A DNA stretch of 64,000 bases from Cymodocea nodosa (taxonomy: Eukaryota; Streptophyta; Magnoliopsida; Alismatales; Cymodoceaceae), in assembly GCA_036874045.1 (NCBI GenBank), contig CM072344.1, forward strand, positions 11,442,501 through 11,506,500, read 5' to 3'. Under the pieces are notes generated by a model, which searched no databases, was not told the origin of the DNA, and was given only the letters and a program-made list of their open reading frames with translations. The position numbers and the translations under genes are program-made. Of this stretch, positions 1 through 64,000 are shown piece after piece. Every line of letters begins with the position of its first letter. Positions within the stretch are counted from its first letter, which is position 1.

Positions 1-216
1 TAAATTTGATTGTTAACAAACAGACAATTCTAAACTCTTAAGCAATTCCTTGTGGGACCGACCTATACTTGCACACTGATATAATAGACACTGTGCACTT
101 GCAGTTAAAGTACAAATTGGAATTAATATCTAAATTGTATTAAAGGTTGTTTGTTTACTTCTAAAAGAAAGAATAGGCATAAAGATAAATTAACTAAGTA
201 AAAAACATAAGTAACA
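1..216 (+). repeat. 3' end of a gypsy-type LTR (G3, 5' LTR)
   Basis: The tract tgtgggaccgacctatactt, then gcacttgcag and gtttgtttacttctaaaag, closely matches the end of the complete G1 LTR at 20050-20180. It ends in gtaaca at 216, the CA expected at an LTR end, and a primer-site remnant follows 14 bases later. The window opens inside this LTR, so its length is unknown. Confidence 0.75.
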
Positions 217-230
217 AATCCAAGTTTTTC

Positions 231-247
231 TGGTACGTTATTGGAGA
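231..247 (+). promoter_or_regulatory. Decayed tRNA-Asp-type primer binding site (G3)
   Basis: The bases TGGTACGTTATTGGAGA lie just after the LTR end. From memory, Athila-type elements use a site complementary to the tRNA-Asp 3' end, TGGCGCCGTTGCCGGGGA. The copy here differs by C-to-T and G-to-A changes and one lost base. This fixes the plus orientation of G3. Confidence 0.6.
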
Positions 248-454
248 TCTAATCAGATATTCTAGTGTCGTGCTGGGAAAACACAAATACGTGACCTAGG
301 GGTTAAACGGCTTGTTGCATAAGCTAACTGCAGCTGCGATTCCTACGAAAGTGAGTTAGGATTTCTATTGTTAGTAGTTAGTTTTTGTTTTTAAATAAGT
401 ATGCCACCTTGTCAATTGTGTTTATCTTTTAGACTTCTAACTAGTTATGCTAGG

Positions 455-482
455 GACTAGCATAATTTAGGCTTGAGGGTTT
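455..482 (+). promoter_or_regulatory. Polypurine-tract region of G3
   Basis: The string gggactagcataatttaggc followed by ttgagggtt resembles the G1 sequence just before its 3' LTR (ggactagcaaaatttaagta then tgggggaag, 33048-33076). Only about 210 bases separate it from the primer site, so G3 has lost nearly all of its interior. Confidence 0.6.
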
Positions 483-984
483 TGTAGAGTCATAATTTAT
501 GCATATTTTATATAGTTAAGTGATGCATTTTAGGTGTTTAAAGTCATATACTCATAAGTGTTTAATGAAGATTTAAGTTATAATGCATTCTAGGCAAATA
601 ATGTAGTTATAGGCTTAAATGAAGAAAGTAATGCATAAATGAGACTCTATTTGTTATTTAGCATTTCATGTAAACACATTTGCATCTTGGTGGCAATGCA
701 ATTGCATTTTATTAAGTAGATTAAATTTACTTTAGCACTTAGGATTAATTATTTAAATAAGTACATGGGTATTTCTGGAATTCAATGAAAAATGTGATTT
801 TTGGCCCTTTTGAAGTATCCATGTTTAGGAATATATCTTATCTTATTTCTTGAGTGTTTTAATGTATTTGTTTGAGTATTATAGGTTGAAGAATAAGAAA
901 AATAAAGCAAATCAAGATAGGAGGAATCTTGGCTCTTGGATTGAAGATCAAAGGTGGAGATCAAGTTCCACCACTTGGAGCCTA
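483..984 (+). repeat. Start of the G3 3' LTR, interrupted
   Basis: It begins TGTAGAGTCATAATTTATGC directly after the polypurine region. It resembles the start of solo LTR G4 at 51592 (TGTAGAGACAAAATTTGTGC) and, more weakly, the G1 LTR start. The sequence is AT-rich U3-like DNA without a credible gene. It stops near 984, where the minus-strand G2 LTR seems to be inserted; the right border is approximate. Confidence 0.55.
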
Positions 985-2611
985 GTTGGATATTTTAGAA
1001 GTTTTAAATTTATAAACCGCAAGTGCATGGCGTCCAATGAAGTACGTCGGCAAGTACGAGTCGAACCACAGAGAAATGGGGATAATCTAGGATTCTAATT
1101 ACAAGAATATGGTAAGCAAATACTTTCCAAAAATAGATTAGACTACAAGAAAGGTAAGTCCACGGATTTTTAATTTATCGACCAATCAACAGATTAGACT
1201 GAAAATTTAATCTCAATCATATCTGTTAATGTGGACTTCAGATAAAAATTTTCACACTTAAAAACGCACGAATGGTATGACTGAAAATTCGGGGATTGAA
1301 AATGATGCATAAAATTGGAAACTTCTTCGCGTTAACAACAGTATCTTAAAAACCTTATAAATCCCGAATTACTCAACCAAAAATTACAAAATCAGATGCT
1401 TTGCAAAATAGACAGAATTTAAATATTAATGAAATATTTATTAGAATTTTTATACGAACTTAGTTGTGAGAAAAATACGTTACAATTACGACAAAAGAGT
1501 CTCAGACCGAATTCTGTGCTTGATAGAGTTATAGCTTCAAAATGGCAACAAATCTTCTCGGATTGCTATGAAATTTTACAAAATCACAGAAGACTTATAA
1601 TAACACGATTAAGAATTTTTTCAGAATTTTCAATTAAACAGAATCGCTCCAGAACGCATATGAACTCTCGGAATAATAACAGATCAACAAAACTGCAAAT
1701 CTGCAAACAACATGCACAACCTTCAACGAATTCTATGTTGTTTCATGCATAACAGAATGTAATATCCGGATTTCAACATCAAAAAATAACAATATATGAA
1801 TATATATCAATAACAGAACCTGTTTTTATGATTTTCAGATGAAAAGAACAAAGATTCACGGATTCAAAAAGGAACAAACAAACAACAACGAATCTGTTTT
1901 CTACTTTTACCCTATTACAATGAAAACTAAGAACATAAATAACTACCTACGTGAAACATGATAAAAAGTGATACATCTGAAGCCAAAGAAGAGCGGAAAG
2001 GGGAGAAATGATTTGTGGAACCTCACAAATGAAGAAGAGAACCCTTGTAGTGGTGGACGTCCCTCCTCCAAGATGTGGGATGAAGGCTTTCACGTTGGAG
2101 ATGACTTGTGGGATGAAGATGATAAGATCCGAGTTGAAGAGATGTGGTGGAATGACTGGCATTCTCCTTCTTTGCTTCAAGACATGGAGCTCCAAGAGGG
2201 GGTGATGGCTGGTGGTGTTGGAGGTGGAAAACAAAAAACTCCAAGAGAGAAGACCTAGACATGCATCACACTCTTTTATAGAGAGAGTTTCCAAGTTTGG
2301 AGATCCATCTTTGATTCAACGATTGAGATTAAATTCCACTTGATTTTCTTTCTCCAATCTTCAATTTCTATGATCTTCAATTGAATTATAAACTTTTCAC
2401 AACAATAAATACATCAAAATATCAAGTCATCCATAAAATTCATAAATGATGCATGTTTGAAATAATTTCCTACTTTTAACTATATAAAATGGGGATTGGT
2501 TCTTATTGGTTAAATAATGAAATAAATGCATAATATGACTTTAATAAATCTCATGTAAATATATTTAACCAATAAGATCTTATAAAAATATGCAACATTT
2601 TAATCCAAACA
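985..2611 (-). repeat. 3' LTR of minus-strand Athila-like element G2
   Basis: Read on the minus strand the LTR starts TGTTTGGATTAAAATGTTGC at 2611, right after a polypurine tract. It carries a TATA box at 2273-2281 and, near its far end (1080-1020), the motif ctctgtggttcgactcgtac followed by ttgcc, which all gypsy LTRs in this window carry shortly before their 3' end. The left border near 985 is an estimate; no terminal CA with a clear target duplication was found. Short ORFs in both strands here are chance readings of LTR DNA. Confidence 0.6.
2273..2281 (-). promoter_or_regulatory. TATA box of the G2 LTR
   Basis: CTATAAAAG on the minus strand, about 330 bases inside the LTR from its TG start. 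It is the best candidate for the U3 promoter core; transcription would start around 2245 and run toward lower coordinates. Confidence 0.55.
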
Positions 2612-2650
2612 AACTCCCCCATGCTTAAACTTTTACTCGTCCTGAGTAAT
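2612..2650 (-). promoter_or_regulatory. Polypurine tract at the G2 3' LTR
   Basis: On the minus strand the sequence reads tcaggacgagtaaaagttta, then agcatgggggagtt, then the LTR start TG at 2611. It would be the plus-strand primer in reverse transcription. A second, similar tract lies 1.1 kb upstream at 3744-3780. Confidence 0.65.
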
Positions 2651-4034
2651 AAAAACAACTAAAAATCAAGAACTTGAAATCACACGAAAAATTATTCAGT
2701 TCACTTGTCACTATTGAACTCGTTGGACATGGTGGTGGCTCAAACTAATATCACAATTTCTCACAATGTCCTCCAGTTTCAACAAGTTTACACTATTGGA
2801 ATGAGAAGTCACCTGTCCACAAGAACTATTTTGCCTTGAACAAAAGGGATTCACACCCTCACTACTCAAGAAAAATCTCATTGTATAACAATATGATAAT
2901 GAATCAAATGAAAGAAATATGTGGTAGTGATTAACTCCCTCCCTTCAAATGAAATAAGTCAGAAATGCTTAGAATGAACAACCAAAGTATCACATCATAG
3001 GGTGCTCTAATCAACCCACTCTCAAGAAAATAAAAGAAGCTAGACACTTGAGAAAGCCCACTACTTCCTCACATCCCATATGTCTCCAAGCCCCCTTTCT
3101 ACATTGAAAGCTCTTTTTTTTTTTCTACTTTTTTTTCTCTTTCTCTTTTCATTTCAAATTCTTTTCTTTTCTTTTTTTGGGCTGCTTTGGCCCTTTTTTT
3201 TTTTTTTCTCCTTCTTCCTTTTTTTTTTTTTCAACAATATAATTTTCCAATGGTATCAAACACCTTATTTCACCATTAAGCCTAACCTACCCCAAGAAAC
3301 TCCTTAGCATGCCAAATGTGATAACTTAGGTGTTTTCCTAAACACATCTTTCAAAATCTCGTAGAAGTTTGGGATGGCCCTAAATATCTCACCAAAGGTC
3401 ATGTAATGAATAACCTGATTATGGTGGCACTCGGCTTAAGGATCACTCTGAAAAGATGTATAAAAATAACAAGGCGTAAGTTCAAGTGACCAAGAAGACT
3501 CAACTCAAAACACAAATAGCTTAAACTCATCTTCTTTGGAGAACATCACTATTAGGTCCTATGCTTTTTGGTCCTGGAGTCTCACCACTCAAAAGGAAAT
3601 GGGGTTGTCCCATAAAATCTAATAGTGACAACTGAATAGACAATCTCATCAATTGTGTTTTTCAAGTAAAAATACAATAAAATCATGCATCTAAAATTTT
3701 AAAATATGAGCTTATCAAAGCAATTGTAATGAAATGAAATTCACCTTCCCCCCATGCTTAAATCTGACATTGTCCTCAATGTAATATAAAAGAGGGGATA
3801 TAGATATCATACCAGATTGAAGTCACTTAAAGTCAAACCTTATTCCATACCTGTGATGCCTGTGTGGAATTCTTGTTAGAAAAATATCTTGAAAATTACA
3901 TATAAGGCATGTACTAATGGTTATAAGTTGAAGATAATACAACATAATCTATGATGATATAACTATTTCAGCCTACTACATGTTGTCTTATTCATGCATC
4001 ATTAAATTATATGCTAATCAAAGAAAGAAAAACC
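2651..4034 (-). other. 3' noncoding region of G2
   Basis: No coding signal is visible. The stretch between the two polypurine tracts contains a long pyrimidine-rich low-complexity run at about 3110-3235 on the plus strand, which reads as A/G-rich on the element's sense strand. The ORF over that run (3080-3307) is a phenylalanine/leucine-rich artefact. Position and length match the 1.3-kb noncoding region between two polypurine tracts in both G1 copies. Confidence 0.5.
3744..3780 (-). promoter_or_regulatory. Upstream polypurine motif of G2
   Basis: The minus strand reads attgaggacaatgtcagatt followed by taagcatggggggaagg. The same framework, ttgaggacaatg followed by tatggggggagg, occurs in G1-plus at 31728-31762 and in G1-minus at 42095-42130, each about 1.1-1.3 kb before the tract that abuts the LTR. 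Confidence 0.6.
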
Positions 4035-4272
4035 CTAGTCAATTTGATCAATAAAGCATTGAATTTCTGCATCCATCTTCTTTCGTGGTTTCGCATTCGT
4101 CATCTTTGGCTCTTCATCTTTGTTTGTCATTGGAATTTCTTGCGCTTGTAGATGGTTGTGCTGTGGTGACAGGAGCTTTTCCTTTTTCTACCCATGTTGC
4201 TTTTGCTGGTTGTGCTTGTTGCTTTGTTTTCCCTTTTGATTGACGGTTCTTCCTAGCTTTTGTAGTCTCCAT
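4035..4272 (-). pseudogene. Basic ORF3-like N-terminal remnant of G2
   Basis: An ATG at 4272 opens a lysine- and glutamine-rich reading of about 52 codons starting METTKARKNRQSKGKTKQQ. A frame change then continues the message (KMTNAKPRKKMDAEIQ) to a TAG at 4035. It lies downstream of reverse transcriptase on the same strand, where Athila-type elements carry an additional ORF whose start is often basic. I read it as the start of that ORF with the rest deleted. No domain can be recognised, so the assignment rests on position and composition. Confidence 0.35.
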
Positions 4273-4437
4273 GTGTTAAACCTGTGAAAAACTTCTACAA
4301 GAGCTACATGTGGATAAGCAACAGTTATGATAAAACAATAATAAGTATTTTAGCAATGAAATAATAAACATGAACTTCAGTAATGAAACAACAATTATAA
4401 CAATAATGCACATCAGATAATCTCCATAAAATAAAAT

Positions 4438-6852
4438 CAACATCATATGAAGATCCAAAAACAGAAAAATCATCCATGAAAATCTCAAGACAACTCTCAG
4501 TCATTTCATTAAAAATGCCCATCATGCACCTTTGGAAAGTTGCTGGTGCATTACAAAGTCCAAAAGGCATTCGCCTATATGCAAACGTTCCAAAAGGGCA
4601 TGTGAAGGTTGTCTTCTCTTGGTCTTCAGGTGCCACAACAATTTGATTATAACCCAAGTATCCATCGAGAAAGCAATAATATTCTTACCTTGCTAATCTT
4701 TCTAACATTTGATCAATAAAGGGCAATGGAAAATGATCCTTCCTGGTGGCGGCATTGAGCTTCCTATAATCAATATACACACACCAATGAGTTTGCTTCC
4801 CCACAGGGATGAGCTCGTTCTTATCATTTGCTTCTACCGTCACTCCAGATTTCTTAGAGACAACCTGAATAGGACTGACCCAAGTACTATCAGAGATTGG
4901 GTAGATGATATCATTATCCAAAAGTTTAATTATTTCTTTTTTAACTACCTCTCGTATGTTAGGGTTTAATCTCCTTTGAAACTCACGAGAGGGCACAAAA
5001 TTATCTTCCAAATAAATTCTATGTTGATAGATAGCAGGACTTATACCTTTGATATCTACCATAGTCCAACCAATGGCTTCTTTAAATTCCCTCAGCAAAT
5101 CTAACAAACTCAGCTCTTGTTCTCTAGACAAGTCATTTGCAATAATCACTGGAAAAGTTTCATATTCTCCTAAAAATCCATATTTCAAGTTATCAGGTCA
5201 ATGTTTCAACTATAATGAAGGAGCTTCTAAAGTTGGGAGTTCATGTGGAGTATTGGTGGGGAGTTCCCAAACTTGGCTCTCCTCATCCTCTCCTCCAATG
5301 ATCTCAACTTCATCATCTTCACATCTCATTCCTGAGTTTGATTCATTTAAAACATTCAGCATCTTTACCTGCACAAGCTCATCCATTCCATCCTCTTCAT
5401 CTTCAAAAAATTGGAGCATATGTGCACTCACTTCATCATCTTTATGCTCCTCACTTGTTCCTCCTTTAGGATGGAAAACATTCAACTCAATTCTCTTATC
5501 TCCATAAGTCAACCTCATGACACCTGACTTACAATTAATCACTGCCTCATAGTGGCCAAAAATGGTCTACCCAAAATAAGAGGAATAAAATTAGACTTAT
5601 GTAGAGAATTACAGGTTTCTAAAACTAAAAAATCTACAAGGTAAATACAATCTCTAATCCTAATTAAGACATCCTCGATCTTCCCTCAAGGGTATCTTAA
5701 AGACCTATCAGCTAACTGTACAATGGTTTTGGTTTTCACCAAGCCCTCTAATCCTAGGGATTCAAAAACACTACTAGGCATGACATTAATTCCAGCTCCC
5801 AAATCTATGAGAGCTTTATCTAATGTTTTATCCCCAATAATATAAGAAATCAAAGGAGTACTTGGATCATCTAACTTAAAAGGAAGGTGGTTGGTAAAAG
5901 GAGAACTAGCTTTTTGAGCCAGAAAGGCTCTCTTAATGACTTTCCTAGTTCTCTTCTTAGTGCACCACCCCTTAAGAAATTTAGCACAGTTAGGCATTTG
6001 TTTTAATAAATCAAGGAGAGGTATATTAACTTGCACCTGTTTAAAAATTCCTTCAATGTCTTCATTTTTTATATTTTCATTTGATTTTAACCTATCAGGA
6101 TAAGGTGCTAAAGCTATAGGTTGAGTAGGTTCTAAATGATTTTCTTTAGATTCTAAATCTACAACCTCTCCATCTAAGTTACTATGTTGATCTTCAATAT
6201 TTTCATTTTCCTTATTTTCTTCTTCTTGTCTAATTATTTCATTTTCTTCTCTTATGGGTGGGGTCTTATGAGTGACATTACCTGATCTAAGTGTTACATA
6301 AGCATCTACTAAGTCACTTTCTTCACTTAAATTTTTCCTACTATTTTCTTCAATTGTTACAAAATTTTCTGAATTATCCTCTCATTCTCTTTCTATATTA
6401 ATTTGAAATTGGTGCTCTACCTCTTCACTAGGTTGGGTTGAAGACTCCTCTAATCCTATAGATGGATTTATCTCATAACCTCCTTCTTCTACCATCCTAG
6501 CTAGATCTTCAATTTGTTTACCTAAGGCTTGCACGTCACTCATAATTCTAAATTCTTTTTCCTCAATTGGTTGTTCATAAATAGTTGGTTGAGTATAATA
6601 ATTTTGACATTCATTTTCTTCATGATAGTAATTAATTGAATTAATGGCTTTTACTATTTCATCTTCAGGGTTTTGTAAACATTCTTCTTCATTATGTCCT
6701 AACATTAAACATTTATTACATTGTTTAACATTTTAAGATATTTGAGGTGGATAATAATAAAAAATGCAATTGGTTTTGGTATGCCCCTCTACATGACATA
6801 AGTCACAATAAAGAGAACATTCATCTCCAAAGGCATAGAAATTATTTTCCAT
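4438..6852 (-). pseudogene. G2 zinc-knuckle, protease and reverse transcriptase (Athila-like pol)
   Basis: Starting at the ATG at 6852, the reading has two CCHC knuckles (CDLCHVEGHTKTNC, residues 16-29, and CNKCLMLGHNEEEC at 6720-6679), a glutamate-rich linker, and a retroviral-type aspartic protease near 5830-5760 with a degenerate active site (DLGAGINVMPSSVF). After a change of frame near 5550 comes reverse transcriptase: KEAIGWTMVDIKGISP, WVSPIQVV, DYRKLNAATRKDHFPLPFID, RRMPFGLCNAPATFQRCM and the catalytic FMDDF box. The coding sequence stops shortly after that box; RNase H and integrase are absent, and the next recognisable sequence is the ORF3 remnant. There are in-frame stops (for example after the first knuckle) and at least one frameshift. 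The 5' end is cut at about 6885 by copia DNA, so any upstream gag is not visible. The lineage call is from family knowledge; the motifs are read directly. Confidence 0.85.
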
Positions 6853-6887
6853 AATTATCTCCTTTGAAGATGCACAACCAAAACACT

Positions 6888-7672
6888 TTTTAAATTCAGA
6901 AATTGATATGCTAAAGATTAAGATCTGCGATCAAAAGGCTATATTAAGTAAATGGAATAATAGTCAAACTATAACAAATGAACTTAGTAGTAAAATATCA
7001 AATATAGAAAAACATGGTATTGGTTTACACGATACATCTTCTGAAAATTACATATTGCATGATGGTACTGCTAAAAATAATGTCTTTATTTCCAGTACTA
7101 AGCATAGTAAGAGAAAAACTATTTCATGTGTAATTAAAAAGGGAGAAAAATATGTGCAAGTTGATATAAAAATAGAAGGAAAGAACACTAGGAAAATGCT
7201 AGATGAATCTGAAAATAAGGTTGATTTTCTGAACTCTACATTGAATAAATTTAAAGAAGAAAATCAAAGGCATGCATAGGAAATTTTAAAGTTTACTACA
7301 ATAGAAAGAAAATTGCATGCTAATTGTGAAAATTTAATTGCTGATAAGAAAAAAATGATATGTGAAATTGAAAAACTGGAACTGAATATTACTGATTTAA
7401 ATTCAGAAATTGATATGCTAAAGATTAAGATCTGCGATCAAAAAGCTATATTAAGTAAATGGAATAATAGTCAAACTATAACAAATAAACTTAGTAGTAA
7501 AATATCAAATATAGAAAACATGGTATTGGTTTACACGATGCATCTTCTAAAAATTATATATTGCATGATGGTACTGCTAAAAATAATGTCTTTATTTCTA
7601 GTACTAAGCATAGTAAGAGAAAAACTATTTCGTGTGTAATTAAAAAGGGAGAAAAATATGTGCAAGTTGATA
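6888..7672 (+). repeat. 508-bp tandem duplication inside CA-1 gag
   Basis: The segment beginning tttaaattcagaaattgata occurs at 6888 and again at 7396. The first copy runs to about 7164 and is followed by sequence that belongs upstream of it in the undamaged gag of CA-3 (16216 onward). This is a partial direct duplication with a period of 508 bases. Confidence 0.75.
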
Positions 7673-8019
7673 AAATGCAGCATATAAATGATAGCACACA
7701 ATGCAAGAATGTCAAAAGAAATTTTCAAAAAAATCAAGCTAAGTCATTTGAGAATCTTAATATTCTTGATCAATTTTCTTCATATTTAAAGAATATTGAA
7801 TATTTGAAATCAAATAATGTTAGAAATGAAAATTTCAACTCTGGTTTACATAGAGATAAATGTTCTAATAATTATAACACTAAGAGAAAGAAACAAAAAA
7901 ATAATTATCAAAAAATAGATAAGTTGAAGTCTAAAAATACGAATTATTTTGATATGACACTCTCTAAAATTCTTGCACCCACTCAAAAATGGGTTCCAAG
8001 AGATAAAATCTCTTTTTGA
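7168..8019 (+). pseudogene. CA-1 gag C-terminal coiled region
   Basis: Lysine-, asparagine- and glutamate-rich coiled-coil protein (LDESENKVDFLNSTLNKFKE, then CEIEKLELNITDLNSEIDML) ending in the motif QKWVPRDKISF and a TGA at 8019. It matches the same part of gag in CA-3 and in the minus fragment. A TAG interrupts it near 7277, and one lost base near 7517 shifts the frame. In SIRE-like elements this long tail lies between the CCHC knuckle and protease; no enzymatic function is visible. Confidence 0.7.
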
Positions 8020-8051
8020 CTGTTTTGTAGGTACACAAATCAAAATAGATA

Positions 8052-10796
8052 ATGGACAGTGGAGCATCCAGCCACATGATTAGAGATATACGATTACTTA
8101 CAGAAATAACAAAGACCAAGAACGGACAAGTTACCTTTGGAAATAAAAGCAAAACAAATATCCTTGGGTCTGGCAAGGTTCAGGTAACTAAGAAATGCTT
8201 TATAAATGATGTCTTATTAGTGGAAAACTTAGGTTTTAATTTATTGAGTGTTCCTATTTTAATGAAGTTTTACATAGTAATTTTTGAAAAAGATTCCTGT
8301 AAAATTATGGACATGTTTACAAACAAAATTTTATTCATTGCATACAAGAAAGGATCCGTTTGTATTCTGAATTTGCCTTCTGATATTATTAAAGACAATG
8401 CTTGCTTAATTGTAAAAACAGATAAAGTTATTTTATGGCATAGAAGGCTAGGATACTCAAATTTAAAATTATTACAAAAGCTGTCTAAAAAGAATCTAGT
8501 TAGAGGTTTAACTAGTATTAAATACTCGAAAGAGTTTATGTGTGATGCATGTCAACTAGGTAAATTACATAAAACATCCTTTAAAAGTTTAAATGAAATA
8601 ACAAGCAAAAGAGTATTAGAACTAGTGCATATGGATTTATTTAGACCTACTAGGACAACCAGTCTAGGAGGTAAACATTATGCTTTTGTACTAGTTGATG
8701 ACTATTCTTGATTTACTTGGGTCTATTTTGTAGCTAATAAAACTGAAGTTTTTGAAATATTTAAGATATTCTGTAATAAAGTTCAGAATGAGCAAAATGT
8801 TAGAATTCAAAAGCTTAGGAGTGATCATGGTACAGAATTTGATAATGATCAAATGGACACCTTTTGTGAAGAATTAGGCATAGATCATAGGTACTCATTT
8901 CCAAGAGCTCCTTCACAAAATGGGATAGTAGAACGTAAAAACAGATCACTTCAGGAAATGTCTAGAACCATGTTAAATGAGAATAAGTTACCACTATTTC
9001 TTTGGGCAGAAGTAGTTCATACAGCATGCTATGTTATAAATAGAGTACATCTAAGACTAATTTTAGATAAAACTCCTTATGAGATATGGTATAATAGAGT
9101 TCCTAAAATAAGTTATTTAAAACCCTTTGGCTGTAAGTGTTTTATTTTAAACACTAAGGAATAAAGAGATAAATTTAGAGCCAAATCAGATGAGGGTATT
9201 TTTGTTGGTTATTCCACTAGAAGTAAGGCATATAAAGTTTATAATAAATCAACAAAAACCATTGAGGAAACCCTACATGTAAAATTTCATGAAAATTCTC
9301 ATTTGGATGTTAGATATATTGAAAACTTTGATTCAGAAATTCTCCTAGAAATGGTATCAAATGATGTTGACAGAGAAATTGAGAGATTATTTGACGAAAT
9401 AAGAAATATAAACTTAAATGATTAAAATTTAGAAGAAAATAATGTCATACCTATAGAAAATATGGAACAACATAGAAATTGGCATTATGCTTCATCTCAT
9501 CCTATCGATCAAATAATAGGCAATCCTAATCAAGGAGTTAGGACTAGGTCATCAGTAGTCAACATTTGTGGTGCTTATTCATTTGTTTCTTTACTAAAAC
9601 CTAAGAAAATTGAAGATGCCTTAGAAGATAAATTTTGGTATTTAGCTATGCAGGATGAGCTAAATCAATTTATAAGAAATGAGGTATGGGATCTAGTTCC
9701 ACCACCTGAAAATCAGTCCATAATTGGAACAAGGTGGGTATTTAGAAACAAAGTAGATCAAGATGGACATATAGTTAAAAATAAAGCTAGATTAGTTGCT
9801 CAAGGTTACAAGCAAGAGGAAGGAATTGACTATGATGAAACATTTGCTCCTGTTGCTAGACTAGAATCAATATGAATTTTGTTAGCTTATGCTTGTTATA
9901 TGGATTTCAAATTATATCAAATGGATGTTAAGACTACTTTTTTAAATGGATATATAAAAGAAGAAGTGTATGTAAAACAACCTCTAGGTTTTGAAGATTC
10001 AAAACATCTTGAGTATGTTTATAAGCTTAAGAAGGCACTATATGGCGTTAAACAAGCTCCTAGACCTTGGTATGAGAGATTATCTAAATTCCTTATGGAA
10101 AAGGGTATTCTATGGGAAAGGCAGATCACACTCTTTTTATCAAGAAAATCGAAAAAGATATATTGGTAGTTCAAATCTATGCAGATGACATCATATTTGG
10201 GGCAACAAATGATAAATTAGTTGAGTCCTTTTTGAAAGACATGACTAATCAATTTGAAATGAGTATGATGGGTGAACTATCATTTTTTCTAGGCTTACAA
10301 ATTAAGTAATTAGATTAGGGTACTTTTATTTCACAAGAAAAATATACTCAAGATTTATTAAAGAGGTTTGGTTTAGACAACACTAAAACAAAGAATACAT
10401 TAATGAGTACTATCGCCAAGTTGGATAAAGATGACTCTAGAAAAACTGTAGATGTAAAACAATATAGAAGTATGATTGGTTCAATACTTTATTTAACAGC
10501 TAGCTGACCAAATATTATGTTTAGTGTGTGTACTTGTGCTAGATATCAATCTAATCCTAAGGAATCACACCTACTTGCTGTTAAACGAATTTTTAAATAT
10601 CTATTAGAAACCATCAATTTCGGATTATTTTACTTTAAACACAGTTTTTTAAACTTAGTAGGTTATAGTGATGCTAATTTCGCAGAATGTAAGTCTGAAA
10701 GAAAAAACACCAGTGGCACTTGTCAATTATTAGGAAATTCTTTAGTGTCATGGTTTAGCAAAAAGCAAAATTGTGTAGCATTATCTACAACTGAAG
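8052..10796 (+). pseudogene. CA-1 pol: protease, integrase, reverse transcriptase, RNase H
   Basis: Protease starts with MDSGASSHM. The GAG-pre-integrase zinc region has HRRLGYSNLK and CDACQLGKLHK. Integrase follows with its catalytic Asp region (HMDLF, LVDDYS), SDHGTEFDN and the Glu in NGIVERKNRSL. Reverse transcriptase has [56 protein letters not shown] and YADDIIFG. RNase H has GYSDANFA and the start of ALSTTE, then is cut at the inversion junction. The reading stays in one frame for most of its length with stops at about 8710, 9162 and 9873, shifts frame near 10110, and has more stops near 10307 and 10504. The gag frame ends at 8019 and pol lies in the -1 frame. Confidence 0.88.
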
Positions 10797-10802
10797 TTTT
10801 TG

Positions 10803-11723
10803 GACATTTCCTAAAGTGATCTGATTTTAAGTTTTACTATCCCATTTTGTGAAGGAGCTCTTGGAAATGAGTACTTATGATCTATGCCTAATTCTTCATA
10901 AAAGGTGTCCATTTGATCATTATCAAATTCTGTACCATGATCACTCCTAAGTTTTTGAATTTTAACATTTTGCTCATTCTGAACTTTATTACAAAATATC
11001 TTAAATATTTCAAAAACTTCAGTTTTGTTAGCTAGAAAATAAACCCAAGTAAACCTAGAATAGTATCAACTAGTACAAAAGCATAATGTTTACCTCCTAG
11101 ACTAGTTGTCCTAGTAGGTCCAAATAAATCCATATGCACTAGTTCTAATACTCTTTTGCTTGTTATTTCATTTAAACTTTTAAAGGATGTTTTATGTAAT
11201 TTACCTAGTTGACAAGCATCACACATAAACTCTTTCGAGTACTTTATACTAGGTAAACCTCTAACTAGATTCTTGTTAGACAGCTTTTGTAATAATTTTA
11301 AGTTTGAGTGTCCTAGCCTTCTATGCCATAAAATAACTTCATCTAATTTTGCAATTAAGCAAGCATTGTCTTTAATAATATCAGAAGGCAAATTCAGAAT
11401 ACAAACGGATCCTTTCTTATATGTAGTGAATAAAATTTTGTTTGTAGACATGTCCATAATTTTACAATAATCTTTTTCAAAAATTACTTTGTAAGACTTC
11501 ATTAAAATAAGAACACTTAATAAATTAAAACCTAAGTTTTCTACTAAGAAGACATCATTTATAAAACATTTTTCAATTACATGAACCTTGCCAGACCCAA
11601 GGATATTTGTTTTGCTTTTATTTCCAAAGGTAATTTATCCGTTCTTGGTCTTTGTTACTTCTGTAAGTAATCGTATATCTCTAGTCATGTGGGTGGATGC
11701 TCCATTGTCCATTATCCGCTTTG
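10803..11723 (-). pseudogene. CA-2 protease to integrase remnant
   Basis: On the minus strand a DSGA-type protease start near 11715 (read MDNGASTHM, with Ser changed to Asn) leads into FGNKSKTNILGSGKV, then HRRLGHSNLKLLQKL and CDACQLGKLHKTSF of the GAG-pre-integrase domain, and HMDLFGPTRTTSLGG of integrase. A frameshift near 11050 follows YAFVLVD. The last recognised part is the SDHG..FDND and PSQNG region near 10930-10840. This copy keeps HMDLFG where CA-1 reads HMDLFR. Confidence 0.75.
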
Positions 11724-12089
11724 ATTTGTGTACCTACAAAACAGTTAAAAAGAGATTTTATCTCTTAGAACCTATTTTTGAGTGAGTCCAAGAATTTTAA
11801 AGAGAGTCATATCAGAATAATCAATATTTTTAAACTTCAACTTATCTATTTTTTGATAATTATTCCTACGTTTATTCCTCTTAATGTTGTAATTATCAGA
11901 ACATTTATCTCTATGTAAACTAGAGTTGAAATTTTCATTTCTAACATTATTTGATTGTTGATCCCAATATCCAATATTTTTTAAATATGAAGAAAACTAA
12001 TCAAAAATATTAAAATTCTCAAATGACTTAGCCTGATTTTTTTGAAAATTTCTATTGAAATTCTTACATCGTGTGCTATCATTTATATG

Positions 12090-13013
12090 CTACATTTTAT
12101 CAATTTGCATATATTTATCTCCCTTTTTAATCACACACAGAATAGTTTTTCTTCTATTATTCTTAGTACTGGAAATAAGGACATTATTTTTAGTGTTACT
12201 ATTATGCAATACATAATTTTCAAAAGATGCATCATGTAAACCAATACCATGTTTTTCTACATTTGATATTTTACTAATAAGTTCATTTGTTATAGTTTGA
12301 CTATTATTCCATTTACTTAATGTAACCTTTTGATCGCAAACCTTAATCTTTAACATATCAATTTCTGAATTTAAATCAATAATAGTCAGTTTTAGTTTTT
12401 CAATTTCACAAATCATTTTATTTTTATTAGCAATTAAATTTTCACAATTAGCATGCAATTTTCTTTCTATTACGGTAAACTTTAAAATTTCCTATGCATG
12501 TTTTTGCTTTTCTTCTTTAAATTTATTCAACGTAGAGTTCATAAAATCAATCTTATTTTCAGATTCATCTAGCATTTTCCTAGTCTTCTTTCCTTCTATT
12601 TTTACTTTCTTATATTTTCTAGCTAGTTTATTGTATTCAACAAGTAATCTATCAAAACTAGCATTTGGATCAAAAGATACCTCACTAGATTTTGCCATGA
12701 GGCATACGTTTACTAGATTTTTTTCTGAATCTGATCTTGATGAGGATTCATTGTCTGATGTTGAATCCTTTGTTTCTTCAGTTTGTGAAGCTGAAGAGTC
12801 ATCCCATGTCACTTTAAGAGCACTTCTCTTTCTGAATTTCTTATTCTTGAAATTCCTTCTCGAATTCTTCTTATCTTTATTGAGGAGACAATCAATTTGA
12901 AAGTGGCCTAGCCTATTGCACTTGTAGCATATGATTTTGTCTTTCATGAATGACTTCTTCTCCATATCTCTAGATGTCTTTGTTGACCTGAAGTTCCTAC
13001 GTTTCTTCAACAA
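12090..13013 (-). pseudogene. CA-2 gag: knuckle and coiled tail
   Basis: From 13013 the minus strand gives the second occurrence of the knuckle region (CYKCNRLGHFQIDC), a basic stretch, a WDDSSASQTEETKDS acidic-serine segment, MAKSSEVSFDPNASFDRLL, and the coiled tail to about 12090. A stop lies between the parts ending at 12492 and starting at 12458. The region upstream (13664-13103) repeats the knuckle, so this part of gag is duplicated. Confidence 0.72.
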
Positions 13014-13021
13014 ACTTCTAA

Positions 13022-13104
13022 ATCATATGCTACAAGTGCAACAGGCTGGGTCACTTTCAAACTGATTGTCCCCTCAACAAAGTGAAGAAACAAAGGATTC
13101 AACA
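13022..13104 (+). other. Small inverted gag segment between two minus gag copies
   Basis: About 80 bases here read in the plus direction as the knuckle region (atatgctacaagtgcaacag, then cccctcaacaaagtgaagaa), whereas the flanks on both sides read as the same region on the minus strand. The segment also skips from the knuckle directly to the EETKDST part, so it has an internal deletion. Confidence 0.65.
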
Positions 13105-13664
13105 AAGTCATTAGTGATCTTGAAATTCCTCCTCAAATTCTTCTTATCTTTGTTGAGGGGACAATCAGTTTGAAAGTGACCCAACCTATTGCACTTGTAA
13201 CATATGATTTTGTCTTTCAAGAATGACTTCTTCTCCATATCTCCAAATGTCTTTGCTAACCTGAAGTTCCTACGTTTCTTCAACAGACTTCTAAATTTTC
13301 TAGTCAACAATAATAAATCATCATCAGAATCACTAATGACTTCTGAGACTTTATCAACCTCAAAAGCCAGATCCCTTCTAGGATTCTTCCCTTTTGGATC
13401 TAAATGTTGTACTTCATAGGCTGTCAAATTGCCTATGAGATCATCAAGAGTATATGTATTTAAATCTTTGGACTGTTCAATAGATGTCGTCTTTTGAGCC
13501 CAAATTTTAGTCAAAGATCTAAGGATCTTTCTTACCAAGTCTTTTTCCTCGAATTTATTGCCTAAAGATTTTAATGAATTTACAATCTCAAGAAAACGGG
13601 AAAACATATCGAAGATACATTCATTTTCATGCATTTTAAAAAACTCATATTTATGTACTAACAT
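13103..13664 (-). pseudogene. CA-2 gag core with CCHC knuckle
   Basis: Starts at 13664 with MLVHKYEFFKMHENECIFDM, typical of the UBN2-type copia gag, continues through FEEKDLVRKILRSLTKIW and TLDDLIGNLTAYEVQ, and ends with the knuckle CYKCNRLGHFQTDC before breaking at the inverted mini-segment. It closely matches CA-3 gag at 15416-15960. The upstream part is separated by the CA-3 insertion. Confidence 0.78.
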
Positions 13665-13723
13665 ATTAATCTTAGATTCTGTGTCTTGGTTAGTACCTTC
13701 GTTGGCAATTTCTAATGCATGCC

Positions 13724-13728
13724 ATATC
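13724..13728. repeat. Target-site duplication of CA-3 (left)
   Basis: ATATC directly before the LTR start, repeated at 17875-17879 directly after the LTR end. Removing the element and one copy restores the CA-2 gag reading across the junction. Confidence 0.9.
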
Positions 13729-14948
13729 TGTTAGGTATTTAATTTTGAAGATGTATGCTTTATTAACGTATTTATATAAGTCTACATAATATTCCCTAAG
13801 TATATTTCTATAAGTATAATAATTAATAGATTATCAGAAAGTTTCATTTTTATGTTGGATAAATTAAAGATTTCCGAAGAGCTAGATTTGCAATAGTTAA
13901 ACTTTCAGATAGTTAACGTTTCATTTTTGTTGAATACTTTATGTTAAAAACTTGTATAGTTAAGTTATCTGTACGTGTGTTTTTAATGTTTTAAGTTGTC
14001 ATGTGTTTTCCATGTGCATTCGGTAATGAAAATTTGAATAGTTAGATAACTGTTTGAGTTTTTATATGCATGGATAGATAACTGTTCAAGTTTTATAAAA
14101 GAACTAACGAATAGATAAGTTTCCTTGTTTAGTCACGTGTTTTGCAAGTGCAAAAACTCGAAGAGTTAAAGGATAAGTGTTCGAGTATTGACAAGAGTTA
14201 AAGGATAAATGTTCGACTAAATCGAAGACTTAGAAGATATTCTACAAGACTCCAGGAAGATAAAATTTCGGCGAATCTACAAGTGGAGATCGTGGAAACT
14301 CAGATTGTCAGTGAAGAAAGTGGAAATTTAAATAGAAAGTAATTTAGATTAAAGAGAAAATTAGTACGTGGATTATGGATTATGGATTGTGGATCAAGTG
14401 CAAGAACATGCTGAACGTGAAAGACAACAGAGTTCGACTACAAATAGAGAGTACGAGCTACATTACAACAGAGGATCCCAATCTCAAAAACCAAGTCTGA
14501 ATATTCAATCTGGATCCCTAACTGAAAGGTTAAGTTTGAATATTCATATTCTGAAAAGTTCTCTAACATCAGAAGAAGTTCGAAATTCCAAGCAATTTTA
14601 GAAAAGGAGCTGCAAATGCAAGAAGTCTGGAAATTCGACAACTAGAGAAGAAGAGATATAGAAGCTGAGCAAAGAGAAAGAAAAGAGCTGTGTGCATAAA
14701 GATCAGGTTTTATACAATTCAAAATTAGTTTCGAAAAAGAGCTTTGTTTTCCTATTTGAATTGTATATCAAAAATTACTGTATCAAAACCGTCAAGAAGG
14801 GAATTGAGCTGAAAAGATATTGTAAATTCTGTCTTGAAATAAAAGAATAGAATTTCATTTACGAGTGTTTTGTGCTCTTATTTTATCTGCTAGTTTAATT
14901 ACTAAAGACACAATTCACCCCCTCTCTTGTGATGCAGACGATCCTACA
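13729..14948 (+). repeat. CA-3 5' LTR
   Basis: 1,220 bp from TGTTAGGTATTTAATTTTGA to gcagacgatcctaca. The block at about 13890-14225 is strongly similar to G1 LTR positions 18540-18900. The end, tcaccccctctcttgtgatg, is typical of copia LTR ends and recurs in CB and, in decayed form, CE. Confidence 0.92.
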
Positions 14949-14950
14949 AC

Positions 14951-14962
14951 TGGTATCAGAGC
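14951..14962 (+). promoter_or_regulatory. CA-3 primer binding site (initiator tRNA-Met)
   Basis: TGGTATCAGAGC, two bases after the LTR end; the standard copia primer site complementary to the 3' end of initiator tRNA-Met. It is unmutated. Confidence 0.95.
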
Positions 14963-15052
14963 ATTTTAAACTATTTAAAGCATTCAAAAGCCTTCACTTC
15001 TCTATTTAGGAATTGGTTTTTCCTGTCATTTACTTCGGATCATCTGTTTAAA

Positions 15053-17065
15053 ATGGATAATTCTGAAATCTTAGTTATGACTGAAGGACAGACCACTAAT
15101 CATCCTCCTATGTTTGAAGGTAGCAATTATAGCTATTGGAAATATAGGATGAAAGTATTTTTTCAATCAATCGATTTCAAATTATGGCATATAATTAGCA
15201 ATCCTATAGTGTTAGTTACGACTCCATATGATACTTGGACTTTTGATGAAAAGGAGCGAATGACACTGAATGCTAAAGGTTTAAACATCTTGTTTTGTGC
15301 TTTATCTCATGATCAATTTAATAAAGTTTCTACATATTAAACTACATATGAGATATGGCATGCATTAGAAGTTGCCAACGAAGGTACTAATCAGGTCAAG
15401 GAATCTAAGATCAATATGTTAGTACATAAATATGAGCTTTTTAAAATGCACGAAAATGAATGTATCTCTGACATGTTTTCCCGTTTTCTTGAGATTGTAA
15501 ATTCATTAAAATCTTTAAGCAAGAAATTCGAGGAAAAAGACTTAGTAAGAAAGATCCTTAGATCTTTAACTAAAATTTGGGCTCAAAAGACAACATCTAT
15601 TGAAGAGTCCAAAGACTTAAATACATATACTCTTGATGATCTCATAGGAAATCTAATAGCCTATGAAGTACAACATTTAGATCCAAAAAGGAAAAATCCT
15701 AGAAGGGATCTGGCTTTTGAGGTCGATAAAGTCTCAGAAGTCACTAGTGATTCTAATGATGATTTATTGTTGTTGACCAGAAAATTTAGAAATCTATTGA
15801 AGAAATGCAGGAACTTCAGGTCAGCAAAGACATTTGGAGATATGGAGAAGAAGTCATTCACGAAAGACAAAAGTATATGCTACAAGTGCAACAGGCCAGG
15901 TCACTTTCAAACTGATTGTCTTCTCAACAAAGATAAGAAGAATTCGAGGAGGAATTTCAGGAATAAGAAATTCAGAAAGAGAAGGGCGCTTAAAGTGACA
16001 TGAGATGACTCTTCAGCTTCACAAAGTGAAGAAACAAAGGATTCAACATTAGACAATGAATCCTCATCAACATCAGATTTAGAAGAAAATCTAGCAAATG
16101 TATGCTTTATGGCAAAATCCAGTGAGGTATCCTTTGATCAAAATGCTAATTTTGATAGTTTTGATGGATTACTTGTTGAATACAATAGACTGGCCAGAAA
16201 ATATAAGAAAGTAAAAATAGAAAGAAAGGACACTAGGAAAATGCTAGATGAATCTGAAAATAAGATTGATTTTCTAAACTCTACCTTAAATAAATTTAAA
16301 GAAGAAAATCAAAGGCATGCACAGGAAATTTTAAAGTTCACTGCTATAGAAAGAAAATTGCATGCTAATTGTGAAAATTTAATTGCTGATAAGAAGAAAA
16401 TGATTTGTGAAATTGAAAAACTGGAATTGACTATTACTGATTTAAATTCAGAAATTGATGTGTTAAAGATTAAAGTCTGCGATCAAAATGCTATATTAAG
16501 TAAATGGAATAATAGTCAAACTTTAACAAATGAACTCAGTAGTAAAATATCAAATGTAGAAAAACATGGTATTGGTTTACACGATGCATCTTCTGAAAAT
16601 TATATATTACATGATGGTACTGCTAAAAATAATGTCTTTATTTCCAGTATTAAGAATAATAAGAGAAAAACTATTCCGTGTATAATCAAAAAGGGAGGAA
16701 AATATGTGTAAATTGATGAAATGCAGCAAATAAATGATATCACATGATACAAGAATTTCAAAAGAAATCTTCAGAAGAATCAAGCTAAGACATTTGAGAA
16801 TTTTAATATTCTTGATCAATTTTCTTCATATTTAAAGAATATCGGATATTGGAAATCAAATAATATCATAAAGGAAAATTTCAACTTTGGTTTTCATGGA
16901 GATAAATGTTCTGATAATTATAACACTAAGAGAAAGAAACGCAAAAATAATTATCAGAAAATAGTTAAGTTGAAGTCTAAAAATATGGATTATTTTGATA
17001 TGACTCTCTCTAAAATTCTTGGACTCACTCAAAAATGGGTTCCAAGAGATAAAATCTCTTTTTGA
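15053..17065 (+). pseudogene. CA-3 gag
   Basis: ATG at 15053 opens a 671-codon frame: N-terminal MDNSEILVMTEGQTTNH, then SNYSYWKYRMKVF and LWHIISNP typical of copia gag, the UBN2 core (KYELFKMHENECISDMFSRF), a CCHC knuckle (CYKCNRPGHFQTDC near 15880-15921), a basic stretch, an acidic serine segment and a long coiled tail ending in QKWVPRDKISF and TGA at 17063. In-frame stops occur at 15338, 16001 (TGA where the other copies read Trp), 16709 and about 16746. It would form the capsid; as it stands it is inactive. It is the best copy of family CA gag in the window. Confidence 0.88.
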
Positions 17066-17091
17066 CTATTTTTTAGGTACACAAATCAAAA

Positions 17092-17390
17092 TGGATAATG
17101 GATAGTGGAGCATCCAGCCACATGACTGGAGATATATGATTACTTACAGAAATAACAAAGACCAAGAACAGATAAGTTACCTTTGGAAATAAAAGCAAAA
17201 TAAATATCCTTGGGTCTGGCAAGGTTCAAGTAACTGAGAAATGTTTTATAAATGATGTCTTATTAGTTGAAAACTTAGGTTTTAATTTGTTGAGTGTTCC
17301 TGTTTTAATGAAGATTTACAGAGTAATTTTTGAAAAAGATTCCTATAAAATTATGGACATGACTACAAACGAAATTTTATTCACTACATT
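17092..17390 (+). pseudogene. CA-3 truncated protease
   Basis: WIMDSGASSHMTGDI begins at 17092 in the -1 frame relative to gag and continues through FGNKSKINILGSGKVQV and LVENLGFNLLSVPVL toward MDMTTNEILF, where the sequence crosses into LTR DNA. The DSGA catalytic motif of copia protease is intact but stops follow closely. Everything downstream in pol is deleted. Confidence 0.8.
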
Positions 17391-17874
17391 ATAAAAGAGG
17401 ATCCCAATCTCAAAAATCAAGTCTGAATATTCAATCTAGATCCCTAACTAAAAAGTTAAGTTTGAATATTCATATTCTGAAAAGTTCTCCAACATCAAAG
17501 GAAGTTCGAAATTCCAAGCAATTTTAGAAAAGGTGCTACAAACGCAAGAAGTCTGGAAATTCGACAACTAGAGAAGAAGAGATACAGAAGCTAAGCAAAG
17601 AGAAAGAAAAGAGTTGTGTGCATAAAGATCAGGTTTTATATAATTCAAAATTAACTGTTCAAAAGAGCTTTGTTTTCCTATTTGAATTATATATCAAAAA
17701 TTACTGTATCAAAACCGTTAAGAAGGGAATTGAGTTGAAAAGATATTGTAAATTCTGTCTTGAAATAAAAGAATAGAATTTCATTTACAAGTGTTTTGTG
17801 CTCTTGTTTTATCTGCTAGCTTAACTACTAAAGACACAATTCACCCCCCCTCTTGTGATACAAACGATCCTACA
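17391..17874 (+). repeat. CA-3 truncated 3' LTR
   Basis: Matches 5' LTR positions from about 14459 to 14948, with scattered transitions, and ends in cgatcctaca at 17874. The U3 part is missing. The join shares a short microhomology (ctacat) between the pol sequence and the LTR. Confidence 0.88.
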
Positions 17875-17969
17875 ATATCTCATATGTAGTTTGATATGCA
17901 AAAACTTTGTTAAATTGATTATAAGATAAAGCACAAAATAAGATGTTTAAACCTTTAGTATTCAATATC
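17875..17969 (-). pseudogene. CA-2 gag N-terminal part
   Basis: On the minus strand the sequence reads LNAKGLNILFCALS-like gag, continuing into YEIWHALE across the CA-3 insertion site. It is cut at 17969 by the start of the G1-plus LTR. The bases adjoining that LTR, atatc, may be the target copy of G1-plus, but the matching copy has been lost with the deleted right end. Confidence 0.75.
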
Positions 17970-19065
17970 TGTTTAGAATGAAAAAGTGCATAATATTAAC
18001 GGTTAAATGATGGTTAATTTCATAATATTTAGCTTATCATATAAGAATAAGTCATTATGTTATAATTACACTGTTATATACTTTAATGAAAGAATCTGCA
18101 TAATTTCAAGAAATTAGCATTAATTAAGTACATTTCTAAACTGTCGGTGAATTACAAGCTTTGAAATTCTTAAATATCTGAATTTTCTATTATTTCGGAG
18201 AGTTATATTGCATGTACCAGATAGTTATGTTTTTAACGATAGAAGAATATTTTATTATTTCCTAGAGTGCACGTGTTGAAATCATAATGCATGACTTAAG
18301 TGGATTTTTAGTAAGTTATCTGCTAACTATCCGAAATGCATCTAGCATCGGATAGTTAAGGTTTGTAAGTATCCAAAATATCTGAACTTGTTAAGTTAGA
18401 TTTATGCACATGTTGAATTTAAATGCTTTAGTATATCATGTGAGATGCACATGTTTAACTCGTTAAGTTAGCATAACTATATGCGTTGAGTTACTTGAAT
18501 ATACATTAAGGTAACACGTTTTGTTATGCAGAAATAGGAAAAGTAAACTTTCGGATAGTTAACGTTTTGGTTTTGTCGAAGAGTTATGTTAAAAACTCGT
18601 ATAGTTAAGTTATTTGCACGTGTGTTTTTAATGTTTTAAGTTGTCATGTTTTCCATGTGCGTTCGGTAACGAAAATCGAAGAGTTAGATAACTGTTCGAG
18701 TTTTATATACATGAATAGATAATTGTTCAAGTTTTATACACATAGATGGATAACTATTTGAGTTTTATAAAGTAACGAACAGATAAGTTTTCTTGGTTAG
18801 TCATGTGTTTTGTAAGTGCAAAAAACTCGAAGAGTTACAGATAAGTGTTCAAGTTTTTACAGGACTTAAAGGATAAGTGTTCGACTAAAACGAAGACTAA
18901 TATGTCACTATAATAGTTACAGAAACAGAACATTCGAAGGAAAATCACGATTACACGTATCACGTAGGAATTCACTCGTAGAATGAAGAAGAAATCACCA
19001 TCGTTGATGTAAATGAAGGAAATCCAACTGATCATTTAAGTAGAAGCAGTTACTACATAAAGAAA

Positions 19066-19073
19066 TATAAAAG
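19066..19073 (+). promoter_or_regulatory. TATA box of the G1 LTR
   Basis: TATAAAAG within agaaatataaaagaagaaga. The same box is kept in the 3' LTR (34113-34120) and in G1-minus (40088-40095, minus strand). Transcription would start near 19100. Confidence 0.65.
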
Positions 19074-19879
19074 AAGAAGAGGAAGATAAAGACAGTGTGT
19101 GTGTAGAGGTGGAGGACCATGCTAACTGCAGGCAACGTCGAAAGTTCCTTGAAGCTCCACACCACCACCAAAATCACTAACCATCGGAGGTTAGTGAGGA
19201 TACTTTCCTGATGTCAGGTCGATTCCGAGCCAAACACGGTGCCTGACAACCATTGTGAGGAGTGATCGCGTCACAGGAAGGGAAACCATTTTCACCAAGC
19301 ACCGACTCAAATCTTAGGAGATCGTAAAGCTTCTAGCCTTGGTTTCAGGTTGATGGCAGTTTACTGAAGAGAAGATCATCTTACAATTCTAGATTCGCAA
19401 TTCTATAGGGAGAGGAGGCAAGATTGTAAGTGATTAAGCTTTTAGTAGTGTAATCACGTCGCATGTAGTGACGAAAGTTTTTACTGTCGATAGAGATTTT
19501 TACATTTCACCTTTCATTCATCTTCAGGAACATATCAATACAAAAATACCAAAAACAACAAATTATCTGTGTTTACATTTAGTATTTAAGTGTTGTATTA
19601 TTTGTTTTGTATCGTGATTAATGTTATCATTGTCAGTATTGTGAATGTTTTATGTTTGTTTGATTTAGAAAATAGAAAATAGTTTTACAGTTTATTGAAA
19701 TTGATTCGTTCCAAATACTTACAGATTTTAATGGTTACTGTTTGAAATATCTGAATGTTAGTATTGCTTAATGATAAATCTAATATTAACTGATATTGAA
19801 GAGCTTAATTGATGTTAGTTACAATCTGTGGAACCACCCAATTGTTGGCCAAATTGCTCTATAAATAGTAGTATTTAAC

Positions 19880-19987
19880 TAGAAAGATAGGCTCGTGGAG
19901 TTAACTTAAGTCCACGAAGTTAGTCTGTTGAGTTAATCATAACTCCACGAACTTTGTCCGTTGTGTTAACTGTAACTCAACGGAGTG
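19880..19987 (+). repeat. GTTGAGTTA/TAACTCAAC hairpin cluster in G1 U5
   Basis: Several inverted repeats: for example ccgttgtgtta at 19958-19968, loop actg, then taactcaacgg at 19973-19983, an 11-base stem with one mismatch. The same units recur in the spacers of G1 at 25060-25215, 28083-28205, 30005-30055 and 31608-31665. Confidence 0.75.
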
Positions 19988-20243
19988 CTTAACTAAACAC
20001 ATAAACTCCAATATAAAAATTGAAACAGTACACAATTCTTAGTCAATCTCTGTGGGATCGACCTGTACTTGCACACAAATACAATATACACTATGCACTT
20101 GCAGTTAAAATACAAATTGGAATTAATATCTAATTTGTGTGAAAGGTTGTTTGTTTACTTCTAAAAGTAATCATTGATAAAGGCATAAAGACAAACCAAT
20201 ACAAGTTTTTTGATTTAACCTTTCACATCCAAGACAAGTTTTG

Positions 20244-20261
20244 TGGCACCATTGTTGAGGA
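20244..20261 (+). promoter_or_regulatory. G1 primer binding site, tRNA-Asp type, decayed
   Basis: TGGCACCATTGTTGAGGA, 16 bases after the LTR end. Against the tRNA-Asp-type site as I recall it (TGGCGCCGTTGCCGGGGA) there are five changes, all C-to-T or G-to-A. This pattern fits deamination of methylated cytosines. Confidence 0.75.
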
Positions 20262-20342
20262 TTGAGAAGCTAAGCAATTGTGAGTGCTGTTTTGTTTTAA
20301 TAGCAGGAGGAGTGTTGTGTGTTTTATTCTATAATTGAGAAT

Positions 20343-21329
20343 ATGGCATATGCTTATGCTCAAAGATTTCTGAAACCTGTAGTTAGCATATGTGAATTCT
20401 GCAATTTAGAAGGTCACGACATCTCTGATTGTTTGAAATTGAGACGGTTGTAGATGGTTAGATCACATAAACAACAAATGAATTATATTCAATATAATAG
20501 AGTTGAGTATGAAAATCCTATAGTTTACCCAACTAATGGTCAGCATAGAATGTATAATATGTTGAGAGACACGGAAGTTTGGGATAGGTATGATAGATTG
20601 GAGCGTAGCTTAGAGCAAAACATGGACAAACTGGAACAATATATGTGTCAACAACAAGAAATCAACCAATTAAACTATAAGGAAGCATATTCAGAACCTA
20701 AAATTGATATTATTTATGAAACTGAAAAAACTATAATGAAAATCGATCAAAAATTGAATGCAATGAGATTAGATGATTTGGAAAAAAAATTAAAAGCATT
20801 GGACAAATATACAATGAAATTACAAGTTATGCAATAGGAAAACACAAATGAAAACTTTACCATTTCAAATTTGCATAATTTGCAAGACATACAGAAAAAA
20901 GAAAATGCCAATGCAATAGAATTTAAAGAATGCAATTTAAAACTAAAAATAGTTGAAGATCATAAGCACGAAAATGAAATACAAGAACATCATGAAAGTA
21001 ATGAAAATCTGGAAGATGTATGTATAACATTAAGATCTAAAACAGATATACCACCAAGAATTCAACAAGAAAATGACATGAAGGTGGATCAAAACAAAAA
21101 TCAAAATGATAATGAAAATATAATATCTAAAAATTTAGAAGTCAATGAAGAAAAATCTGAATCTGAAAATGAGACTAAAAATGATCAAACAAATGAAATG
21201 AAAGATAAAGAATCTTTTAAATCACAATCACTAGCACCCTATCCTAAAAGATTACAACAAACATTTCCTGAAAAAAAGAAAAAATTAGAGAAATTTTTGA
21301 AAACGTACAAGTTAACATTCCTTTGTTAG
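20343..21329 (+). pseudogene. G1 zinc-knuckle protein, 5' part of the pol frame
   Basis: From the ATG at 20343: MAYAYAQRFLKPVV, then a CCHC knuckle (CEFCNLEGHDISDC), then an in-frame TAG at 20451, a lysine/glutamate-rich linker with coiled-coil character, a TAG at about 20835, and LTFLC with a stop at 21329. All parts share one frame. A similar start with knuckles opens G2 at 6852. The capsid part normally found upstream of the knuckle in Athila-type gag is absent here and appears instead at 28556. Confidence 0.8.
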
Positions 21330-21790
21330 ACTTATTGCAAAAAATGCCACCTTGTGCTAAATTTCTTAAGGATTGGTGTACTAAGAAAAGAGAGTGAAAA
21401 GTTTTAAGAAAAGTCTTTTTAGCTGAGCAAAGTAGTTCCCTATTTCTGCCACAAATTCCTAAAAAGTTATCTGATCTTGGAATCCCTGTTATATCATGCA
21501 CCATAGGAAATACCATTCTAGAAAGAACTTTAATAGACCTAGGTGCAGGTATAAATGTAATGCCGAGTGATATATTTGCATCCTTAGGATTAGAAGGCTT
21601 AATCCCTACTAGGACAGTTATTCAATTAGTTGATAGAAGTATAAGATACCCTAGAGGAAAAATAGAGGATGTCCTAATTAAAATCAAAAACTTCATATAT
21701 CCTATTGATATTGAAATTTTGGATTCCCAACAAATTAAGCATCAAAATCATAACACATCTTTAATTTTGTGAAGACCATTCTTAGCAACA
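21330..21790 (+). pseudogene. G1 aspartic protease region
   Basis: Retropepsin-like region with LIDLGAGINVMPSDIF near 21530-21580, then GLEGLIPTRTVIQLVDRSIRYPRGKIEDVLIK (read in pieces) to a stop at 21772, followed by RPFLATSKVVINC. It closely parallels the G2 protease. The usual D-T/S-G triad reads DLGA, as in G2. Stops and frame changes make it inactive. Confidence 0.8.
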
Positions 21791-21799
21791 TCAAAGGTT

Positions 21800-22216
21800 G
21801 TTATAAATTGTAAAACTGGAGTAATGAAGTTAGTATATGGTAATGAGGATACTCAATTAAACATTTTCAAACCAAAAAAGTTTGAGGAGTTAGAAATATC
21901 CTTACATACTATAGACTTTTTAGAGGATGAAGGAGATATACTAGATGATGTGATTCAAGAAGAACTAAATAGGCAACTAAGTTTTGAAAATTTAGGAGAA
22001 AGAGAAACCTTAAATATAGAAGGAGATCAAGAAGAAAATGAAAATGTTCAGTTAGGAGCTCTAGCTTCTAATAGGCAACATTTAAATTTAAAACATTTGC
22101 CTCCTGAATTAACCTATATATTTCTTAAAGAAAAACGAACATGCCCAATCATTATTGCTTTAGATTTAGAAGAGAATCAAATTGCTAAATTAGAGAGTGT
22201 ATATAGACTATAGAAA
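21800..22216 (+). pseudogene. G1 linker between protease and reverse transcriptase
   Basis: Acidic stretch (GVMKLVYGNEDTQLNIF, then FLEDEGDILDDVIQEELNRQ) and the start of the RT-connecting region (LNLKHLPPELTYIFLKEKRT, CPIIIALDLEENQIAKLE). It ends where about 100 codons seen in G2 (the GWTMVDIKGISP to WVSPIQVV part) are missing; the join is at about 22195-22200, inside the tgtatatagactatagaaag string. Confidence 0.75.
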
Positions 22217-22845
22217 GCTGAATGCTGTGACAAGGAAAGATCATTTTCCCTTACCTTTTATAGATAAAATGCTAGAGAAATTAGCACGGCAAGAATATTT
22301 TTGTTTCGTAGACGGGTATTTAGGATATAACCAAGTTCCAATAGCATTAGAGGATCAAGAGAAAACAATTTTCACCTATCCTAATGGAACTTATGCTTTT
22401 AAGAGAATGCCATTCGGATTATGAAATGCACTAACCACCTTTCAAAGGTGTATGCAGGGCATATTCACTGGAATGACTGAAGATTCTTTAGAAATATTTA
22501 TGGATTATTTTACTATTTATGGAACTTCATATGAAGTGTGTTTAAACAATTTAGACCAAGTATTAAAACGTTGTGTGGAAAAAAATCTGATTCTAAATTG
22601 GGAAAAATGTCACTTCATGGTTAAACAAAGAATAGTCTTGGGACATGTTTTAAAGAAGGGGTTGGAAGTAGATAAAGCTAAAATAGAAGTAATTTCTAAT
22701 CTACTAGAACCTAAATTGGTAAAAGATATTAGATCATTTCTTGAACATGCTGGATTTTATAGAAGATTTATTGAAGATTTTAGCAAAATAGCTAAACCTT
22801 TAACTAATCTATTAAAAGATGTCCCATTTAACTTTGATAAAAATT
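22197..22845 (+). pseudogene. G1 reverse transcriptase, N-terminally deleted
   Basis: Begins at YIDYRKLNAVTRKDHFPLPF and continues through FVDGYLGYNQVPIALEDQEK, RMPFGL, FQRCMQGIFTGMTEDSLEIF, then FMDYF where the catalytic motif is FMDDF in G2; the second aspartate is therefore lost. The thumb and connection parts (KCHFMVKQRIVLGHVLKKGL, FLEHAGFYRRFIEDFSKIAKPL) follow. An in-frame TGA lies at 22424 and a stop at 22845. It cannot encode an active polymerase. Confidence 0.85.
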
Positions 22846-23410
22846 GAAAAGAAGCATTTTTCAAGCTTAAAACTAGCTTAATTTCAACTCCTATAATACA
22901 AGCACCTAATTGGAGCCATCCATTTGAATTAATGTGCAATGCATCTGATTTTGTTGTAGGAGTAGTGTTGGGACAAAAGATAGAAAGATCTCCTAGAGTG
23001 ATTCATTATGCAAGCAAAACTTTAAATGATGCTCAAGTTAATTATACAATTACTAAAAAAGAACTATTAGCTGTGGTGTTTTCCTTAGAAAGTATAGATC
23101 ATATCTAATTGGAGCTAAAGTGATAGTATACATGGATCATTCAACTTTAAAACACCTAATAGCAAAGAAAGAAACTAAGCATAGATTGATCCGATGTATA
23201 TTATTCTTACAAGAATTTGATCTAGAAATTAAAAATAAAAAAGGTTGTGAGAATGTAGTAGCAGATCATTTATCAAGATTACAAATAGAAAAATCAAATA
23301 TGGAAATTAAGGATAATTTTCCTGATGAACAATTAATGACCATCAACACAATGCCTTGGTATGCAGACATAGTTAATTACTTGGTTACTGGTTTAACACC
23401 TAAGGATTAG
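22846..23410 (+). pseudogene. G1 RNase H
   Basis: FELMCNASDFVVGVVLGQK matches the start of gypsy RNase H, with Asn in place of the first catalytic Asp; [20 protein letters not shown] and [11 protein letters not shown] follow. A frameshift lies near 23100, and the last part ([20 protein letters not shown]) is in the same frame as integrase. Confidence 0.8.
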
Positions 23411-23428
23411 AATAAACAAGATAAGAAA

Positions 23429-24697
23429 TTGTTCTTTCCAAGAGTAAAATATTACTATTGGGAAGACCCATACTTATTTATGAAATGTCCTAACCTGGTT
23501 TTAAGGAGGTGTGTTCCAAAAACTAAATATCAGAGCATATTATCTTTTTGCCATGACCAAGTATGTGGAGGGCATTTTGGTTCAGGGAAAACGGCTACTA
23601 AAATTCTACAATATGGTTTTTATTGGCCAACACTATTCAAAGATGCTCATAAATACTACTTAAGTTGTTTAAGATGTCAACAAATAGGAAGAATATCAAA
23701 GAGGAATATGATGCCTCTTAATCCTATTGTTGAGGTTGAAATCTTTGATGTGTGGAGAATAGATTTTATGGGTCCATTTCCTATGTCTAATCAATTTAAT
23801 TATATGTTGTTGGGGGTGGATTATGTATCTAAATGGATAGAAGCTATTCCTATAAAAACTAATGACAACAAGGTGGTAATACATTTCATAAGAACTAATA
23901 TAATTACCAGATTTAGAATACCTAAAGCTATTATCAGTGATAGAGGAACTCATTTCTGTAATAGAAGTTTTGAAGCCTTAATGAAGAAATATGGAGTAAA
24001 CCACAAAATTGCAACATCATATCATCTACAAACAAGTGGACAAGTAGAAAGTGCAAACAAACAAATTAAGTTAATCTTAGAAAAAGTAGTAAATCCTAGT
24101 AGGAAAGATTGGGCTAATAGATTAATAAATGCACTTTGGGCTTATAGAACTGCTTATAAGACAAGCTTAGGTATGTCACCTTTTAGGCTAGTATAAGGAA
24201 AAAGTTGTCATTTACCAATTGAAATTGAACATAAAGCTTATTGAGCATTAAAAACTTTGAACACTAATTTAAATCAAGTTGTTGAAAATAGGAAAATGCA
24301 ATTGATTGAACTAGAAGAATTTAGGAATGAAGCTTATTCGAAAACTGTAAGAGAAAAAGAGAAAATGAAGTTCTAGCATGACAAGAAAATTATTCCAAAA
24401 ACCTTTGAAATAGGACAAGAAGTATATCTTTATATGACTAGACTCTATAACCATCTAAGAAAATTAAGATCTAGATGGGCAGGACCTTACATAATTCGAA
24501 ATATTTATTCCTATGGGGCCATTGAAATTGAAAATCCAAAAAATCATAATATATTTAAAGTAAATGGACAAAGACTTAGACCTATTTTGAAAATACCAAA
24601 AAGTTCCTTTGGAATTATAGAGGAAGTAAGAGTAAAGGAACTACTCGAGCTTTACTTGGTAAGAAATTTTCTAAGTATGTTAAAAATAATAAAATAA
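23429..24697 (+). pseudogene. G1 integrase
   Basis: The best-preserved part of G1 pol. The zinc domain has CHDQVCGGHFGSGKTATKIL and CLRCQQ. The core has the catalytic Asp in VWRIDFMGPFP, the second in IISDRGTHFCN and the Glu in SGQVESANKQIK. After a TAA at about 24194, the C-terminal domain continues in the same frame (LRKLRSRWAGPYIIRN) to the TAA at 24695. No chromodomain is visible, as expected for Athila-type integrase. Internal stops inactivate it. Confidence 0.88.
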
Positions 24698-24714
24698 CCA
24701 TATTTAAACATAGT

Positions 24715-25030
24715 CACGGTTCAACAGAAAGAAATTATAGGTTTTATTGAAACATATATTAAAAGAAAAAAATCATTACAGTTCAACTGACAAGATCCAT
24801 CTATCTGACCGAAACATAAAAACATAAAAAATCTATATATTATATTAAGTAAAAATGTTGGTTTTACCAAAACATAGTATCGATTCAACTGGAAAAAAAA
24901 GAAGAAGAGAGAAAGAGAGTAATTAATTTCGGTTCAACCGAGGAATATAACGGTTTGACCGAAAAATTCTAAAATGTTAAAATTAAGAGTTAGTTAGACC
25001 GGAAATTCTTCGGTCTTGACCGAAATAAAT
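24715..25030 (+). repeat. CGGTT..ACCG palindrome cluster after integrase
   Basis: Short imperfect palindromes repeat here: cggttcaaccg, cggtttgaccg, cggtcttgaccg, plus decayed relatives such as ggttttaccaaaacatag and cagttcaactg. They fill the start of the spacer between integrase and ORF3. I see no coding signal. Confidence 0.6.
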
Positions 25031-25054
25031 ATTATTATTAGATATAACTTTACA

Positions 25055-25215
25055 GGAAGTTCGTTGAGTTACGCTTAATTCAACGAACTTACTCCATTGA
25101 GTTTAGGATAAATTAGCGAGCTTACCCCATTGAGTAAACTATAACTCAATGGAGTATTGTAGTTAAGTCCACAGACTTAGTCCGTGGAGTTAACCGTAAC
25201 TCTACGGAGAGGTAA
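25055..25215 (+). repeat. GTTGAGTTA/TAACTCAAC hairpins before ORF3
   Basis: Units such as gttcgttgagttacgcttaa, then ttcaacgaac, and ccattgagtaaactataact, then caatggag. The cluster ends in ctacggagaggtaagtgag, which contains a splice-donor-like gtaagt. Confidence 0.7.
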
Positions 25216-25296
25216 GTGAGAGAGTGAGAGTTTGCACGGGAAAATGACTCGATTACTTGCCTAAACTTAGGGTTTATTTATACTAAAACTTAGGAT

Positions 25297-27585
25297 TTGG
25301 GGGCATTATCTACAGAATCATTTAGAACTTCGAATAGTGGAGATCAAAGCAATTCTATTCCGTTTCATAACTCCATGATGACAAAGATGACACCCAAGTT
25401 CTGGGAGGAAGCAGTTGACATGTTAGAATTTCTTAAAGAATCGGAAGAATGTCACACGAGGCAAAAGATCAGAAATACAACGAGGGAAAAAGAGCTACAA
25501 AAGGTAGAATCTAACCTTTTCTATTGGAGGAAAGTGTTAGTGGATTTAGGCATAAAAATACCTTAGATTATGGAAACGAGAATCAAAGTAGCAACAGAAG
25601 TTGCTGTAAATAGAGAAAGACGAATCAGGCCAAATAATGAAGTTGCCCTAGAATTGATCCAACGTAAGTCCCGACTCTGGTTCAAAAGACGAATAGGTAG
25701 ACAGGCTCATTGGGCAATCTGGGAGCAACAAAGGAAAGTAAATGAAGAACAAACCATTGAAGAACAACAAGAGGAACCGACTGTTGAAAGACCTATCCCT
25801 GAGGAACAACAACCAAGACCTTCAATTCAGCCAACAGAACCACTATCACGAATAGCATTTGTTTGGTTGAGAACTGAAGAAGAAGATAAAGAGTTTGCTA
25901 GCTTGGTTAAAACAGCAAAAGACCAAGGAGATAAGGAAGAAATGGCTATAGCCAAGGCACATATTTTATATGCTACCATAAAGAGAAGGCAGGCAGAAGA
26001 AAAGTTGAAGGGCCAATACAAAATTAAAATAGAGCAACATCAGGAAACAACTACATTAAGTGCTGCAAAAGAAACTAAAGTTGGTCCTTCGAGACTAGTA
26101 ATTATAGAGATAGTGAAATAGGAAGAGCTAGTACCTGTGGCTTGAAGGCCTGTAGAGCCTATTGTTGTAGATTTAATCTCAAATGAGGAAGAGGAAGATT
26201 AGGCACAATTAATTAGAAGAAGGAAAGGAAAAGAGATAGTGCTTGAACATCAAGAAGAGATTAAATTTGAAATGCAAATATCAATAGGGCCTATAGAGCC
26301 AATTTTTGTAAACCTGCTATCTGAATCTAAGGAGTAGGAGTAGTAGCAATAAGAGCAAAGAGAAGAAGAAAAACAGGCTGAAACTAAGTTGCAGCCAGTA
26401 CAAACAGAAGAAACAAAAATTAGGGCAGAAGCTAATTTGCCCGTGACTCCATCCCAATCTGCCACAAGATCAGAAAGAACAATGACAATGCAGATTGGTA
26501 GTCAGGAGGAAGAAGAAAGAGAAGAAGCTGAACAAGTACTCATTGAACAAGAAAGGAATGACTCGACAGATTCCACTGAAGAGGGAGAAACTCTTCAGCA
26601 AATTTTGGAAGGAATTCAAGATAGAGTGGACAGTTCTACCGACTCTCCACCATAGACAGAAGTAGAAGCAAAAATGCAAGAATCTCTAGAGCATTCCCAA
26701 CCAATTCAAGTTCAGCACATGGAATAGGAAATTCAAGAACAAACCCCTCTAAAGCAACAAATTCAAATTCCTGACCCGGCTGAAGCTACCATTCTAAATG
26801 TACACTTTTGGAGTCAGGAAGCTTATAATAAATATCAAGAGATTAGGGGTTATGATATTATTTACAGTAGACCAATAAACTAGGACAATATGTAGGAAAT
26901 TAAAGATTTATTTGAGTTCTAGGGTCTACTACAATTTATTTCTCAACAGAGAGGGCATACAGTGTATGAGAATCTAGTACCCTACTTCTATGCAAATTTA
27001 AGAGAAGGAGAAAGTGGATTAATTTTCGACGTGGAGCAAGCTGATGTACAGATAACACCAAAACTTCTCCACAACATTTTAGGACTGAAGAATGAAGGAA
27101 TAGAAATTCTGGAAAGCACAACTACAGTCAAGTGGACAAAATAGATAATAAAGGATTGTTTAGCTATCAATCGTAGTGTGCCACTATTAAATAGATTGAA
27201 GCACTTAAATGGTAAAGCACACATGATAGCTAACATTTTGATTAAGAATGTCTACCAACGACAAGGCCATGTTATTGAATTAAGTCAGTTTGTCAAATGG
27301 GCCACATATGCAGTTGTGAACAGAATTCAGATTAATTGGTTTGTAGTGTTTATCTCCAAATTGAGAGCAACAAAGAAGAAACTATTTTATGGAGATCTGA
27401 TTCCATTGCTGATGGTGGACAGTATTGATTTCACGAAATGGGCATCCAAAAGGAATAGATCTAGAGCCATTTCAATGAAAGAATGCAGAAATTATGTTGC
27501 TGTTGAGATTACTGAACCTTCTGGAAGCATTACAGGAGCTGTAGAGAGGATAAATCAATTAGAGCAACAACTAGAAAAACTCTAG
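25297..27585 (+). pseudogene. G1 ORF3: acidic/coiled protein with a putative plant transposon-protein domain
   Basis: One frame of about 760 codons runs through the region with more than a dozen stops, nearly all TAG. The likely start is the Met at 25375 (MMTKMTPKFWEEAVDMLEF); the frame is open upstream to 25297. The N-terminal half is glutamate/glutamine-rich. The C-terminal half (about 26960-27440) has LVPYFYANLREGESGLIFDV, LLHNILGLKNEGIE, LIKNVYQRQGHVIELSQFVK and KKKLFYGDLIPLLM, resembling the FYANL-type 'putative plant transposon protein' domain of Athila-related elements (from memory, not searched). It ends with a coiled coil (VERINQLEQQLEKL). In G1-minus several stops are replaced by Trp or Gln. 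Function unknown. Confidence 0.72.
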
Positions 27586-28555
27586 AAGGAAGTAGATGAA
27601 CTTAGGAAGAAAGATTCAATTGTATTGTTCGTCTACTTATATTTATATTTATATGAAAATATCTGATTGAATGTAAATGTAAATTATTCATATAAAGGAA
27701 TAAATGTTTTTCAGATGTTTTTACATTTGTGTTTGAGAATGAATGATGTAATGGATGAACTATCTTGAATATTATATAACTATTTGAACAATGTGCAAGT
27801 CTGTTTAAAAGATTTACATATTTTCTGAATGACATGATTAAATTCACGATGTTTAGTTAATGTTGAAAATATCTACATGCTGAAAAGTAAAATGTAAATT
27901 TTGCACAATAGGAAATGAACTACAAGTTAAATATGCATATAATGTGTAGATTTAAATGAGTTTAAATTAGAACATTGCATAAATGACATGTATTTAACTT
28001 TATTTAAGTTGACAAAATGCAGGAAAAAAATATATACAAAAGTTAATACTAAGAGCAAGTTTTAGAAAATTTGCTAAGTGTTAACTCAATAGAGTAAGTC
28101 TATTGAGTTAATTGTAACTCAACGAAGTTAATCCGTAGAGTTAGCAATAGTAACCGAAGCTAGTTAGTTGAGTTAACTGTAACTCAACGAGGTTAGTTCA
28201 TGGATTAAGCTAAACAGCTATTCTTTTAGCCATGAATGAAACTTCGTGGGTTTAGTAGTTACTGAAATTTGAAATTAGAAGTGGAACACGTATCCATAAA
28301 AATAGGAACCATACTACACGTTACAAGACACATTCTTGCAACGAGATTCATTCACTTTACGGACGTGCATTATAAATATAGAATAGAATGTTATTTATGA
28401 GTTAGTAGCACTTTTGAAACAAAAGAAAATTCATTGGGGAATTAGAAGAAGAAGCAGCTAATTCAACTTCATCCATCAACAACTATTTACTGAAAACAAA
28501 GCTTCAGACTGGTATGTAATTAATCTTCTGCTATTTCACTTTATGTTAAGAGTTT
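27586..28555 (+). other. Spacer between ORF3 and gag with hairpins and a TATA-like box
   Basis: No ORF of note. It holds a GTTGAGTTA hairpin cluster (28083-28205), including the stem gttgagtta 28167-28175, loop actg and taactcaac 28180-28188, and a TATA-like box at 28371-28380. The whole spacer is conserved in G1-minus at 50151-51177. Confidence 0.65.
28371..28380 (+). promoter_or_regulatory. Candidate internal TATA box before G1 gag
   Basis: TATAAATATA about 180 bases before the gag ATG, downstream of acacgt/cacgta-type ACGT cores at about 28286 and 28317. The same box is kept in G1-minus (minus strand, 50326-50335). It may drive a separate transcript of gag and the F-box ORF; this is inference. 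Confidence 0.4.
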
Positions 28556-29905
28556 ATGAGCACATGAATTTGTTCTCCTAGCACTAAACAATTAGTAAGA
28601 ACACCTACATAGGATTATTCAACAAAGAGCCGTACTGAAATATTTTCTGAATTGGACTTTAACAAAATCCTTAGGGGTATAGCTAACCTTTCTTTAAAAG
28701 AGAACGAAGATATGGCTGCTCTAGTAGAAAAACCATTAGGGGAAATTCTGTATCCTGAATTAGTTGATGAACCTTCATGTATTTGATTGCCAAACTTTGA
28801 GGGAGATAGGTTTGAACTGAAATCTAATTATATTAGTCAATTGCCACATTTTCATGGATTAGAAAATGAAGATGCCTATTATTTCCTTAGAGAATTTAAC
28901 GAAGTTTGTCAAATGATGAAAATGTCGAACATGAGTATTGATGCTATTAAACTTAGATATATCCCTTTTGCTTTAAAAGACATAGCTAAGAGATGGTTAT
29001 ATACTTTGTCGCTTGATTCAATTTCTACATGGACTGAATTTTGCTCTGTTTTTCTAGAAAAATATTATTCAACACATCAAACGATTAAAAAGAAAAAGGA
29101 AATATTAATGTGTAGCCAAAAACAGGGAGAATCATTTTGGAAATATTTTGAAAGATTTAAAGATTTACTAACTTAATGTCCACATCATGCAATGAGTAAA
29201 ACACAATTAATAAGTATAATTTATGAAGGCATAGATGTTTCAACGAAATCTTTATTAGAATCTACTTGTTAGAATGGATTTTTAAAACTGTGTAGTGAAA
29301 AAGCATGGGCATACTTAGAAAACTTTGCAAAAAGAACTGCATAGTGGAAAAACTTAGTTGAAGCTATTACAGATAAAAGAATATTGCCAAGGGGAATGCA
29401 TGAAATAGATTCAAGCACTATGCTTGAAATTAAATTAATTGAATTAACAAAGAAAATAGAAGAGTTATCATTAAATCAAAAACTAGCAAAAAAGAATGCA
29501 AACGTTAATGACTTAGATATTATTTATGCTAGAAACCATAAAGATAACTTTGGAAATTCTTATAACCCTAATTGGAGAAATCACCCAAATCTATCTTGGA
29601 GAAACAACAATTTCCACGGAGGAGAAAATATAAATGACAAAAATATAGGTTATGAAGCATTAATTGAACAAGGATCTAGAATAGAGAAATTAGAAAAGAT
29701 AATTCAACAATTAAACAATCATCTGGATCTTGTATTTGGAAATGCTGCAATTCAAAATCAAAATATGAATAGAAATATACCCCCTAGACAGAAGGAGTCA
29801 ATGGAAGTTAGACCAACTAGAGGATTCCTAATGCGAGCAGTACCTAACCCTGTTAATAGAACTGTTAATGAAATTGATACCTCCTATGGGAGGGAAGCTG
29901 AATGA
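28556..29905 (+). pseudogene. G1 capsid-type gag, located 3' of pol
   Basis: The ATG at 28556 opens a 450-codon frame to the TGA at 29903. It has the Retrotrans_gag pattern of Athila elements: FHGLENEDAYYFLREFNEVC, IDAIKLRYIPFALKDIAKRW, TWTEFCSVFLEKYYSTHQ, CSQKQGESFWKYFERFKDLL; then a coiled segment and SYNPNWRNHPNLSWRNNN and PNPVNRTVNEIDTSYGRE at the C terminus. The zinc knuckle usually found before the WRNHPNLSW segment is missing; knuckles are instead at the start of the pol frame. In-frame stops (28568, after PSCI, after DLLT and others) have sense codons at the same places in G1-minus. It would make the virus-like particle shell. Confidence 0.85.
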
Positions 29906-30120
29906 AGTAGTATAATTGAAGTAACTATGTATAATACAGTAAGTATATAAAAAAAAAAAAAAATGTAAGTTTAATTGTAGTTAGTAGTATTGTAGAGTTA
30001 TTACTTAACTCAATGAACTTAGATCGTTGAGTTATGACCTAACTCCACGAGGGTAAGTAAGTAGCTATGTTAATTTTGTTTTTGTTAAATTTTTGTTTAT
30101 GTTATACAGAATCACAACAG
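29906..30120 (+). other. Spacer between gag and F-box ORF
   Basis: Contains an A-run (about 29949-29963), one GTTGAGTTA hairpin unit (30005-30055), and then gggtaagtaag followed by a pyrimidine-rich stretch and ttatacag at 30102-30109, which look like a splice donor and acceptor. The ATG of the F-box ORF follows 11 bases after the acceptor-like site. The arrangement is conserved in G1-minus. Confidence 0.6.
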
Positions 30121-31250
30121 ATGGAATTGATGAAATTACCACTAGATGCACTAAGGGAAGTACTGAGTAACTTGTTAGCTAAAGATCTATGCAGATTGTG
30201 TTGTGTATCAAAGAAAATCAAAGACTATGTTAGAGAAAAATATTTTCATGGACTACAAGTTGCAAAAATGACTAAGGTTAGAGATGGACTTCTATGGAAG
30301 TCATTTAATCGTAGTTCAATCAGCTATGAATATCTGAATATAGAAGAAACTATTGGAATTCCACCCAATACATTAGAAGGAATAGATCATATTATGGGGA
30401 TAGACGAAGGATTAATTATTTATAGAACCAAACCAAGGTATGCAATTCTATTACCAGATATTTTGATTAGAAATCCCATCACTAGAGAAGAATGGAATAT
30501 AGGGAGGCCTAATAGATTTGAAGTACCAACTGAAAATTGTGGGTCAACTTTAACATTTCCTAATAAAAATTCGACCATTCCTGAAAAATTGTATTATTGG
30601 AGACCAATTGGAAATTGGGTATGCTTAAGTGTGTATAATTTCTGAATAGATCTTGGACTGAAAATACTATGAAATATCTAGGACAGAAAGCATTAATTAA
30701 CAGCATGCATGTCATACTTGATGGATATATATATCTAGTCACAGATATATCAGTTGCATTTAGATCTGATTTATACATAGTAAGCATAGATAGTTATGAT
30801 GATGACTTTATAGAAATATTGCCTATACCGAGTGATATAGCTAAACCACCATCTTCAGAATATGATAAAATTTAATTAGGAATGTGGTATAATGAATATG
30901 ATGATCCTACTTTATGTCTAATCAGATGGTGGGATGAATTGATGAAATTTCAAATATGAATTATGAAAGACCTAAATGAATGGAAGTAGGAAGAAGAATA
31001 TATTGAAATAGATGGAGAAATAAAAATAGCTACATTATCTTGGAATAGAAGAGGATCCCTTTCTACATTTCAATTCATTAATGGAAATACACTTATATTT
31101 AGTATTGATAACATACTGCAAGCTTACAAGTTAAAAAGGAAAGCGGACTACACTAAAACAGAATTAATAGCAAGAAGAATTATGCCTAAAAAGTTTGCTT
31201 AGACTGACACATTTATTCCATTTGTTACTATTTTTCAATCATGTTCTTAA
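30121..31250 (+). pseudogene. Retrotransposon-borne F-box protein (G1-plus copy)
   Basis: The ATG at 30121 begins MELMKLPLDALREVLSNLLA, then KDLCRLCCVSKKIKDYV, a clear F-box (about residues 4-40), the motif that docks substrate receptors to SKP1 in SCF ubiquitin ligases. About 340 further codons resemble F-box-associated C-terminal domains (ILIRNPITREEWNIG, LCLSVYNF, ISVAFRSDLYIVSIDSYDDD, IATLSWNRRGSL). Length of about 377 codons fits such plant proteins. Compared with the minus copy it has lost 9 bases near 30620 and one base near 30640, ending the first frame at 30645; later stops include a TAA at 30873 shared with the other copy and TGA/TAG where that copy has Trp. The ATG at 30067 upstream is probably not used, since the other copy has a TAG before the shared ATG. 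Substrate unknown. Confidence 0.82.
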
Positions 31251-31511
31251 ATTGTGATTCTATACGTTTAATCTTGTATGTATTTTGCATTTATTTTTTT
31301 TTAGAAAAAAGAAGAAAGAAAAATTTAGTTTTAGTTTTATGTTATAAGAAAAAAAAACAAAATTTCAATCCAGTTTGTTGGTATCTGTTTTGGGAAACCA
31401 ACTAACTTGCTTGTGAGCCACCAAAGGCATAGGAGCCTAGGTTCCATAGAAGACATTGATTTAACAAGTTATGTTTTGTTATTTTGTTATATATTCTACT
31501 TTTATGTGTGA
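31251..31511 (+). other. Noncoding region after the F-box ORF
   Basis: A/T-rich with a purine-rich stretch (31302-31370). It contains the conserved string gcttgtgagccaccaaaggc, also in G1-minus near 42431-42450. No gene seen. Confidence 0.5.
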
Positions 31512-31577
31512 ATGAAAAGTTTTCAGAATCAAAAATCGATGGATATTGAAGGAGATACAAAAGAACAAGGTATGTAA
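31512..31577 (+). other. Conserved 22-codon micro-ORF or exon end (G1-plus)
   Basis: MKSFQNQKSMDIEGDTKEQG M then TAA. The G1-minus copy (42345-42280) encodes a near-identical peptide with four differences. It ends in caaggtatgtaatt, which contains a GTATGT splice-donor-like site, so it could be an exon end instead of a translated peptide. Confidence 0.35.
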
Positions 31578-31607
31578 TTGATTACTTATCCTGAATTTAG
31601 ATTTAAA

Positions 31608-31665
31608 CTCAGTTCGTGGAGTTATTCATTAACTCAACGAATTAAGTTCGTTGAGTTAGGTGCTA
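31608..31665 (+). repeat. GTTGAGTTA/TAACTCAAC hairpin unit after the F-box region
   Basis: ttcgtggagttattcattaa, then ctcaacgaattaagttcgtt and gagttaggtg. It has a counterpart in G1-minus at 42180-42250. Confidence 0.65.
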
Positions 31666-31727
31666 AGTTAATGAAACAATATTCCTGCCTGCTAACATGT
31701 ATTGTAGTTACTGTAAAATCTTTTATA

Positions 31728-31762
31728 TTGAGGACAATGCAAAATGTAGGTATGGGGGGAGG
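31728..31762 (+). promoter_or_regulatory. Upstream polypurine motif of G1-plus
   Basis: ttgaggacaatgcaaaatgt followed by aggtatggggggagg. It is about 1.3 kb before the tract next to the LTR, and could serve as a second plus-strand priming site. Confidence 0.6.
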
Positions 31763-33047
31763 TAATTTAATTAGCAACCAAGTAATTTTGTTAATTAGAG
31801 GAATTAGAATAGTACTACAAAGTTTTGTGGAAATTGAAAATTTTTATGCATTTGCTGTAACTATCTAATGATTGAGATTGTAAAATTTTTAAGAATTGTA
31901 ACTACTTAAATGTTATATTTCTAATCTTATATATAAGATGCTACAAAATTTTACTATTCATACCAATCTAGATATAGTATCTTATGTTTTTGCTGAATTT
32001 TATGAGTTTAACAATTTCACGATTTTAAAAAAAAATTAGAATGCTTAACTGAAACTCAGTAAATTATTTGAAATCCTAAATGAGCTGAAATGTTGATTTT
32101 TGGATTAAATGAGATGCATATGATCAAGGATACATTTAATTTGATTGATTAAACTTGTAGAATGATTTATGTGTAAATCTTATTAAATTATAGAGAAAGT
32201 ATGAGCTTATTGATATGGATTCATATTTTCAGTAAATAATAGAAGTAGGACTATACGAGATTTGTGTTTTATTGCATCTGTATTAATGAAATATGTATAT
32301 ATACTATGTTGAAAAGAAAAGAAAAAGAAAAAAAGAAAAGAAAAACTTTGAGAGTTTATTGACTTGTTTGATCACAAGCCTTTTGTACTTGAGCAGATAG
32401 GTATGTAAGGATTGTTGACTTGAAAAAGGACTCTTTAAATCTGGCAACCTAAGATCCTGATCAGATCTGGGATTGTTGACTGAAATCTCGATACATGGGT
32501 ACACTGGAAAGCTCTTGTATGATTCAAACTTTTCAAATTAACTTTTAAAGTACAAATATGCATATATTGTTCTGAAAATATAAAAGTGTTTTGTGAAATA
32601 CAGATATCTTTTGAATCGAGTATATCTTATGTTATCTAAGATTGCTGAAGTATGAATCTAGAATAAACTTTTGAAGTTGTTTATCTAAGATACAATTCTT
32701 TATTCTACTTGTTTTAATCATATTGAATTGGATTGTATTTTGATTCGTATGTAGTTGAAATTTATTCTGGAAATCATATTGGAAAATTCAGGATAATAGA
32801 TGTTTGAAAAGAAGAGAAAACGATAATATAATTACCACCTATATGATGCTAATATATTTTGTATGTAATTTACATATGTTTTAAATATATTTGCAGGTTG
32901 AAGAGGAGAAAACAAAGTTAAAACAGATTATTGAAAAATACTGAATATCTATATAGTAATCTAATTTATTATTCTGAAGAAGAACAAAAGAAAGAATTAA
33001 TTCTAGCACTTTAGAAAGACCAACTAGTTATATCTTAGTTTGCCAAG
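31763..33047 (+). other. 3' noncoding region of G1-plus
   Basis: 1.3 kb of AT-rich DNA without a credible ORF, colinear with 40820-42090 of G1-minus. A purine-rich run at 32310-32345 is the only low-complexity feature. Confidence 0.55.
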
Positions 33048-33076
33048 GGACTAGCAAAATTTAAGTATGGGGGAAG
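33048..33076 (+). promoter_or_regulatory. Polypurine tract of G1-plus
   Basis: ggactagcaaaatttaagta then tgggggaag directly before the 3' LTR start TG at 33077; standard plus-strand primer position. Confidence 0.8.
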
Positions 33077-34173
33077 TGTTTAGAATGAAAAAGTGCATAA
33101 TATTAATGGTTAAATGATGGTTAATTACATAATATTTAGTTTATCATATAAGAATTAAGCTATTATGTTATAATTGCACTGTTATATGCTTTAATGAAAG
33201 AATCTACATAATTTCAGGAAATTAGCGTTAATTAAGTACATTTTTGAACTCTTGGTGATTTACAGGCCTTGAAATTCTTAAGTATCCGAATTTTCTGTTA
33301 TTTCGGAGAGTTATATTGCATGTACTGGACAGTTATGTTTTTAACAATAGAAGAATATTTTATTATTTCCTAGAGTACACATGTTGAAACCATAATGCAT
33401 GACTTAAGTGGATTTTCGGTAAGTTATCTGCTAACTATCCGAAATGCATCTAGCATCGGATGATTAAGGTTTGTAAGTATCCGAAATATTTGAACTCGTT
33501 AAGTTAGATTTATGCACGTGTTGAATTTAAATGCTTTAGTATATCACGTGACATGCACATGTTTAACTCGTTAAGTTAACATAACTATATGCATTGAGTT
33601 ACTTGAATATACATTAAGGTAACATGTTTTGTTATGCAGAAATGGGAAAAGTAAACTTTCGGATAGTTAACGTTTCGATTTTGTCGAAGAGTTATGTTAA
33701 AAACTTGTATAGTTAAGTTATTTGCACATGTGTTTTTAATGTTTTAAGTTGTCACATGTTTTCCATGTGCATTTGGCAACGAAAATCGAAGAGTTAGATA
33801 ACTGTTCGAGTTTTATAAACTAATGAACAAAAAGTTTTCTTGGTTAGTCATGTGTTTTGCAGGTGCAAAAAACTCAAAGAGTTACAGATAAGTGTGCGAG
33901 TTTTTACAGGACTTAAAGGATAAGTATTCGACTAAAATGAAGACTAATATGCCACTATAGTAATTACAAAAACAAGTCATTCGAAGGAAAACCACGATTA
34001 CACATATCACGCAGGAATTCACTCATGGAATGAAGAAAAAATCACCATCGTTGATATAAATGAAGGAAATCCAACTGATCATTTAAGCAGAAGTAGTTAC
34101 TACAGAAAGAAATATAAAAGAAGAAGAGGAAGACGAAGAAAGTGTGTGTGTAGAGGTGGAGGACCATGCTAAC
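33077..34173 (+). repeat. G1-plus 3' LTR, truncated
   Basis: Matches 17970-19134 of the 5' LTR from the TGTTTAGAATG start through the TATA box (34113-34120) to ggaccatgctaact, where it is joined to a CA LTR. The bases aact at 34171-34174 are shared by both partners. R and U5 are missing. Confidence 0.88.
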
Positions 34174-34500
34174 TCGAACAGTTATCTATCCATACGTATA
34201 AAAACTCAAACAATTATCTAACTTTTCAATTTTCATTACCGAACACACATGGAAAACACATGACAACTTAAAACATTAAAAACACACATGTAGATAACTT
34301 AACTATACGAGTTTTTAACATAACTCTTTGACTAAATCGAAACATTAACTATCCAAAAATCTAACTATCCAAAATTTTAAATGAAACTTTCTGATATCTT
34401 GTCAATATTTAATTACGTGACTGTTATACTTAGAAAATATTATTTAGACTTATTTAAAAACGTTAATAAAGCATTCATCATCAAAACAAAATTCCTAACA
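34174..34500 (-). repeat. CA-type LTR fragment (5' part, minus strand)
   Basis: The minus strand starts TGTTAGGAATTTTGTTTTGA at 34500 and matches about 13729-14100 of the CA-3 LTR. It stops at the G1 junction. It may be the 5' LTR of CA-2, whose gag was split by G1-plus; one deletion would then have removed the G1 end, the CA-2 gag start, its primer site and the rest of this LTR. Confidence 0.75.
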
Positions 34501-36854
34501 AGGTTCACCATCATCCATTAGTAACAAATAATTAAATGATGGTACATACCTTTCAGGTGGTTTGGAAACCCTTCCAGATCTTCTAAGTTGTCTGGTGACA
34601 ACTTCATCCTCTTGATCGTGTAGATGTTCTTGTTGTTCAGCCTCTAAAAGCTAAATTTCTTCTACAGGTTTCTTCTGAAGTTGTTTAGCATCATTATCTA
34701 GACTGATCTCAGCAATACTTTCAAACTGAAGCTCTAACTGTTGTTCATCTACACTTTCTCTATGCTTGTACATCTTGGATTCAATAAAGGTGACATCTTT
34801 TGCCTAGATTATTTTCTTGCTTTCTTCCACCTAGAATCTATAACCAAAATAATCCTTACCATAGCTAACGAAATAACACTTCTGTGATTTTGAATCCAAC
34901 TTGTCCCTTTTGTCATTATTCAAGTGGACAAATGACTTGGATCCAAAGACCTTCAAGTGAGCATAGCTAACCTCTTTCTCAATCTACAATTCTTTAGGGT
35001 TTTTAAGCCCCATTGGAATAGATGATCCACTATTTATTAGGTAGGCAACTGTATTAACAACTTCTACCCAAAATGTTTTGGGAAAACCTGCATGTAGTCT
35101 CATGCATCTTGCCCATTCATTCAAGGTCCTGTTCATTCTTTCAACAACTCCATTTTATTGTAGAGTTCTAGTAATAGTCCTCTACCTTCTAATTTCTTGC
35201 TCTTCATAGTAGACTTTAAATTCATGGCTATCATATTCTCCTCCATTGTCAGACCTGATGGATTTGATTTTTCTTTCACTTTGATTTTCCACTTCTACCT
35301 TCCATTTCTTGAAGACTTGGAAAACTTCAGACTTCTATTTCAGAAAATAAATCCACACTTTCTTGGTATTATCATCAATGAAGATGACATAGTAAAGAGC
35401 ACCTCCTAAAGAACTGATAGGAGCAGGCCCCCACACATCTATGTGAACCAACTCCAATTTTTGTGACTTTGGATCATGAGGAATCTTGCCAAAGATAACT
35501 CTCTTCTGCTTTCCCTTAATGCAGTCCTCACATATCCCTAAATTAACATTCTTCAGTTTAGGGATTTTCCCTTCTACCACTAAAACCTTTAGTTCATTTT
35601 CATTGAGTTGTCCCAATCTTTTATGCCATAAGTCAATGTCTTCAGTATTACTGACTGCTGCAATAGTGTCATCTTGATCTGATGTCAAGTATAAAGTGTT
35701 AGTCCTCTATCCTAAGGCAATAATTTTTGCACATTTGGTTACCTTCTACTTGCCCACACCAAAGCCAATCTGGTAACCATCATTATCTAGGGAACTAATG
35801 GAAATTAATTGCTTTACAAGATCAGGAACATATCTAACTTCCTACAATTTCCATATCCCTTGTTTTGTTTTTATGTGTACCTCTCCTTTTCCCAACACAT
35901 CCAAACTAATGTTGTTGGCAAGGTACACTTTCTTTATAGGAGTTGCACAATAATTGTGCAACAAATCTTTCCTGTAGGTAGTATGGAATGAAGCTCCTTA
36001 GTCCAATACCCATGAGTCAATGGAACTGTCAACATAGCATACTAGGGCATCATCTAAATCATAAGAGACAACATTTGCTCTTACTCCTTTTGATTCCTTC
36101 CCTTTACTATCTTTCTTGGGAGCCTTATATTGTAACTTGAAGTGCCCCCATTGATTACAATTCCAACATTTGATATTTGACCTCACCTTGCTGGTACCTC
36201 TAGACTTTGACCTTACTCTAGATTTAAATTGTTTTGATTTACTTCTCCCTCTACTTTCAACACTAGGGAAGAAGTTGAAGGTGACAATTAACTTTTTTTG
36301 TGAATGTCCTCACTCAAAATTAAATCTTGGATGTCACTCATTTTGAGCTTTTCATGACCTAGTGAACTACTTACACCAATCACGACAAGAGACCAACTTT
36401 CTAGTAATGAGGATAATAAAATCAAAGCCCTGACTTTATCATTAAATACTATGTCTACTGAATGCAATTGATTTAATATAGTATTTAACTCATTAACATG
36501 GTCTGTAATATTTCTACTTTCATACATTTTTAGATTAAATAATCTATGCATGAGAAATACCTTGTTGGCGACTAATGGCTTCTCATGCATGTTGGACAAT
36601 GCTTTCATCAAGTTAGCTATTGTTCTCTCATTGGCAATATTTGAATGAACATTTCTTACTAGTGACAACCTAACTGGACCTAGTGCTTTCCTATCCAGCA
36701 TCCCCCACTCTTCCTGATCCATCTTCTTTGGTTTTCTTCTAAACAAAGGTTGATGAAGATCCTTCTAATATAAACAATCTTCTATTTGAAACCTCCAATA
36801 TCTGAAATCCTTTCCATCAAATTTCTCAATCCTAAGCTTTCTATCATGTGTCAT
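34501..36854 (-). pseudogene. CC: copia gag-pol fragment (minus)
   Basis: Begins at the ATG at 36854 (MTHDRKLRIEKFDGKDFRYW). UBN2-type gag extends to 36288, with a TAG early on. A knuckle near 36165 reads CWNCNQWGHFKLQY, so the last Cys is lost. Protease follows, with the D-S-G-A site broken by a stop (WVLD then TAA). GAG-pre-integrase has DLWHKRLGQLNENELK and CEDCIKGKQKRVIF, and integrase starts with HIDVWGPAPISSLGG and FIDDNTKKVWIYFL; its later part, read through stops, has DNGGEYD- and NGVVERMNRTLNEWARCM-type motifs near 35240-35110. It ends in the linker RRSGRVSKPPERYVPSF at 34560, before reverse transcriptase, where the CA LTR starts. TNT1/Tork-like by wording. Confidence 0.82.
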
Positions 36855-36990
36855 TCTGTCAATTTGAAAAACCTTTGGCTCTAAGACTAGTTGTTTGAAA
36901 TAAAACCTAATTGTTTAGTAATGACACTATGGCACGATTTTAAAAACTCACCTCTAGAACTCACCATAATTGGGAAGTAAAGAGAATAGA
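36855..36990 (-). other. Leader remnant of copia CC
   Basis: Sequence upstream of CC gag. No primer site or LTR is recognisable; the element is cut here against gypsy LTR-like DNA. Confidence 0.4.
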
Positions 36991-37165
36991 AGTCATTGTG
37001 AATTTAGTGGTTTAGACTGAGTAAGTGATTTTTACTCAGTCTTTGTGGGATCAACTTGTAGTTGCGCATTTATACAATAGACATTGTACATTTGCAATTA
37101 AACACAAATTAGATTAATATCTAATTTGTGAAAATTATTTGTTTACTTCTAAAAAAATTATAAAA
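36991..37165 (+). repeat. Gypsy LTR end fragment
   Basis: ctttgtgggatcaacttgta, then gtacatttgcaattaaacac and tatttgtttacttctaaaa, matching the conserved end region of the G1 and G3 LTRs. No primer site follows. A lone scrap, plus orientation. Confidence 0.6.
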
Positions 37166-38035
37166 ATATAATTAAAGCAAACGAAATTCACCCAAACAAC
37201 AGTCATAAATTTTAAAATATTCATCTTACATTAGAACATTAAAACAAGAGAGAACAAAGATTAAAATGAACACTCCCATAAATGAGCATTTTTGCATAGG
37301 TTTCACTCGTATGCAAGGAAAAACATGAGTCAAAAAAAAGGTATTATCGATTAACATTATGTGCACCAAATCTCCATTAAGATTGACCAACAAATGATTG
37401 CACCAATAGTTATTAATGTATAGATAACAAGCTAGATATGACCAATAGAATATTGTCAAGATAATAATGCCCAATTGATCCACGAGCTTTTCAACTGTTT
37501 GCCTATGCTATGGATCCTACATTTAAGAAAATAATAACACAAGTACATAACTAAATAAAAATATATCAAGAAGATATGCTCACAAAATCATATGTTTAAT
37601 GAACAAGTATCACAGTATGAATATTGTAAGGTCAATAAAGTTCCATTGATATTATAGAAAATATGTTGTTTGAAACAACCTCAGAATGATAGTCAATAGT
37701 TTAACAATGAAATAAGAATGAACTTAACAATTTAACACTTGAAGATGATTTTTCAAGGAAGAAAATAAGTTTGATGATTTCTTACAAAACCAACAATAAA
37801 AGTAATCATCAACTATGCAATACATCAAATAGGTATGATCCTATGCAACTTTAATTGATAACTGATCAAATCTTTGATTTATGATTTATAGTATTCAATG
37901 TTTGTTTATACAACACTCTTCATATTGCAACAAGATCAACAAAGTTCCATTGATATGGAATAACAAAAAACAAAGCAATGTGGAACATTCAATAAACCCT
38001 TACTTGTGATGGGGACAACGAACGAGCGAGTGGGA
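37166..38035. other. AT-rich region without recognised gene
   Basis: I see no conserved domain or LTR signature. A hydrophobic reading of 85 codons on the minus strand (37483-37226) lacks recognisable motifs and is not called as a gene. Confidence 0.4.
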
Positions 38036-38377
38036 AACTTCAAGCAAGGTCCATTGAGGTCAGTGGAAGTAGAGCGAGGTCAATAGAGTTCAAACGATGT
38101 TAGTGGAGTTCAAGCGATGTCGACAAAGTTCAAGTGAGGTCAATGATGTTCTAGCGAGATCGAGAAAGTTCCTACGAGGTCAATGAAGTTCGACCAAGGT
38201 CGATGGAAGTAGAACAAGGTCAATAGAGTTCAAGGTCAGCAAAGTTTGGGCGAGGTCAATAGAGTTCAAGTGAGGTCGATGAAGTTTGAGCAAGGTCAGC
38301 AAAGTTCAAGCAAGGTTGGTGACGTTCGAGTGAGGTTGGCAAAGTTTGGGTGTGGTCAGTAGAGGTCAGGTAGGCTT
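38036..38377. repeat. Degenerate 20-bp minisatellite
   Basis: About 16-17 units with the form gttcaagcgaggtcaatgaa, for example gttcaagcgatgtcgacaaa, gttcaagtgaggtcaatgat and gttcgagtgaggttggcaaa. Nearly all are exactly 20 bases; one near 38230 is 16. It is richer in G and C than its surroundings. Confidence 0.85.
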
Positions 38378-38738
38378 TGGGCAAGGGTTGAGTGAGATGT
38401 AGATGGTTTTTCCAAGATTTCAAATGGGAGGGTGTTTAAAATCCCAAAAAATCTCCCCTTTTTTACTTGGGAAAGTTTTTTAACTATCCAAGTTTCTATA
38501 TATGCACAAACAAGTATAAAATTTTCTTCAATTTCATTTCTTTCCTTTCCAAGAATTCCAATAAGGCACAAACCCCCCCTAAAGATCAAAATCAATAGTT
38601 TGAATAAAAAAGGACATCTTATTTTTCCAGTAATTGTAATTACTACCATCAAATTAAGGTATTCTATGAATATTTTGTGCCTCATTACCATAATGATTAG
38701 CTATTCTAGGTAGTTAAATCTTTTTCTAAGATAATCTT
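38378..38738. other. Region between minisatellite and copia leader
   Basis: No supported gene. Overlapping ORFs on both strands (38356-38713) lack known motifs. Part of it may be the leader of copia CE on the minus strand. Confidence 0.35.
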
Positions 38739-38750
38739 GCTCTAATATAA
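38739..38750 (-). promoter_or_regulatory. Decayed copia primer binding site (CE)
   Basis: TTATATTAGAGC on the minus strand, one base after the LTR end; 9 of 12 bases match TGGTATCAGAGC. Its position beside ...ccctaca supports the call. Confidence 0.55.
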
Positions 38751-38751
38751 T

Positions 38752-38911
38752 TGTAGGGATCATTGACTTCACTAGAGGGGGTAAATAGTGATTTTTTATT
38801 TTACCTTAAAATAATCATTCACCACTAAAATAGATAGAATAGAAAGAAAAGTACACCAAAAGAACACAATAATTTTTAGCGTAGTTCACCACTAATGGCT
38901 ACTTGTTTGGT
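38752..38911 (-). repeat. Copia LTR 3' end (CE), host of G1-minus
   Basis: The minus strand ends ttaccccctctagtgaagtc then aatgatccctaca, the typical copia LTR end. Only the last 160 bases are seen; G1-minus is inserted at 38911/38912 and the rest should lie beyond its other end, outside the window. Confidence 0.6.
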
Positions 38912-40787
38912 TGTGAAAGGTTAAATCAGAAGACTTGTTTGTGGTTGTTAACTTCTGTTTTTAAACTTGCTTAATTTGTCTTTATGCCTATATCAATGAT
39001 TACTTTTAGAAGTAAACAAACAACCTTTCACACAAATTAGATATTAATTCCAATTTGTATTTTAACTGCAAGTGCACAGTATATATTGTATTTGTGTGCA
39101 AGTACAAGTCGATCCCACAGAGATTGAGTAAGAATTGTGTACTACTCTTGTTTTTATATTGAAGTTTGTGTGTTCAGTTAAACACTCAGTTGAGTTACAG
39201 TTAACACAACAGACTAAGTTCATGGAGTTATAGTTAACTCAACGGACTCACCTCGAGGGCTTAAGTTAACTCCATGAGCTTATCTTTCCAGTTAAATACT
39301 ACTATTTACAGAGGAATTTGGTTAACCGTTGGGCGGTTCCACAGATTGTAAATAACATCAATTAAGCTCTTCAATGTTAGTTAATATTAGATTTATCATT
39401 AAGTAATACTAACATTCAGATATTTCAAACAGTAACCATTAAAATCTTTAAGTATCTAGAATGAATCAATTTTAGTAAACTGTAAACCTATTTTCTATTT
39501 TCTAAATCAAACAAACATAAAACATTCATAATACTGACAATGATAACATTAATCACGATACAAAACAAACAATACAACACTTAAATGCTAAACGTAAACA
39601 TAGATAATTTATTGTTTTTGGCATTTTTGTTATGATATGTTCTTGAAGATGAATGAAAGGTGAAATGTAAAAATCTCTATCGATAGTAAAAACTTCTATC
39701 ACTACATGCGACGTGATTACACCACTGAAAACTTAATCACTTACAATCTTGCCTCCTCTCCCTATAGAATTGTGAATCCAGAATTGTAAGATGATCTCCT
39801 CTTTAGCATACTGGCATCAACCCGAAACCAAGGCTAGAAGCTTTATGATCTCCTGAGATATGAGTCGATGCTTGGTGAAAATGGCTTTCCTTCCTGCGAT
39901 GCGATCACTGCTCACAATGGTTGTTAGGCACCGAGTTTGGCTTAGAATCAACTCGACATTAGGAAAGTATCCTTACAGACCTCCGATGGTTGGTGATTTT
40001 GGTGGTGGTGTGGAGCTTCAGGGAACTTTCGACGTTGCCTATAGTTAGCACGGTCCTCCACCTCTCGCACACACACTTTTTCTTCATCTTTTATATTTCT
40101 TACAATAGTAACTGCTCCTACTTAGATTATCGGTTGGATTTCCTTCATTTATATCAATGATGGTGATTTCTTCTTCATTCTACGAGTGAGTTCCTACATG
40201 ATACGTGTAATCGTGGTTTTCCTTTGAATGTCTTATTTCTGTAACTACTACAATGGCATGTTAGTCTTCATTTTAGTCGAACACTTATCTATAACTCTTC
40301 GATTTTCATTACCAAATGTACATGGAAAACATGTGACAACTTAAAACATTAAAAAAAACACACGTCCCAATACGAGTTCAGATATTTCATATACTTATAA
40401 CCTTAACTAACCAATGCCTAGATGCATTTCGGATAGTAAGTAGATAACTCACCAAAAATCCACTTAAATCATACATTAAGGTTTCAACACGTGTATTCTA
40501 GGAAATAATAAAATATTCGTTTAAAACATAACTGTCCGGTACATTAAACATAACTCTACGAAATAAAAGAAAATTTGGATACTTAAGAATTTCACAGCCT
40601 ACAATTTACCGACAGTTCAGAAATGTACTTAATTAATGCTAATATCCAAAAATTATGTAGATTCCTTCATTAAAGCATATAACAGTGAAATTATAACATA
40701 ATGGCTTAATTCTTATATGATAAGCTAAATATTATGTAATTAACAATCATTTAACCGTTAATATTATGCACTTTTTCATTCTAAACA
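38912..40787 (-). repeat. G1-minus 3' LTR
   Basis: On the minus strand it runs from TGTTTAGAATGAAAAAGTGC at 40787 to aacctttcaca at 38912, 1,876 bp. It is shorter than the G1-plus LTR, partly because of a deletion in the CA-like block near 40360. TATA box at 40088-40095 and a hairpin cluster at 39175-39290 are kept. Confidence 0.88.
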
Positions 40788-40825
40788 CTTCCCCCATACT
40801 TAAATTTTGCTAGTCCCTTAGCAAA
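40788..40825 (-). promoter_or_regulatory. Polypurine tract of G1-minus
   Basis: The minus strand reads agggactagcaaaatttaag then tatgggggaag directly before the LTR start; the same as in G1-plus. Confidence 0.8.
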
Positions 40826-42094
40826 CTAAGATCTAACTAGTCGGTCTTTCTAAAGTGCTAGAATTAATTCTTCCTTTTGTTCTTCTTCAGAATAATAAAT
40901 TAGATTACTATATAGATATTCTGTATTTTTCAGTAATCTATTTTAACATTGTTTTCTCCTCTTCATCCTGCAAATATATTTAAAACATATGTAAATTACA
41001 TACAAAATATATTAGCATCATATAGGTGATAATTATATTATCATTTTCTCTTCTTTTCAAACATCTGTTATCCTAAATTTTCCAATATGATTTCCAAAAT
41101 AAATTTCAACTACATATGTATCACAACACAATCCAATTCAATATGATTAAAACAAGTAGAATAATGAATTGTATCTCAAATAAACAACTTCAAAAGTCTA
41201 TTCTAGATTCATACTTCAGCAATCTTAGATAACAGAAAATATACTCGATTCAAAAGATTTCTATATCTCACAAAACACTTTTATCTTTTCAAAACAGTAT
41301 ATGCATATTTGTACTTTAAAAGTTAATTTGAAAAGCTTGAATCATACAAGAGCTTTTGAGTGTACCCATGTATCAAGCTTTCAGTCAACAATCCCATATC
41401 TGATCAGGATTATAGGTTGCCAGATTTAAAGAGTCATTTTTTAGGTTAACAATCCTTACATACCTATCTACTTAAGTACAAAAGGCTCGTGATCGAACAA
41501 GTCAATAAACTCTCAAAGTTTTTTTCTCTTTTTTTTTCTTCATTTCAACACAGTATATATACATATTTTATTAATACAGATGCAATAAAACATAAATCTC
41601 ATATAGTCCTACTTCTATTATTTACTGAAAATATGAATCCATATCAATAAGCTCATACTTTTTCTGTAGTTTAATAAAATCTACACATAAATCATTCTAC
41701 AAGTTTAATCAATCAAATTAAATGTATCATTGATCATATGCATCTCATTTAATCCAAAAATCAGCATTTCAGCTCTTTCAGGATTTCAGATAATTTATTG
41801 AGTTTCAATTAAGCATTCTGATTTCTTTTTAAAATCGTGAAACTGTTAAACTCATAAATTCAGCAAAAACATAAGATACTATATCTAGATTTGTATGAAT
41901 AGTAAAATTTTGTAGCATGTTATATATAAGATTATAAATATAACATTTAAGTAGTTACAGTTCTTAAAAATTTTACAGTTTTAATTATCAGATAGTTACA
42001 GCAAATTCATAAAAGTTTTCAATTTCTACAAAACTTTTGCAGTACCATTTTAATTCCTCTAATTAACAAAATTACTTGGATTTTAATTAAATTA
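40826..42094 (-). other. 3' noncoding region of G1-minus
   Basis: Colinear with 31763-33047 of G1-plus. No gene; a pyrimidine-rich run lies at 41518-41542. Confidence 0.55.
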
Positions 42095-42130
42095 CCTCCC
42101 CCTATACCTACATTTTGCATTGTCCTCAAT
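42095..42130 (-). promoter_or_regulatory. Upstream polypurine motif of G1-minus
   Basis: The minus strand reads cattgaggacaatgcaaaat then gtaggtataggggga. It is the counterpart of 31728-31762, with one G changed to A in the G-run. Confidence 0.6.
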
Positions 42131-42179
42131 GTAAAAGATTTTACAGTAAATTCAGTAAATGTTAGCAGGTAGGAATATT

Positions 42180-42250
42180 GTTTCGTTGACTTAGCACCTA
42201 ACTCAACGAACTTAATTCATTGAGTTAATGAATAACTCCACGAACTAAGT
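42180..42250 (-). repeat. GTTGAGTTA/TAACTCAAC hairpin unit (G1-minus)
   Basis: Counterpart of 31608-31665: cgttgacttagcacctaact, then caacgaacttaattcattga and gttaatg. Confidence 0.6.
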
Positions 42251-42279
42251 TTAAATCTAAATTCAGGATAAGTAATCAA

Positions 42280-42345
42280 TTACATACTTTGTTCTTTTGT
42301 ATCTCCTTCAATATCCTCTAAGTTTTGATTTTGAAAACTTTTCAT
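42280..42345 (-). other. Conserved 22-codon micro-ORF or exon end (G1-minus)
   Basis: MKSFQNQNLEDIEGDTKEQS M then TAA; the same length and ending as in G1-plus. See 31512-31577. Confidence 0.35.
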
Positions 42346-42605
42346 TCACAAATAAAAGTAGAATATATAACAAAATAACAAAACATAACTTGTTAAATCA
42401 ATGTCTTGTGTGGAACCTAGGCTCCTATGCCTTTGGTGGCTCACAAGCAAGCTAGTTCATTTCCCAGAACAGATACCAACAAACTAGATTGAAATTTTGT
42501 TTTTTTTTTCTTATAAAATAAAACTAAAACTAAAATTTTTCTTTCTTCTTTTTTTCTAAAAATAAATGCAAAATACACACAACATTAAATGTACAAAATT
42601 ACAAT

Positions 42606-42637
42606 TTAAGAACATGATTGAAAAGTAGTAACAAATG
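42606..42637 (-). pseudogene. C-terminal end of the G1-minus F-box ORF, beyond CB-1
   Basis: The last codons of the F-box ORF (TTFQSCS, then TAA at 42606-42608) lie left of the CB-1 insertion; the rest is at 47447-48559. The identical ending in G1-plus is at about 31218-31250. Confidence 0.8.
42633..42637. repeat. Target-site duplication of CB-1 (left)
   Basis: AAATG before the LTR start, repeated at 47447-47451. The uninterrupted sequence in G1-plus near 31216-31230 confirms the site. Confidence 0.92.
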
Positions 42638-44279
42638 TGTTGAGTATTTTATTTTGATGATGTGTGCTAAATGAAAATAATCATGTTTGCTCAATTACTA
42701 TTGCTTGTGAAAAGAAATTAAAATCATCAATTAATACAGAAAAAGTTTACTAATATAAATACTTGTCTATATTGGATCTAAAATTATACTAAGTTAATAA
42801 CTAGTTGTTTCATTGCATTAATCTCTCATTTAACTAAACTTCAAGTTAACGTGTGTTTTTATTGAAAATCATGATATATTTTAAGGTTATATTTTTTGTA
42901 TCATGTACAGTGCACATTTAGACAACTCGTTAAGTTAAAGTATTATTTTTATAGAGGTCATGTGAGAACTCGTTAAGTTAGAGGCTTAAAGGTTAAAATA
43001 GGTCACGTGAGAACTCGTTAAGTTAGTGAGTAAAAGAAGAGACGAACTCGTTAAGTTAGTGTTATACACATGGTGAAATTATAAGTTATGAATATTATAT
43101 TGTATCATGTGAGGTGCACATGTTTAACTCATTAAGTTAACGTAACTAAACGCGTTGAGTTGCTACGTTGATCACCAAGGCAACGCGTTAGGTTAGCGTT
43201 ATAAACTTAAGTTGTTATTTTTGCACGTGGTAAAATTCTTATTATAAAAACATTTGTTTATCACTAGTTCGTTGAGTTATCGTAACACAACAGAGATGGT
43301 TCGTTGAGTTAGCATAACATCACAGATTTAGTTCATTGAGTTAGCTACAATACTAGTCACGTGAATTGACACATGAGGAAATCATTAAGTTAGAAACGTT
43401 AAGTTATATATATACTTGTGTTACTCGTTTAGTTAACATTAAAGTAACGACTTCTTATTACACTAATGAAAAATTTTGGACAATAAAGTTTATTTTGCAA
43501 GAAATTTTTCAGAGATCCAGGATTGATGATTAAAGAAAATTCGAAATGTAAACGTGGGTCAGAACATATGTATTTTGATGAAGGAAAAAGAAAAGACGTG
43601 AAGAAGTGGAAAACTAGTAGTGATTAAACGTGGAGGATATGCATGAAATGAAGATATAGTATAAAAGGCATAGCTCGTTGATAAAATTATCCTTGCACAC
43701 TAAACGAAAAATCTTTTCAAGGATCAAACTATCCCTACACATCAAACGAAAAATCTTTTCAGGGATCAAAAACACCTCTTCGGGGAAAATCTCTCAAGTG
43801 GAAGAAAATTCAATAAAGCATAAAAAGGTAAGATATATGTCACTAAAGATTTGAAGTATCAGGTGGAAGCAAATTCAGTGAAGCAAAAAAAGTAAGATTT
43901 ACGTCATTGAAGATTTAAAGTATCAGAAGAAAGCAAATTCGGTGAAGCATAAAAAGACAAGATATTCGTCACTAAAGAATTGCTAAAGAAGAAAGAGAAG
44001 AAGAAAGATCTCAAATAGGGAGAAATGTTTTAAATTTCGCAAATTAGTTTTCTCTATTTGTAGTTATGAAATTATTTAGATGATACATGGTATCGAGATA
44101 TAATTGCATCTACAATTTCTAAGGAGAATTGAATTGTATATTGTAATTGAAACCTTGAATAAAAATGATTTTATGAAAACAATGTCTCGACTTGTTTTTG
44201 AGTTTTAAAGTTTCAATTATATTCAAAAATATTGAAATACACAATTCACCCCTCTCTTGTGTAGCCATACGATCCTACA
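42638..44279 (+). repeat. CB-1 5' LTR
   Basis: 1,642 bp from TGTTGAGTATTTTATTTTGA to catacgatcctaca. U3 is dense in actcgttaagtta repeats (42920-43070 and on), and 43054-43200 is similar to G1 LTR 18405-18530. A TATA box lies at 43660-43668. CB-2 at 61034 has the same LTR. Confidence 0.92.
43660..43668 (+). promoter_or_regulatory. TATA box of the CB-1 LTR
   Basis: TATAAAAGG in atatagtataaaaggcatag; conserved in CB-2 at 62048-62056. Confidence 0.7.
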
Positions 44280-44281
44280 AG

Positions 44282-44293
44282 TGGTATCAGAGC
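44282..44293 (+). promoter_or_regulatory. CB-1 primer binding site (initiator tRNA-Met)
   Basis: TGGTATCAGAGC two bases after the LTR end; unmutated. Confidence 0.95.
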
Positions 44294-44480
44294 TTCGTTA
44301 ATAATCTTTGATATAAAATCGATACCAACTTATTTAATATCATTGCTTATTCTACCTTTCTTATTTTTTAAACAGACATTAATATCTGAGCATACGTTTA
44401 ACTTTCTTGATTTAAGGCTCAAGTTGTTTTAATGTTTTTAGACTATTTAAAATCAAATAGGTTGAAAAATCTAAGGTAAG

Positions 44481-46739
44481 ATGGCTATTGGAAATGGTAA
44501 TTTTTCTTTATATGAAGGCCAAAATCTTAATTGTCCTCCTTTATTTGATGGAATACATTTTGAATATTGGAAATATAGGATGACTATTTTTCTTCAAAGT
44601 ATAGATCATAAGTTGTGGTTCATAATTTCTAAACCATATACTCCATTATCTACCCCTTATAATTCTTGGACAATTACTAAAAAATAAAATGAAACTCTGA
44701 ATGCTAAGGGCTTAAATATTTTATTTTGTACATTGAGTTATGAACAATTCAGTAAAGTGTCGGCATATAAATCTGCTTATGAGGTGTGGCATGCATTAGA
44801 AGTTTCACATGAAGGTACTTCTCAAGTTAAAGAGACTAACATAAACATGTTGATTTATAAGTATGAACTCTTTAAGATGCATGAAGACGAAAGTATTTCT
44901 GAGATGTTTTCTAGATTTCTTGATATCATAAACTCTTTAAAATGCTTAGGAAAGAATTTTGAACATAAGGATTTGGTGAGGAAAATTCTCAGATCCCTAA
45001 GTTCTAAATGGTCTCAGAAAGTAACATCAATTAAGGAATCACGAGATTTAAATGTTTATACCATGAATGAACTTATAGGAAACTTAACAACTTATGAAGT
45101 TCAATTAAATGAATCACTGAGTCACAACAAACCAAAAATGAAGAAAGAAATATCCTTCAAAATTAATTCAGATTCTGATATATCTACTGATTTTGATGAG
45201 GATTTGATTTTGCTGACTAGGAAATTCAAGAAAGCATGGAAATCTAGGAAACAACAAAGGAACAAGAATGATAAACCCTCAATGTCAAAATCACTAAATG
45301 ACAAGAATTTTTCATCTAGAAAGTATGTATGTTACAACTGTAAGAAACCTAGACATCTTTCTCTAGATTGTCCTAAAAGGAAAAATAAAAAGCAAAGTAC
45401 GACAAATCAGAAGAAGACGGCTCAGAAAACTCAAAAAAAGTTTTACAAGAAAAAGGCTTTGAAGGTCACTTGGGATGATACGTCTAAACTGTCTGAATCT
45501 GAGGAATCATCATCAAAATCTTCACATTCAGAAGAAGAATAAGAGTTAGAAGACATTGCTCATGTGTGCTTTATGGCAGATGAGTCTGAGGTAATATTTG
45601 ATCCTGAAAGTCATTCAGATTTTAACTTTGATGAATTATTATGTGCTTATCATGCATTATTACAAAAACTTAAAGTTTGTAAACTGGAAAATAAGAATAT
45701 TAGAAACTCTTTATCCATTGTGGAAAAAGAAAATTATTTCCTATCTACTACTTTAGAAAAGTTTAAATGTGATAATTAAAATCATGTTGGAGATTTGCAT
45801 AAATTTAGATTTAATGAATGTGTCTTGCATGAACAAATACAGAATACAAATGCTGAAAAATTAAAGATAGAATTTGAAAATGAAATCTTGAGAAAAAATA
45901 TAAATGAACTTGAATTAGAGATAGATAAATTAAAACTGAGGGAGCTAGATTTAAATTCTACCATTGAGAAATGGAATTTAAGTCAATCTAAGTTAGAGAA
46001 ACTAACTAGTACCCCTGCGGTGTCATATAAATTTCGCCTAGGATTTGATTATCCTGAATATCCTGAATCTCAAGCCAATAAAGGATTTATTAGTTGCAGT
46101 TCAAGTAAATCTAAGACTAAAATTCCTTTTATCATGAAACAAGGTAATAAATATGTAGAAGTAGGTACTTCAAGGGATGAATCATGTAGTAATAATATAA
46201 ATCAATGTGATTTGTCAAATTGTACTTCTAACATGACTATTAATGTTTCTAAAAATCTTGTTTCTTGTTCTGGAAATTCGGTTTCTAATGTCCCTAAAAT
46301 TTCAAACAATTGTAGTAAACTGAAAATTCAAAAACCCGAGCATGTAATTCAAAACATTGGTGTTAGACCAATTACACATTCTACATGTGATAAATCTAAA
46401 AATTCTTATGCAGAAAAAGATTTTGTATGTACGGAAAATGTTAATACTAGTACAAAATCTTGGTATGAACTTATTGAAATATATGAGCATGACCAAAATA
46501 AATTAACATCTGATAAAAATCAGTTTGGACTTGGTTATACTACATCTGAAAATAAAAAGAATGATTATAAGAGCAATAATGCTATAAGTGAGTATGATGT
46601 TAAAAATAAGTCTATAGTACTTACAACTAATAAGAATGTAAATGATAATGTTAAACTATTTTTAAACAAAAAGAAGAAATATGCGTTTAATGAACTTGGT
46701 CCTCAACAGCATTGGGTACCAAGAAAAAGTTTTTCTTAA
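44481..46739 (+). pseudogene. CB-1 gag
   Basis: ATG at 44481; one frame of 753 codons to TAA at 46737, broken by three stops (44685, 45540, 45777). N-terminal FDGIHFEYWKYRMTIFLQSI, UBN2 core (KYELFKMHEDESISEMFSRF), CCHC knuckle (CYNCKKPRHLSLDC at about 45331-45372), a very basic stretch (KKTAQKTQKKFYKKKALKVT), an acidic serine segment (SESEESSSKSSHSEEE) and a long coiled, then asparagine/serine-rich tail ending QQHWVPRKSFS. In CB-2 the first stop is Glu. Diverged homologue of CA gag with the same layout. Capsid protein; inactive here. Confidence 0.88.
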
Positions 46740-46769
46740 TTTGTTTTGCAAGAGGAAACGACATCAAAA

Positions 46770-46845
46770 TGGATCTTGGACAGTGGAGCATCAAGTCACA
46801 TGACTGGATAGAAAAGTCTACTACAAAATTTTACTGAATTCTTGT
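46770..46845 (+). pseudogene. CB-1 truncated protease
   Basis: WILDSGASSHMTG starts at 46770 in the same frame as gag, after the gag stop, then meets a TAG and crosses the deletion junction near 46840. Only the catalytic start of the copia protease remains. Confidence 0.75.
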
Positions 46846-47446
46846 TGATCAAATTATCATTGCACACTAAACGAAAAATCTTTTCAATGATCAAGCTATC
46901 CCTGCACATCAAACGAAGAATCTTTTCAAGGATCAAAAACACCTCTTCGGGGAAAATCTCTTAGGTGGAAGAAAATTCAGTGAAGCATAAAAAGGTAAGA
47001 TATATGTCACTGAAGATTTGAAGTATCAGGTGGAAGCAAATTCAATGAAGTAGAAAAGGTAAGATGTATGTTACTGAAGATTTAAAGTATTAGAAGAAAG
47101 TAAATTCGGTGAAGCATAAAAAGACAAGATATTCGTCATGGAAGAATTGCTGAAGAAGAAAGAGAAGAAGAAATATCTCAAACAAGGAGAAATGTTTTAA
47201 ATTCCACAAATTAGTTTTCTCTATTTGTAGTTATGAAATTGTTTAGATGATACATGGTATCGAGATATAATTGCATCTATAATTTCTGAGGAGAATTGAA
47301 TTGTATATTGTAATTGAAACCTTGAATAAAAATTATTTTATGAAAACAATGTATCGACTTGTTTTTGAGTTTTAAAGTTTCGATTATATTCGAAAATATT
47401 GAAATACACAATTCACCCCCCTCTTGTGTAGCCATACGATCCTACA
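46846..47446 (+). repeat. CB-1 truncated 3' LTR
   Basis: Matches 5' LTR positions from about 43680 to 44279 and ends in cgatcctaca. U3 and the TATA box are deleted. Confidence 0.88.
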
Positions 47447-48559
47447 AAATGGAATAAACACGTCAGTCCAAGCAAACTTTTTAGGCATAATTCTTCTTGC
47501 TATTAATTCTATTTTAATGTAGTCTGCGTTCCTTCTTAATTTGTAAAGTTGCATTATGTTATCAATACTAAATAAAAATGTATTTCCATTAATGAATTGA
47601 AATGCAAAAAGGGATCCTCTTCTATTCCAAGATAATGTAGCTATTTCTATTTCTACATCTATTTCAATATTTTCCTCTTCCCACTTCCATTCATTTAGGT
47701 CTTTTATAATCCATATTTGAAATTTCATCAATTCATCCCACCATTTAATTAGACATAAAGTAGGATCATCATATTCATTATACCACATTTCTAATTAAAT
47801 TTTATCATATTCTGAAAATGGTGGTTTAGCTATATCACTCAGTATAGGCAATATTTCTATAAAGTCATCATCATAACTATCTATGCTTACTATGTATAAA
47901 TTAGATCTAAATGCAACTGATATATGTGTGACTAGATATATATATCCATCAAGTATGACATATATGTTGTTAATTAATGCTATCTGTCCTAGATATATCA
48001 TAGTATTTTCAGTCCAAGATCTATTCAGAAAATTATACACACTTAAGCATAACTCTTCATCCCAATTTCCAGTTGGTCTCTAGTAATACAATTTTTCAGG
48101 AATGGTCGAATTTTTATAAGAAAATGTTAAAGTTGACCCACAGTTTTTAGTTGGTACTTCAAATCTATTAAGCCTTCCTATATTCCATTCTTCTCTAGTG
48201 ATAGGATTTTTAATCAAAATATCAAGTAACAGAATTGCATACCTTGGTTTGGTTCTATAAATAATTAATCCTTCATCTATCCCTATAATAAGATCTATTC
48301 CTTCTAATGTATTGGGTAGAATTCCAGCAGTTTCTTCTATATTCAGATATTCATAGCTGATTGAACTACAATTAAATGACTTCCATAAAAATCCATCTCT
48401 AATCTTAGTCATTTTTGTAGCTTGTAGTCCATGAAAATATTTTTCTCTAACACAATCTTTGATTTCCTTTGATACACAACACAATCTGCATAGATCTTTA
48501 GTTGACAAGTTACTTAGTACTTCCCTTAGTGTATCTAGTGGTAATTTCATCAATTCCAT
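47447..48559 (-). pseudogene. Retrotransposon-borne F-box protein (G1-minus copy)
   Basis: ATG at 48559 (MELMKLPLDTLREVLSNLST, then KDLCRLCCVSKEIKDCV, the F-box). One uninterrupted frame continues through LYIVSIDSYDDDFIEILPIL and WNRRGSLFAFQFINGNTFLF to FAWTDVFIPF at 47450, where CB-1 splits the gene. Only two stops occur: a TAG after PEKLYY near 48077 and the TAA near 47797 that G1-plus shares. Trp codons stand where the plus copy has TGA or TAG. The protein is therefore better preserved here and shows the family ORF is about 375 residues. A spliced or shorter product ending at the shared TAA is also possible. F-box assignment is firm; the C-terminal class and target are unknown. Confidence 0.83.
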
Positions 48560-48802
48560 CTATTGTGATTCTGTATAACATAAACAAAAATTTAACAAAG
48601 CTAAAATTAACATAGCTACTTACTTACCCTCGTGGAGTTAGGTCATAACTCAACGGACTATGTTTGTTGAGTTAAGTAATAACTCTACGATACTACTAAC
48701 TATAATTAAACTTATATTTTTTTCTTTTTATATTTTGCTACTTTCTATATTATACATAGTTACTTAAGTTATACTACTTCATTCAATTTAAGTTATACTA
48801 CT
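48560..48802 (-). other. Spacer between gag and F-box ORF (G1-minus)
   Basis: Counterpart of 29906-30120: hairpin unit at 48620-48695 (gttgagttatgacctaactc on the minus strand), then gggtaagtaag and the pyrimidine-rich ttatacag acceptor-like site before the ATG. Confidence 0.6.
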
Positions 48803-50150
48803 TCATTCAACTTCCCTCCCATAGGAGGTATCAATTTCATTAACAGTTCTATTGACAGGGTTAGGTATTGCTTGCATTGGCAATCCTCCAGTAGGTCTAA
48901 TTTTCATTGATTCCTTCTGTCTAGGGGGTATATTTCTATTCATATTTGATTTTGAATTGCAACATTTCCAAATACAAGATCTAGACGATTGTTTAATTAT
49001 TGGATTATCTTTTCTAATTTCTCTATTCTATATCCTTATTCAATTAATGCTTCATAACTTATATTTTTGTCATTTATATTTTCTCCTCCTTGGAAATTGT
49101 TGTTTCTCTAAAATAGATTCAGGTGATTTTTCCAATTAGGGTTATAAGAATTTCCAAAGGTATCTTTCTAGTTTCTAGCATAAATAATATCTAAGTCATT
49201 AACGTTTGCATTCTTTTCTACTAGTTTTTGATTTAATGATAACTCATCTATTTTCTTTGTTAACACAGTTAATTTAACTTCAAGCATAGTGCTTGAATCT
49301 ATTTCATGCATTCCCCTTAGCAATATTTTTTTATCTGTAATAGCTTCAACCGAGTTTTCCCATTGTGTACTACCTTTTGCAAAGTTTTCTAAGTATGCCC
49401 TTGCTTCTTCACTACACAGTTTTAAAAATCCATTCTGACAAGTAGATTCTAATAAAGATTTCGTTGAAACATCTATGCCTTCATAAATTATATCTATTAA
49501 TTGTGCTTTACTCATTGCATGATATTGACATTGAGTTAGTAAATCTTTAAATCTTTCAAAATATTTCCAAAATGATTCTCCCTGTTTTTGGCTACACATT
49601 AATATTTCCTTTTTCTTTTTAATCGTTTGATGTGTTGGATAATATTTTCTAGAAAAACAGAGCAAAATTCAGTCCATGCAGAAATTGAATCAAGCGACAA
49701 AGTATATAACCATCCCTTAGTTGTTTCTTTTAAAGCAAAAGGGATATATCTAAGTTTAATAGCATCAATACTCATGTTCGGCATTTTCATCATTTGACAA
49801 ATTTCGTTAAATTCTCTAAGGAAATAATAGGCATCCTCTCTTTCTAATCCATGAAAGTGTGGCAATTGACTAATATAATTAGATTTCAATTCAAACCTAT
49901 CTCCCTCAAACTTTGGCAATCGAATACATGAAGGTTCATCAACTAATTCAGGATATAGAATTTCCCCTAATGGTTTTTCTACTAGAGCAGCCATATCTTT
50001 GTTCTCTTTTAAAAAAAGATTAGCTACACCCCTAAGGATTTCGTTAAAGTCCAATTCAAAAAATGTTTCAGTATGGCTCTATGTTGAATAATCTTGTGTA
50101 GGTGTTCTTACTAATCGTTTAGTACTAGGAGAACAAATCCATGTGCTCAT
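48803..50150 (-). pseudogene. G1-minus capsid-type gag
   Basis: ATG at 50150 (MSTWICSPSTKRLVRTPTQD), then FELDFNEILRGVANLFLKEN, FHGLEREDAYYFLREFNEIC, FALKETTKGWLYTLSL and CSQKQGESFWKYFERFKDLL, to a TGA at 48803. A one-base change near 49640 shifts the frame after TEFCSVFLE; a stop follows TQDYST near 50078, and stops or frame changes affect the C-terminal part beyond 49168. Where G1-plus has stops (MST-stop, PT-stop, PSCI-stop, LT-stop) this copy has Trp, Gln, Arg and Gln. As in G1-plus, there is no knuckle. Confidence 0.83.
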
Positions 50151-51177
50151 AAACTCTTAACATAAAGTAAAATAGCAGAAGTTTAATTACATACTAGTCT
50201 GAAGCTTTGTTTTTTGTAAATAGTTGTTGACAGATGAAGTTGAATCAGTTGCTTCTCCTTCCAGTTCCCCAACGAATTTTCTTTTCTTTCAAAAGTGCTG
50301 GTAACTCATAAATAATATTCTATTCTATATTTATAATGCACATCCATAAAGCGAATGAATCTCGTTGTAAGAACGTGTCTTGTAACGTGTAGTATGGTTC
50401 CTATTTTTATGGATACATGTTCCACTTCTAATTTCAAATTTCAGTAATTGCTAAACCCACGAAGTTTCATTCGTGGCTAAAAGAATAACCGTTTAGCTTA
50501 ATCCATGAACTAACCTTGTTGAGTTAGTTATAGTTAACTCAAGAGACTAGCTTAGGTTACTATTTGCTAACTCTACGGACAAACTTCATTGAGTTACAGT
50601 TAACTCAACGAAGTAACTTTATATTTTATTATTGACCTCATGGAGTTAAGGTTAACTCAACGGACTTACTCCATTGAGTTAACACTTAGCAAATTTTGTA
50701 AAACTTACTCCTAGTATTAACTTCTATATATTTTTCTCTCCTACATTTTGTCAACTTAAATAAAGTTACATACATGTCATTAATGCAGTGTTCTAATTTA
50801 AACACATTTAAATCTGAACATTATATGCATATTTAACTTGTAGTTCATTTCCTGTTGTGCAGAATTTACATTTTACTTTTCAGCATGCAGATATGTTCAA
50901 GCATTAACCAAACATCGTGCATTTAATCATGTCATTCAGAAAATTTGTAAGTCTTTTAAACGTACTTGCACATTGTTTAAACAGTTATATAATATTCAAG
51001 ATAGTTCATCCATTACATCATTCATTCTCAAACATGAATGTAAAAACATTTGAAAAATATTCATTCATTTATATAAATAATTTACATTTACATTCAGTCA
51101 GATATTTTCCATACAAATATAAGTATAAGTAGACAAACAATACAATTTAATCTTTCTTCCTAAGTTCATCTACTTCC
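50151..51177 (-). other. Spacer between ORF3 and gag (G1-minus)
   Basis: Counterpart of 27586-28555, with a rich GTTGAGTTA/TAACTCAAC hairpin cluster at 50450-50680 and the TATA-like box at 50326-50335 (minus). No gene. Confidence 0.65.
50326..50335 (-). promoter_or_regulatory. Candidate internal TATA box before G1-minus gag
   Basis: TATAAATATA on the minus strand, about 180 bases before the gag ATG at 50150, at the same distance as in G1-plus. Confidence 0.4.
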
Positions 51178-51591
51178 TTCTAGAGTTTTTCTAATTGTTG
51201 CTCTAATTGATTTATCCTCTCTACAGCTCCAATAATGTCTCTAGAAGGTACAGATACTTCAGCAGCTACAGCATTGTAGTTTCTATACTCCTTCACTGAA
51301 ATAGCTCTTGATTTTATCCTTTTAGATGTCCATCTCGTGAAGTCAATACAGTCCCCCATCAGTATAGGTATCAAATCTCCATAAAATAATTTCTTCTTTG
51401 TAGATTTTATCTTAGATAGGAAGACTTGACACTAGTTAACTTGGATTCTATTCACAACTACATATGTGGTCCATTTGATAAATTGACTTAATTCAATATC
51501 ATGGCATTGTCGTTGGTAGACATTTTTAATCAAAATGTTAGTTATCATGTGTGCTTTCCCATTTAAGTGCTTCATTCTGTTTAATAATGGC
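51178..51591 (-). pseudogene. G1-minus ORF3, C-terminal part
   Basis: Reads LIKNVYQRQ, IELSQFIKWTTYVVVNRIQV, KKKLFYGDLIPILM, IDFTRWTSKRIKSRAISVKE and the coiled VERINQLEQQLEKL, then a TAG where G1-plus also ends. A TAG near 51435 replaces Trp. The part upstream is displaced to 58841 by the G4 insertion. Confidence 0.75.
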
Positions 51592-51817
51592 TGTAGAGAC
51601 AAAATTTGTGCATTTTATTAGATATTATTGCATGATAGTTATGGACTTAATTGTGTTAAATATATGTTTTTGAATGAGATTACATGTCAACTATATTTGA
51701 GGCTATTGCATGTCAAATGAGCTAAGTGTTGGAAAAATGCACAAATTTATCACTATTCTAGTTGCATCACATCAAATAACCCACACGTAGGATCATGGTT
51801 AAGTATAGAATTGATTT
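51592..51817 (+). repeat. G4 solo gypsy LTR, left part
   Basis: Starts TGTAGAGACAAAATTTGTGC within ORF3 of G1-minus. Interrupted at 51818 by copia CD, resuming at 57593. Together the parts make about 1.47 kb. The flanks share ataatggc (51584-51591 and 58840-58847). Confidence 0.65.
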
Positions 51818-52124
51818 TGTTATGCAAAGAGAAGTGCGGAAAGGGAGAAGCTTGGACTCGTGGAGAAGAAAGAAGAAGACAAATGGGAAAAACGTGTGAA
51901 ACAACTGCAAAAACACTAGGGTTTAACGTGGTTCCTCAATTGGGTACATCCACGGATGGAGCTCAACTGAATGATTCTCTCTAAGTGATCACAAAGGGAT
52001 ACAAGATTCAACATCAACTCTAAGCACACGTTGGGGGTCTATTTATAACATTTGTGTACCCCCAAGTGGCTAAGGACAAAACTACCCCTATGTGCAACAA
52101 ACTAATTCAAGACACATAATAACA
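51818..52124 (-). repeat. CD 3' LTR
   Basis: Plus-strand borders TGTTATGCAAAGAG and cacataataaca; on the minus strand it begins TGTTATTATGTG. It follows the polypurine tract at 52125-52139. Confidence 0.92.
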
Positions 52125-52139
52125 ATCTTCACCTTGCCT
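52125..52139 (-). promoter_or_regulatory. CD polypurine tract
   Basis: AGGCAAGGTGAAGAT on the minus strand, immediately before the 3' LTR; standard copia position. Confidence 0.85.
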
Positions 52140-52198
52140 TGAATTTACAAACTCCACCTAGAACCAAACAAATTTCCATCTTCAAAAGACCCGAAGGG

Positions 52199-55100
52199 TC
52201 AACTATAAGCAAACACATTAAATAAGTCTAAGCAATGCTTAAACTTGCTTTCAAGAACGCCTTTCGTAAACATATCGGCTGGATTGTCATGTGTGTTGAT
52301 CTTCAAAATCTTCACGCAATCTTCTGTTCTAAGAAAGTGATAACGAACATCAATGTGCTTTATCCTGTCATGAAACACATTGTCCTTCGTTAAGCTGATG
52401 GCACTGAGACTATCATAGAAAATTTCTGCTTTATCATATCACAGACCAAAGTCTCCAAGTAACCCCTTCAGCCAAATACCTTCTTTTCCAGCTTCTGTCA
52501 TTGCCATATACTCAGCCTCTATGGTGGATAAAGATATAGTAGGCTGTAGAGTAGATTTCCAACTAATAATGGAATCTACCAATGTGAAGACATATCCTGT
52601 TAAGGATCTACGCTGATCAACATCACCTACAAAATCTGAATTAGAATATCCAGCTACACTACAGTTATGTTTAACACCATAAATTAGTCCTACATCAGAC
52701 GTTCCCTTCAAGTACCTAAAGATCCTTTTCACGGCCTGCCAATGACTCTTCCCTGGATTTGACATAAACCTACTTACAACACTAAGAGGGTAAGCAAGAT
52801 CCGAACGAGTACAAACCATAACATACATAAGACTACCAACTGCCTGTGAATATGAAACTTTCTTCATGTACTCTTTTTCAAATTGCATCTGAGGTGCCAT
52901 AGCAACTGATAATCGCAAGTTCCTATCATAGGGCGTTTCAATGGCCATGCTTGAAGCCATGCCAAACCTGCTCAAAATCTTCAGAACATAACTATGCTGA
53001 TGGAGAAATAATCTTCCAATGTTCCTGTCACGATAAATCTCCATCCCAAGGATTTTACCTACCAGTCCTAAATCCTTCATTGCAAATTCAGATTTCAATG
53101 TGTCTTTCAAAACCTGTATTTCATTGACATCTTTGGCTGCAATCAAAATGTCATCCACATACAAGAGCAAGTAAACAAATTCTTCTTTAATTTGTTTAAT
53201 ATAGACACATGAATCAAAACTACTTCTAACAAAACCAACATCAGTGATAAAAGAATCAAATCTTTTATACCACTACCTGGGAGACTGTTTCAGCCCATAC
53301 AAAGATTTCTACAGCTTATAAACAAGGTTTGATCTACCTCTTTCTGCAAAACCTGTTGGGTGTTCTATCCAGATATCCTCATCTAAATCACCATGCAAGA
53401 AAGTTGTTTTCACATCCATCTGTTCAAGTTCTAAATCCTTTACTGCAACAATTGCCAAAAGGACTCGAATGGAGGTGTGTTTAACTACTAGAGCAAAGAC
53501 TTCATTGAAGTCCACACCCTCCTTCTGTGAAAACCCTTTTGCTACCAATCTTGCCTTATATTGTATTCCAAGGTTGCTCTGCGTTCCTGATTTCCTTTTG
53601 AACACCCATTTGCAACCAACAATATTCCTGACCTTGGGACGTTTTACCAACTCCCAAGTCCTATTCTTATGCAAAGATTGTAGTTCTTCTTGCATAGCTC
53701 CCAACCAATGTACGGCTTCTGGTCCGCTAACAGCAGCATCAAAACTAGGTGGATCAGCATCCTCCACCTCACCAGCTACCTATAGGGCAAAAGCAACCAT
53801 ATTATTGTAGCCATACCTCTATGGAGGGTGAGCATCCCTCCTAGGACGATCTCTAGCAACACACCTTGAACGTGTGTCCTCAACAAATTCATCTCATCGA
53901 TCTTCTTTTAAAATCAAATGTTGATCTGTATCAATAGGAACAGACTGATCAGATATCAACAGTTGATTCAAATCAAGCTCCACTTGCTCAGGAGTACTAG
54001 GTGGATTCAAAACAGTTGGGTTTTCTTTCTTGTGTATCAAAGAAACCTCATCAAAGGTAACATCCCTGCTATGAATGACCTTTCTTGTTTCTTTATCATA
54101 TATCCTATATCCTTTTACTCACATTCCATATCCCACAAAAATGCCTTCCTTGGCACGCGGCTCAAATTTACCATGATTCACATGGTAATACGTAGGACAT
54201 CCAAATACTTTCAATTTGGAATAGTTAGCTGCTTTATCCATCCATACTTCATAAGGGATCTTATCACCAATTGCATTGGATGGCGACCTGTTCACCAAAT
54301 AGGAGGTTGTGTTAACAGCTTCAGCCCAAAAACATTTTTCTAGCCCAACATGAGAGAGCATACACCTAGCTCTCTCCAACAACATCCTATTAAGACATTC
54401 TGCAACTCCATTCTATTGTGGAGTTCCCCTAACAGTATAATGCCTAGTTATGCCTACATCTATGCAAAAAATGTCAAATTCATTTGAGCAATATTCTAAA
54501 CCATTATCTGTTCTCAAGTATTTTACTTTCCTCCCTACTTGGTTTTCAACAATAGTCTTCCATTGTTTAAAGTTCTTCAAGGCTTCACTCTTATGTTTCA
54601 TAACAAAACCCAAGTCATATGACTAAAGTCATCAACAATGGAGAGAAAATACTTAGAACCTGTTAAAGAGAGTTATTAAGATGGTCCCCAACAATCTACA
54701 TGGACATAATCCAACTTCCCCTTGGTAGAATGTTCTGCTCTTCCAAAGGAAACACGTTTCTATTTCCCATAGATACAATGCTTGCATAAATCAATATCTG
54801 TAAAGATATGACCATCTAACCTGTCAAGTGTATTGAGCTTCTGCATTCCCTTTAGGCCCAAATGTCCTAACCTAGAATGCCAAATAGCTGACATAGATTG
54901 TTGATCACTTATTGTTGCAGCTACCGATCCAATGATAGGTTTGCCCTGAAGAATGTATAAAGGTTCATCCTTGATTCCCTTCATTACTACTAAGGAACCT
55001 TTCAAAATGTGAAGTTTACCTCCTCCACCTGAAAAATTGAAACCTTTCTGATCAAGAGCCATTAGTGAAAGTCATTAGTGAAATAAGGCTCTTGCCCAAC

Positions 55101-56134
55101 CTTGGCACATGCCAAACATTCTCCAAAACTTTGATTGTCCCATCATGCATCCTGAATCTAACAGATCCAAAACCTGTTCTGTCACAAACATCATTATTTG
55201 CTAAAGTGACCTATCCACCATCTACCTCCTCATATGTATGGAAATATTCTCTGTTAGGAGTCATATGATGTGATGCACCAAAATCCGTAATCCAACTCTG
55301 ATCGGAGTAGACACTACAACATATAGTAAGGGAGAAATCACAGTCAGACCCTGAGTCTCCATTTTCGACGACTGTTGCATTTCCCTTAATCTTCAATTTA
55401 GGGCAGTTTACCTTCCAATGCCCATTTTCCTTACAATAATTGCAAGTGTCCTTGGAAATTCTACCTCTAGACTTACTTCTGCCTCTGCGCCTATTGTCTC
55501 TTCTACTCTACCGTCCTCTAGACTCTAAATGATGCACTGTCAAACCTGATTTGCTAGCATCATTGCTACCATGTGTAGCCAAATGTCTCAATTCTTGAGA
55601 ATGAAGACTCGATCTTACCTCCTCCAAAGTAATAGAATCTTTGCCAACCACAAAAGATTGCACAAAATTCTCAAATGAGAGAGGGAGAGATACCAATAAG
55701 ATGAGAGCAGCATCCTCATCTTCCATAGTAACACTAATGTTCCTCAACTCCATGAGAATGGTGTTGAGCTGATCCAAATGTTACTTCAATGGTGTACCTT
55801 CCTTCATTCTTAGAGAGAACAACCTTTGCTTCAACAATAGCTTATTCATAAGGGACTTAGTCATATACAGAGATTCTAACTTATTCCAAAGACCCAAAGC
55901 TGTATTTTCATCTACTACTTCAATGATTATCTCATCTGATAGACATAGCAGAATAGTCGAATGTGCTTTCTCCTCTTGTTGTTCAAATTCGGCAGACTTC
56001 TTATCTAGGGTTGTCTCCACAATTAAGGGAGTCCAAATACCCTACTGTTTCAAAAGTGCTTTCATCTTAATCTGCCACAAACTAAAGTTGTTCTTGCCGT
56101 TGAACTTTTCAACTTTCAAGGCTGAAGATGCCAT
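52199..56134 (-). pseudogene. CD gag-pol polyprotein (Tork-like), nearly intact
   Basis: ATG at 56134 to TGA at 52199, about 1,312 codons, the usual TNT1 polyprotein length. Gag: KFNGKNNFSLWQIKMKALL and UBN2 core (LWNKLESLYMTKSLMNKLLL). Protease near 55290 (WITDFGASHHMTP; the site reads DFGA). GAG-pre-integrase: IWHSRLGHLGLKGMQKL, CKHCIYGK. Integrase: TDNGLEYCSNEFD and LLERARCML. Reverse transcriptase: [38 protein letters not shown] and the catalytic YVDDILIA. RNase H: SLSTIEAEYMAMTEAGKEGI and FTKGVLESKFKHCLDLF. Defects: a 13-base near-tandem duplication at about 55053-55078 shifts the frame, restored before 54613; stops in gag (after LKQ), integrase and the region at 53175-53310. These make it a recent pseudogene. 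Confidence 0.9.
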
Positions 56135-56779
56135 GACAGTAGAACAACACAAACACAGCAAGCAAATATCAAATAATTCAGACAACAAATAAGCACAAAA
56201 TTTGCTATCCCAAAGCTACGAATGAATCTTTCATTCAAAATATCCCAACTAACAAATGCAGCTACCAAATTCAAAAGATCACTCGCAAAGAATCCCAAAC
56301 AAACAAAGATGAGCCAAGATCACATGTATTGTCTCAAAATTCCCAAAGAACTTCAAAGAATTCCAAAGTACTGGCCACACGATCTACCCAAAAAAAAAAA
56401 GGCTGAAAAAGAATTCCGCAAAATCACAACAAACTTCAAAAGTTATGATAGGAATTCTTACTACTCGTTTCACCAACGTGGAAACGACAGATGACCAAGT
56501 GCACGTCGTTAGATTCAAGATTGCAAGCGTCGAACAAGAATTCCAACCACGGATGCTTTGTCACGAACACAAGTCGCGAGCAAAGATCGTGTGAGCAAAC
56601 TACGAGCGCTAGCGTCGAATAAAGAATGCAAGCATTGATACGTGAACGCTGGCATCGAGTGAAACGAGAGCGGTCACGCACAGGCGCTAGCGTAGGCAAC
56701 GACGCAGATGAATGCATGCAGGCGCTAGCGTCGAGCGAGAACGCAAGCGGTTGTGTGCGGGCGTTGGCGTGGACGAAGA

Positions 56780-57050
56780 CGTGGGCGAATACGCACGGGT
56801 GCTGGCACGAGCAGAGACGCGGACGATCGCGCGGGCAAGAACGTAGGCGAATGCGCTGACGTTGGCGTGGGTGGAGACGTAGACGATCGCGCAGGCAACA
56901 ACACAGGTGAATGCGCACGAATGCTAGCGCGGGTGGAGACGCGGATGATCGCGCAAGCAAGAACGCGGGCTAATGCGCGAGGACGCTAGTGCGGACAGAG
57001 ACGTGGGCAATCTCGTCGGCAAGAATGCGGGCAAATGCGCGAGTTGGGCG
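56780..57050. repeat. GC-rich minisatellite, 59-62 bp period
   Basis: Four units in plus orientation beginning gctggcacgagcagagacgc, gttggcgtgggtggagacgt, gctagcgcgggtggagacgc and gctagtgcggacagagacgt, each about 59-62 bases. Less regular copies precede it from about 56620. Confidence 0.8.
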
Positions 57051-57210
57051 TGGGCGTCGAGCATCGGGCACAGGCGTCGGGTGCGGGTGTTGGGCGCAGG
57101 CGTCAAGCGTTCGACGCAAGCATCAAGCATGGGCGTTGGGCGCGGGCATCAAGCGTTCAACGTGGGCATCGGGCGCGGGCGTTGGGCGTGAGCGTGGGCA
57201 TCGGCTCCTG
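57051..57210. repeat. GC-rich short-period repeat, about 12 bp
   Basis: Variants of gcgggcgttggg and gcaggcgtcaag follow the 60-bp repeat, with many CpG dinucleotides. Confidence 0.7.
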
Positions 57211-57272
57211 CGTTGGCCAAGATCTTTCTTTTCTTCTTTCAAGACTAATCCACAGCCAACTCCTCAAGCTTC

Positions 57273-57284
57273 GCTCTGATACCA
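57273..57284 (-). promoter_or_regulatory. CD primer binding site (initiator tRNA-Met)
   Basis: TGGTATCAGAGC on the minus strand, two bases after the 5' LTR end; unmutated. Confidence 0.95.
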
Positions 57285-57286
57285 CT

Positions 57287-57592
57287 TGTTATGCAAAGAG
57301 AAGTGCAGAAAGGGAGAAGCTTAGACTCGTGGAGAAGAAAGAAGAAGATAAAGGGAAAAACGTGTGAAACAACTGCAAAAACACCAAGGTTTAACATGGT
57401 TCCCCAATTAGGTACATCTACGGATGGAGCTCAACTAAATGATTCTCTCTAGGTGATCACAAAGGGATACAAGATTCAACATCAACTCTAAGCACACGTT
57501 GGGGGTCTATTTATAACATTTGTGTACCCCCAAGTGGCTAAGGATAAAACTACCCTTATGTGTAACAAACTAATTCAAGACACATAATAACA
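57287..57592 (-). repeat. CD 5' LTR
   Basis: 306 bp. TATA box TATAAATAG on the minus strand at 57507-57515, about 80 bases from the LTR start, so transcription would begin near 57480. Confidence 0.92.
57507..57515 (-). promoter_or_regulatory. TATA box of the CD 5' LTR
   Basis: TATAAATAG; the same in both LTRs. Confidence 0.7.
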
Positions 57593-58840
57593 GATTTCAT
57601 GAAATATGCAACTAGTGATTTTTTTATTATTATTTCTAGATCTAGAATCTCACTATATATGGCCCAAGCCATTCTCATTAGAGCTCCATCTCACCCCACG
57701 CACAAGGGTAGCCATTCTTCATCTCCAAAATAGCAAAGACATCCTCCATTCTCTTCTCTCATTCCCTCCTCCTTCCAAGCTTAAGAAGCCAACTACATAG
57801 GCATGGTGAGCCAAGGGTCTGGATGTCCTCCCCCATCTTGCTTCCACCTCCATTCTCTTGCAAGGAAATCCACATCCAAGGCTTCATGGTGAAGTGGACG
57901 GCCTCCTTAGGAGAATTACATTGAAGACATTGGTGGATTGAGGAGGCACTATTACTCTATCCCTAGAAAGAGTTACTTGTGCAAAGCTTGAGAGAAAGGT
58001 GGCCACTCCATTTTCTACCCAATGAAGATGCATCTCAAGGGAGGAATTCCAACGTGTGACAGCCATTGGAGCTACTGAATTGAGGTGGAAAACATCCTCA
58101 AGGGAGCACGTGGAGTTGGAGTGGAATTGCTTCAAAGGTATAAGAGGACTTGGGTGGGATCCTTATGCTTATTTTGTGTTAAATTGTGTTGTAACAAGAG
58201 AATAGGTAGTTGTTATTTGTTATGTGTGTTGATTGTTGTGTTTCCACTTGTTGTCGTGGATCTTGTTTGTGTGTTCTTGCATGTTATATTAGGAGTAGGA
58301 GTAGTCGTAATTACAGCATTTTACTGTTAGACTTTGATATAAAACAATGGTGAAAACTTGTGATTATGTTAATAGAATCTTGTGCATATGTGGTGTTTAT
58401 GTATATGCCTAACAATAGCTAACTTAGTATAGTTTTTACTTGGTTGTGAACGACTATTCCTTGTTGTAACTATGACCATACTCATGTGGTAGTTACATAT
58501 GAATTTAGTGGATGATGTTAAGTGTGAATGCATGCACACTTATTGAAATGATGGAATGTAAATTTCAGATTATATTGATTGACGTATGTGTTATATGCAT
58601 ATTCTCTTGGATTTTTGGTACCCATTTTAGATTTCTGTTAATAGCCGTTTACTCTCTCCTTTAGTGGCTAAATTTCTATGGCCAAGCTTGTAATCATTCA
58701 TTATATAATTGATACAACAAATTAAAATCCTTGTGGAGATGACCCATACTTGCACTGCTTAATACAATAGGCACTATGTGCTTGCGAAAAATTTATAAAT
58801 GTAAAATTTGCAATTGTTGTGTTAACAACAAATATCGTTA
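57593..58840 (+). repeat. G4 solo gypsy LTR, right part
   Basis: Continues the LTR after CD. The conserved end motif appears as ttgtggagatgacccatact, then tgtgcttgcg near 58731-58785. The LTR proper probably ends at gttaacaaca (58830); about ten more bases precede the flank. ORFs such as 58085-58330 lack any known motif. Confidence 0.6.
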
Positions 58841-59822
58841 TAATGGCACACTAGGATTGATAGCTAAACTATCCTTGATTTTCTGTTCTGTCCACTCAAC
58901 GGTAGTTATGCTTTCCATTATTTCTTTCCCTTCATTTCTCAATCTTAAAATGTTGTGGAGAAGCTCTAGTGTTATTTGTACATTAGCTTGCTCTACGTTG
59001 GAAATTAATCTACTTTCTCCTTCTCTCAAATTAGCATAGAAGTAGGGCACTAGATTCTCATATACTGCATGCCCTCTCTATTGAGAAATAAATTGCAGTA
59101 GACCTTGGAACTCAAATAAATCCTTAATTTCTTGCATACCGTCCCAGTTTACTAGTCTACTATAAATAATATCATAACCCCTAATCTCTTGATATTTATT
59201 ATATGCTTCCTGACTCCAAAAGTGTACATTCAAAACTGTTGCTTCGGTCAGGTTAGGAATTTGAATTTGTTGCTCTAGAGGGGTTTGTTCTTGAATTTCC
59301 TCTTCCATGTGCTGAACTTGAATTGGCTAGGAATGCTCTAGAGATTCCAGCATTTTTGCTTCTACTTCTGTCTGTGGTGGAGATCTAGCAGAACTCTCCA
59401 CTCTATCTTGAATTCTTTCAATTAATTGCTAAAGAGTTTCTCCCTCTTTAGTGGAATCTGTCAAGTCATTCCTTTCTTGTTCAATGAGTACTTGTTCAGC
59501 TTCTTCTCTCTCTTCTTCCTCCTAACTACCAATCTGCATTTTCACTGTTCTTTCCGATCTTGTGGCAGATTGGGATGGAGTCACGGGCAAATCAGCTTCT
59601 GCCCTAATTTCTGTTCTTTCTATTTGTACAGGCTATAGATTAATTTCAGCCTATTTTCCTTCTCTTCTTTGCTCTTGTTGTTACTGCTCTAGCTCCTCCT
59701 CAAAATCGGATAGTAGGTTTACAAAAATTGGCTCTACAGGTCCTACTGATATTTGCATTTCAGATTTAATCTCTTCTTGATGTTCAGGGACTATCTCTTT
59801 TCTTTTCCTTCTTCTAATTAAT
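58841..59822 (-). pseudogene. G1-minus ORF3, N-terminal and middle part
   Basis: Reading down from 59822: acidic Glu/Gln-rich region (EEEEREEAEQVLIEQERND), then MEEEIQEQTPLEQQIQIPNL, FWSQEAYNKYQEIRGYDIIY, NWDGMQEIKDLFEFQGLLQF, LVPYFYANLREGESRLISNV and LLHNILRLRNEGKEI. It has several stops in the acidic part and a TAG after LQFISQ. In this copy Trp and Gln occupy four positions that are TAG in G1-plus. Cut at 59822/59823 by a CA LTR. Confidence 0.75.
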
Positions 59823-61033
59823 TGTAAGATCGTTTGTATCACAAGAGGGGGGGTGAATTGTGTCTTTAGTAATTAAACTAGCAGATAAAACAAGAGCACA
59901 AAACACTCGAAAATGAAATTCTATTCTTTTATTTCAAGATAGAATTTACAATATCTTTTCAACTCAATTCCCTTCTTAACGATTTTGATACAGTAATTTT
60001 TGATATACAATTTAAATATGAAAACAAAGCTCTTTTTCAAAACTAATTTTGAATTGTATAAAACCTAATCTTTATGCACACAGCTCTTTTCTTTCTCTTT
60101 GCTTAGCTTCTCTATCTCTTCTTCTCTAGTTGTCAAATTTTCAAACTTCTTGCATTTGTAGCTGCTTTTCTAAAATTACTTGGAATTTCGAACTTCTTCT
60201 GATGTTGGAGAACTTTTTAGAATATGAATATTCAAACTTAACTTTTCAGTTAGGGATCCAGATTGAATATTTAAACTTGATTTTTTTTTTTGAGATTGGG
60301 ATCCTCTGTTGTAATGTAGCTCGTACTCTCTATCTGTAGTCGAACTCTGTTGTCTTTCACGTTTAGCATGTTCATCCACTTGATCCATAATCCACGTACT
60401 AATTTTCTCTTTAATCCAAATTACTTTCTTTTTAAATTTCCACTTTCTTCACTAACATTTTGAGTTTCTACGATCTCCACTCATAGATTCACCGAAACTT
60501 TATCTTCCTGAAGTCTTGTAGAATATCTTCTAAGTCTTCGATTTAGTCGAACATTTATCCTTTAACTATTGTAAAAACTCGAACACTTATCTTTTAACTC
60601 TTCGAGTTTTTGCACCTGCAAAACATGTGACTAAACAAGGAAACTTATCTATTCGTTAGTCATTTTATAAAACTCGAACAGTTATCTATCCATGCGTATA
60701 AAAACTCCAATAGTTATCTAACTATTCGATTTTTCATTACCAAACGCACATGGAAAACACGTGACAACTTAAAACATTAAAAGCACACGTGTAGATAACT
60801 TAACTATACGAGTTTTTAACATAAAGTATTTGACAAAAACGAAACGTTAACTATCTGAAAGTTTAACTATTGCAAATCTAGCTCTTCGGAAATCTTTAAT
60901 TTATCTGACATAAAAATGAAACTTTTCGATAATCTGTTAACTATTATACTTAGAGAAATATACTTAGAGAATATTATGTAGACTTATTTAAATACGTTAA
61001 TAAAGCATATATCATCAAAATTAAATACCTAAC
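59823..61033 (-). repeat. CA-type LTR (minus), CA-4
   Basis: Full-length CA LTR on the minus strand: the end appears in plus orientation as TGTAAGATCGTTTGTATCAC at 59823, the start as attaaatacctaac at 61033, lacking only the final base. It interrupts ORF3 of G1-minus after taattaat. Whether it is a solo LTR or the 3' LTR of a longer element is not visible, because CB-2 starts at its edge. Confidence 0.85.
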
Positions 61034-62612
61034 TGTTGAGTATTTTTGTTTTGATGATGTGTGCTGAATGAAAATAATCATATTTGCTCAATTACTATTG
61101 CTTGTGAAAAGAAATTAAAATCATCAATTAATACAGAAAAAGCTTACTGATATAAATACTTGTCTGTATTGGATCTGAAGTTAATAACTAGTCATTTCGT
61201 TGCATTAATTTCTCATTTAGCTAAACGTTAAGTTAACATGTGTTTTTATTGAAAAGCATGATATGTTTTAATGTTATATCTTCTGTATCATGAATAGTGC
61301 ATGTTTAGACAACTCGTTAAGTTCAAGTTTTGTTTGTATAGAGGTCACGTGAGAACTCGTTAAGTTAGAGGCTTAAAGGTTAAAATAGGTCACGTGATAA
61401 CTCGTTAAGTTAGTGAGTAAAAGAAGAGACGAACTCGTTAAGTTAGTGTTATACACGTGGTGAAATTATAAGTTACGAATGTTGTATTGTATCACGTGAG
61501 TTGCACATGTTTAACTCGTTAAGTTAACATAACTAAACGTGTTAAGTTGCTATATTGAACACTAAGGCAACGCGTTAGGTTAGCGTTACAAACTTAAGTT
61601 GTTATTTTTGCACGTGGTAAAATTCTTATTATAAAAACATTTGTTTATTACTGGTTCGTTGAGTTATCATAACACAACGAAGATAGTTCATTGAGATAGC
61701 ATAACACCACAGACATAGTTCGTTGAGTTAGCTATAGTACTTGTCACGTGAAATGGCACATGAGGAACTCGTTAAGTTAGAAACGTTAAGTTATATATAT
61801 ACTTGCGTTACTCGTTTAGTTAACATAAAAGTAACGACTTCTTATTACATTGATGAAAAACTTTTGAACGAGAAAGTTTATTTTGCAGGAAATTTTTCAG
61901 AGATCCAAGACTGATGATTAAAGAAAATTCAAAATATAAACGTGGGTTAGAACGTAAGTGTTTTGATGAAGGAAAAAGAAAAGACGTGGAGAAGTGGAAA
62001 ACTGGAAGTGGTTAAATGTGAAGGATATGCATGAAATGAAGATACAGTATAAAAGGCATAGAATTCTCATTGATCAATTTATCCTTGCACACAAAAAGAA
62101 AAATCTTTTCAAGGATCAAACCATCCCTGCAAACCAAAAGAAAAATCTTTTTCAAGGATCAAAAACACCTCTTCGGGAAAAATCTCTCAAGTAGAAGAAA
62201 GTTCAATGAAGCATAAAAAGGTAAGATTTTCGTCACTGAAGATTTGAAGTATCAGAAGAAAGTAAATTCGGTGAAGCATGAAAAGACAAGATATTCGTCA
62301 CTGAGGAATTGCTGAAGAAGAAAAAGAAGAAGAAGAAATATCTAAAATAGGGAGAAAAGTTTTAAATTCTGCAAATTAGTTCTCTGTTTGTAGTTATGAA
62401 ATTGTTTAGATGATACATGGTATCGAAATATAATTGCATCTACAATTTCTGAGGAGAATTGAATTGTATATTGTAATTGAAACCTTGAATAAAAATGATT
62501 TTATGAAAACAATGTTTCGACTTATTTTTGAGTTTTAAAGTTTCAATTATATTTCAGAAAATATTAAAGATACACAATTCACCCCCCTCTTGTGTAGTCA
62601 TACGATCCTACA
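61034..62612 (+). repeat. CB-2 5' LTR
   Basis: 1,579 bp from TGTTGAGTATTTTTGTTTTG to catacgatcctaca. TATA box at 62048-62056. Same actcgttaagtta repeats as CB-1. Confidence 0.92.
62048..62056 (+). promoter_or_regulatory. TATA box of the CB-2 LTR
   Basis: TATAAAAGG in gatacagtataaaaggcata. Confidence 0.7.
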
Positions 62613-62614
62613 AG

Positions 62615-62626
62615 TGGTATCAGAGC
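62615..62626 (+). promoter_or_regulatory. CB-2 primer binding site (initiator tRNA-Met)
   Basis: TGGTATCAGAGC after the LTR end; unmutated. Confidence 0.95.
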
Positions 62627-62812
62627 TTGGTTAATAATCTTTGATATAAAATCGATACCAACTTATTTAATATCATTGCTTATTCTACCTTCCTTATTTT
62701 TAAACAGAAATTAATATTTAAGTATACGTTTAACTTTCTTGATTTAAGGCTCAAGTTGTTTTAAAGTTTTTAGACTATTTAAAATCAAATAGGTTGAAAA
62801 ATCTAAGGTAAA

Positions 62813-64000
62813 ATGGCTACTGGAAATGGTAATTTTTCTTTAGACGAAGGCCAAAATCTTAATCGTCCTCCTTTATTTAATGGAATACATTTTTAATATT
62901 GGAAATATAGGAAGACCATTTTTCTTCAAAGTATAGATCATAAATTATGGTTCATGATTTCTAAACCATATACTCTGTTAACTACTCCTTCTAATACTTG
63001 GACTATTACTGAAAAAGAAAATGAAATTCTGAATGCTAAGGGCTTAAATATTTTATTTTGTGCTTTGAGTTATGAACAGTATAGTAAAGTGTCGGCATGT
63101 AAATCTACTTATGAGGTGTGGCATGCATTAGAAGTTTCACATGAAGGTACTTCTCAAGTTAAAGAGACAAAAATAAACATGTTGATTCATAAGTATGAAC
63201 TCTTTAAGATGCATGAAGACGAAAATATTTCTGAGATGTTTTCTAGATTTCTTGATATCATAAACTCTTTAAAATATTTAGGAAAGAATTTTGAACAGAA
63301 GGATTTGGTGAGGAAAATTCTCAGATCCCTAAGTTCTAAATGGTCTCAGAAAGTAACATCAATTGAGGAACCACGAGATTTAAATGTTTATACTATGAAT
63401 GAACTTATAGGAAATTTAACAACTTATGAAGTTCAATTAAATGAATCACTGAGTCACAACAAACTAAAAATGAAGAAAGAAATAGCTTTCAAAATTAATT
63501 CAGATTCTGATATATCTACTGATTCTAATGAGGATTTGATTTTGCTGACTAGGAAATTCAAGAAAGCATGGAAAGCTAGGAAACAGCAAAGGAACAAAAA
63601 TGATAAACCCTCAACGTCAAAATCATTGAATGACAAGAATTCTTCATCCAGAAAGTATGTATGTTACAACTATAAGAAACTTGGACATCTTTCTCCAAAT
63701 TGTCCTATGAGGAAAAATGAAAAGCAAAGTAGGACAAATCAGAAGAAGACGGCTCAGAAAACTCAGAAAAAGTTTTACAAGAAAAAGGCTTTGAAGGTCA
63801 CTTGGGATGACATGTCTGAAGAGTCTGAATCTGAGGAATCAACATCAAAATCTTCACATTCAGAAGGAGAACAAGAGTTAGAAGACGTTGCTCATGTGTG
63901 CTTCATGGCAGATGAGTCTGAGGTAATATCTGATCCTGTAAGTCATTCAGATTTCAACTTTGATGAATTATTATGTGCTTATCATGCATTATTACAAAAA
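62813..64000 (+). pseudogene. CB-2 gag, partial
   Basis: ATG at 62813; the frame is open to the window end except for one TAA at 62894, where CB-1 reads Glu. UBN2 core as in CB-1 (KYELFKMHEDENISEMFSRF). The knuckle reads CYNYKKLGHLSPNC, so its second Cys is changed to Tyr. The basic stretch and the acidic serine segment follow, to FDELLCAYHALLQK at the edge. Less damaged than CB-1 in the visible part. Confidence 0.88.

Follow-up and report, generated by a model that had tools for sequence, protein, structure and literature searches.

The window, i.e. the whole 64,000-nucleotide stretch of Cymodocea nodosa DNA analysed here (32% G+C), contains two copies of an LTR retrotransposon, one on each strand, and both of them carry an F-box gene. 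The plus-strand copy starts with a 5′ LTR (17970–20208), whose own 5′ end is missing or truncated and which was recognised by its identity to the 3′ LTR and to the minus-strand copy (17970–19127 is 91–93% identical to 33077–34174, and 18872–20208 matches 38963–40289). Inspection of the downstream sequence identified a primer-binding-site-like stretch (20244–20260), which we take to be of the tRNA-Asp type, and a short frame with a CX2CX4HX4C zinc-knuckle-like motif (20343–20450, read by eye), which marks the start of the pol region and gave no match in Pfam. Further coding sequences on the same strand are those of (i) an aspartic protease (21398–21769; PF09668, E 5.3e-4, below the curated cut-off), (ii) a reverse transcriptase and RNase H in a broken frame (22194–23407; PF00078, PF17919 with E 1.8e-23, and PF17917), (iii) an integrase (23411–24193; PF00665 and PF17921), (iv) an extra, Transposase_32-like ORF (26923–27582; PF20167, E 0.0021 on 26923–27141, below the cut-off), (v) a gag (capsid) gene, which is placed 3′ of pol and within an intron (28787–29902; PF03732, E 4.7e-13 on 28787–29173), and (vi) the F-box gene (30121–31250). 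The polypurine-tract-like sequence TATGGGGGGAGG (31751–31762) precedes the 3′ LTR (31771–34174), which was delimited by LTR identity and locus comparison; its start is approximate and its 3′ end is cut off.

The minus-strand copy is more fragmented. It comprises a pre-LTR region with the LTR (38963–42637, recognised by sequence identity), a broken F-box gene (47447–48559), a gag gene with broken frames (48806–50078; PF03732 with an E of just 0.11 on 49602–50078) and, set apart by insertions, an upstream part with the spacer and the start of the Transposase_32-like ORF (58840–59825). Copia-type sequence adjoins this copy at 42638–47447, where a Retrotran_gag_2 match was found at 44733–45542, and at 61034–64000, which is 90% identical to 42638–45668. 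Direct repeats (43674–44280 and 46841–47447) terminate at the 3′ part of the F-box gene on the minus strand. The window also contains two tandem repeat arrays with 20–62-base units (38073–38348 and 56814–57188), the second of which is apparently G+C rich compared with the window as a whole.

The LTRs of the plus-strand copy, together with its protease (below the cut-off), reverse transcriptase, RNase H and integrase in the gypsy order, place it among Ty3/gypsy elements. The canonical position of gag, 5′ of pol, was not found: gag lies 3′ of the integrase gene on the same strand, and the overall order is pol, Transposase_32-like ORF, gag and F-box gene (20343–29902 and onward). A gag gene 3′ of the integrase gene was also present in four of 20 fetched 10-kb loci (L009, L021, L023 and L024), the remaining loci not displaying both genes. 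In another locus (L014) the LTR end directly precedes the leader, pol and the protease. No additional RNase H was found between the RNase H and integrase of the plus-strand copy; since the Tat clade of OTA-type elements is characterised by an archaeal RNase H (aRH; PMC6317226), this would point to an Athila-like rather than a Tat family.

The F-box gene of the plus-strand copy was delimited by its ATG start, the F-box profile match and frame comparison. PF00646 matches the start of the frame with 37.9 bits (E 1.3e-9; cut-off 20.5), PF12937 (F-box-like) also matches, with 24.8 bits, and chance is excluded as the source of the F-box observation. The frame is open for 174 codons (to 30642) and then shifts, and four stops follow when it is read in the frame of an intact relative; the plus-strand copy is thus a pseudogene. 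Its minus-strand counterpart, 93% identical, is interrupted in frame by two stops, which follow 159 and about 254 residues, and its 3′ end abuts another repeat at 47447. Both copies being broken, the full protein could be made from neither. The preliminary description of this DNA had recognised a clear F-box here and the same gene in the minus-strand element, and it had proposed a profile search for the F-box; both observations are borne out, the first by a match above the curated cut-off.

Genomic distribution and domain structure of the F-box gene

The genome (374.6 Mb, 28 contigs) was searched with the DNA of three genes, yielding 4566 first-look candidates for the F-box gene, 4266 for gag and 3518 for the integrase gene; a genome-wide F-box search gave 4219, of which 150 were scored (none of these four figures is a copy count). 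Of the scored hits 48 were fetched, comprising the 28 top ones and 20 lower ones, 19 of the latter chosen for long open frames. All except one (47/48) proved to be the retrotransposon F-box gene. The sole exception, L005, has no match to the family and resembles an ordinary F-box gene.

In 16 of 20 10-kb loci sampled by their F-box gene, gag lies directly upstream of it (no gag sequence was seen immediately upstream in L010, L013, L022 and L028), and in 19 of them pre-LTR or LTR sequence lies downstream, the exception being L021, where the F-box gene continues into leader and pol. A host F-box gene merely adjoining a retrotransposon was rejected, the same flanks recurring across loci. We also sampled loci by gag, so that they were not chosen on the F-box. 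This sample consisted of 20 of 40 listed hits, all close relatives of the window copy (94–95%); the window itself was skipped, as were five hits among the first 26, whose F-box had been catalogued previously or which lay within L015. The start of the F-box gene was in place behind gag in all 20 loci, in two of them as short pieces (151 and 51 bases). The earlier proposal that the gene moves with the element is therefore upheld, and the gene is not one that most of the sampled members lack.

Sampling by integrase gave a different picture. Matches 2–16 of 41 were probed 5.5–6.3 kb downstream, and gag plus the F-box gene were found at the expected distance in just 4 of these 15 loci; in three others pieces of LTR or spacer were seen, and the remaining eight showed no recognisable sequence. 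Conversely, 5 of the 20 F-box-sampled 10-kb loci have an integrase gene upstream and on the same strand. The similarity of these fractions (27% and 25%) agrees with a single family that nested insertions and deletions have broken up. It is also possible that there is a separate class of integrase-bearing copies without the F-box gene, and the low count in the integrase sample weakens the explanation that we favour below.

Intact relatives of the gene encode a protein of about 378 amino acids and are present in both main clades of the family. PF00646 matches all seven intact relatives in alignment A1 (42.8 bits in L027; cut-off 20.5). TIGR01640 (F_box_assoc_1) also matches all seven, below its cut-off of 37.9 bits (best E 3.9e-7; 26.9 bits in L027 and 34.5 in L055), and it exceeds the cut-off in the genomic stretches of L063 (41.8 bits, no internal stop) and L012 (39.3 bits, reading through two stops). 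Pfam FBA_1 (PF07734) gave weak matches in four of the seven, with E 0.026 at best, below the cut-off. The portion downstream of the F-box thus probably resembles an F-box-associated domain, the profile matches lying mostly under the curated cut-off. A remainder of this kind had been proposed for about 340 codons at the locus; the resemblance stands for the intact relatives, mostly at sub-threshold scores, and the window copy itself is open for 174 codons. An AlphaFold model of the seven intact relatives was unusable (pLDDT 33.5), so that the assignment of the C-terminal part rests on the profile matches. Protein database searches and a scan of viral contigs, in collections that are possibly poor in plant sequences, revealed no relatives of the F-box protein; a PDB sequence search gave no match with the window piece and, with the family alignment, a sole match to F-box only protein 4 (E 0.78).

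Frames of at least 370 amino acids are open in 8 of 65 aligned copies, 19 of which had been pre-selected for long open frames; in a sample chosen by DNA similarity, 1 of 20 copies is fully open. L001, L002 and L008 represent more distant subfamilies, with 61–67% amino acid identity to L027. The matches of L002 and L008 stop at residue 182, and the comparison of L008 is limited to the residues up to this point, the sequence diverging beyond it.

The gag-containing intron

The stretch that corresponds to window positions 28512–30109 (plus strand), which includes gag, is precisely absent from five genomic copies (L010, L028, L035, L040 and L041), in which GCTTCAGACTG is joined to AATC. This stretch has the ends of a GT-AG intron. 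The donor GT is present in 14/14 intron-bearing copies with data, mostly as GTATGT, and the acceptor side consists of a T-rich tract whose last bases are ACAG or ATAG, with the AG in 22 of 27 copies. L010, L028, L104 and L105 have colinear upstream exon sequence, L104 and L105 being located ahead of L035 and L040. The five intron-less copies require, on the F-box tree, 5 changes by parsimony, and no fewer than 4 once nodes below 90 have been collapsed, counts for which two truncated tips of invisible state were coded as unspliced and which recombination between copies could lower.

These copies very probably derive from the reverse transcription of spliced RNA. That they are instead precise deletions, or a single old lineage, seems very unlikely: each of the five has ends that match a GT donor and a T-rich acceptor, the upstream exon is colinear in the four loci named above, and the tree argues for at least four origins, even if just five such copies were observed, the two truncated tips were coded as unspliced, and the tree is an imperfect guide to copies that recombine. 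Two of the intron-less 10-kb loci, L010 and L028, contain reverse transcriptase/RNase H (L028 also integrase) and the F-box gene without gag. If they do originate from spliced RNA, an RNA without the capsid gene has been reverse-transcribed and integrated.

Removal of the intron puts the F-box start codon 9–11 bases past the junction, and we suppose that splicing probably gives access to the F-box gene, and retention of the intron to Gag. The box TATAAATA at 28371–28378 (plus strand; TATA[AT]ATA in 11 of 13 copies with data) weakly suggests a candidate internal promoter, in a region that is A+T rich.

Four further loci (L012, L015, L017 and L026) are tandem arrangements in which the internal regions are short and the left junctions vary; the row reads F-box end, LTR, gag or part of it, F-box, LTR. 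In L012, L015 and L026 segments of the 3′ LTR flank gag plus the F-box gene on both sides. A second intron at the LTR/gag junctions of these four loci was considered and rejected, as the sites differ and no splice consensus was visible by eye. We read these junctions as deletions or template switches.

The size of the family, the gag-containing intron and the order of pol before gag are all additions to the preliminary description.

Selection on the F-box gene

Inserted copies of an element decay freely, and constraint is thus expected in changes that are common to several copies. When all substitutions were counted in a 22-copy set chosen by DNA similarity, the in-frame omega of shared changes (0.47) was not clearly below the values of the other two frames (0.56 and 0.49). 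Since these all-substitution counts of shared and private changes were indecisive, probably owing to recurrent transitions that seem to imitate sharing, transversions were used instead, with a mutation spectrum taken from LTR sequence. The p-values given below treat sites as independent and ignore relatedness.

Shared transversions in the F-box gene gave an omega of 0.32 (N108 S48, p 1.3e-9), and private ones a near-neutral 0.87 (p 0.21). Shared transversions in the other two frames yielded 1.14 and 1.64; when LTR sequence was treated as codons, the values were 1.14–1.66 (shared) and 0.74–1.59 (private). The signal is present in residues 51–200 (0.32) and residues 201–378 (0.30); the F-box part itself (residues 1–50) contains too few shared transversions (N11 S2, omega 0.62, p 0.39). 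Omega is 0.38 (p 0.013) for transversions that mark a clade exactly and 0.45 (N20.5 S10.5) for differences fixed between the two main clades (1.03 and 1.67 in the other frames). With all clade-diagnostic substitutions the signal is blurred (0.66, p 0.12; other frames 2.51 and 1.29). Between pairs of copies, transversion omega drops from 1.04 (two closest pairs) to 0.35–0.38 past 18% divergence.

Gag and the Transposase_32-like ORF are also constrained. Shared-transversion omega is 0.06 in the capsid part of gag and 0.30 in its C-part, while the Transposase_32-like ORF (window 26923–27582), under purifying selection with an omega of 0.14 in 8 copies, is more constrained than the F-box gene. Private omega is low as well in the gag C-part (0.46, 22 copies) and in the Transposase_32-like ORF (0.37, 8 copies), so that private changes do not form a purely neutral class in these two.

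The F-box gene is kept under purifying selection. Neutral evolution, which the preliminary description had named among the outcomes that would refute its proposal, is not what the shared transversions display. The view of the gene as a passively transduced host gene, a functionless passenger, is accordingly rejected as extremely unlikely: it would accord with the broken state of most copies and with the frequency of gene capture by plant LTR retrotransposons (PMC3726574), but purifying selection is seen on shared and clade-diagnostic transversions (omega 0.32 for the shared ones against 1.1–1.7 in the controls), full-length open copies exist in both main clades, and the gene start is present in 20/20 gag-sampled loci.

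Possible role of the F-box protein and comparison with known systems

The combination of an F-box with an associated domain is the usual layout of plant SCF receptors. The explanation that we favour, and regard as rather more probable than its negation, is that of a high-copy, Athila-like Ty3/gypsy family with a selected F-box accessory gene, expressed by alternative splicing and redirecting SCF to the benefit of the element. The element transcript would be alternatively spliced around the 1.6-kb intron: where the intron is kept, Gag could be made, and where it is removed, the F-box gene would stand directly behind the junction. The F-box of the element protein would then dock on SKP1/ASK, and its C-terminal part would bring a target to the SCF ubiquitin ligase, to the advantage of the element. 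SKP1 binding and SCF activity of the protein are quite probable, and a role as SCF receptor is likely. Its target may perhaps be a host defence or silencing factor, although we would put this below even chances; a cell-cycle or other host regulator appears a fairly unlikely target, and the element's own proteins an improbable one. Suppression of silencing, the role proposed earlier for this gene, is thus possible, and the gene may have been captured from a host, as was also proposed there.

A broader version of this explanation is tentative and somewhat doubtful. It would see here a permuted lineage, with the nucleocapsid-like motif and pol first and the capsid gag last, in which the intron serves as a switch, its removal yielding an SCF receptor that disables host defence and its retention yielding capsid and RNA packaging.

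The retention of both the F-box and the remainder of about 330 residues, i.e. the usual layout of plant SCF receptors, together with the constraint on residues 51–200 and 201–378, which equals that of the whole (0.32 and 0.30), makes it unlikely that the selected protein acts without a working SCF ligase, by sequestering SKP1 or in a non-ubiquitin role (e.g. env-like or RNA-handling). Such an action would have some parallels. The P0 protein of poleroviruses is reportedly stabilised by SKP1 contact (PMC6593998), and the gene studied here occupies the place of an env-like ORF and, like that of Bagy2, for which a spliced message is reported (PMC7264820), is seemingly reached by splicing.

It is also conceivable, if quite improbable, that the selected accessory gene acts on the element itself, marking Gag or integrase for degradation and thereby limiting copy number or timing particle assembly. 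This reading would suit an F-box RNA that is devoid of gag, so that a given RNA serves for just one of the two products. There are precedents for self-limitation among other retroelements. A gene solely lowering copy number would, however, be unexpected in a family for which the searches gave thousands of first-look candidates.

Returning to the element as carrier of an SCF receptor, we compared it with known systems. The viral F-box proteins P0 and Clink are not known to have an FBA domain. Host plant F-box/FBA genes share the layout of F-box plus F_box_assoc_1; unlike them, the gene described here lies within an LTR element and is present in high copy. Extra ORFs are known in plant LTR elements (PMC7264820 and PMC11963269). 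The env-like ORFs of Athila and Bagy2 and the antisense ORFs of Grande, RIRE2 and Retand resemble the present case in that an additional conserved gene follows the core genes and precedes the 3′ LTR. They differ in being env-like, TRP28 or unknown in kind; here the product is an F-box protein, and gag is intronic and 3′ of pol. The F-box gene behaves as such an additional ORF in the presence of its start in 20/20 gag-sampled loci and in its omega of 0.32, yet it stood at the expected distance in just 4/15 of the integrase-sampled loci.

The acquisition and retention of a cellular-type domain by a gypsy family has a counterpart in orchids, whose gypsy elements retain an AlkB-type domain (PMC9289625, a survey of 121 angiosperm genomes whose main text does not contain the term F-box). 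The orchid domain is an RNA demethylase, active as a purified protein; here a ubiquitin-ligase adaptor is predicted from sequence. Polerovirus P0 and nanovirus Clink are likewise F-box proteins encoded by genetic parasites of plants, and bind SKP1-type adaptors; they are viral proteins with tested functions (PMC3588083), whereas the function of the protein described here is predicted from sequence. If the silencing idea is true, a further analogue would be VANC of Vandal MULEs, an anti-silencing gene carried by a plant transposon itself, which differs in belonging to a DNA transposon, in encoding another protein and in acting by hypomethylation of related copies (PMC13317346). The reverse direction is known from Caenorhabditis, where F-box genes captured a transposon domain (PMC12062965).

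No description of LTR retrotransposons with an F-box gene as a constant component was found in the titles and abstract openings of the papers listed by searches on F-box genes and retrotransposons outside the subscription literature, and the term F-box is absent from the main texts of seven papers that deal with gene capture, additional genes or the classification of elements (PMC9289625, PMC6431247, PMC13317346, PMC3726574, PMC7264820, PMC5408684 and PMC6317226). As far as these literature searches go, the family would, if our reading is true, be the first LTR retrotransposon with a ubiquitin-ligase adaptor of its own. Its gene order and intron are unusual and may deserve more attention.

The family inflates F-box gene counts (47 of 48 fetched hits, 150 scored), which matters for annotation. 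The layout with gag in an intron and pol before gag is relevant to the control of Gag levels in LTR elements and, if the intron does act as a switch, would amount to an early/late programme like that of complex retroviruses. The extra genes of plant retrotransposons are mostly of unknown role, and a selected F-box gene points to SCF ubiquitination; if its target is a component of silencing, this would constitute a retrotransposon counter-defence comparable to viral P0 or VANC.
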